The notes: a model not told the origin generated them from the sequence alone. Positions 1 through 37,146 are shown, numbered from the stretch's first letter. The stretch: DNA of 37,146 nt from a virus (IMGVR_UViG_3300037584_004615:1-37146); one strand, 5' to 3'. Made by a program: numbers and translations.

Positions 1-431
1 CGAGCAATCCTGTCAGAATATACGGCTGCCTCAACAACACCAATCCGTGCTGCTTGTGCTCCATCTGGAACAACAACATCCGGGTACGGTTGCCCTACCA
101 GGAGTAAAAAATATAATGGCCAGGGCAACAATAAGTTAAACACTGGTCCCATCACGGCGATGAAGGCTCGTCTCCACGCTGAGGCTGCCCAAAAGGATTG
201 GGGATCATTATCAACATTATGATAGTCGTTTTCTCCCCGAGGTTTGATATATCCACCCAAGGGTATCAACGACAAACGCCACTCAGTTCCCCACAGTTTC
301 TTTTTGAGGAGGACTTTACCAAAGCCTATTGAAAAACTATCAACGGCGACACCCACAGCACGGGCTGCGACATAATGTCCCAGTTCGTGAATAAAAATTA
401 CTAAAACAATTATTCCAAGAAAGGTAAGCAT
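1..431 (-). CDS. RseP-like site-2 (M50) intramembrane metalloprotease, C-terminus cut by window edge
   Basis: Reading leftward from an ATG at 431, the frame stays open to base 1 (143 codons visible), so the gene is incomplete. The N-terminus is a hydrophobic helix carrying HELGH at residues 15-19, the HExxH zinc site of site-2 proteases placed inside the first membrane segment. A juxtamembrane stretch with IPLGGYIKPRGE follows, as in RseP, then a second hydrophobic segment with GPVFNLLL, the counterpart of the family's GPxxN motif. The last visible residues (VVVPDGAQAARIGVV) resemble the start of a PDZ domain. Members of this family cut single-pass membrane proteins inside the bilayer; RseP cuts the anti-sigma factor RseA. 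The start overlaps the end of the upstream membrane-protein gene by 22 bases, with GGGG seven bases before the ATG, so the two are probably translated together. The remaining metal ligand and most of the PDZ region lie outside the window. Family call strong, substrate unknown. Confidence 0.88.
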   Translation of the reverse strand, partial: MLTFLGIIVLVIFIHELGHYVAARAVGVAVDSFSIGFGKVLLKKKLWGTEWRLSLIPLGGYIKPRGENDYHNVDNDPQSFWAASAWRRAFIAVMGPVFNLLLPWPLYFLLLVGQPYPDVVVPDGAQAARIGVVEAAVYSDRIA

Positions 432-907
432 AGTTTTTCCCCATGGTTAAGTCTTCTAAGAGGTGGCAACGCACGTCCATTAATTATAATTTCTGGACCT
501 AAATTAAACAGATCGTCCTCTGTTGGTAGCTTATGTCTGTCTTCGTATTGTTTACGCAGACGTTGTGTGTCAAGCGGGGTCCAGAGTTCAAGATATTTGT
601 GTATCTTTTTATTTTCTTCCTTCAGAGCAGAGATTTCCTTGCTCTGTAATTCTATGGTTTGCTCTAGAGAAATGATTGCTTGGGTAGCTGCCCTCTCTAG
701 CGTTTTCTCAATCCCGCTTTCGTTAATTAAAAACAATAAAAATCCCGTATATATTCCACACACCAATACGGCCACAATGGTCGTCCACACGGTTGCTGTA
801 ATATAGTTTGGCTTGGGCGTTGGTGTAGCGTCATACACCTCGGCATAATGATAATCAGATGTGGCGTTGTCTTTTATATTCTGCCACGCTTCCCTTTCTC
901 TATCCAT
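410..907 (-). CDS. Single-pass membrane protein with coiled coil
   Basis: 165 aa. I do not recognise a family. A polar N-terminus of about 36 residues is followed by one strongly hydrophobic segment at about residues 37-61 (ITATVWTTIVAVLVCGIYTG...), then a heptad-like charged stretch at about 65-108 and a proline/arginine-containing tail ending LCLPFLE. No cleavable signal peptide is apparent, so it probably sits in the inner membrane with its N-terminus in the cytoplasm and the coiled coil outside. The gene follows the LamG gene by 33 bases, and its last 22 bases overlap the start of the RseP-like protease. That coupling and the single-pass topology make it a candidate partner or substrate of the protease, but this is inference. 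A spanin or holin-accessory role is also possible. Confidence 0.7.
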   Translation of the reverse strand: MDREREAWQNIKDNATSDYHYAEVYDATPTPKPNYITATVWTTIVAVLVCGIYTGFLLFLINESGIEKTLERAATQAIISLEQTIELQSKEISALKEENKKIHKYLELWTPLDTQRLRKQYEDRHKLPTEDDLFNLGPEIIINGRALPPLRRLNHGEKLCLPFLE

Positions 908-940
908 AGAGTAAATAGTTTGAGAAAGGTGTTTTATTCT

Positions 941-2161
941 CTAATAGCCGCTCAGGGGTAAAAGCTCCCAAATTGGAAAGGCTGTCGTCTGTCCGGCAAT
1001 AGCACCAAATGTTCCGTCATTGCCATTATCTGTATGGTCTCTAATGCTAATTCCGGTGCCTTCATTGAATTTCCAATATCCTACAAGCCCACTTTGACCA
1101 TTACTTTGATGGTCATAATTAACTCCACCATTGTACACCTCATTAGCAAAAGTTCCCTCTGAATCGATACATCTATTATAAATAGCTACTTCATCAAGAG
1201 CACAAGCAAATCCGCTAGTATATCCTGAACCTTCAGTATTACGACCTCCAAAATACATTGTCATACCTTCATCTTGATTATTCCAAGAAGTGCTATTGTT
1301 ATTAGTCATTCTTGCATCTGTATTTACCCAGAGTCTAAGCTTCCTATTACCAGCAGAACCTTGAGTACCAGTATATGATACTACCCAATTATACCATCGA
1401 CCTACTTCCATTGGATTGTTAATTCCAGTAACATCATTGCCCCCAACACCTATCCCAATATTATTATCGCCGGCTCCTGAAAAACCAAAATGAAATCTCG
1501 CAACTGGACTGCTGGCTCTGCTGCCTAATATAACCGATTTTTGATTCATTTCTTCATCTGGTCTAACCCAAAAAGAAATAGTAAACCCATTCCAAAGTTC
1601 GTAAGTATCAGGATTAAAGGTAGTTGTAGCATATGAGTCAGTGGCTCCGGCCCTGTCGCCTGAAAACGATAACGCATAATTATTTTCCAGCCTTCTCTTG
1701 CCTCTCGTGCGATGACGGCGACTTGCCATTAAATTATCACGTTTGAAAATTTGCACGGCATATTCAAAATCTAAATCAGCCAGTCTTTTATTGAGTGGGT
1801 CAGATAGCCAAGCACGCCAATCAAGCACCCCAAAATACGGCTCACGATTTTGAATTATAATTTGTATCTCTTGAAGTCTAACATTTTCTCGTAGACGTTT
1901 GTCTTCCTCCAACTTAGATATCAGGGCGTCAACCTGCTTACCTATCCGTTCTGATTCTAGTTTTTCTTTTTCTTGAAGTCGTTTCTGACGAAGGCGCTCC
2001 GCTTCCTTCTGCTCTCGAAGAAGTTTTTTACGTTCTATGGCTTCTTTTCGCTTTTGAGCTTCGGCTGCCTCTCTTTCAGCTTTTCTTTTAGCCTCTTCGT
2101 CGGCCTCACGTTGCCGTTCTTCTTGCCAGCGCCTTTGTTTTTCTCTGATGTAATCTGACAT
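941..2161 (-). CDS. Charged helix/coiled-coil protein with C-terminal LamG (concanavalin-like) domain
   Basis: 406 aa in three parts. Residues 1-105 are almost entirely Glu, Arg, Lys, Gln and Ala (for example EEAKRKAEREAAEAQKRKE), which predicts a long single helix or coiled coil. Residues 106-160 form a linker ending in a basic patch (SRRHRTRGKRRLE). Residues 161-390 match the LamG/concanavalin-like fold: YALSFSG, FTISFWVRPDE, WYNWVVSYTG, LRLWVN, ALDEVAIYNR and GLVGYWKFNEGTG are the family's typical strands. Such domains bind glycans or mediate contacts, and in phages they often sit on fibres or capsid decorations. There is no signal peptide. Unlike the nine genes upstream it lacks the capsid-targeting start, although a broken copy of that tag lies directly before it. 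No good ribosome-binding site precedes the ATG, so translation may depend on coupling. Exact role unknown. Confidence 0.8.
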   Translation of the reverse strand: MSDYIREKQRRWQEERQREADEEAKRKAEREAAEAQKRKEAIERKKLLREQKEAERLRQKRLQEKEKLESERIGKQVDALISKLEEDKRLRENVRLQEIQIIIQNREPYFGVLDWRAWLSDPLNKRLADLDFEYAVQIFKRDNLMASRRHRTRGKRRLENNYALSFSGDRAGATDSYATTTFNPDTYELWNGFTISFWVRPDEEMNQKSVILGSRASSPVARFHFGFSGAGDNNIGIGVGGNDVTGINNPMEVGRWYNWVVSYTGTQGSAGNRKLRLWVNTDARMTNNNSTSWNNQDEGMTMYFGGRNTEGSGYTSGFACALDEVAIYNRCIDSEGTFANEVYNGGVNYDHQSNGQSGLVGYWKFNEGTGISIRDHTDNGNDGTFGAIAGQTTAFPIWELLPLSGY

Positions 2162-2165
2162 ATTT

Positions 2166-2192
2166 CTACCAATCTGTTAGGAGTTTTTTCAT
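2166..2192 (-). pseudogene. Remnant capsid-targeting tag ending in an amber codon
   Basis: The ATG at 2192 overlaps the TGA of the preceding gene as ATGA, exactly as at the other junctions of this cluster. It reads MKKLLTDW and then TAG at 2168-2166. The peptide matches the tag MKKLLTEWRKY of the two genes immediately upstream, with the stop where R9 should be and KY still present after it. After the stop the frame soon ends at another TGA, so suppression of the amber would not restore a gene. The start of the LamG gene lies four bases beyond the stop in another frame. It is either a decayed tenth member or a short leader that couples translation into the LamG gene. Confidence 0.6.
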
Positions 2193-2665
2193 TCTACGGT
2201 GTCCCAAAATTTTGTGGCTCGGTCGCCATAAAACTCGCAAGTGTTGGTCCAGTTGGTATTGTTGTCTATGACCTCCTTGATGTAGTCCAAACTATCGGGG
2301 TCATCAATCACATAACTAAACACTAGGTAGTCTCTACCTTCCTTGGGTTTTTCTGCGGAATCGGTAGTCAATCCCAGTGGAGCCACTGAGCCAACTTCTT
2401 CTCGGGAGATTTCGCCACGAGTATCATAATATTTTCCATTACGATAAATGGCTGTATGATAAATGTCAAACTCTTCTGAGGGATTACCTGAATCTAGTTC
2501 TGGGTCTGAATCCACAACAAAGACAACTTCCGTGCCTTTTATCCCACGGTTGATTGCCTCCTGTAAAAGAGCGACTGCTAGTGTTCCACAGTTTCCATAT
2601 AGTTCAGGATCAAGGCTTTCCTCTTCCTTTAAATACTTCCGCCACTCTGTTAGTAGTTTTTTCAC
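2189..2665 (-). CDS. Putative internal protein with Cys-His-Asp hydrolase-like core
   Basis: 158 aa starting at GTG, which shares its G with the TAG of the upstream gene (TAGTG). The first 14 residues are the tag MKKLLTEWRKYLKE, with a predicted cut after E14. After it comes YGNCGTLAVALLQEAI with C26 at the start of a helix, then a strand EVVFVVD, then IYHTAIYRNGKYYDTRG with H70 and D81. A Cys at a helix start followed by a His and an Asp on adjoining strands is the arrangement of papain-like and transglutaminase-like enzymes. I infer a cysteine protease or related hydrolase, but no specific family can be named. The C-terminal half is acidic. If packaged, it could enter the host with the DNA. 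Confidence 0.68.
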   Translation of the reverse strand: MKKLLTEWRKYLKEEESLDPELYGNCGTLAVALLQEAINRGIKGTEVVFVVDSDPELDSGNPSEEFDIYHTAIYRNGKYYDTRGEISREEVGSVAPLGLTTDSAEKPKEGRDYLVFSYVIDDPDSLDYIKEVIDNNTNWTNTCEFYGDRATKFWDTVE

Positions 2666-2952
2666 TATAACTTGCCCGATAATAAATCTTCGATACTAGC
2701 ACCTAGATTCTGTTGAAGAGAAGCCTCCATCTGTTTCATCACCTCTTCAAATTCTTCAGGTGTTCGACCAGTTTCGGCGGGCCAATCATCCATATCAAGA
2801 ACCCAGTCTTGACCAGCATCATCTAGGGCGTTTTCAATTTCCATCTTTTTTTCAGCATACTTAACATAATCGACATCCCTGTCAACAGATGCTTCTACAT
2901 CATAGTCAAATTCTTTCAGATACTTTCGCCATTCTGTTAATAGTTTTTTCAT
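2665..2952 (-). CDS. Small acidic protein with capsid-targeting tag
   Basis: 95 aa, with its ATG overlapping the upstream TGA as ATGA. The first 14 residues, MKKLLTEWRKYLKE, are identical to those of the next gene, yet the coding DNA differs at six positions in codons 2-14, all synonymous. After the tag the protein is strongly acidic (Asp/Glu-rich, for example ALDDAGQDWVLDMDDWPAETG) and mostly helical in appearance, without Cys or a membrane segment. No family is recognised. An acidic partner for the basic proteins of the cluster, or a DNA mimic, is conceivable but unsupported. Confidence 0.65.
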   Translation of the reverse strand: MKKLLTEWRKYLKEFDYDVEASVDRDVDYVKYAEKKMEIENALDDAGQDWVLDMDDWPAETGRTPEEFEEVMKQMEASLQQNLGASIEDLLSGKL

Positions 2953-3776
2953 ATTCCCACAGCCTCTGGGTATTTTGTTTTAGCGAACGCAATATATTTA
3001 TCACGCAGTTCTTTGTAAAAGAAGTCGTTAAGTTCTTCTTCTGTATATTTTACTCTAAACTCGCCGGGAGTTTCTTTCTCGTCTTCGGCGTTCATCTTGT
3101 CTCGGCGGCGGCGGAACATATCAAAGAATTGCTTGAGACGCATATCCAACGCTTCTGTGTAAGGTATCTTATAATACTTTGCTCTCTTGTAGGCTTCTTT
3201 GGTGTAGGTATCTGTTTCTGAATCCGAAGCATAATATCCACGAATACCATCTAACTGGTTATAATTCCATCTGCCCGGCGGTTGTAGCGGTTCTTTGGGC
3301 GGCTGGGCAGTGGCCAACATATCATCAGTTTGTCCGCCGTGTTGGATTTCGTGGATAGTGACTGCTTTAAGTTCACCAAGATAGGCGTTAAGGTCTTGCT
3401 CGTTGAAACCTATGTCTAAAAAACTATTGATTTTTATGTAGTCGTCTTGCTTACCTGCGCCGGGAATGCTCATATGCATTCCGCCTATTTGAAACTTGTC
3501 GCCTGTTTCTTCCGCTAGTTTTTTATCAATATGGAAAGTAAACTCAGCCATATACATTATACCTTCAAGTTCTTTTGGAAGACCTTTACCTTCTTGATAT
3601 TTCTTGCCGATTACGAGAATCAAATCCTTGCGTGAGTTTTGAACACCCTCACTAGGAATAACCTCGTCAATAATATATTTGACGTGAGGTATCACCTTGC
3701 GGGTCAGTTCTGTTGTGGCTGCTTCGTACCTTCCCTCTTGGAGAAAGCCTCGCCACTGTTCCATAATCAACTTCAT
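2949..3776 (-). CDS. Putative packaged zinc metalloprotease (HEIQH)
   Basis: 275 aa. The tag MKLIMEQWRGFLQE (predicted cut after E14) precedes a domain with the zinc-peptidase signature VTIHEIQHGGQ, where H142, E143 and H146 fit HExxH. About 40 residues downstream, GYYASDSETDTYTKEAY has E187 in a position suitable for a third zinc ligand. That spacing suits a gluzincin-like enzyme, although the exact family cannot be fixed by eye. The region before the motif (MAEFTFHIDKKL, then a strand-like stretch) would form the usual sheet. The C-terminal part is charged (MFRRRRDKMNAEDEKE). The gene overlaps both neighbours by ATGA. It may process virion proteins in the head or act on host proteins after injection; the sequence does not tell which. 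Confidence 0.75.
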   Translation of the reverse strand: MKLIMEQWRGFLQEGRYEAATTELTRKVIPHVKYIIDEVIPSEGVQNSRKDLILVIGKKYQEGKGLPKELEGIMYMAEFTFHIDKKLAEETGDKFQIGGMHMSIPGAGKQDDYIKINSFLDIGFNEQDLNAYLGELKAVTIHEIQHGGQTDDMLATAQPPKEPLQPPGRWNYNQLDGIRGYYASDSETDTYTKEAYKRAKYYKIPYTEALDMRLKQFFDMFRRRRDKMNAEDEKETPGEFRVKYTEEELNDFFYKELRDKYIAFAKTKYPEAVGI

Positions 3777-4240
3777 GATTTAGGCAGATCCCTTGGTGCG
3801 ACGATCGTGCCATCATAGTCTTTTTTAATATATTTTGCCAACATCCTCGTCATATCCATGTCTTCTAGGCGTTCGTTGTCGTTCTTTCCCTCAATAGCTT
3901 TAGCAACATCTTGTAAAAATCTTCCCTCTATTTTATCGTCTATGACTTTAGAAACTTCGGGATCGATCATAAGCTTGTCTAAAACCTTATTTCGCTTGGC
4001 TAGTCCTGGGTCTTTTTGCGACTTCTGCCATAGGAGCTTCAAAATAGGAAAAACTCCACCAGTAGTGATATCAGCAGCGCCTTGAGCCGCTAGCGCACCT
4101 GTTTTTCCAATGTCTCTGATATTCTTTGCGGCTTTTGCTTGTGCTAAAACCTTTCGTAAATCACCAATTGTTTCAAACTCCACAAAGCCCGTATCTTGCT
4201 CTGAAAGATATTGTCTCCATTCTGTCATTATCTTCTTCAT
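3773..4240 (-). CDS. Putative internal protein, unknown function, helical
   Basis: 155 aa beginning with the tag MKKIMTEWRQYLSE, a good L-S-E site at residues 12-14. The rest is predicted to be mainly helical: FETIGDLRKVLAQAKAAK, then an Ala/Gly-rich stretch (GKTGALAAQGAADITTGGVF) that is amphipathic rather than a full membrane span, then DPEVSKVIDDKIEGRFLQDVA. No catalytic motif is visible. The Ala/Gly segment could interact with membranes, as for some ejected phage proteins, but this is a guess. ATGA overlaps on both sides place it firmly in the operon. Confidence 0.62.
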   Translation of the reverse strand: MKKIMTEWRQYLSEQDTGFVEFETIGDLRKVLAQAKAAKNIRDIGKTGALAAQGAADITTGGVFPILKLLWQKSQKDPGLAKRNKVLDKLMIDPEVSKVIDDKIEGRFLQDVAKAIEGKNDNERLEDMDMTRMLAKYIKKDYDGTIVAPRDLPKS

Positions 4241-4977
4241 CGTGATTGTACCGTGTAAGTTTTTTGCTCACCGCCTCCAAATGTGTCAGTTTTAAAATCG
4301 TCCTTGCGCATCACCGTAATTACTTTTATGGTGTCCGGACCTTTACGCATATCTAAAACGGCTATGACATTAAGGGCTGGGACCTTACCTTTGCCGACCA
4401 TACGAATATGAAAAGGCTCGTCGTTACCAAGTTCCCCGTTAGCATAATCTTGAATAATTTTACCGATGGCCATCTCAACTGCCTGGATAATGGCTTTGTT
4501 GGATATCTTTTCGTCGTGACGGAATTGGCGTTCTTTGCTGTGCTTGGTTGCCTCAAGGCCTGTATCTTTTAGATTAATAACAACATTCACACCCCTAACC
4601 TTTGCGCTATACGCTTGCTTAGCGTCGAGGTCAGCCATCTTGTCTTCTTTGACTTTTGGTTTGTCGTGAGTATAACCTTTTTTATCAAGTTCTATATGGC
4701 GTTCGTAAGTCTTTGCCATTGTGCCCTTGCCAGTTTTAGGGTTATACATCATATGAGGTTTAAAATCTTCTTTTGATTTTTTATCCTCCATGAGATGGTC
4801 GGCTGGTCGTCCTTGACTTATCCAGTCTTCTATGACGAACATTTTTTGGTCTTCCGACAAATTCCAGAAAACCTCTTGGAGTTCTTCGCTCAAGCGAGAG
4901 GCGTACTGTTTGTAAGTTTGATCGTTTACTTTCTGTATGTGCTGGAACTTTCGCCAGTTCTCCATTAGAAGCTTCAT
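4237..4977 (-). CDS. Putative internal protein with possible BECR/DUF4258-like nuclease fold
   Basis: 246 aa. I place the start at the ATG at 4977, because it gives the cluster tag MKLLMENWRKF and lies just past the upstream TGA; the open frame further upstream runs against the neighbouring gene. The tag is atypical: residues 11-14 are FQHI and not FL-x-E, and the nearest such site is L29-S30-E31. Residues 75-103 contain a linker-like PKTGKGTMAKTYERH...GYTHDKP. At 146-164, HSKERQFRHDEKISNKAI resembles the H-xx-ER-xx-R...I pattern of DUF4258/BECR-fold RNases, followed by strands FHIRMVGKG, LNVIAVLDM and IKVITVMRKDDF. Nuclease activity is therefore a tentative inference. The stop overlaps the next start as ATGA. 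Confidence 0.66.
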   Translation of the reverse strand: MKLLMENWRKFQHIQKVNDQTYKQYASRLSEELQEVFWNLSEDQKMFVIEDWISQGRPADHLMEDKKSKEDFKPHMMYNPKTGKGTMAKTYERHIELDKKGYTHDKPKVKEDKMADLDAKQAYSAKVRGVNVVINLKDTGLEATKHSKERQFRHDEKISNKAIIQAVEMAIGKIIQDYANGELGNDEPFHIRMVGKGKVPALNVIAVLDMRKGPDTIKVITVMRKDDFKTDTFGGGEQKTYTVQSR

Positions 4978-4978
4978 A

Positions 4979-5518
4979 TCAGCCGCCTTTATACATCGTT
5001 GGGTCAATTGGTTCTGGATCGAGTGCTGCTTTAAGATTTCTCTTTTGCCATTCATATGAGTCTTTGTCTTTATCAATTGGCCCACCTGCTGCCCAGGTAT
5101 TACAAGACCTCGCCGAATGGCATTTGAATTGGTGCATCCAGCAGTAACCCAGAACCCCAAACTCATCTCTGACAGGTTGCGAAGTTTTTCCGGGTATACA
5201 AGCCACCATCCTTGGTGATATATCAAAAGCAGTGCATGAGGCGCACTTGGACTTCATAGCAGCCTTCTCAGACGTGCCCCACTTCTTTGCTATGTTTTTC
5301 CAAAAATCTCCAGGCTTCTCTACGTTAAGTGGCCCATATTTAATAAAGTCAACTTTAATGGCTCTGTCTCTATTGGCTGTATTTAACATCAAATCCTGCG
5401 TAGGAGCAGGACAAATTTTTTCTTTACCACCAACTTTTTTACCTTCTTCCTCAGCGTCAATAATAATCTTTATTGACTCGCCAAGAAATATTTTCCATTC
5501 TGCTAATAATTGCTTCAT
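4979..5518 (-). CDS. Cys-rich metal-binding putative internal protein
   Basis: 179 aa from the ATG at 5518, chosen because it gives the tag MKQLLAEWKIFLGE and shares one base with the upstream stop (TGATG); a TTG two codons earlier is unlikely. After the tag and a Lys/Glu-rich segment comes a dense cysteine region: C92-A-S-C95, C108, C126 with H129 (GYCWMHQFKCHSARSC), C133, H134 and C139. The pattern suits zinc or an iron-sulphur centre in a compact domain ending SCNTWAAGGPI. I recognise the shape but cannot name a family. The domain could bind DNA or form a redox site. It lies directly before the BECR-like gene, separated by one base. Confidence 0.65.
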   Translation of the reverse strand: MKQLLAEWKIFLGESIKIIIDAEEEGKKVGGKEKICPAPTQDLMLNTANRDRAIKVDFIKYGPLNVEKPGDFWKNIAKKWGTSEKAAMKSKCASCTAFDISPRMVACIPGKTSQPVRDEFGVLGYCWMHQFKCHSARSCNTWAAGGPIDKDKDSYEWQKRNLKAALDPEPIDPTMYKGG

Positions 5519-5889
5519 CACCAAGCCCTACAGGACCAGTAGCGAGCTTTTGTCTTGGGTCCGGGATTATCACAATTGTGACGAGCACGAAATGACTTAC
5601 GTCGCTCTGGATTTGATTTTTTAATTTTCATATTAGGGTCGCCGAAATTTACTTTCTTAACGTTTCCGGTTTTGGGGTCTTTAACATATACTTTAGACTT
5701 CTTGACATCACCACGCATCGGTTTGTTAAGAGTGACCTTACGTCCCTGGTATTCTGCCTCTTCGATGACATCATCCCAAAACTCCACGTCTTCAGCCATA
5801 GTGCCATCGTCATAAGTGGCATCCTCAATATGATAATACTCTTCCTCTTCGTTGAGGAAATGATTCCATTCTTTTAATAATTGTTTCAT
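5518..5889 (-). CDS. Basic putative internal protein with Arg/Lys-rich C-terminal domain
   Basis: 123 aa with the tag MKQLLKEWNHFLNE and a predicted cut after E14. Residues 15-48 are strongly acidic (EEEYYHIEDATYDDGTMAED). Residues 49-123 switch to a basic domain: GRKVTLNKPMRGDVKKSKVYVKD, then GDPNMKIKKSNPERRKSF, then RARHNCDNPGPKTKARYWSC, with C106 and C120. The charge and motifs suggest nucleic-acid binding. The CDNP string also occurs in the 59-aa protein at the head of the cluster. ATGA overlap upstream and TGATG downstream. No function is established from the sequence. Confidence 0.66.
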   Translation of the reverse strand: MKQLLKEWNHFLNEEEEYYHIEDATYDDGTMAEDVEFWDDVIEEAEYQGRKVTLNKPMRGDVKKSKVYVKDPKTGNVKKVNFGDPNMKIKKSNPERRKSFRARHNCDNPGPKTKARYWSCRAW

Positions 5890-6752
5890 CCTTTTTTACC
5901 TGCCTTTGATTTTTTACCATAGCTGCCTTTTTCACCACAGGCTGCTGGGGTGGGTCTGCACTTCGGATATTTTGATCGCTTCTCGCCACCGGATCTTCCG
6001 CAGGCACTACATTTCTTTCTGCCTGTCTTTTTATCCTTGCGGCAAGTGTTACAGTCAACCCAGCCGCTTTTACTTCCTTTTGCACCCTTTCGCTTAAACC
6101 AGTCACGAAGACTTGTTTCAGAAGAAGGCTTCTTAGTTAGCTTTCTCTTCTTTTCTTCAATGGTTTCATCTTCAAGATTTTCATCTTTCTTAACCGAGTT
6201 GATATATTTTCTATACACGGCTGCTGCGCTGGCCTTGCCGGCAGCTTTAGCACGTTGCTCCATTGCTACCGCCGCTTGGACTTTATGGGCGTGCGAACGG
6301 CTGGAGTTTTTAATCTTGGATACGCTTTTCTTTGCGTCTGCTTCGGTAGCGAACTTCAGTCCGTGGATTGTACCCTTCGGATCTTCGTCGGTATAAAGGT
6401 CGCTGTGTTTTTTTGACTTTTTCTTTTGTCCCTTTTTTCTTGGGATGCGAGGATTACTTTTTTTTTCGTTTAACTCTGAAATGGTTTCACGAATCATATC
6501 ACGAAGTGGGTCTTGTTCAATGCTCTCTTTTTTGCTTTTGTTACCCCAATTGGCAGCGCCAACTTTACGGCATTTTACAAGAGCACCCGATGCATACGCA
6601 GAAGGCCAGACGTCGTAACGAGCTTTAACCTTATGGTAACAAGCATCTTTCTTGCCCCCGCTCTTTTTCTTTTTCTTTTTTCGTTTTTTCTTCTTCTCAG
6701 CAAGGAGAGCCTCCTCAACCATACCTCGAAGTTGTGACATAGTAATTTTCAT
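5886..6752 (-). CDS. Modular Lys/Arg-rich DNA-binding-like internal protein, possible polyprotein
   Basis: 288 aa with the second tag type, MKITMSQLRGMVEEALLAE. Cutting after E19 would leave a mature N-terminus of eleven consecutive Lys/Arg (residues 20-30). Three modules follow. Residues 36-72 contain YDVWPSAYASGALVKCRKV. Residues 97-190 contain HSDLYTDEDPKGTIHG and SRSHAHKVQAAVAMEQRA. Residues 212-288 begin SLRDWFKRKG and contain C234-x2-C237 and C248-x2-C251, which could form a zinc ribbon. Between modules 1 and 2, residues 82-97 (PLRDMIRETISELNEKK) resemble the tag itself, and LEDETIEEKKRK separates modules 2 and 3; both offer I/L-x-E sites. I infer DNA binding or condensation inside the head and possibly cleavage into several products. 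Confidence 0.7.
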   Translation of the reverse strand: MKITMSQLRGMVEEALLAEKKKKRKKKKKKSGGKKDACYHKVKARYDVWPSAYASGALVKCRKVGAANWGNKSKKESIEQDPLRDMIRETISELNEKKSNPRIPRKKGQKKKSKKHSDLYTDEDPKGTIHGLKFATEADAKKSVSKIKNSSRSHAHKVQAAVAMEQRAKAAGKASAAAVYRKYINSVKKDENLEDETIEEKKRKLTKKPSSETSLRDWFKRKGAKGSKSGWVDCNTCRKDKKTGRKKCSACGRSGGEKRSKYPKCRPTPAACGEKGSYGKKSKAGKKG

Positions 6753-6775
6753 ACACGAATACCTCTGGAATATAA

Positions 6776-6955
6776 CTAGTTCTTTCGTTCCCCTTTTTTA
6801 CTCCTAGTCCGCTGGTTTTTGCAAAACTGCTTCATCGTAAAACCTTTGGGATTGTCACATTTTTCTTTTCTTTTATTTCGCTCTGATTTTGAGAACTTCT
6901 CCTGGAAAATAGCCTCCCTAACAAGTCCCCTTAGTTGATTCATAGTAATACGCAT
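6776..6955 (-). CDS. Small basic putative internal protein, first gene of the cluster
   Basis: 59 aa from the ATG at 6955 to the TAG at 6778-6776. It starts MRITMNQLRGLVREAIFQE, 12 of 19 residues identical to the tag of the next gene, with a candidate cut after E19. The remaining 40 residues are highly basic (KFSKSERNKRKEKCDNPKGF and on to RTRSKKGERKN) with two Cys (C33, C45). It stands 15 bases after the methyltransferase stop and 23 bases before the next gene, a gap that holds an AGAGG. The tag, composition and context support a real gene despite its length. Confidence 0.68.
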   Translation of the reverse strand: MRITMNQLRGLVREAIFQEKFSKSERNKRKEKCDNPKGFTMKQFCKNQRTRSKKGERKN

Positions 6956-6970
6956 ATTCTATGTAGTATG

Positions 6971-8209
6971 TTATCTTTCAAATTCTACTGGTATCCACAC
7001 ATTGTCTGTTTCTGTTTTGGCCCATTTTTCAAACTCTTCAAAATCTAAGTCATCAATCCAATCACCAATTTGTAATTTCCAAGTTCCAGCCCTAGTTCTG
7101 CCAGACGGATAGTAGGTAAAGTGAGGGTTTTTGGCTAGTGACAAGAGAGTGGGGTAGTCAGGCTTGATCTGGATAATGTCCTCACATTTTTCTCGCCTGG
7201 TGTGAAAACCATTAAAAGTGAACGATGTAGAATTATATCTAACAAGTATATCCCCAAAAGGATGCTCAGTCATATAAAAATTAACGTCACTAATTTTGTT
7301 TGATTTTTCATATTTATCGATTAAATTAAACAGCAGAACTTCCCTACTTCTTTCTTGTCTTGTAATAATTTCTGTGTCTTTAAGAACATACTTAGCCATA
7401 AATTCCATTATGGCACCAAATGCTCCTGACCAATGATGGTCTTCTAAACAAAACAAATCCCCACACAAAAAACCACCCGGCTTGATCTTTTTAAGCCAAG
7501 TAAAAATATCTACCTTAGTCTGCTCATAAGTCAAGGCCCAGTCTGAAAAAACAACGTCAAAGTATTCATTTTCAAACTTTTCTGCTGCATCTTGGGAAAA
7601 GCTTTGCAAAACTTCAACTTTTGGATTGTCTTTAAAAAGATCTTGCACCGCTTCTCTATTTGCTTTGGAATTAAACCAAATCTGCTCGTCTTCGTTAACT
7701 AGATCCCAAGGATCGATAAGGTATAGTTTTTTAGGTTTAGAAAGCGGAATGATTAAATCAGAGGCCGTGCCTGCTTTGTCAACCCCTAATTCAACAATGG
7801 TTGAATCATTAGGTAAGCTTTTCCAAAATTCGTCTCTTAGTTGCTTAAATGGCTTATCCCAAGGCATCGCAGGTGGTGAGCCAATAGTCTGGTGTTTTTG
7901 ATCTACTAACCCTGCCATAATAAGAAGTGATCCATATTTTTCGAAGTATTCGCTCGTATTAGGTCTGTTAGAGAATACTCTAGTGTAACTACTTGGATCG
8001 TATTTTTCCATGTCTGTAAGGCAAGTAAGAACTGAATGAGTATCAACATATCTAACATATCTGATTGGCTGTACAGACAGGGAACCAACAACAGTGTCTG
8101 GATGAAACCATAGTGCGCCCATATCATTAGAAATGGACTTTTCTGCGTTCGAATAATACAGAGTAATTATTCTTCTTTGCCAATTCGGATAAAGATCAGG
8201 AGGGATCAT
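6971..8209 (-). CDS. SAM-dependent methyltransferase (class I fold), substrate unknown
   Basis: 412 aa. The central part, about 137-260, has the Rossmann pattern of class I methyltransferases: STIVELGVDKAGTASDLI as the SAM-binding loop region, KKLYLIDPWD as the acidic strand-2 end, VEVLQSFSQDAA, then FDVVFSDWAL and LKKIKPGGFLCGDLF. The Met_24-like arrangement is typical of small-molecule, sugar or protein methyltransferases. I see no DPPY or PCQ motif, so DNA methylation is less likely. The N-terminal 130 residues and the C-terminal 150 (ending WAKTETDNVWIPVEFER) are not recognised. The ATG at 8209 follows AAAGGTCACAA, a good ribosome-binding site, 11 bases after the primase stop. It lacks the capsid tag. 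The substrate could be a nucleotide, a surface sugar or a host protein. Confidence 0.72.
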   Translation of the reverse strand: MIPPDLYPNWQRRIITLYYSNAEKSISNDMGALWFHPDTVVGSLSVQPIRYVRYVDTHSVLTCLTDMEKYDPSSYTRVFSNRPNTSEYFEKYGSLLIMAGLVDQKHQTIGSPPAMPWDKPFKQLRDEFWKSLPNDSTIVELGVDKAGTASDLIIPLSKPKKLYLIDPWDLVNEDEQIWFNSKANREAVQDLFKDNPKVEVLQSFSQDAAEKFENEYFDVVFSDWALTYEQTKVDIFTWLKKIKPGGFLCGDLFCLEDHHWSGAFGAIMEFMAKYVLKDTEIITRQERSREVLLFNLIDKYEKSNKISDVNFYMTEHPFGDILVRYNSTSFTFNGFHTRREKCEDIIQIKPDYPTLLSLAKNPHFTYYPSGRTRAGTWKLQIGDWIDDLDFEEFEKWAKTETDNVWIPVEFER

Positions 8210-8220
8210 TTGTGACCTTT

Positions 8221-9168
8221 CTATGCCATCAGGGCAATCTTAAATAAATATGCATCAGAATCTAAGAACGGCGCTTTGTTTTTACGCTGTTCAAAAACTG
8301 ACTGAGACATCTCGCCAATATCTTTATAGCCAGATGTATCCATAAGCCGAACTTCTACATCATAAGCCAGCAAAGCCTTCACAAGTTTCATGGCTTTTTT
8401 ATGGGCGTCAGCGTCCAACCCCAACAGAACTGGTGTGTCGTTTTTTACAATCTTCCTGAAAAGTCTGCTGTCCTCTCGCAGGGTTGAGCCGAGCAGCGGG
8501 ATGCTGTTCTCACCAGCGACGATAGCATCAAAGACGCCTTCAACCAGAGTGACCTCTCGTTCCCAGTCAATCAGCAGTTCGTTGAAGATGATGTCTTTGT
8601 TCCCTGGTCCGTTGAGATAGGGAGGCCAGATGTTCGGGTCATATGTGCGGGACGTGAAAAAGTTACAATAACCTTCTTCGTCAAATGATGGGAGAATAAT
8701 TCTATTTTTGTATTCCCCAGAAGCGCAGTAGCCAATCTTCCAATATAGCACGTCTTTCTGTTCAACGGCACGTTTGCGTAAATAGTTTAGGGGCACTCTT
8801 GCCGAGGCAGGTTGGAATCGACCAGTTAGTGTTTGAAACTCATTTGGAAGGTCGATTCGCTGTTTTATATCCTCTTCCTTGGCAAACAAGTTGTCTAGGT
8901 CGCCTAGCTCAACATCAGCATCAAAATCCTTCCATCTATGGATGTGACTTACATCACCCCAACGCCTGACAAGGCGTCGTAAATTTTTGGTACGCCAGTC
9001 ACAGGTCCAACACTTGGCAACATTCTTATCAAAGTTAACTGACAGTTTCTTTTTATGATGTCCACAACATCGTGAATCATAAAGAAATTCCTTGCCTTGG
9101 CGATAAGGTCTGCCAAGGATTTCATCAAGGATTTTCTTTTTCTTTACAGAATTAGGGTCGCTAAACAA
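8221..9168 (-). CDS. 61: DNA primase, T4 gp61-like
   Basis: 315 aa, close to the 342 aa of T4 gp61. It makes RNA primers for lagging-strand synthesis and in T4 works with the gp41 helicase. The N-terminus has a zinc-binding pattern, C34-C35-G-H37-H38 with C53-W-T-C56. The toprim core is visible as TLVEGVFDAIVAGENSIPLL with E210 and then LLGLDADAHKKA with D252 and D254, the metal-binding acidic residues. The stretch YLNGPGNKDIIFNELLIDWE is typical of phage gp61 proteins. The first codon is TTG, directly after the TGA of the upstream HAD gene and in the same frame, with no ATG or GTG before the zinc site. The true start is therefore unusual, or the two proteins are occasionally joined by readthrough. 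Confidence 0.87.
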   Translation of the reverse strand: MFSDPNSVKKKKILDEILGRPYRQGKEFLYDSRCCGHHKKKLSVNFDKNVAKCWTCDWRTKNLRRLVRRWGDVSHIHRWKDFDADVELGDLDNLFAKEEDIKQRIDLPNEFQTLTGRFQPASARVPLNYLRKRAVEQKDVLYWKIGYCASGEYKNRIILPSFDEEGYCNFFTSRTYDPNIWPPYLNGPGNKDIIFNELLIDWEREVTLVEGVFDAIVAGENSIPLLGSTLREDSRLFRKIVKNDTPVLLGLDADAHKKAMKLVKALLAYDVEVRLMDTSGYKDIGEMSQSVFEQRKNKAPFLDSDAYLFKIALMA

Positions 9169-9774
9169 TCACAGTCCAAGTTCTTTTAGTTGCCTAATCG
9201 TATTATCCACATTATCTGGATCATGTTTAATAGCAATGCCGCCGCCAGCACGGAACTCGTTGACGTACTTATCACGGTCATCAATCAGAAGTCCTTGTTT
9301 TCCGTTCCAAACTCCGTAAGGCTTCTTGCTATCGGCCAAGTTAACTTTTTCAACTGGCAGTCCTAACTCACGAGCGACCCAGATCCGCTTGCCGATCTTA
9401 GAACCCTCAGCCATCGGAGCAGACAAAATCTCCAACCCTGGGATGTCTTTGATGTAATCCCAAAGTTCTTTGCCGCCACGCTCCCAGCCAAGATTGGCCC
9501 AGAGGTCAACGTCGTCTTCAACCATTCGGTACATAAAGTCTCGAACACGATAGTTCCGAGGCAGGCTACTCTCTTGGTCAGAGCGAGCAATGTGCCACTT
9601 GTTAATCACCACGTCCCAGCCGCCGAGTTCTTTGGCTGCCGAACGGGCAAGTTTATAATCAGGATGATCAGGCTCGTGGCGAAGTTCTCGCAGTCGCTTG
9701 TTCATATAACTTAGGACGCCTTCTTCAAAATTGACAAGCACGCCGTCCATATCACTAAACACTTGGTATCTCAT
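9169..9774 (-). CDS. HAD-superfamily phosphatase, 5'-nucleotidase-like
   Basis: 201 aa from the ATG at 9774, chosen because GGAGG stands seven bases upstream; an ATG at 9792 would put that ribosome-binding site inside the coding region. Motif I is FSDMDGVLVNF with D8 and D10. ILSAPMAEGSKIGKR supplies the Ser of motif II and a following Lys, and GLLIDDRDKYVNEF the acidic motif near the end. The helical cap between them fits the C1-capped 5'(3')-deoxyribonucleotidase type common in phages, which remove phosphate from nucleotides or DNA ends. It lies in frame with the primase gene, separated by one TGA, and has its own promoter. The exact substrate is not determined. Confidence 0.83.
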   Translation of the reverse strand: MRYQVFSDMDGVLVNFEEGVLSYMNKRLRELRHEPDHPDYKLARSAAKELGGWDVVINKWHIARSDQESSLPRNYRVRDFMYRMVEDDVDLWANLGWERGGKELWDYIKDIPGLEILSAPMAEGSKIGKRIWVARELGLPVEKVNLADSKKPYGVWNGKQGLLIDDRDKYVNEFRAGGGIAIKHDPDNVDNTIRQLKELGL

Positions 9775-9779
9775 AGGGA

Positions 9780-9790
9780 CACCTCCCTCC
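9780..9790 (-). promoter_or_regulatory. Strong ribosome-binding site fixing the HAD start
   Basis: The minus strand reads GGAGGGAGGTG here, complementary to the 16S rRNA tail, with seven bases between its last GGAGG and the ATG at 9774. It is the best ribosome-binding site seen in the window and rules out the ATG at 9792 as the start. Confidence 0.85.
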
Positions 9791-9796
9791 ATAAGT

Positions 9797-9824
9797 ATAA
9801 TACCACAGGTCTTCAGTAGGTCAA
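9797..9824 (-). promoter_or_regulatory. Sigma70-like promoter for HAD phosphatase and primase
   Basis: On the minus strand TTGACC (9824-9819), a 16-base spacer and TATTAT (9802-9797) preceded by TGG give a near-consensus -35, an extended -10 and a -10. Transcription would begin near 9790, just at the ribosome-binding site. It fills most of a 55-base gap that has no other evident content. Use of the host sigma factor is inferred. Confidence 0.65.
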
Positions 9825-9829
9825 GAAGT

Positions 9830-10402
9830 TTATTCTGTTAGGACTATTTTTTCTGTTAAAAAACCTTTGTTATTTTTATTCTTTAAGATAAATTCGCCTG
9901 CTCTAGCAATAACAACAGCGTCAGCTTTATCATCGGTTCCTTTTTTGAAATTCTTGCCACCACGAGCCATTTCATAAGAAAAGGCCGTTTTCTCTTTTTC
10001 TATCACTGCCTCAATAACCATCTTCTTTCTTTTTGGTCCCTTGGTCGCACGAGGAAACGAAAGTCCGTACAGACCCCTAGCGGTATTAACGTTAACATAG
10101 GTTGGCTCAAGATCATAACTCTCAAAGCAAATCCAAGAAATAATACCATTAAATTTTGCAAGTTTCAATATGGTATCAGCCCTGGATTTTCCAGGTAAAA
10201 ACTTCTTCAAGGCTGTCTCAATAAAGATATGTTCTATGTTATATTCCGACCTTATACTGTACAGTTCAGCACCAATATACTCGGCCTTTTCAAATAACGT
10301 GGGATATTTTGATATATCCCAAGCTTCTGATTTTACCAACGCACCATTATTAATTACGGCAACACCAACCATAGTTGTGGAGATATCTAATCCAAGTATC
10401 AT
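9830..10402 (-). CDS. RuvC-like Holliday junction resolvase
   Basis: 190 aa, the size of RuvC. The RNase H-like fold starts with MILGLDISTTMVGVAVI (D6), a strand IEHIFIETALKK carries E62, and KKGTDDKADAVVIARAGEF carries D158 and D161, matching the acidic cluster of RuvC-type nucleases. Such enzymes cut four-way or branched DNA to resolve recombination intermediates before packaging. T4 itself uses the unrelated endonuclease VII, so this is a different solution in a T4-like setting. The ATG at 10402 has no ribosome-binding site, but an extended -10 box lies directly upstream, which could give a leaderless transcript. A nuclease acting on other branched DNA is also possible. Confidence 0.82.
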   Translation of the reverse strand: MILGLDISTTMVGVAVINNGALVKSEAWDISKYPTLFEKAEYIGAELYSIRSEYNIEHIFIETALKKFLPGKSRADTILKLAKFNGIISWICFESYDLEPTYVNVNTARGLYGLSFPRATKGPKRKKMVIEAVIEKEKTAFSYEMARGGKNFKKGTDDKADAVVIARAGEFILKNKNNKGFLTEKIVLTE

Positions 10403-10408
10403 ACAAGA

Positions 10409-10437
10409 ATTATATCAGAAGTCAAGCTTTAGTTTAA
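10409..10437 (-). promoter_or_regulatory. Extended -10 promoter before the RuvC-like gene
   Basis: The minus strand has TGATATAAT (10417-10409), a perfect TGn plus TATAAT, and a weak -35 (TTAAAC, 10437-10432) 17 bases upstream. Transcription would start at about the ATG. It lies at the end of the structural module, a sensible place for a replication-gene promoter. AT-rich DNA can produce such matches by chance. Confidence 0.45.
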
Positions 10438-11791
10438 ATGTATACGAGTCTGTCTCTTTCTTTAAGACAGGAGTGGCCAACTTGGCGATACCAAGTAAAT
10501 TTTTATCATCATCATAAATGGCTATTTTACTTATAAATGTTTGCTTTTCAAACTCATCTTCGTAGTTGCAATATTTTGACTCAACTGTATTCTTGACTGA
10601 GACTTCCTTTGGTTCTATATAAGAGGAACTATCAAAGTGAATTTGATTCTTCCAGTTTGAGTACGAGGATGATATCCAAGTTGGATTTAGCGAATTGTTT
10701 AACTTACCCACGGGAGCATTAGCAAACATAGTAAGAGTTGGTATATTATTTTTACCTCTAAATTTCATTACAAAATGACTTGCACTGGGGAATATTGCGT
10801 TTGCACCATCCGTTCTTGTTGCACCGCCAGGAGCATGGTCAACGCCGGCTGCGGCTGCGATACCTTGACTTCCTGATGAACCTGTGTTATATGACCAGAA
10901 GTAAGTCCAATTAGGTCTAAACTGTACGCCTGTTCCGTCAAAAGTCCCAGGCCCGCCGCTATCCTGTGATCCAGTTCCAGTATACGAATCTCTTACTGCA
11001 ACGTTACCATTTATTGGTTCTTCATTGTATAGTAGTATAAAGCCCTCGTCGTACAGCACAAGTCCCACCGTTGATCCACTTGTCAAAGCTCCAGGCTGAG
11101 TGGATATTAATTCTCCATTTCTTTTTTCGTCTTTGCAACGATCCATCAATGTACCAGTATAATAAAACTCTAGATCAACGCTTCCTTTCTCTATTGTTGA
11201 TCCATAAAATATAGACGGAATGCTTATCAAATTTATGGCACCAGTTAAGAAGGGCGGCAGAGATGGGTCCACAGTCTTACTGCCAGAGAACGTATAAAGC
11301 GGACTAAAATTTCTATATTTATTTATTGTTGACCTTAAGGCTAACAAATTTTTGCTTTGACTAAAATATAAGTCTGTTGTATTAGGGGCAACATGAATCG
11401 GATTGCCTAATTCTTTTGGAGCCGCCTCGCCAAAGTAAGTTCTGCCACCATAGATGTATTGACGTTCTACACTGGCTGTTAGAGGATAAGCACCCGTAAT
11501 CTTTGTGCCGTATTCGGCCTCACTATATGTTCCAGTTGCAACGCTGTTAAAAGACATATTAGTACCATCTTTTATCACATAAGCATGGATACTGTTTATA
11601 TCATCTAAGGTAGACGCTCTATCAACGTTTAACTCATATAAACTTATTGACGATGTGCCAACATTCTGACCTTTAAATCGATTTTCATCGACATACAAAG
11701 TCCCGCTATATGCAGTAAACTTTTTACCTGGACTTGTCTCTAGGTTATTTTGAAATACATCGTCTGGACCAAACTCGTGGAGGAACGGCAT
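10415..11791 (-). CDS. Virion structural protein, paralogue of the next gene upstream
   Basis: 458 aa, rich in Ser, Thr, Gly and Asn and in beta-strand-like stretches, as in phage fibre or tail-decoration proteins. Its C-terminus (SKIAIYDDDKNLLGIAKLAT...FKLKLDF) matches that of the 382-aa protein (TTVGLYGANNELLAVAKLSE...LRVRLDY), and the middle GLVLYDEGFILLYN matches GLLFYQAGIAVLTS. The two are therefore tandem paralogues. A GGGGGTGG lies just before the ATG at 11791. No adhesin, enzyme or trimerisation motif is visible. A role in the baseplate or tail fibre is inferred from position after the baseplate genes. Confidence 0.68.
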   Translation of the reverse strand: MPFLHEFGPDDVFQNNLETSPGKKFTAYSGTLYVDENRFKGQNVGTSSISLYELNVDRASTLDDINSIHAYVIKDGTNMSFNSVATGTYSEAEYGTKITGAYPLTASVERQYIYGGRTYFGEAAPKELGNPIHVAPNTTDLYFSQSKNLLALRSTINKYRNFSPLYTFSGSKTVDPSLPPFLTGAINLISIPSIFYGSTIEKGSVDLEFYYTGTLMDRCKDEKRNGELISTQPGALTSGSTVGLVLYDEGFILLYNEEPINGNVAVRDSYTGTGSQDSGGPGTFDGTGVQFRPNWTYFWSYNTGSSGSQGIAAAAGVDHAPGGATRTDGANAIFPSASHFVMKFRGKNNIPTLTMFANAPVGKLNNSLNPTWISSSYSNWKNQIHFDSSSYIEPKEVSVKNTVESKYCNYEDEFEKQTFISKIAIYDDDKNLLGIAKLATPVLKKETDSYTFKLKLDF

Positions 11792-11803
11792 TTTCCACCC
11801 CCA

Positions 11804-12952
11804 CTAGTAGTCTAGTCTAACCCGCAACGTGAACTCGTTTGATGGAGTCTTCTTAAGTGGTTCGCTAAGTTTGGCCACAGCGAGCAACTCATTGTTTGCA
11901 CCATACAAGCCAACTGTCGTTATATACGACACGGGCGAATCTTCTCTAGTTTCTTTAACTCTAATCTGACTCTTAGACAAATACGTTGGATTACTTGAGT
12001 AATTGAAATCTGATGCATTAGCACGACAGAAATAAATTGTTGAGTTTAATTCTGTAGTATTAGCAAAATAGATGTCTTGCAAACGATTTCTTAAGTCGTT
12101 TGCTGTGCCACTAATTGAATTTAGTGTAAGCACTTCATCAATGTTTCTATGCGAGGCGCTATCCATCACAACCTTGCCGCCAGTATTGCCAGCTAAGTTA
12201 CCGCCCCACCCATATAGCTCATTACCAAGCAGTCCACCACTAGCATGGACCTTAAACAGTGACGAAGTTAGAACTGCTATACCAGCTTGATAAAACAACA
12301 GTCCGCAAGGCAGTCCTGAGTTATTGGGCAAGTTAGTGTTAAGTGTACCACTAGTTGATGAGGTAACAAAAAGAATACCATATTCACCTGCTGGTGAATT
12401 TGTCTTGAACGAGTTAGACCCACTCTGGTCTTCGATCTTAATAACACGGGTAGTTCTAGCTACTTGGTCATATGCACCGGTCGGATCAACACTAAATTCC
12501 ATACGGAATGTGCCTTTTTGTATTTCATCCTTAACAAGAAGTCTAGAAAAGTTGAAGAATAAAGCATCATGAAACTTCTCTCCGGAAGTTAAATCACCAT
12601 CCTTATCAAATTCTCTAATGCTTCCAGTGGCATCATGTCCGACTAGGACTTGGGCCATCTGATTGTATAATTGTAGCTTTTGCTTACCTTGAACATTGGT
12701 TGATGCCGAGAGAGATGAATTAGCACTTAGTCCAACCGTAATGTCAAAAATATGATTTGCAGAAGAACTTAAAAAGGGATAATCAAAAACGCTTTGAAAC
12801 ATGCCGTGGCTAAAATTCTTTACGTTAGTTGATGCGTTAGCAACCAAGTAAGTGCCTGAAACTATTGTCCCAGTAATCGGAATTGCCTCATGGAGCTTTG
12901 TTCTTGATGCTTGTATATCAGAAGCTTGTAGTGTTTTAAAAGAAGTTGCCAT
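11804..12952 (-). CDS. Virion structural protein, paralogue of its downstream neighbour
   Basis: 382 aa. The protein opens MATSFKTLQASDIQASRTKL and is rich in Ser, Asn and Thr and in short beta-strand-like segments (for example FDITVGLSANSSLSA). The end, GLYGANNELLAVAKLSEPLK followed by FTLRVRLDY, is the same element as in the 458-aa protein. Both also contain the G-L-[LV]-[LF]-Y strand near the middle, so an ancestral duplication is clear even though overall identity is low. Gaps of 12 and 19 bases to its neighbours place it in the structural operon. Probable fibre or baseplate component; which one is not known. Confidence 0.68.
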   Translation of the reverse strand: MATSFKTLQASDIQASRTKLHEAIPITGTIVSGTYLVANASTNVKNFSHGMFQSVFDYPFLSSSANHIFDITVGLSANSSLSASTNVQGKQKLQLYNQMAQVLVGHDATGSIREFDKDGDLTSGEKFHDALFFNFSRLLVKDEIQKGTFRMEFSVDPTGAYDQVARTTRVIKIEDQSGSNSFKTNSPAGEYGILFVTSSTSGTLNTNLPNNSGLPCGLLFYQAGIAVLTSSLFKVHASGGLLGNELYGWGGNLAGNTGGKVVMDSASHRNIDEVLTLNSISGTANDLRNRLQDIYFANTTELNSTIYFCRANASDFNYSSNPTYLSKSQIRVKETREDSPVSYITTVGLYGANNELLAVAKLSEPLKKTPSNEFTLRVRLDY

Positions 12953-12971
12953 TATTTTTATTTAACCCTTA

Positions 12972-14012
12972 TTATGTTTTCTTAACGAATCTTACGGGAA
13001 TATCAACTCTATATCCAGTCGTAAACCCGGTGATCCTAATTGTTGAGTCGATGAACCTGAAAACGTTCCCACTACTAACGTAGTCCGCTGCGGTGTTGCC
13101 ACCTAACTTGTCGAACAGAACATTACTGGTTTGAAGGTTTTCTGCCGCCAAAAGACGGAAAGCAAATCTTGTGCCGTAACGCCCGCCGTTTGTGTCGCCG
13201 ATCACCGAGAAGGTATCAGCCGGTGAGTTCTCATTTGTTGATCTGTTAAATTCAGCTACCCCAGGTGCGTTGCCATCAGGGGCCGCAAAATACTGTGCGT
13301 TGGAATTTAACGAAAAGTAATAACTTGCTATGTTATCGTCATCTATGAAAGACGGTCGAGCGACTGTATTACCATCAAGTGATAATATTTGTCCTAGTCT
13401 GTTATCCATCTCTACAAGGTATTGTGTTTCCCTGAGCGCATCAGCATTGTCTAATTTCTGAACCGATAGATCTGTGTTATCAATTCCTTGGTCAAGACAA
13501 ATAAATTGTCCGGCTGTTGCAAAACTGCGATTACCACGAATGACGCCAATAAATGTTCTGAACGGTGACGTAGCAGTTGAGCCAGCAAAAGTGTCTGGGT
13601 CTGATGTTGTATAATCAGTAGTCACCAAATATCCACCCACAGGTATGTCGGTGAGTGCTGCTGTATTTTTGTCAACGGTTTGCGATACTGTATCATTGTT
13701 TTTAATAACAGGCAAGTAAAGCAAGTCATCTCGAACATATGAAACAAGTTTATGGTTCATTATTGAAGTGTTGTTTGTGAAGGCCTCCAGTACAGGTGTT
13801 TGGAGAATGTTAATGTCATAATATGCAGAGCCACTTGGGTGTATGCCTTCAGCAGCGTTGCTATTTCTATAAAGAGTATAATCTATCTCGTCATCACCAA
13901 CAGCAAATTTTGCGATGCGGAAACTTCCGTCACCTGCTGCCAGTCTTTTTCTACCTGTATCAGTTAAAACCGCATCTAAAATGATATCACCACTGTTATC
14001 TAAAAATGCCAT
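12972..14012 (-). CDS. Conserved phage tail/baseplate-type structural protein
   Basis: 346 aa. The start MAFLDNSGDIILDAVLTDTG, followed by GRKRLAAGDGSFRIAKFAVG and DDEIDY, is a pattern I know from large marine myovirus structural proteins. The same element, LT-xx-G-[RK]-[RK]...G-x-F...DD-x-I-x-Y, begins the 336-aa protein at 21057..22067. The rest is beta-rich, ending in RITGFTTGYRVDIPVRFVKK. GAGGGAG five bases before the ATG is a strong ribosome-binding site, following an 83-base gap. Function within the virion is not established; association with the tail or baseplate is inferred from neighbours. Confidence 0.72.
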   Translation of the reverse strand: MAFLDNSGDIILDAVLTDTGRKRLAAGDGSFRIAKFAVGDDEIDYTLYRNSNAAEGIHPSGSAYYDINILQTPVLEAFTNNTSIMNHKLVSYVRDDLLYLPVIKNNDTVSQTVDKNTAALTDIPVGGYLVTTDYTTSDPDTFAGSTATSPFRTFIGVIRGNRSFATAGQFICLDQGIDNTDLSVQKLDNADALRETQYLVEMDNRLGQILSLDGNTVARPSFIDDDNIASYYFSLNSNAQYFAAPDGNAPGVAEFNRSTNENSPADTFSVIGDTNGGRYGTRFAFRLLAAENLQTSNVLFDKLGGNTAADYVSSGNVFRFIDSTIRITGFTTGYRVDIPVRFVKKT

Positions 14013-14095
14013 TTTGGCTCCCTCATATGAATAACTATTACTATTGAACGTCGAAGTTCTTAATAAGTAGTATTGTTTTTACCTTTTTGTTCCTT
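14013..14095 (-). other. 83-base intergenic leader
   Basis: This is the longest gap in the window. The minus strand carries an imperfect dyad (GAAC TTCGAC GTTC) and, next to the following gene, the ribosome-binding site GAGGGAG. I see no convincing -35/-10 pair and no T-run after the dyad, so neither a promoter nor a terminator is supported. It could hold a phage-specific late promoter. Confidence 0.4.
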
Positions 14096-17000
14096 TTACC
14101 TTTTTTCGGTGCTTGTGAAGTTAACAACAATATTAACTTTACGTCCTGTATCACGAGATGTTAACCTAACAATGAATTTATTCCCCGTGATACCATTAAC
14201 ACCTGTTTGCTGAACAAGGCTCTTCTCCGAAGAAAAAAGTCCAGTCCTTGAATCTACAAAACCGCTATTCTGACTGACTTCAGCAAAAGGAAGCGTCTGG
14301 ATATCAGCACCCTTTATTTCTATAAACCTATTCATCTTTTTTGTTGGTGTTTTTGCTGTGGATATAGTCGGGGTAAACTCTTTTATTATTGGAGAGTAAA
14401 ATCCATTAACCAGCCTAAGTTCCACTTCATATATCGGTGTAGGGTTAGAAAAATATTGTCCAGAAGCAGACCTAAAAGTGTAGTAATACTTTCTATTAGG
14501 CTCAATGTCATCTATAAAATCATACGCTAAAGCATAATTTTCTGAGCTAGCTTCAGCTAAAGGATTCAACCGTTTTATCAATTTACCCGAAAAGGACTTA
14601 TATAGGTCTTCATGTGTCGCTACGTTTGTGTTTATTTCGTCCGTTCTGTAAATATACATTTCAGTTGGTAGCCTACTTTCTTTATAGCTTATAGTAAGCG
14701 CCCTTTGATTTGTATCCTGTACCCTCTGGTTTGCTGACACTTCATCAAGAAATTCTTTTTCTTCCTGGTCAAAGTGAATATATGGCAGTGCATTCTGTCC
14801 AATATATTCACCAACGGATGGCGAAATATTTATTAGTATCTTGTTGCTAGTATTTTGATATGAGAATATGCTAGCCTCTGGCGTCAATGGCGGATAGGGA
14901 ATAATCTTAACAATCGGATAAGATACGCCGCCGACAACTAAATCCGGCCTAGTTGCCACCGCTGGGACAGCAAAGCCGCCTAAACGACCTCCGGTACCAA
15001 GGCGTCGTCTCCAGTTACCTATCATAAGAGGATACTCAACTATTTTAACGTTAGGTTGAGTGTCTACATTGAAAGAATAAAACCCCAAAGTTCCGCCTGA
15101 ATTTCCCCTCCTAGTTATCAACTCATCATTAAAACTAGGGAACGCAGCAAACCTTGTTCGAAAAAGAAATTTTGAACCATACACGACATCATAAGCATAT
15201 AATTCATACTGATAGAATTTGTTTGATTTTACTTGTGTATCAACAAAATTTAGCAAGTCAATTTCATTGGTGTTTGCAAAGTAATAATTTTGCAAAACCC
15301 TTCGCCTACCTGAGTTATGATCAGGACCACGGGAACTATATTTTACTAGCTTGTACATTATGGTTTCGGATTCAGATAAAGTTTTTCTTCCCTCTAATAG
15401 CTCTTTGTACTTTACTGCTCTTTGACGGGATTGAGTTCTTACCAAACTATTAACTTGGCTAGCCCAGGCACCAATCGCTGCCTGCCCACCATTGCGCTCT
15501 CGCCAGGGTCCATTTAAACTGAGTTCTGATAATTCGCCTGAATTTAGGGCCGCTCTAGTTTCTCTAAACCAATCACTAAATTCATATACTTTAGCAGGTT
15601 GTCTTGTTTCAACAATAGCTATTTCTCTTTCTCTTGAATCAAACTGATCCGGACCTAACTGACTAACACCCTGAGGGGCAATAGCGCCATATGTTGTAAA
15701 CGAGAAGGGTTCTGTCTCATTAACAGTCGCATTAATTATTGAGTTAACCATTGAGGTAGCGCCGAGCGTTTCATTAAGAAGTCCATTTAAACTACCCTGC
15801 TCAACCATGGGAATTGAAATTTCAGCATACAGTGGAAATTGTTCCTTGTATGCGTTAAACTCTTCAAATAAGTTCATAGAAGTTGCATCAGTAGTTTGAT
15901 TATAATACCTTCTTGCAATGGAGGAAGTCAGATCTATAACCACATTTGAATTTCTTGTTGCACGTCCATATTGTATGAGATAATCAGATATACCTCTGTC
16001 TTCTCCCCCTGCTTGTTGTGCCCGAAGTCTAGGCAATGTGCCGGTTATAAATTCATTTAATCTAACTAACCCGTCATACCCTCTTCTAACTTCATCGCCC
16101 TGAGGTGAGGAGTCCCAGCCTCGACCAGATAGTCCACTTATAGGATCAGAGCCAGCGGCTAACTGATAAACATAAAGGTTTGGCAATGCCGATTCTGGTA
16201 TGGCCCTGTTGTTTATTGAGTCTTCGTATCCTGGCAAGGGGTAGTTGTAAACACCTTCTATTTTTGCGGGTCGAGCCACGTTAGCTTCTCTGCTTAATTG
16301 AGTCCTAGTAGAAGGCACTTCATTCAACACAGTGGTAAAAGGATCTCGAACAAAACTAGTCCTGGTTTCAAAATCATAAAATTCAAAAACAACCGGCTCT
16401 GCTTGACGAGCCAAAATAATTCTTTCTTGTCTTGTCAAAGCAGCGTTAGCTGCCTCTAAAGCTTTATCAAGACTATACTCGGATCTTATCCTTAACAAAA
16501 CAGCATGAATAGAATTGTTGTAGCCATTATAAGGCGACGATCTAAGATTACTTGGAATATGCCTATTACTATAATATGCGTTTGAAAAATTTTCAGGTAT
16601 GAACATTCTATGATCTTCTGAAAATTCATCAAAGTCATCGTAATCTAAAACACGAAGAATTCTTCTCATTCTCGGACTAGGTTGCCATAATCTTTGGGTG
16701 CCACGATTATCTCTAACTACGTTTGGTGGCCCGCCAATAGTCTTTGTAAGATTACTGGGCTGATACCCTGGTTTTCTTGGGAAAAAATCTGCCACTTGAT
16801 CAAAGGTTTCAAATATCTCTGGGAAACCCTGACTTGCTAAGTTGTTTATTTCATTATAAAAATTAAATTTTTGTTCGCCCGCAGTGGGACTTGGGTACCC
16901 AGCAGGAAAAACATAACCCCTATACTTATCTTCAGAGAATGGCAGGTTAGGATTTTTTTCTCTTGTCCTACCAGCACGAGCAGCGATAATATCGCTTTTA

Positions 17001-17464
17001 TCCTCCTCTGATATGCCCCTGACAATTGTTCTAGACCCTTCCCGAGTATAGCCGCCAATATTAAAGTTAACGTTAACTGATGTTGGTTTTTCAGGAGACA
17101 GCGCTAAGTTACTATATGCGTTGTCTGATTCTAAGGGAGTAAACGTAACTTTAGTAGCAAGATGACGGTCGCCACCCATCGCATAATATCTGTTTATAGG
17201 ATCTAGCGTAGTTAGATTTCTCTGCCCGATAACCTGTCTTGAGGTAAAGTCTGGACTCCGCTCTCCGGACAATACATTGATAGAATTTGCTTTTTGGGTT
17301 GTCGATCCCTCTGGGCGCACAAACTCATAGAATTCCTGTCCGCTGCCAACTACGTTTAAACCAGATTCATCAGTAAGTCTGTCTAAAAATTGTTCTCTTC
17401 TATCTGCTAAATCCTCACTATTAACTTGAGGTGATTGAGATTCGTTTCTATCTCCGGCGGCCAT
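14096..17464 (-). CDS. Large virion structural protein with fibronectin III-like C-terminal region
   Basis: 1122 aa. No family is recognised over most of its length. The first 400 residues are Arg/Asn/Pro-rich and hydrophilic. Around residues 850-1020 the text reads like a fibronectin-type fold: ALTISYKESRLPTEMYIYRT, then EPNRKYYYTFRSASGQYFSN followed by PTPIYEVEL. The C-terminus (FIVRLTSRDTGRKVNIVVNF) is a short beta-rich tail. The start is supported by AGAGGA seven bases upstream, inside the last codons of the previous gene; the two genes are one base apart. Size and location after the giant protein indicate a baseplate, tail-fibre or whisker-like part. No enzymatic motif seen. Confidence 0.68.
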   Translation of the reverse strand: MAAGDRNESQSPQVNSEDLADRREQFLDRLTDESGLNVVGSGQEFYEFVRPEGSTTQKANSINVLSGERSPDFTSRQVIGQRNLTTLDPINRYYAMGGDRHLATKVTFTPLESDNAYSNLALSPEKPTSVNVNFNIGGYTREGSRTIVRGISEEDKSDIIAARAGRTREKNPNLPFSEDKYRGYVFPAGYPSPTAGEQKFNFYNEINNLASQGFPEIFETFDQVADFFPRKPGYQPSNLTKTIGGPPNVVRDNRGTQRLWQPSPRMRRILRVLDYDDFDEFSEDHRMFIPENFSNAYYSNRHIPSNLRSSPYNGYNNSIHAVLLRIRSEYSLDKALEAANAALTRQERIILARQAEPVVFEFYDFETRTSFVRDPFTTVLNEVPSTRTQLSREANVARPAKIEGVYNYPLPGYEDSINNRAIPESALPNLYVYQLAAGSDPISGLSGRGWDSSPQGDEVRRGYDGLVRLNEFITGTLPRLRAQQAGGEDRGISDYLIQYGRATRNSNVVIDLTSSIARRYYNQTTDATSMNLFEEFNAYKEQFPLYAEISIPMVEQGSLNGLLNETLGATSMVNSIINATVNETEPFSFTTYGAIAPQGVSQLGPDQFDSREREIAIVETRQPAKVYEFSDWFRETRAALNSGELSELSLNGPWRERNGGQAAIGAWASQVNSLVRTQSRQRAVKYKELLEGRKTLSESETIMYKLVKYSSRGPDHNSGRRRVLQNYYFANTNEIDLLNFVDTQVKSNKFYQYELYAYDVVYGSKFLFRTRFAAFPSFNDELITRRGNSGGTLGFYSFNVDTQPNVKIVEYPLMIGNWRRRLGTGGRLGGFAVPAVATRPDLVVGGVSYPIVKIIPYPPLTPEASIFSYQNTSNKILINISPSVGEYIGQNALPYIHFDQEEKEFLDEVSANQRVQDTNQRALTISYKESRLPTEMYIYRTDEINTNVATHEDLYKSFSGKLIKRLNPLAEASSENYALAYDFIDDIEPNRKYYYTFRSASGQYFSNPTPIYEVELRLVNGFYSPIIKEFTPTISTAKTPTKKMNRFIEIKGADIQTLPFAEVSQNSGFVDSRTGLFSSEKSLVQQTGVNGITGNKFIVRLTSRDTGRKVNIVVNFTSTEKR

Positions 17465-17465
17465 T

Positions 17466-20400
17466 TTATTGTCCTCTTAGAATAAAGTATCTGTTGTAAA
17501 TAGGAAGATCAAACATTTCCTTAAAGTCTACATCTATACCTTTATTTAGGTTTGACACTGAACCTGACATAGTTTCTGGTGAAAATACCATATCATTTTT
17601 TGATATATTTCTTACACGACACAATAACGTTTGTTGGTTAGTGGAGTTGTATTCGTCTGGTGTGAATTTTCTCCAAACTGGCAGTAATGGTTTTCTTGAA
17701 AACGTTGGATCAGACTCGCCAACTCTTACACCAAAGGGTGTATTTCCAAGATCGTTGAAGCCAGACAAATACTCAATCACACCTATCTGCTTATAGTTCA
17801 TCCAGAATGCTAAAAATTTAGCGTAAGTTTTCATTGGATCTCGTGTGGAGAGGTAAGGAGGGAAATCCTCGTTTTCGTTTATGTAAGATATAGAATCCGA
17901 AAAATCAGCTACGTCCGTATCTTCAAGTTGTGGCCTGACGGCATCAAAGCCTGCTCCGCCTAAAGACTTCGCTTTCTGAGAGGCAGCTATCACAAACATA
18001 GACTTAAACTGGTTTGGTATGGCTGCATATTTATTCTCTATAGCACTCTGAACACTGACGTCATCCAACCCCAACTTATTGACATTAGTAATCATAGAAT
18101 TAAAAGTTTCTTTAAGATAACTGGTGGCATCTATTTTTGAGTCTAGTTCTAGTTCACCAAGAATAGCAAAAGTTAATTTTGTAGGTGGTAGCCCAGCCGG
18201 GACAAAAGGTATTTCATCTTTATCAATCGAGGATGGATCAATAACTGCTCCATAAGTACCAGTGGCGTAGGGCGTCAGTTCTCTTTCTGTTGATTTGAGA
18301 AAGTCATTAGTTTCCAAGTCAGTGTCTTCGTTACCTCCCAAAAATGTCCCAATAAGTCTAGGGGAATCTACCTCAGTTTTTTCATTACCCTGTTTTCCAA
18401 TTTTGATAACCTTGCTGATGCTTTCACCAACACTAGGAATACTAAATTGTTGTTCTGTTCCCTCACTTACTAAACACCCATGGGCGTATAATGACTTGTT
18501 AGCACTATTAAATAAATCTCTTGGCGTTACATCAAAATCCTGGGCCGAGAAAAAAGGTAACTTATAGTCTTGGGAATAGATTCTATTACTAACTAAGTCA
18601 GAAAATAAATCTGCATACTTGTTTATATCATAAGATAAAATGTTTTCGTCCTGTGAGCGTGCCGCAGTTTGAACTATGGTTTGTTTACCAAAGTTTTTAA
18701 TTGCCTTAGGAGTAAAATATTGATAACTTGATTGTTCATAGGATGTTCCATCTGGGCTAGCAAAAGAATTTGGAGATCCTACTTGGTTATAAGATCCGAA
18801 ATATTTATTAAACTCTTCGCTTCTTCTGTCATTAAAAAAGTCTCTGGAAAAAGTGGGTAGACCGCCAGGATTACTAATATTACCAGCAACCTTCTCAGAC
18901 AAATACAAATAACCTGTACCATACCTTTTTCCAAACTCAAACAAGTCACTAAAATAATGCTTGTGTGTAAGGATGTTTATTTTTGTTGGGGTTGTGTTAG
19001 CTGCTAGTTTTTGAACAGCCGTGGTTGACTCAAGATTAGGATCTTTTGGCATTTTAGCTTCAAGTATTTGCTCCAACCCTCTTTTGAAGTTTTCAGCAAT
19101 ATCCGAAAATTCCTTAATACCATAGGGGTCTTTCTTTCTAACCATCGATAACAACATATTGGTTATACCGTCCACGCTAAGAGGATTAGTCGGAGACATT
19201 TTTGTAAAAAGAGTAACAAAACTATTGATATCTTTTGTTAGTGATTCTAATAAAGTTTGACCATTAAAAGCTATTGAGTCAAGTGGCACAATTCTCTCAT
19301 TTCTGCCGCTATCATATAGCCCAACACCATCAGCAACAATATCTATTTTTCTTTCAAGTTCAGCCGGTGGAGAATTTGATATTAGATCATACGCACCCAT
19401 AGCTCTTGAGGATATCTGAGATAAAACTTGTGTGAACTTTCTTAAGTATGATAACGAGGGGTCATAAACACTAACCGAAGCAGCGTATTGAAATGTTCCA
19501 GCAGTCAGACTTTTGAACTCATCCTCATAGGTATCATAACCCTCATAAAAGCTCATCCTCTTTGATATCGCAGGATTCAAAAAAGACCCTAAGTTAGGTA
19601 TTAGAACTGGCTCAGGTATAATTTCTTCTGGGTGGTAATATGATTCATCAAACTTCTTTTGGCGTCCAAAAGTTAATCTGTTAACACCCACCGTTGGTTC
19701 AACTCTAATTTGTCTCTTTGATAAGGTGATATCTAAACACTTAACTGTATCGCTATCTTCTATCTCTAAATCCCCGCCACCAATCAACAAATCTGTGGCC
19801 GTGGACGGATTTGTATACAAAAAAGGTAGCTCGCTGTTTTTAACTAGAAAAGCTAATTTATCAAAAACAAACCCAAATCTAGCGCTGTCATCTTCACATC
19901 TAGTTACCCAAAAGTCTGAGAAAAAGTTTTCGGAACCAATCTCCTCATAGATTTTGTTGTTTAAGTCAATATCTTTAAGAAGCTCGGTTGTTGTTAGATT
20001 CATTTGCTTTTTGAAGTCAACCAAGCTCAATCTACCATAACCTCGCTGATCTGATAATTTAGCTGCCAGGGGAGGTGTTGAGATTTCAGATTCAATCTCG
20101 TCCCTGGTTACTGAGGTTGTTCTTTCTTGTTGAATAAAATTATGTTCAACGCCTCTGAAGACAGCCCTTTTAACAAAGCCCATTCCAGTTTCTAAAAGCC
20201 GATCCTCTTCCCCAATCGTGTAGTCCCTAGAAATGTTTTTATCTTCTAAGAATGCTTGGTTATCCATATATGTAAATGCATAGAATCTTATGTTAGACAG
20301 GTTAGTATTAGTATAAACCTCATTTTTACCCATCTTAAAAATAAAAGGCTTGAGCACGATATTATCTAAAACATAATTTTGGAAATTGTCTGCTCCCTCG

Positions 20401-21056
20401 GCGCTATTATTTTTTCGAACTGGTTTGGTTTTTTTATCTCTAATAACTTTACCGTTCTTATCTTTTAGCAGCGCATCATCGACAGGGATGTCACAAAGAA
20501 TAATACCATCGTTGACAGTGGTAGCGTCATAATATATCTTATCTTCCAAATTTGTCTTAAGTGTGTTAAGAATAAAGTCAGATCCAAATGGCCCAGACGG
20601 GGAAACTAACGCATAATTTCTTGTACTCAAGCTGTTAACTAAGCTAACATAAAATTGATCGGCATTTTCTTCGCCAGAAATTGACATTAGCCCAGCTTGG
20701 TATTCATTCATTCTTTGTGTGATAAAGTCTAAATCAATACCTTGATTACCAAAACAGGCGATCATTCTTATGCGTAGATTCTTTATGTAGCTAGGAGTAT
20801 CGTAAAACCTTCTAAACTCATCATCATCAACCAAGGTCTGTAGTATGGCCTCAGAAATTTTAGAACTTACGGTTACCGTTACAGTTTCTTCGCCAACACC
20901 TTCACCGACAGTTTTTATATCATTTGCTATCACAACCTCTTCTACCAAGACACTAGGGTAGTTTGAATTTAGGTATGTTAAGGTTGTTTTGTTTTGAAGT
21001 CCTGGCACAAGGTCAGGAAAGAAAGTATTTTGATTTGTTGCTATATTAGTAGCCAT
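17466..21056 (-). CDS. Very large virion structural protein, unknown function
   Basis: 1196 aa, starting directly after the upstream stop (TAAATG). I recognise no domain. Visible features are a beta-rich N-terminus (LVEEVVIANDIKTVG, TVTVTVSSKISEAIL), a charged helix-rich middle (for example PPAELERKIDIVADGVGLYD and TKDINSFVTLFTKMS), and a C-terminus ending MFDLPIYNRYFILRGQ. It has no signal peptide, membrane segment or tag. Codon use and composition match the neighbours. Its place between two tail-type proteins supports a structural role, perhaps in a baseplate or fibre assembly. Confidence 0.65.
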   Translation of the reverse strand: MATNIATNQNTFFPDLVPGLQNKTTLTYLNSNYPSVLVEEVVIANDIKTVGEGVGEETVTVTVSSKISEAILQTLVDDDEFRRFYDTPSYIKNLRIRMIACFGNQGIDLDFITQRMNEYQAGLMSISGEENADQFYVSLVNSLSTRNYALVSPSGPFGSDFILNTLKTNLEDKIYYDATTVNDGIILCDIPVDDALLKDKNGKVIRDKKTKPVRKNNSAEGADNFQNYVLDNIVLKPFIFKMGKNEVYTNTNLSNIRFYAFTYMDNQAFLEDKNISRDYTIGEEDRLLETGMGFVKRAVFRGVEHNFIQQERTTSVTRDEIESEISTPPLAAKLSDQRGYGRLSLVDFKKQMNLTTTELLKDIDLNNKIYEEIGSENFFSDFWVTRCEDDSARFGFVFDKLAFLVKNSELPFLYTNPSTATDLLIGGGDLEIEDSDTVKCLDITLSKRQIRVEPTVGVNRLTFGRQKKFDESYYHPEEIIPEPVLIPNLGSFLNPAISKRMSFYEGYDTYEDEFKSLTAGTFQYAASVSVYDPSLSYLRKFTQVLSQISSRAMGAYDLISNSPPAELERKIDIVADGVGLYDSGRNERIVPLDSIAFNGQTLLESLTKDINSFVTLFTKMSPTNPLSVDGITNMLLSMVRKKDPYGIKEFSDIAENFKRGLEQILEAKMPKDPNLESTTAVQKLAANTTPTKINILTHKHYFSDLFEFGKRYGTGYLYLSEKVAGNISNPGGLPTFSRDFFNDRRSEEFNKYFGSYNQVGSPNSFASPDGTSYEQSSYQYFTPKAIKNFGKQTIVQTAARSQDENILSYDINKYADLFSDLVSNRIYSQDYKLPFFSAQDFDVTPRDLFNSANKSLYAHGCLVSEGTEQQFSIPSVGESISKVIKIGKQGNEKTEVDSPRLIGTFLGGNEDTDLETNDFLKSTERELTPYATGTYGAVIDPSSIDKDEIPFVPAGLPPTKLTFAILGELELDSKIDATSYLKETFNSMITNVNKLGLDDVSVQSAIENKYAAIPNQFKSMFVIAASQKAKSLGGAGFDAVRPQLEDTDVADFSDSISYINENEDFPPYLSTRDPMKTYAKFLAFWMNYKQIGVIEYLSGFNDLGNTPFGVRVGESDPTFSRKPLLPVWRKFTPDEYNSTNQQTLLCRVRNISKNDMVFSPETMSGSVSNLNKGIDVDFKEMFDLPIYNRYFILRGQ

Positions 21057-22067
21057 TTATACTTCCTCACAAGGATCAACAGGATCAGTCGGACCACCTT
21101 GATACAACGTTTCACCGACTTCTAACACATCTTCTATACCATCATCTACCCTAATAGATAAGAAGTATTCAACATAAGTAGGATCTAACAAAGGAACATT
21201 TTCGCCAATTAGTTGATCATCACCTGCCAATGCACGAACATATTCATCCGGATCTTGTTGTAAACTAAGCCCCCTAGCCCCAGCAAAGTTTTCGTTAATA
21301 AAGCCAAGTCTCTGAAGTTCCATTTCTTGTCCCTCTCTTATTGGGGCACGAAAAACTTCTATATCAAAGTTGCCATTAGTTTTATACACTGTATTAAATT
21401 CTTGAACATCCAGGAGCAAACGTCCTTCTTTGGTTATTTCGAAAATATCCTCTGTTACTTCTCTTCCCCCATCCTGCACAACAATGTCATTTGCATCAAC
21501 ATTTATTGTTATGGTATCCACCTCATATTCTAAAGGAAGGCTAGCTGAAAAGTAAGGAATAATAACTTCAGAGCCCGATGCGCCGCTTCTGTACGGAAAC
21601 TCCTCCGTTCCCGAAACAAACATTGGCTCGCTGCCATTCATTGCTTTTATTTCCCAAGCCGGAGCAAATTGCTTAAACGGACTACTTGTCCCGATCGGCC
21701 TAAGAAATTTTGCCGTCGCTGGGGAAACTTGGTCTGGGTTTAACGCTCCAGCGTTTGTGCTTTCTGTGCTAACTTCACCAGTTGCAGTAAAAAATTTGTG
21801 ATTCTTTTCCCAACCACCATCGCTTATAATAGAGACTCTCGGTGTTGTCTTGATTCTTTCAACAATGTCGTTTTGATTTTCTTCCGAGACTTTTGGATTA
21901 GCTTTTTGTATGCTACCACTTGGTGTAAACTCTGTATCATATAAGATATCATCATCATGAAAAGAATAAAACTTTGGAGTAAACTTACCCATAGAAAAAG
22001 ATCTCTTACCGTACTTGGTAAGCTCTACCTCTATAACTTGCTCTTTTCTATTAAGAAATTTAGACAT
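21057..22067 (-). CDS. Structural protein sharing its N-terminal element with the 346-aa protein
   Basis: 336 aa. It opens with a hydrophilic strand and then LTKYGKRSFSMGKFTPKFYS followed by FHDDDILYD, the same element as in the 346-aa protein at 12972..14012. A beta-rich region follows (YEVDTITINVDANDIVVQDG, RLLLDVQEF), ending in a Pro/Glu/Gly tail (YQGGPTDPVDPCEEV). The stop abuts the next ATG exactly. The repeated N-terminal element suggests that the two proteins dock to a common site in the tail, which is an inference. The exact role is unknown. Confidence 0.68.
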   Translation of the reverse strand: MSKFLNRKEQVIEVELTKYGKRSFSMGKFTPKFYSFHDDDILYDTEFTPSGSIQKANPKVSEENQNDIVERIKTTPRVSIISDGGWEKNHKFFTATGEVSTESTNAGALNPDQVSPATAKFLRPIGTSSPFKQFAPAWEIKAMNGSEPMFVSGTEEFPYRSGASGSEVIIPYFSASLPLEYEVDTITINVDANDIVVQDGGREVTEDIFEITKEGRLLLDVQEFNTVYKTNGNFDIEVFRAPIREGQEMELQRLGFINENFAGARGLSLQQDPDEYVRALAGDDQLIGENVPLLDPTYVEYFLSIRVDDGIEDVLEVGETLYQGGPTDPVDPCEEV

Positions 22068-22103
22068 ACAATAAATACATTCCGTTACAAATTAGTTCAC
22101 CAT

Positions 22104-25100
22104 TTAATATCCACCGCCGCCGGATCCCCCGCCGCCGAAGCTGCCACCTCGATTAACAGGGGGGACAGGTGCTGAACTTGGTGCTTCCTGAGCTTGACGA
22201 GGTTCCCTGGATTTTGCTAATTCTTCTGTTCTACGACGCTCCATTTGTGCAGGTGTCATATTTCTAAACTCCTCAGGGAGATCTCCCTGTTGTGCTTTGG
22301 CTACGTCAAATTGTTCAGGAGATGGCGGTGCCTCGCCAGCAAATGGGTCAATTTGATCCTGTCCAATTGGAGGTGGTGCCATACCTTCAGGCGGTAGATC
22401 ATCCGGAAGCAATGGTATACTTTCTGCGCCTGGTGCTGTTGGGCGGGTATCTAAGTCTGGTATTATTTCGCCTGCGCCGGCTGGTGGTGCGGGCCTCGGC
22501 AGAACTAATCTTCTTTGTTCTAGTTGTTTATTTTCTAAAACTTTTTTATTTCGCTGTCCACGACTTCTAGCATTTGTTTCTTGCTCTTCGGATATGTCTT
22601 CAATTTCCCGATCAAGTTCTGGTCGGAATCCGACATTGACAGACAGTTTTCCTAGTTCAACTAAAGAACAATAATCATAAGGCCAGTTATAGGTATTGCC
22701 AGCGATACCAAGATCATCACTGACAAAGAGTCCCTTAGTGTATTCAGCTTTTCTTCTTTGTAAGAAATCTTTTTGCTCTTGTGGTAAATTATCAGCTATG
22801 ACACCAAACACGCTATCATAAGAGAAAGATCCAGGTCCGCCATTTAATTCTTCTGAAACAAACCTAAAGAATGTGTCAACACCACGCTCCTTGACTTTAA
22901 ATATCATCCATTTTATTTCTGGTATAAAGCCATCTCTAGAACCCAAAGGAGCAACGTCTATAAGATCAACTCTAGGATGTCCATTTCTTGGTATGCCTAA
23001 TTCTAATTCTTTTAGTAAAAGCTCTGGGAACACAGTCTTGTTGCCTACTCCTGAAGATCTTTCACCTGGCATATAGTGATCTATGGCCGATACGCTTGTC
23101 TTCATTGTAGCGGCGATATCTGGCATAATTCCCTGCCATATATCCGCCAAATCTTGTCTGGATAAGGCGACTGTGTGCTCTAAAAGATAGACAATAGGTA
23201 TATTAACGTCTTCTTCTGTTGGCAGTATAGAATCATAATCATCTCCACCAAAGGGATTTATAAACTTAGAAACTTTTGGAAAGTTTGGCGGCAACAAGGA
23301 CGTTAGTTGTTTCTTAAGAGAAGGCGGTAAAGAATATTTTGTAAAATTCTTTCTAAACTCCTTGACTTTTGGACCCAAGGCATCCATATTGCCTTTCAAT
23401 GTCATAACTTTCATTTCTTGAGTTGTAGGCTCTAAATAGTATGGTATGGCTAGCACAGCTTCAGAAATTGTTTTTTCTCCGCTTTCAGCTAATTGTCCTA
23501 GTCTTCTTGCTTTTTCTGGTTGGAAGGTTCCCGGAGCTTGTATGTCTCCTTCAGAGAATCCTACCAACCTAGCTAATGAATCGACCTCTCGCCCAGAGTC
23601 AATAACAAATTTAGGAACCTTTCTAACTACTTCGACTTTTGCAGTACCAGACAAAACAATACCAGTAGCCTCGTTAACTCGTTGAGCACCGGACCCGGTT
23701 GGGTTACCTAAAAGTCTTAACTCAGTTGAATCAACGGAAACATCTGATATAAACATAAACACACCTTCGACAGATGATGATGGCATAACCCCATACTGGT
23801 GCCACATTCCTGTTACCTTCGGATCATGTTCTCCAACATTCACAGATGCGCTAAAGTTATATCCGCCATCCGTTGTTGGAAAATCTAATATTGGGCACTC
23901 CCACTTGGGCATAATCACCCATTTGTTTTGATCTCTTGGAGACACATCGGCTGCATCTGTAGGATAAACATTATCAATAACCACTGAAGAATCTAAATCC
24001 TGTCTATTTTGCCAAGCACGATTAAACCCATAGGCCGGAACACCGTCAAGACTTAATATTTGATCGTTGGCTCCAATAAAAGAGCCCGAGTCAAAATCAT
24101 AGTAGTAGCCATTTTCATTATTGTATTCAACAAACAATTCCTCGCCACTCAATATATCGCTAAGAGTTACTTCGCCAGACTTGCGTGGAACATAGGTTAT
24201 TCTTACAACGCTTGGTCCGTAAAAATATGTTGGAGCGTATGGAGCAAATTCTGCTCGATGGTAAGGCCATTCTCTACCTTGAGGAACACCACCACTTTGT
24301 TGTGTAGTGGCAACTGTAAATAATGGTGCTAATTGCCCGCCCGCAAATGGACCCGCAACAGTTACGCCGGCTCCAGCCTGGTCTGGATCAACAGCAGATC
24401 CAACTATTTCATTGCCATTAAATTTAGCCGTTAAGAGTCTTTGTTTTACGCTTACAACTCCGGTTGAACCATTAACAGACGTTGTTGTTTTGAAATCTCC
24501 ATTAGTATCGGCTAAAACTAGACAGTTTGCAATTGCATTTCCAACAGCAACCTGATCAGCGGCACCTTGACACCCTATGGTGTATTCCGCTGCGCTAACT
24601 TTTGCAGGGGACCCTGGTGCTACAGTCTTAGAAAATTCAAAATTAACTGTAACAGTTGTGCCATCGTTACTTGATCCTGTCATTCCAATAAATTTGCCGT
24701 CCAAAATATTCTCGTCAAACGTATTAATCTCTAGGCTAGCTGTTGCTTGTGCTCCATATTCAACAGTTGCAGGAGTAGTGGCACCTGGGCCAGCAGCGAG
24801 CATTTCATTCCAGTCAAATGATCCAGTCGCAGTCGCAGGACCAAACGCTGCTGGGTTACTATACATCATATGTCTATCGGTCTGTTTCATACCAATTTCC
24901 ATAATGTATGCTTTATCCTTAGATACCGTTACAGTTCTAGCCTCATTTTGCTGAGTTGCTGCGGCACCTGCGGGATTATCTGCTGGTGCTTTAGCAGGTA
25001 TTTCGGCGACAAACTTGGACATAAACCCACCATCTTTTTTCTTTTTAAGGAAAAATCTTGGAACGTTTGCCATAAAGTTTGACATTCCTAGGCGGTACAA

Positions 25101-28100
25101 ATCGTCATCAAATTTAACAAATGATACTGATGATTCCAGCCCGCTGTCGCCCTCGGTAACACTTGTGACTAAAGCACCGGTCGTTGGTACTGAGGCTGTA
25201 ATTTCCTGATATAAAACGGGATTTGAATCGGCTAACACAATTCCTCGTTTATCAGATGAAATGTGCTCCATTGGTTTGAAAATCCCCTCGAATGGAACAA
25301 CATCAGAATAAAACATGCGGTGTGGTGCGCCACGGTTACCGTCTTTGAGTTGGTCACCTTCAACCGCTACGTCTAACTTGAAGAAATCAAAGTTATCAGC
25401 CGCACCCTCTTTTCTTCTTCTGCGCCCACCTGGCAAAGTAATAGCAGTTTCAGAAGCCCCTGACATCTGCAAGTCGCCGGTTGCTAAAGAGAAAAAGACC
25501 GAGGAACTAAGCTGCCCCGCAAGAGGATCTTGTATTGAGGCAGAGGTAAACGCACTCATACCCTTTCGAAGTATAGGATAATGAACAGCCACCCCGGCCT
25601 TAATAGAGTTGTATACAATCCCTGGTGCAAAAAATGGACGGGATATTGTTCTGAAAGAACGTGGGTTCTTATCGTCATTTTCACCTGGAGTTGTGGATGT
25701 TATATCTTTAAAGTTAGGTGCCCCTGGTGTGTAGCCTTCTCCAGAATATTCAATCGCAGGTCCATATGATTGCGAAAATAATCTAGCCAATTCTAAAGTT
25801 CTTAAAACAGGATAAAAACCCTCATAAGGCAAAAGCTTTAACAACGCTTCTGATTTAATCTCAAGATGTCTTGGGTTTTTATTGAATTCAAGATCCTTAG
25901 AGCCTGGTTTCATAAATGACTTTAGGTACTCAACAGCATCACTAGTTGCATACCTAGGCAGAAAATCTCTGTCGGCACTAGTAAAGGTAGAGTTTGAACC
26001 TGTATCATTGGTGGTCCCGGTCACACTTAAAGCACCTGAAACAATAGTTCCAAAACTACCAAGTTCTTTATATGTGGGCATAAGTTCACTGATGCGATAC
26101 TCAGGGATAATTGTAAAATCTTTGCCAAGGTTTCTTAATTCTTGTTGCCAATCTTCGTAGCTATTATACCACGGAAATCTAGCTGGTGCAAGAGTATTTT
26201 TCTTTGGCCCATCAACAAATTTTCTTCTTCGAGCAGCGGTCCAAGCAGGTCTTGTAACTGCCCCCGCAACAGCCATTGGCTCAGCAATAAACTTCGATAA
26301 ACCATTGGCTAAGTCAGTTGTGTATATTTTTTCCGTTGGTACACTATAAACATATTGAGGGGAGTTAATGCTCGAAGTATTAAATCTAATACCGCCAAGT
26401 TCTGAACTACTATTAGCAGCATTACCACTCATCACAATACCATAGTGTGGCATCATAAGTTCGCCCGCTGGCATAGTAGAAGCCATAACGAATAATAGGT
26501 TATTGCCAGGACTTGTTCCACTATAAGAAGATGTTGCTAGGGTACCTGAAAACTCTGAGTAATAGAAAGAATCCAAAGGCCACATAGATCCAGTCCCAGG
26601 GTTTCTGCGATTTTCACCGTCAACATAGGGTGTTGTTTTTACTGGAGGTATGTAACCTTGGTTACCAGAAGTGTTACCTTGGAATATCGGTATTGGGAAC
26701 TGTTCATCCATTTTTACAAAATAATCAAAGGATGAAGAGAAGTTAGTAACTCTTCTTTCCCAAGAGTTGTTAAATCGTTCTATATTCTCATCGTGCAATA
26801 ATCCCGAAAGCTCAGTGATGTTCCTAGCAATTAGCTCTGTCTTTGAGCCTGTTGGAATATCTGATCTCCAGAAACTATTTCTATAGAAGTTTCTTGCTCT
26901 TGTTGCCGACAGATAAGTATAAATTTCTTTTGGATATATTGTCTCTTTATAACTCATTAATTTGATAAGTTCTACGCCATCTACAGATGGGTCAACATTA
27001 TCAACGAACGTGTCCCTAATAACTTCATATGGTCTTTTAAATGCACCAAGCTTAAAGTCTTGCTTGTTACCTAAATCTATATTAAGGCCTCTGTTTGCAA
27101 AACCCTGTAATTCATTTCCGTAGGAATATTTAACAGTCACATCAACAGATTTATCTTCTGTCGATGCAGCAGTGCCACGCCTTGTTTTTATCTGGTGTAA
27201 CACTGGCTTATATCTTGATGTAAGAGGCGGCTCTTTATATTTCTTAGAGATGTGATGTCTTACAATATTACCGCCGCCGCCAGGGAAAGATACTAAAGCA
27301 TTATCGTTATCTGTTACTAGCGACTTAGCAAAGTCTGTAAACACTTTCATCTTTTCAGAGGTCATTAATTTTTTACCACTTTGCTGCTCAACAGACTCTG
27401 CTTTCTTTGTAACATTAGCAGCGTCAATAAGATAAAAGTTTTGTCTGGCATTAAACATACCCTTAGTGGTAAATTGTCCATACCTTGTTTGTGTCCAAGG
27501 TGCCCACAATCCTGCACCATTACGCTCCCAAATGTATGTTATTCCACCAGCAGAGTTACTAAATACACCACTAGCTTGGGAGGCAAAAGATCCAGGATAC
27601 AAGCGATATTTTTCATCGTGAGCTATAGAGGATGTATATAAAGTAATGTCCTCTGGGAATCTAGAGGATGACAAAATAAAGTTGTGATAATTATCACCAA
27701 CGTTCTGCCCAGGATGATCACCAGGTGTACCTTGTGAATGAGACAAGGCCAGGAACCAAGCATAGCGATCGCCAGCAGGTATTGGTCTTGTAACAAAAGC
27801 ATTATCTCTAACAGATCCGGTTGTCATAATCGGTACTAAGGGTGATTGCAAATTACCTGATACAAGTTCAACTCTCAGCGTGGTGTTTCTTTGTGTCTTG
27901 TGAATAGCCACTAACGAAGCTGTGTGTATGGAAAGATCATCGCCATAAACAGCAGGTAAACCGCCAGACGGTATGACAATACCCTCATTAAATACACCCA
28001 GGTCTATAGAATCATATCTGTCTAGTAATGTCACTAACGATGAGGTTTGGAACCCGCCAAAGCCTGTGTGTCTCTTTAGTAAGGTGTTATACCGTTGTCT

Positions 28101-31100
28101 AACTTTTATGTTTCTAAATGGCAGCGCATTATTTGGAGAAAATTGATCAGATGCTCTGTCTCTAAATAACTGTTTAGAATCTTCTTTACTGCCAGGGGCA
28201 GAGAATCTATCAGCTATAATTGTATTGTTTGTTCTAACTCCCGACCTTTGTCTTGGGGCCGTAAACTCAGCCGAGCCAGATAGCCCCTGGGTTCTTCTTG
28301 GAACAGAGGTTAAAAACGCAGTTGGCATTGTACCGGTGGGAAGCGAACTTGTATGATAAGCATCCGGGTTGAATACAAAATCAACATTAGTAGCGGCTCG
28401 ATTGTTCGTATTCAACACCTCATAAAATTTAGTAAAGTTACCTAGAACTCTAACACCACCTACTGGCGATATGGTTCCAGTTGTCGATTGAATGTTGGCA
28501 AGGTTAACTGGACTAGAAGCACCAGTGCCACGCTTGTATTGACCTTTGGGCGTCAATGCTGTTGGTTTATCAAATTCACCGGCACCATCAGCAATTTCTA
28601 GTTTATATGATTCTTTACGAACATTATCTGACTGGTTTAACTGTGCTCCCACAGGAGCGGAACGAGCCTGTTGTCCACCAACATGTGCCAAAGTAAATGG
28701 TGATTGAAGTGCTGTGGGCCTAACATGCAGATTAGAAAAATCAACATTTGTCAGACCTGCATCCTGTAGTTGCTTTTGATAACCTGCGTGTACTGTTGAA
28801 CTAACAGGAGTAAATGGCAAAACCACCTGCCCCTTAACATCTCTCTCGTCAACAGACGCACTTAGTTCTCTTTGCCTTTTTACGTTCGGAACAATAACGT
28901 CCTTAACATCCTGATCTAACGTAAGTCCACCAAATTTTACTTTTGCGTTTGCTACTTCAGTTTTTGATTCTTTAACATTGCCGATACCTTGGTTTGTCGG
29001 GAGATTCTCTTGAGGTAAGAAAGCCCCTATCGAAACTAATCGATTCGGTGCATAATAAGATTGTGCTTGTTTAAATATTGCTCTTCTGGACGCTTGAACC
29101 CCGGCGTCGGATTGACGAATAGTAACAGTGTCTCTTTCAGCACGAGTCATCCACCACCAGCGGTTTTGGTTTTCTGGAGGGGGTGATTCTGGTAATGGTG
29201 CTCTTTTCTTTTTGTATGGTATTGGATCAATAAACCCAGAACCTTGCGGCGAGGACACAACCAATCCTTTTGGTACCGCAACGTTGGCGGGAGGATTAGT
29301 TGGTCGTCCAGAGTTAATTTGCGCTTGTTCTGGTCTCTCTGGTGCATCTGCATCGTGAATTTGTAATCCGGCCGGCTCAGGAGTTGAAATAACATTTGCT
29401 TCATCGCCACCAGCGACTGATTGACGAGTTGATTTTTTACGATTACCCATAAATGTGTAATTAAATTTAGCTCGTTCCAACAGGTGACTTTCAACTATGT
29501 TTCTAACCCCAGGCGCAACTTTTGCCGAGGCAGGGAAAAGTTGTTCTAGCATCTGCCCAAGCGCAGCATCTAACCACTTGTAGTAATCAATATATTTCTG
29601 TAGATCTGGAATGTTGCCAACTTTTGAAAAGAATATCTGTCTAAGTTTCTCCATAGACTTATAGTTTGGCCTGTACCTGTTTACTGGGTCACCTATTAGG
29701 TTGTTTAACTCTTCTACCGAGGCAAACAAGTGAAGCATTCTTTCTGAAACGCTCCTGTACATACTCTTCTCTACAGCATAGAAAAGTCTCTCTGGTCTTA
29801 TCATTGGTGCATATGCTTGATCGTCCAGGTTTTTTACTTGCACCATATCGCTACTAATAGCATATTCTGGCAGTTCAAGCCTATCAGTATAAAGAAGTTC
29901 TTTTCTAATTGGCTTCCCAGAGGCTGGGAAGAAATCACCCCTACCTGTATGTTGTCTAGAGTTTATATGTTGTGGTGATTCATGAAATAAATCACCAGCG
30001 CTGCCAGAGTTCAAAGACCCTGATGAAAAATCGTTTACATTAAATCGACCCGAAGCGTCACTTCCTGTTACATCTGCAAAATCCCAATGCACTGCTAAGG
30101 TGTCTGCTTGTGGTACATATATTCCAGGGTTCTTACTTTGGAAAGTGTAGGCCTGTCTAGTTGGGTTAAGCGTCCCGTAACTATCAACACTTCTAGCATG
30201 CATATCAATAGCACCTGTAGGAAGGACATCTGTCCAGTACCTGAAACTAGATGCTCGTACATCACTAGCAGTTAATACAGTGCCAGTAAAGTTAGTTCTG
30301 TGTGCTCCAATATAATATCTTTTAGCTGCCGAAATGATATCTGAACCAGACTTGTATGTTAGCGATCCGGTCTTAAAATAACTCTCTTGTCTTATACCCG
30401 AGTCGTAATTAACAGCGTAAAAGTCTATGTCATACCCATCGTGGACATTTGCATTGGCCCCTGAGTTTTGTGCAAAAGGAAATCTTTTTGGGTGAACCGA
30501 TAATGCGAAGTTCCATTTTTGATTGTCATATACGTTTCGGAATACAGGCGAAACTATTAATTCATTGTTGTGCCTATCAACAACTTTAAATAATACGTCC
30601 TTAACCTTGTAGTTGGGTGATATCACCTCAGCCATTTGTGACGCAGATTTAATTGCAACCACATGTAAGCCAGCATCAGCCTGGGCTCCAAGGAAGGTTG
30701 TATCTGTAGACGAAGACAAAAGCTTATGCTCACCCTGAGGCGTGTGCCAACCAAATAGTGATGAAGTTATGACTTGATTAGGTGTATAAGAGAGTGTATC
30801 AATTTCTTTTTTGTTCGGGAACACAAACTCACACTGCGCAGTAAAGCCAAATTCTATCAAACTTAGACTTCCACTACTACCACTTATGATACCATATGAT
30901 TCTGGTAAATCAGAATTGGGATATTGATAAATGGTTGCCTCTGAGGAGTCCCTATCTACTAGCCCTGTAAAATCTGCGTACTTCTTATTACTTGTATCGA
31001 CTCTATAGTTGTTATCAAGTTTGTATATCGAATTATCAGAATAAACATTTACTTTTACTATTTCTTCATCAACTCCAAAACAACGAACCAAGTTTCTAAT

Positions 31101-32894
31101 TGATTTCTCGTTACCTTTGGATTTTAAGATATGATTAAGATTGTTGTATATGTTTTTATATATTGTATTCTTTATTGATGCAAGGTCATGTTCAAAATTT
31201 ATGTCCTCATCTCTTTTCAAGAATTGAGATAGAATATCAGCGTTCTGAAATAGTTCAGGGGCTTCTACGCCCATTTGCTCGACTAGACGATCATTATGGG
31301 GGAATTCAAATATACTCCCTGTGGCACTGCCGCTAATATAATCCATTGATTTTATCTTAGTAAGATAAGAAATCTGTGAATACAAAGTGTCAAAATAGGT
31401 TGATATTATCTGCGTTGAATTTCTTAATTCTGATCCAACTTGAGAATCTTCTTCAACTATCCAATCAGGGAAGGTGTTTAATATAAAAGAAGAGTTTTTT
31501 AAGTCGTGATATTCACCGATTTCTTTTAACTCGTTCTTTCTAACTGTCAGGGCCGAGGCCGATGGAATAACTATTGGATCCTCTGGTTCTGTTCTTCCTG
31601 ATACTGATTGAGTTAAAGCCTGAAGTGTTATAGCAGACCCTGTATCCCTAGCTCCAGCGGCATATCCAGTCCAAGCTCCGTTTGATAATCTACCTGAATA
31701 ATCAAGAACCACATTATCAACACTACTGGTTCCAAAAACTCCCTCATTGAACTTATAATAAACTCCAAGTCCGACGTTAGCATCTTGAGTATTTGTGCCT
31801 CCATTAACGTGAGTAAACCAGTTTCTCCCTATATCCTCGCCATTTCTTGCTGCCTTCCAAAACCTGAACTCGTCTATAGAACCAGATAGCTTGCCTCGTC
31901 CTTCCATTGAGTTGGTGTCAGATACGCCAGACGGCGCAACACGAAGAGCGCCAATATTACCTATCAGTGTGCCAGTAACAAGACTAATCTGACCGGCCTG
32001 ATGCCCTGTTGGCGAAATTCCGGTCTCGTGGCAAACTCCATTAATGTAAAAGTCAATAGTTGGCGAACTTTCAGATGTGTTAAACACAAATGCAAAGTGA
32101 TTAAAACCACTGCCTGTAATATAGTTGCCAACTCCACCAGTAGTTGGTATTGATTGTGTTACATAGCCTTTTGTTCCCGAGAGCATCGTAACTAAAAAAC
32201 GATCCTCTAGACTCTTAGAGAGTTCAATTCTTAGATTACCATAGCATCCATTTGTTTCGGACTGATCTGATGACCCAGTAGGAACACCGTTCCATAAATC
32301 AAATATGACCTGCCTTGGTGACTGAGCAGTTGATACAGTGCCACCACCTGGTATATCTGATTTAGAAAGAAAGAATTCAACGGTTGATCCACTTGGTCCA
32401 CCAAACTCTAAATTGTTCTGTCTGAAGTTAGAAGAAAATAAAGTGCCCGAATGTGGACCACCCTTGATCTGTATATATTCTGTTTTTGGCGATGAGAAAT
32501 AGTGGGAACTATGAGATACGGCCGTACCATAATTTGTCCCAATGCTAACAAAACCTGTTGATTTAGGATATCTCTCGTTGAAAATGTATTTCTCTAGAGG
32601 GTTAAGTTCGTTATAGAATTTTTCTTTTTCAAAAGCAGACCCATCATAGGGATAGTTTTGTAAGATATAGTCAAAAGCATTTTCATAGTATTTTTCTGCC
32701 GAGCCATATTTTGCAAACTCATCAGGATTACCGTAATCTAGAGGTGCTGTAAACTCTTTTTGTCTTTTTAAGCTTTCGCTTAAATGTTGGGACGACTCCA
32801 TACCGCCGCTCAAAGCTGCTACTGCACTACTCTTGAGGTACTTGCCTACAGAGTTTGCCTGCTTATTATTTTCAAATAACTTTTTTATGCTCAT
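22104..32894 (-). CDS. Giant 3596-aa virion protein with N-terminal LamG domain
   Basis: At 10.8 kb this gene fills 29% of the window. Its ATG overlaps the upstream stop as ATGA. Residues 1-130 are hydrophilic and helical. About 140-412 form a LamG/concanavalin-like domain (STVEFFLSKSD, HFAFVFNTSES, IDFYINGVCHETG, KLSGSIDEFRFWKAARNG, LGVYYKFNEG). Then comes a helical block (NTIYKNIYNNLNHILKSKGN, SIRNLVRCFGVDEEIVKVNV). The long middle is beta-rich and Ser/Thr/Gly-rich. From about residue 3470 the chain turns Pro/Gln/Glu-rich and ends in GGSFGGGGSGGGGY. Position right after the gp25- and gp6-like genes suggests that it replaces one or more wedge or hub proteins of T4 such as gp7 or gp10; I could not align it with either. 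No tape-measure heptads or lysozyme motif seen. Confidence 0.8.
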   Translation of the reverse strand: MSIKKLFENNKQANSVGKYLKSSAVAALSGGMESSQHLSESLKRQKEFTAPLDYGNPDEFAKYGSAEKYYENAFDYILQNYPYDGSAFEKEKFYNELNPLEKYIFNERYPKSTGFVSIGTNYGTAVSHSSHYFSSPKTEYIQIKGGPHSGTLFSSNFRQNNLEFGGPSGSTVEFFLSKSDIPGGGTVSTAQSPRQVIFDLWNGVPTGSSDQSETNGCYGNLRIELSKSLEDRFLVTMLSGTKGYVTQSIPTTGGVGNYITGSGFNHFAFVFNTSESSPTIDFYINGVCHETGISPTGHQAGQISLVTGTLIGNIGALRVAPSGVSDTNSMEGRGKLSGSIDEFRFWKAARNGEDIGRNWFTHVNGGTNTQDANVGLGVYYKFNEGVFGTSSVDNVVLDYSGRLSNGAWTGYAAGARDTGSAITLQALTQSVSGRTEPEDPIVIPSASALTVRKNELKEIGEYHDLKNSSFILNTFPDWIVEEDSQVGSELRNSTQIISTYFDTLYSQISYLTKIKSMDYISGSATGSIFEFPHNDRLVEQMGVEAPELFQNADILSQFLKRDEDINFEHDLASIKNTIYKNIYNNLNHILKSKGNEKSIRNLVRCFGVDEEIVKVNVYSDNSIYKLDNNYRVDTSNKKYADFTGLVDRDSSEATIYQYPNSDLPESYGIISGSSGSLSLIEFGFTAQCEFVFPNKKEIDTLSYTPNQVITSSLFGWHTPQGEHKLLSSSTDTTFLGAQADAGLHVVAIKSASQMAEVISPNYKVKDVLFKVVDRHNNELIVSPVFRNVYDNQKWNFALSVHPKRFPFAQNSGANANVHDGYDIDFYAVNYDSGIRQESYFKTGSLTYKSGSDIISAAKRYYIGAHRTNFTGTVLTASDVRASSFRYWTDVLPTGAIDMHARSVDSYGTLNPTRQAYTFQSKNPGIYVPQADTLAVHWDFADVTGSDASGRFNVNDFSSGSLNSGSAGDLFHESPQHINSRQHTGRGDFFPASGKPIRKELLYTDRLELPEYAISSDMVQVKNLDDQAYAPMIRPERLFYAVEKSMYRSVSERMLHLFASVEELNNLIGDPVNRYRPNYKSMEKLRQIFFSKVGNIPDLQKYIDYYKWLDAALGQMLEQLFPASAKVAPGVRNIVESHLLERAKFNYTFMGNRKKSTRQSVAGGDEANVISTPEPAGLQIHDADAPERPEQAQINSGRPTNPPANVAVPKGLVVSSPQGSGFIDPIPYKKKRAPLPESPPPENQNRWWWMTRAERDTVTIRQSDAGVQASRRAIFKQAQSYYAPNRLVSIGAFLPQENLPTNQGIGNVKESKTEVANAKVKFGGLTLDQDVKDVIVPNVKRQRELSASVDERDVKGQVVLPFTPVSSTVHAGYQKQLQDAGLTNVDFSNLHVRPTALQSPFTLAHVGGQQARSAPVGAQLNQSDNVRKESYKLEIADGAGEFDKPTALTPKGQYKRGTGASSPVNLANIQSTTGTISPVGGVRVLGNFTKFYEVLNTNNRAATNVDFVFNPDAYHTSSLPTGTMPTAFLTSVPRRTQGLSGSAEFTAPRQRSGVRTNNTIIADRFSAPGSKEDSKQLFRDRASDQFSPNNALPFRNIKVRQRYNTLLKRHTGFGGFQTSSLVTLLDRYDSIDLGVFNEGIVIPSGGLPAVYGDDLSIHTASLVAIHKTQRNTTLRVELVSGNLQSPLVPIMTTGSVRDNAFVTRPIPAGDRYAWFLALSHSQGTPGDHPGQNVGDNYHNFILSSSRFPEDITLYTSSIAHDEKYRLYPGSFASQASGVFSNSAGGITYIWERNGAGLWAPWTQTRYGQFTTKGMFNARQNFYLIDAANVTKKAESVEQQSGKKLMTSEKMKVFTDFAKSLVTDNDNALVSFPGGGGNIVRHHISKKYKEPPLTSRYKPVLHQIKTRRGTAASTEDKSVDVTVKYSYGNELQGFANRGLNIDLGNKQDFKLGAFKRPYEVIRDTFVDNVDPSVDGVELIKLMSYKETIYPKEIYTYLSATRARNFYRNSFWRSDIPTGSKTELIARNITELSGLLHDENIERFNNSWERRVTNFSSSFDYFVKMDEQFPIPIFQGNTSGNQGYIPPVKTTPYVDGENRRNPGTGSMWPLDSFYYSEFSGTLATSSYSGTSPGNNLLFVMASTMPAGELMMPHYGIVMSGNAANSSSELGGIRFNTSSINSPQYVYSVPTEKIYTTDLANGLSKFIAEPMAVAGAVTRPAWTAARRRKFVDGPKKNTLAPARFPWYNSYEDWQQELRNLGKDFTIIPEYRISELMPTYKELGSFGTIVSGALSVTGTTNDTGSNSTFTSADRDFLPRYATSDAVEYLKSFMKPGSKDLEFNKNPRHLEIKSEALLKLLPYEGFYPVLRTLELARLFSQSYGPAIEYSGEGYTPGAPNFKDITSTTPGENDDKNPRSFRTISRPFFAPGIVYNSIKAGVAVHYPILRKGMSAFTSASIQDPLAGQLSSSVFFSLATGDLQMSGASETAITLPGGRRRRKEGAADNFDFFKLDVAVEGDQLKDGNRGAPHRMFYSDVVPFEGIFKPMEHISSDKRGIVLADSNPVLYQEITASVPTTGALVTSVTEGDSGLESSVSFVKFDDDLYRLGMSNFMANVPRFFLKKKKDGGFMSKFVAEIPAKAPADNPAGAAATQQNEARTVTVSKDKAYIMEIGMKQTDRHMMYSNPAAFGPATATGSFDWNEMLAAGPGATTPATVEYGAQATASLEINTFDENILDGKFIGMTGSSNDGTTVTVNFEFSKTVAPGSPAKVSAAEYTIGCQGAADQVAVGNAIANCLVLADTNGDFKTTTSVNGSTGVVSVKQRLLTAKFNGNEIVGSAVDPDQAGAGVTVAGPFAGGQLAPLFTVATTQQSGGVPQGREWPYHRAEFAPYAPTYFYGPSVVRITYVPRKSGEVTLSDILSGEELFVEYNNENGYYYDFDSGSFIGANDQILSLDGVPAYGFNRAWQNRQDLDSSVVIDNVYPTDAADVSPRDQNKWVIMPKWECPILDFPTTDGGYNFSASVNVGEHDPKVTGMWHQYGVMPSSSVEGVFMFISDVSVDSTELRLLGNPTGSGAQRVNEATGIVLSGTAKVEVVRKVPKFVIDSGREVDSLARLVGFSEGDIQAPGTFQPEKARRLGQLAESGEKTISEAVLAIPYYLEPTTQEMKVMTLKGNMDALGPKVKEFRKNFTKYSLPPSLKKQLTSLLPPNFPKVSKFINPFGGDDYDSILPTEEDVNIPIVYLLEHTVALSRQDLADIWQGIMPDIAATMKTSVSAIDHYMPGERSSGVGNKTVFPELLLKELELGIPRNGHPRVDLIDVAPLGSRDGFIPEIKWMIFKVKERGVDTFFRFVSEELNGGPGSFSYDSVFGVIADNLPQEQKDFLQRRKAEYTKGLFVSDDLGIAGNTYNWPYDYCSLVELGKLSVNVGFRPELDREIEDISEEQETNARSRGQRNKKVLENKQLEQRRLVLPRPAPPAGAGEIIPDLDTRPTAPGAESIPLLPDDLPPEGMAPPPIGQDQIDPFAGEAPPSPEQFDVAKAQQGDLPEEFRNMTPAQMERRRTEELAKSREPRQAQEAPSSAPVPPVNRGGSFGGGGSGGGGY

Positions 32895-34399
32895 ACGGGT
32901 TCTTCATCAACCTTGAATTTAAATATTTCTGGCTGTTCTACATATTGTCCATTGACTTGGTAAACAAACTGTAACCCATAAGCATAACCTTCATCTAGAA
33001 TATTCGTGTCAACCTCAAAGTAGTTTCCACTAACATCATAGGACATCCTAGTGTGGTTGGATGACCCTGTTCCATATTCCACCACCTCTAAATTATCGAC
33101 TATTCTAAACAGCCTCCAATATGCATCTTCGATTATCTGACTAGGTGGCTCAGATGCAGCGACACTATAAACATTCGGGTTCCAGTTTTTCTCTCTAGCA
33201 TAAACTCTTAGAACAGGCTTCTGCCCTTTTACATATGACTTTTTAAGGTTTGTTATATCGCTTATGTGTTGGGTTTCATATTGAACGAAACTAGCGGTCA
33301 AGCCCTCCAGATTTATAGATCCTGTAAAATATTCTATACTCCCGGAATGCCAAACATCATGCACTGTAGATAAAGAACTTGTTATTGCGAAGGAACAGCT
33401 ATAAATACCAGTCTGTGCAACACCATTTTCCACAACAATACCACCTGTGATCTCTTGTTGAACCAACCCATTCGTATCTAATACATGAAGGCGATGGCCC
33501 GTTGGTAAATCATCATTACTGCCGCTAAAAAAGCTTACATATATTATTTGGTCTGTCCCAATTAAACTTGGGATATCTTTTAAGTTACCTCTGATTCTAT
33601 TGTAGAGATATACAGTATTAAGATTATCAGCAGGTGGAGCCAAGGCGCTAGAAATAAAACTTAAGCCTCTTTGGTCTTTCCTGGAAGAATCCCATCTAGC
33701 CTCAATGTATGGTCTCTTGAGAAAGTATTCACTTGTTCGTCCAAAAAACTTCTTTGTAAAAAATGACCCTGAGGATCCAGAAATTATATCATCATCATGC
33801 TTTATCATAAAGCCAAAATTTGATGTGGTTCCAGCGCCGTCAGATCTCCACAAATCAATTGCGAAACTTACGTCAACATCTAAATCTTCAGCACCACCAG
33901 ATAGGTAAAAACTTGAGGAATAAGCCGTGTCGCCAACACTTGCACTATTAAAAAAATCGCCGCCCTGATGTTCCCAAGCTATTCCCTCAGAGCTAGAAAT
34001 CCAATTACACACACCAAAATCTGTGTACTCGTTCATATCTAACCCTCGGCCTTCTGTCCAAAAGTTACCACTAACCACGGCTACTTTCAAAGGATACTCA
34101 TATGGTAAACTATCAGCGTGAGGCGCATTAAACATTTTCAATCTGTATTCAACGCTAGATGATGGGACATTACCATTTGTAACATCTGAGACAATTGCGT
34201 CTACTGGGAACTGAATTAGTATCCTAGCTTGCTCGGCGTTATCAGCATCTATTGAGGCTGAGGTTTGTCCATGTATAACAAAAGCCTCTAAAATATCAGA
34301 GGCACCCATATTAGAGCCAGTGCCTCTAATTCTAAGGTTAGCCTTAAAAGCGTTCGTAATCGTATTATCTTGTGTTGCAAAGTATCTTTTTATAGCCAT
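32891..34399 (-). CDS. Virion protein with DNRLRE-like beta-sandwich N-terminus
   Basis: 502 aa. Residues 1-200 resemble DNRLRE-type beta-sandwich domains: DNTITNAFKANLRIRGTGSN and then ARILIQFPVDAI, a Y-R-L-K-M-F strand, LKVAVVSGNFWTEGRG with its W-x-E-G, and later FAIDLW. The remainder is also beta-rich (IIYVSFFSGSNDD, GIYSCSFAITSS), with a C-terminal YAYGLQFVYQVNGQYVEQPE. DNRLRE domains are found in wall-linked and phage structural proteins. The start shares a base with the gp6-like stop (TAATG) and the stop overlaps the giant gene by ATGA, so it is translated between two baseplate components. Probable baseplate-associated or adhesive protein; which one is unknown. Confidence 0.7.
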   Translation of the reverse strand: MAIKRYFATQDNTITNAFKANLRIRGTGSNMGASDILEAFVIHGQTSASIDADNAEQARILIQFPVDAIVSDVTNGNVPSSSVEYRLKMFNAPHADSLPYEYPLKVAVVSGNFWTEGRGLDMNEYTDFGVCNWISSSEGIAWEHQGGDFFNSASVGDTAYSSSFYLSGGAEDLDVDVSFAIDLWRSDGAGTTSNFGFMIKHDDDIISGSSGSFFTKKFFGRTSEYFLKRPYIEARWDSSRKDQRGLSFISSALAPPADNLNTVYLYNRIRGNLKDIPSLIGTDQIIYVSFFSGSNDDLPTGHRLHVLDTNGLVQQEITGGIVVENGVAQTGIYSCSFAITSSLSTVHDVWHSGSIEYFTGSINLEGLTASFVQYETQHISDITNLKKSYVKGQKPVLRVYAREKNWNPNVYSVAASEPPSQIIEDAYWRLFRIVDNLEVVEYGTGSSNHTRMSYDVSGNYFEVDTNILDEGYAYGLQFVYQVNGQYVEQPEIFKFKVDEEPV

Positions 34400-36192
34400 T
34401 ATTTAACAACTCCAGTGATATCATCCTCAGGAAATAAAACATCTGCAACTGCATCTTCGGGAACCACAAGAAATCTGCCGTCATTAGATAGATTTTTTTC
34501 AATCTCATAGTTAAACGAACTATATGATCCGCCTGTCTTGTTAATTAGTTTGACCATCGTTGTATCCACAACACCATCAACACTGTTTAAAGATTTAAAT
34601 ATTTCTGATAAATATACAGGTTCACCCATTTCTTTAGCTACGTTTAAAACCTTCTCTTGTAACTTACTTACACAGGCATTTAGAACCTCAAAACGATTAG
34701 CGTCGGTTTCAGCTATGACCTCGAACTGTATTCCGTAGTTTATGATTTTTCCGTCCAAAATATCCACGCTGTCGTTTATCATTCTATATCGATCAATCCA
34801 GGTTTTCAGATTTGTTTTTAGCTTACTTGTGGGGGCCGAAAACTTCCCATTTGCATTCTCTGCTAAAACGTATAAATTTAAGTTTCTTCTTGTTGACCTT
34901 GGGTCTTGTACAATGTTAACACGCTTAACTTTGCCGAAACCTGCTGGCATGCGGTAACATATACTAATGTAATCAGATCTTGTTACGGCTCTGTTCTGAG
35001 AGGCGTAAGATGCGTAAGCACGGACCCTGACTTCATCAGCGGACAACTCCTCTGTATCCCCAAGAATAGGCTCAGGGTTTTCGACTTCTAGTGAGCTTTC
35101 TACTCCTGCAATGAGTGTGTCCGACAAAGCGTCACGGTTTGTAAAAGTAAATGACCTTTCTACAATTTGGTTTACTGTGCTAGCAGCAGCATTAACCGTA
35201 GTTGCTTCATTAGACCTGTAAGTTACAGTTAGTGTTGTATTTTCAGGAACCACACCGAATTTATCAGTCTTTATTAGATTACTAGGATCAAATGTGGTGT
35301 CTGATACATACTCTCTACCTGTAACATCTAATACAACGTCCGCAGGGTTGGCCACCAAATCTCCGGTTAGGTTTGCAGATGACCCATATCCAAACTGAAG
35401 AAAAGTGGCTCCCTCAGTGTTATGCTCTGTAACAAACCTTCTTGGGCAAGGTTTTGTTTTCATAATAAAAGGAACAGTATCTCTACTTGTCCCTCGATTA
35501 GGTTCTTTTGATAATATAATATCTTGAGTTAAATAATCAACCTGAAAATATTCATTTCCTTGGGAGTCAACAACAGATAAAATTTCAGAAACTTCGTCAG
35601 CAGCCATTCTTAATCTTAAAAATCTTTGGTAATCACCAACTATTATTTCTTCCTCACGCAGTCTACCAGAAACTACTGTTCCTTTTCCTTTTATAGCAAA
35701 CTCAGTTGGCACACCAGTGTCTGAGTCTACTTTGGCCACGGTTATCTCGTTATTGCTATCGGTAAAATCTATATCCTGGTTCACTGTGTACAATCCGCCG
35801 CCGGAACCACCAACTATAGTTCCCCTTTTTAATATGGGAATATAAGTTGTGTCTGGACCACCCGTAGTCGATGCTGCTGGGACTAGTACATAAAAATTAC
35901 AGACACCTGTTGAAGTTGGCGAGCCGGGCATCTTATATCCCATTTGCTTAGCTAATCTTTGAACATTAGATAATTCTATTGCAGTGTCTAAAAAGCTTTC
36001 ATTTGCTTGATAATCCGTATAGAAAGAAAGCTGATCACCAACATAGGCTACTAGATCTAACATCAAAGCACCAAAAGATGCTTCGTTAAAATCTTGAAAT
36101 GTGTTAGCATAATAACGTTTTGCGTAGTTTACAAGCGATTCTTTGATTGTATCAAATTCTCTGTTTGTATAATTTATCGGGCGTTTTGGCAT
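34399..36192 (-). CDS. 6: Baseplate wedge protein, T4 gp6-like
   Basis: 597 aa, near the 660 aa of T4 gp6, from the ATG at 36192 that follows GAGG by seven bases; a TTG seven codons earlier lacks such a site. The N-terminus matches the gp6/baseplate J family: PINYTNREFDTIKESLVNYA, then FNEASFGALMLDLVAYVGDQ and LSFYTDYQANESFLDTAIE, with repeated beta modules later (VRVRAYASYASQNRAVTRSDY) and a C-terminal regular fold. In T4, gp6 forms the ring that holds the wedges together and switches shape when the tail contracts. It lies immediately downstream of gp25, as in other contractile systems. The call is firm, the numbering by analogy. Confidence 0.87.
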   Translation of the reverse strand: MPKRPINYTNREFDTIKESLVNYAKRYYANTFQDFNEASFGALMLDLVAYVGDQLSFYTDYQANESFLDTAIELSNVQRLAKQMGYKMPGSPTSTGVCNFYVLVPAASTTGGPDTTYIPILKRGTIVGGSGGGLYTVNQDIDFTDSNNEITVAKVDSDTGVPTEFAIKGKGTVVSGRLREEEIIVGDYQRFLRLRMAADEVSEILSVVDSQGNEYFQVDYLTQDIILSKEPNRGTSRDTVPFIMKTKPCPRRFVTEHNTEGATFLQFGYGSSANLTGDLVANPADVVLDVTGREYVSDTTFDPSNLIKTDKFGVVPENTTLTVTYRSNEATTVNAAASTVNQIVERSFTFTNRDALSDTLIAGVESSLEVENPEPILGDTEELSADEVRVRAYASYASQNRAVTRSDYISICYRMPAGFGKVKRVNIVQDPRSTRRNLNLYVLAENANGKFSAPTSKLKTNLKTWIDRYRMINDSVDILDGKIINYGIQFEVIAETDANRFEVLNACVSKLQEKVLNVAKEMGEPVYLSEIFKSLNSVDGVVDTTMVKLINKTGGSYSSFNYEIEKNLSNDGRFLVVPEDAVADVLFPEDDITGVVK

Positions 36193-36216
36193 TACTAAAC
36201 CTCGGGGCTTCAATAA

Positions 36217-36621
36217 TTAGTCTTTGTTCTGAGTTATTATCAAGGTATCGCTGTCATTAATTGGACCTATACCATACTTTAAAATCAACCTTACGGCGTT
36301 AGGGGACAAACTATCGTCTTCATCAGCAGTTAAAACAATGATATCATCCACCTCAACAAAAGGCATAAACTTACTAATTTGTGTTGAAATTCTTTCTCTA
36401 ACTGAGTTAGATGTGTTGTTTATGTCCGGCTCGAAAAGCAATCGACGCACACCTGCACCAAACTCTGGTAACATGACTCTCTCGCCTGGTGATGTTAAAA
36501 TCAAATTTTTCAAATTTTGTTTAACAACATCTTTTAAAGTTTTGTTAAGTTCATATGGACCATCAACATTATCATAAGTCAACGGCAATGAAACTGAAAG
36601 ACCCTCTAGTTTATTAGCCAT
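36217..36621 (-). CDS. 25: Baseplate wedge protein, T4 gp25-like
   Basis: 134 aa, the same size as T4 gp25 (132 aa). LPLTYDNVDGPYELNKTLKD, then VVKQNLKNLILTSPGERVML, PEFGAGVRRLLFEP and SVRERISTQISKFMPFVEVD are the family's central elements, including the E-R-x-x-x-x-x-F-G loop. In contractile tails this small protein links the sheath to the wedge and starts sheath polymerisation. The stop of the upstream gene and this ATG abut (TAAATG). The gene lies 24 bases before the gp6-like one. Sheath and tube genes should lie outside the window. Confidence 0.9.
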   Translation of the reverse strand: MANKLEGLSVSLPLTYDNVDGPYELNKTLKDVVKQNLKNLILTSPGERVMLPEFGAGVRRLLFEPDINNTSNSVRERISTQISKFMPFVEVDDIIVLTADEDDSLSPNAVRLILKYGIGPINDSDTLIITQNKD

Positions 36622-37146
36622 TTAGTTGCCCCTCGCACGCTCTTGTACATTAGTCATCTCAGTAATTATACTCTCAACACGATTTCTTTGCGCTGGATCC
36701 CAAGAGCTAATATTAAGATCTTGGAATAAGTTATCTTCATCAATTTCAGCAACCTTCAAGGTAATTGATGCTATAAGTCCAGTAATAGTATCATTTCTTT
36801 CCGCCCGTTGATCAATGCGCTGGAGGCCATAATCAGATACACTTCGTAGTTGTCTCGGTGGAGGACGATCAGCGAATCCAGTAAACTTGATTGCTGCGCC
36901 TGTGATTCTACCATAAAAATTAGTAGTTTCTCTACTGTCTTTTAGACCAGCATAAGTTGATTCCATACCCTCTAACATTAGAGACTCTAGAAACCCTAGT
37001 GTTCTCTGCCCAAAGGCCTGACGCTTACTAAAGGGAGCGTTTGGGTGAAACAATGCGGCAGTATTAATATCAACCTGAGTTATGCTATCTTTGTTAGATA
37101 TTTTTAAATCAGTGTTAGAATTATAAGCTCGTTGTTGATTAGCTAA
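36622..37146 (-). CDS. Structural protein, incomplete at its N-terminus
   Basis: The frame is open without a stop from 36622 to the window edge (175 codons), so the true start lies upstream of the window. A TTG at 37053 could be read as a start, but the preceding 31 codons are open and give ordinary coding text (LANQQRAYNSNTDLKISNKD), so it is unlikely. The visible part is helical and charged: FSKRQAFGQRTLGFLESLML, then YGRITGAAIKFTG, then NDTITGLIASITLKVAEIDE. It ends at a TAA directly before the gp25-like gene. It may be the C-terminal end of a tail or baseplate protein (gp53 or spike region by position), but no family is recognised. Confidence 0.7.
   Translation of the reverse strand, partial: LANQQRAYNSNTDLKISNKDSITQVDINTAALFHPNAPFSKRQAFGQRTLGFLESLMLEGMESTYAGLKDSRETTNFYGRITGAAIKFTGFADRPPPRQLRSVSDYGLQRIDQRAERNDTITGLIASITLKVAEIDEDNLFQDLNISSWDPAQRNRVESIITEMTNVQERARGN

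What the first reader, a model, noticed from the sequence alone, without database searches (positions are those of the whole stretch)
2189..6955. Array of nine genes that share a predicted capsid-targeting and cleavage tag
Nine adjacent genes with unrelated bodies start with one of two short related peptides. In six, residues 11-14 are [FY]-L-x-E, exactly the [LI]-x-E class of site that T4 gp21 uses to remove capsid-targeting tags from internal proteins and Alt; in the two QLRG types, E19 plays that part. W8 is present in all seven of the W type. The layout suggests a modular system: any protein placed behind the tag goes into the head, is trimmed and can be injected. T4 has a few such proteins; nine in a continuous overlapping operon is a large set, with enzymes among them. 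Packaging is inferred from analogy.
Basis: partly seen in the sequence, partly recalled or inferred. Interest (0 to 1): 0.9.

Follow-up and report, generated by a model that had tools for sequence, protein, structure and literature searches.

The report
Phage cargo genes sharing a head-entry tag
A marine T4-like phage carries nine adjacent genes for unrelated proteins that all begin with the same kind of 14-residue tag; by sequence the tag matches the short removable address that phage T4 uses to load proteins into its head, so these are probably a set of proteins carried in the virus particle and delivered into the bacterium.

Summary
Seven ORFs start with M[KR]x[LI][LMI]xxWxx[FY]LxE (W tag; g5 lacks the LxE) and two with M[KR]ITMxQLRGxVxEA (K tag). 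A tag profile trained only on other genomes picks exactly these seven starts in the window. There is also a tenth, vestigial tag with a stop codon (2192-2166).

I found 22 related IMG/VR records with 194 tagged ORFs in 87 body families. Arrays sit at the same place in collinear genomes while the cargo turns over. The same body occurs behind either tag (98% identity). Selecting on residues 1-9 alone, residue 11 is aromatic in 52/55, 12 is LIVM in 50/55 and 14 is Glu in 52/55; conservation then stops. Those positions match, spacing for spacing, the T4 IPIII residues shown to control targeting (4, 7) and processing (8, 10).

All 8 relatives that contain the head-gene block have the T4 gp21-type (S77) protease and Gp23 capsid protein; the other 14 records lack both. 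Cargo in relatives includes ADP-ribosyltransferases, kinases and a nucleotidase.

Best reading: a T4-type capsid-targeting/cleavage tag on a large exchangeable cargo set. Packaging, cleavage and injection are inferred. The idea is known from T4; the scale and two interchangeable tags are new.

The parts
6776..6955 (-). g1, 59 aa, K-type (QLRG) tag MRITMNQLRGLVREA; body homologous to the C-terminal part of a W-tagged protein of G012
   Evidence: 74% identity over 43 aa
5886..6752 (-). g2, 288 aa, K-type tag MKITMSQLRGMVEEA; Lys-rich, phrog_727-like (unknown function)
   Evidence: homologues in 8 related records
5518..5889 (-). g3, 123 aa, W tag MKQLLKEWNHFLNE; its body occurs behind a K tag in G011
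4979..5518 (-). g4, 179 aa, W tag MKQLLAEWKIFLGE|S; Cys/His-rich conserved body
   Evidence: L4, E7, W8, E14 of the tag invariant in 8 homologues; 8-aa indel between tag and body
4237..4977 (-). g5, 246 aa, W tag without the LxE site (MKLLMENWRKFQHIQKV); homologues in G001 and G012 also lack it
3773..4240 (-). g6, 155 aa, W tag MKKIMTEWRQYLSE|Q
2949..3776 (-). g7, 275 aa, W tag MKLIMEQWRGFLQE|G; HEIQH (HExxH) zincin-type motif invariant in 5 homologues
2665..2952 (-). g8, 95 aa, W tag MKKLLTEWRKYLKE|F; no homologue in the 11 related records tabulated
2189..2665 (-). g9, 158 aa, GTG start, W tag VKKLLTEWRKYLKE|E; C26/H70/D81 suggest a cysteine hydrolase (motif only)
   Evidence: 95% identity to G001:183775
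2166..2192 (-). vestigial tenth tag MKKLLTDW* (stop where R9 should be), ATGA-overlapping g9; the only one in 23 records
941..2161 (-). LamG-domain ORF (Laminin_G_3, E 2.7e-16), untagged; its start codon lies in the remains of the tenth tag

Best explanation
The array is a cassette locus for internal head proteins of a T4-like (Gp23/S77-type) marine phage. Each protein begins with a 14-residue amphipathic tag. While the prohead assembles, the tag (W8 and F/Y11) binds the scaffold core, so whatever follows is enclosed in the head. The S77 prohead protease then cuts after E14 at [LIV]-x-E and frees the protein, which stays with the DNA and enters the next host cell at infection. The two tag types (W and K/QLRG) are interchangeable versions of the same address. 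Cargo genes are gained, swapped and lost behind conserved tags. Shown here: the shared tag and its conservation, two tag types on one body, collinear arrays with cargo turnover, co-occurrence with S77 and Gp23. Inferred: core binding, cleavage, packaging, injection.
For: Selecting ORFs on residues 1-9 only, 55 non-redundant tags have an aromatic at 11 in 52 (p 5e-50), LIVM at 12 in 50, E at 14 in 52 (p 1e-52), then conservation ends; A/G/S at 15 in 22 vs 21% background, p 9e-4 (entropy profile). T4 IPIII CTS is MKTYQEFIAE|A; suppressor work maps targeting to residues 4 and 7 and processing to 8 and 10 (PMC9026906), which have the spacing of tag residues 8, 11, 12, 14. The T4 gp23 cut is FLTE|A, and MAFFT aligns it with QLL[RK]E in the 8 clade capsid proteins. 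Clade proteases contain LLTE near their own N-terminus. S77 and Gp23 are in the same 8 of 22 records; in an independent set of 20 K-tag records 13 have S77, including all 9 with Gp23. Tag swap at 98% body identity. Arrays mix W and K (G012 KKKWWWWKWWWWK) with ATGA coupling. Collinear neighbours with cargo turnover. Some orthologues with divergent leaders keep the core: PWRKFLIQEA, NFRKFLTEAE, KWNRFINES. Cargo: ART-PolyVal, NT5C, zeta/AAA_33 kinase; T4 Alt is an injected ART (PMC9026906).
Against: No protein-level evidence exists for any of these phages. The window (37 kb) has no protease itself. P1' is often not small: in the window E, S, Q, G, F, E (although clade capsid sites also show T, Q, Y). 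g5 and its homologues keep the tag but lack the cut site. No T4-type late promoter was found at the arrays. The nearest cultured relatives Mel-JY01 and RM378 have no tags, so the scheme is not general to this head type. The tag and T4 CTS share spacing, not provable homology.
Confidence: 0.8

Rival explanations
1. The tag directs proteins to the particle or its core, but cleavage is not its point: the E14 motif is only part of a binding helix, and cargo stays attached.
For: g5 and homologues keep W8/F11 but lack LxE; P1' is variable in the window; the low-confidence models put a helix over residues 2-13 or longer.
Against: E14 is kept in 52/55 while residue 13 is free and conservation stops right after 14. 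In tags with a one-residue insertion the E moves along (FVLTEG, IIKEN). T4 needs 8 and 10 for processing, not targeting (PMC9026906).
Confidence: 0.1
2. The tag is a docking helix for a non-virion complex made during infection (for example a host enzyme, a replication or transcription hub), so the proteins act in the producing cell and are not packaged.
For: Many bodies look like host-takeover enzymes, which need not be packaged; no late-promoter signal.
Against: The tag fits a cleavage site of the resident head protease; arrays lie on the same strand as the head genes in the 8 records that have both; a K tag lies between protease and core gene in G007; the T4 mutational positions match.
Confidence: 0.08
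3. The shared start is only a translation or recombination device: conserved DNA at the start of genes in an ATGA-coupled operon, spread by homologous recombination, with no function for the peptide.
For: Tight coupling (43 of 139 junctions are ATGA) and apparent duplication and decay of tags.
Against: Codons vary freely while residues are kept: R9 uses CGA/CGG/AGA/CGC/CGT/AGG, L12 six codons, E14 both. The K tag replaces it on the same body. 23 records keep the peptide pattern.
Confidence: 0.02

Closest known systems
T4 capsid targeting sequence of IPI/IPII/IPIII and Alt, cleaved by gp21 (S77)
   Same: Short N-terminal tag on unrelated bodies; M-K start; aromatic, F, [LI] and E at identical spacing; S77 protease and Gp23 head in relatives; an ART (Alt) among the cargo; T4 also has a broken duplicate of a tagged gene (alt.-1/alt.-2 note).
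   Different: Tag is 14 rather than 10 residues with a different leader; two interchangeable tag types; up to 17 tagged genes per genome, often in coupled arrays, against 4 in T4; cargo not homologous to IPs; P1' looser.
SPN3US / phiKZ head propeptides
   Same: Head proteins trimmed after Glu by a related protease; injected proteins (PMC5694885).
   Different: A-x-E or S-x-E sites; mostly long propeptides; identical N-termini reported only for one paralogue pair.
P1 Dar proteins and DarB capsid targeting sequence
   Same: N-terminal signal sends an antirestriction protein and a reporter into the head (PMC9024508).
   Different: No consensus among Dar N-termini.
Polyvalent proteins
   Same: Predicted injected effectors with ART domains; three tagged proteins match ART-PolyVal (PMC5512222).
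   Different: Those are long multidomain chains; here each effector is a separate gene with its own tag.

Membership tests
T4-type CTS cargo proteins (IP/Alt class) | Short common N-terminal peptide on otherwise unrelated proteins | tested here: met
   194 tagged ORFs, 87 body families; T4 control recovers ipI-III
T4-type CTS cargo proteins (IP/Alt class) | Targeting residues: aromatic at E-6 and F at E-3 (IPIII Y4, F7) | tested here: met
   aromatic 60/60 at residue 8 (regex-selected set, so partly built in), 52/55 at residue 11 (selection on residues 1-9)
T4-type CTS cargo proteins (IP/Alt class) | Processing residues: [LI]-x-E, cut after Glu (IPIII I8, E10) | tested here: met
   LIVM 50/55, E14 52/55; g5 is an exception. 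Motif only; cleavage itself not observed
T4-type CTS cargo proteins (IP/Alt class) | Small residue after the cut | tested here: inconclusive
   A/G/S 22/55 vs 21% background, p 9e-4, but 33/55 have other residues; clade capsid site also loose
T4-type CTS cargo proteins (IP/Alt class) | gp21-family (S77) prohead protease in the same genome | tested here: inconclusive
   absent from the 37-kb window, present in 8/8 relatives that contain Gp23, two of them collinear with the window
T4-type CTS cargo proteins (IP/Alt class) | Protein found inside the virion, trimmed and ejected | not testable with these tools
   no proteome of such a phage available
T4-type CTS cargo proteins (IP/Alt class) | Late expression (TATAAATA promoters) | tested here: inconclusive
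   motif shows no link to arrays; clade may use another promoter
Polyvalent proteins | Several unrelated domains in one long polypeptide | tested here: not met
   tagged proteins are mostly 80-380 aa with at most one recognised domain

The most novel reading that the evidence does not exclude
Dozens of uncharacterised protein families would then be identifiable as injected head cargo from their first 14 residues.
Probability: 0.5. Interest if true: 0.78.

Novelty: new variant of a known kind. Interest (0 to 1): 0.64.

Why it matters
If right, 14 residues suffice to recognise proteins that a phage carries in its head and delivers at infection, in uncultured phages for which no proteome exists. 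It gives 87 candidate effector families, nearly all unknown, and natural tag-cargo fusions that show which bodies tolerate the tag. It also extends the T4 internal-protein principle from four proteins to arrays of up to 13 in one run, with visible gain, swap and decay of cassettes.

Tried and rejected
AlphaFold2 of g7 and g4: mean pLDDT 41.9 and 38.5, unusable, so no fold search was made. Pfam and PHROGs on the nine window proteins: no functional hit; g2 and g3 match PHROGs of unknown function (phrog_727, phrog_7595). PDB sequence search for g9 and g7: none. T4 late promoter TATAAATA: no link to arrays. tblastn of short tag peptides, a tagged ART start and g7 against cultured phages: no relevant match, though short queries are insensitive. 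W-tag pattern in GTDB genomes: 0. Pfam on the ART-like proteins of LR756508: no ART family hit, so that label rests on motifs only. I first took the 'untagged' homologues as evidence for tag loss; many turned out to carry divergent tags, so I dropped that claim. Position frequencies from my first regex were partly built in; one search repeats them with selection on residues 1-9 only.

Full report
Observation. The nine ORFs lie on the minus strand from 6955 to 2189. Seven (g3-g9) carry the W tag, two (g1, g2) the QLRG or K tag. Six of the seven have [FY]-L-x-E at residues 11-14; g5 lacks it. Junctions are ATGA or single-base overlaps, except one 1-base and one 23-base gap. A tag profile trained on other genomes, scored on 1800 possible starts of the window, returns exactly the seven W starts (18.7-41.1 bits); shuffled windows never exceed -0.25. 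Codons vary while residues are kept, so selection is on the peptide. A tenth tag, MKKLLTDW*, overlaps the end of g9 by ATGA and is broken by a stop at R9; the LamG gene starts inside its remains. It is the only such relic in the 23 records searched.

Relatives. A degenerate DNA pattern for the tag finds 28 stretches in IMG/VR; two codon-permuted controls find none, and a collection of 84,980 bacterial and archaeal genomes has none. I fetched 22 records (32-191 kb). Unbiased clustering of N-termini in four large ones returns the W and K tags as the dominant shared starts. The census gives 110 W-tagged and 84 K-like ORFs (the K regex is looser and may include a few chance hits), 194 in the body comparison, in 87 body families. 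Arrays mix both types, up to 13 in one 9-kb run in G012 (KKKWWWWKWWWWK). One body occurs behind a K tag in G011 and a W tag in G014 at 98% identity over 110 residues; the window's g3 is the W version.

Position. The window is collinear from gp25/gp6 to primase with G001, G003, G004, G006, G011, G012 and G014; primase is about 90% identical in most of these (56% in G004, where it lies elsewhere), while cargo differs: g8 and the LamG gene have no homologue in them, g6 only a 30% one, and g9 is shared only with G001. The site is therefore a cassette locus with fast turnover.

What the tag is. Selecting ORFs on residues 1-9 only, 55 non-redundant tags have an aromatic residue at 11 in 52, LIVM at 12 in 50 and Glu at 14 in 52; residue 15 is A/G/S in 22, twice background. 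Conservation ends at 14, and where a residue is inserted the Glu moves along. T4's IPII and IPIII begin MKTYQEFIAE|A and gp23 is cut at FLTE|A (sequences). Suppressor analysis of IPIII placed targeting at residues 4 and 7 and processing at 8 and 10 (PMC9026906). Counted back from the Glu, these are residues 8, 11, 12 and 14 of the W tag. Some orthologues with a different leader keep just this core.

The protease. The window has none, being a fragment. Of 22 relatives, 8 contain the S77 protease and the same 8 contain Gp23; the other 14 have neither, as expected of fragments without the head block. In 20 further records found by the K tag, 13 have S77 and all 9 with Gp23 do; none has an above-cut-off S78 protease. 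Clade capsid proteins align a QLL[RK]E motif with T4's cut site, and proteases and scaffolds carry LLTE and L[RK]EA motifs. The base rate of S77 in IMG/VR was not measured.

Cargo. In the window no body has a Pfam function; g7 has an invariant HExxH, g9 a C/H/D set. In relatives three tagged proteins match ART-PolyVal (E 6e-15, 1e-7, 3e-4; the last is below the Pfam cut-off), others NT5C nucleotidase and zeta-toxin/AAA_33 kinases. The G007 tagged nucleotidase has untagged homologues (29% or less identity) in G005, G006 and G016, and the window has an untagged one at 9169-9792, consistent with tags being added to ordinary proteins. Alt, the injected T4 ADP-ribosyltransferase (PMC9026906), is the obvious parallel.

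Limits. Packaging, cleavage and injection were not observed. Nearest cultured phages Mel-JY01 and RM378 have no tags; immuto has five K-like starts, one near its prohead protease, and the uncultured 484-kb LR756508 has 21 K-like plus about 25 with a third, shorter tag. No paper found in the library describes such arrays, but most subscription journals are not covered. The principle of CTS-carried diversity is stated in the T4 literature (PMC3012670; PMC9026906), so this is a new, much enlarged variant of a known kind, not a new kind.

Noticed in passing
window 2192-2166: Dead tenth tag MKKLLTDW* with the next gene's start codon inside its remains; parallels T4 alt.-1/alt.-2, annotated as a broken duplication of alt.
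   Followed up: yes
window 22104-32894: 3596-aa ORF on the minus strand next to baseplate genes, with an N-terminal stretch that reads like a LamG-type domain; by far the largest protein of the window.
   Followed up: no
window 6971-8209: 412-aa methyltransferase-like ORF between primase and array with no homologue in the related records tabulated.
   Followed up: no
LR756508.1 177696-337234 (L206-L214): 484-kb uncultured phage with about 25 genes behind a third short tag M[KR][LF]KxLLxE; many bodies share a YRG(T/S) motif as in ADP-ribosyltransferases, though Pfam does not confirm it.
   Followed up: partly
immuto MW353176.1 at 123311 and 109812 (L195, L196): Cultured Flavobacterium phage immuto has five K-like starts, one two genes upstream of its prohead protease, and a nucleotidase with a tag-like leader MKKVMGNLADLLLEES: the best cultured test case.
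   Followed up: partly
window 4977-4237; G001:184907; G012:7841: g5 family keeps the W tag but has lost LxE in three genomes: targeted but uncut cargo, or a scaffold-bound protein.
   Followed up: partly
clade Gp23, residues 20-37: The capsid propeptide has a conserved [AL][LI]xKWExTGLLEG stretch, as in T4 gp23 (ELLNKWKPLLEGE), that resembles the W tag; the tag may imitate a core-binding segment of the capsid propeptide.
   Followed up: no
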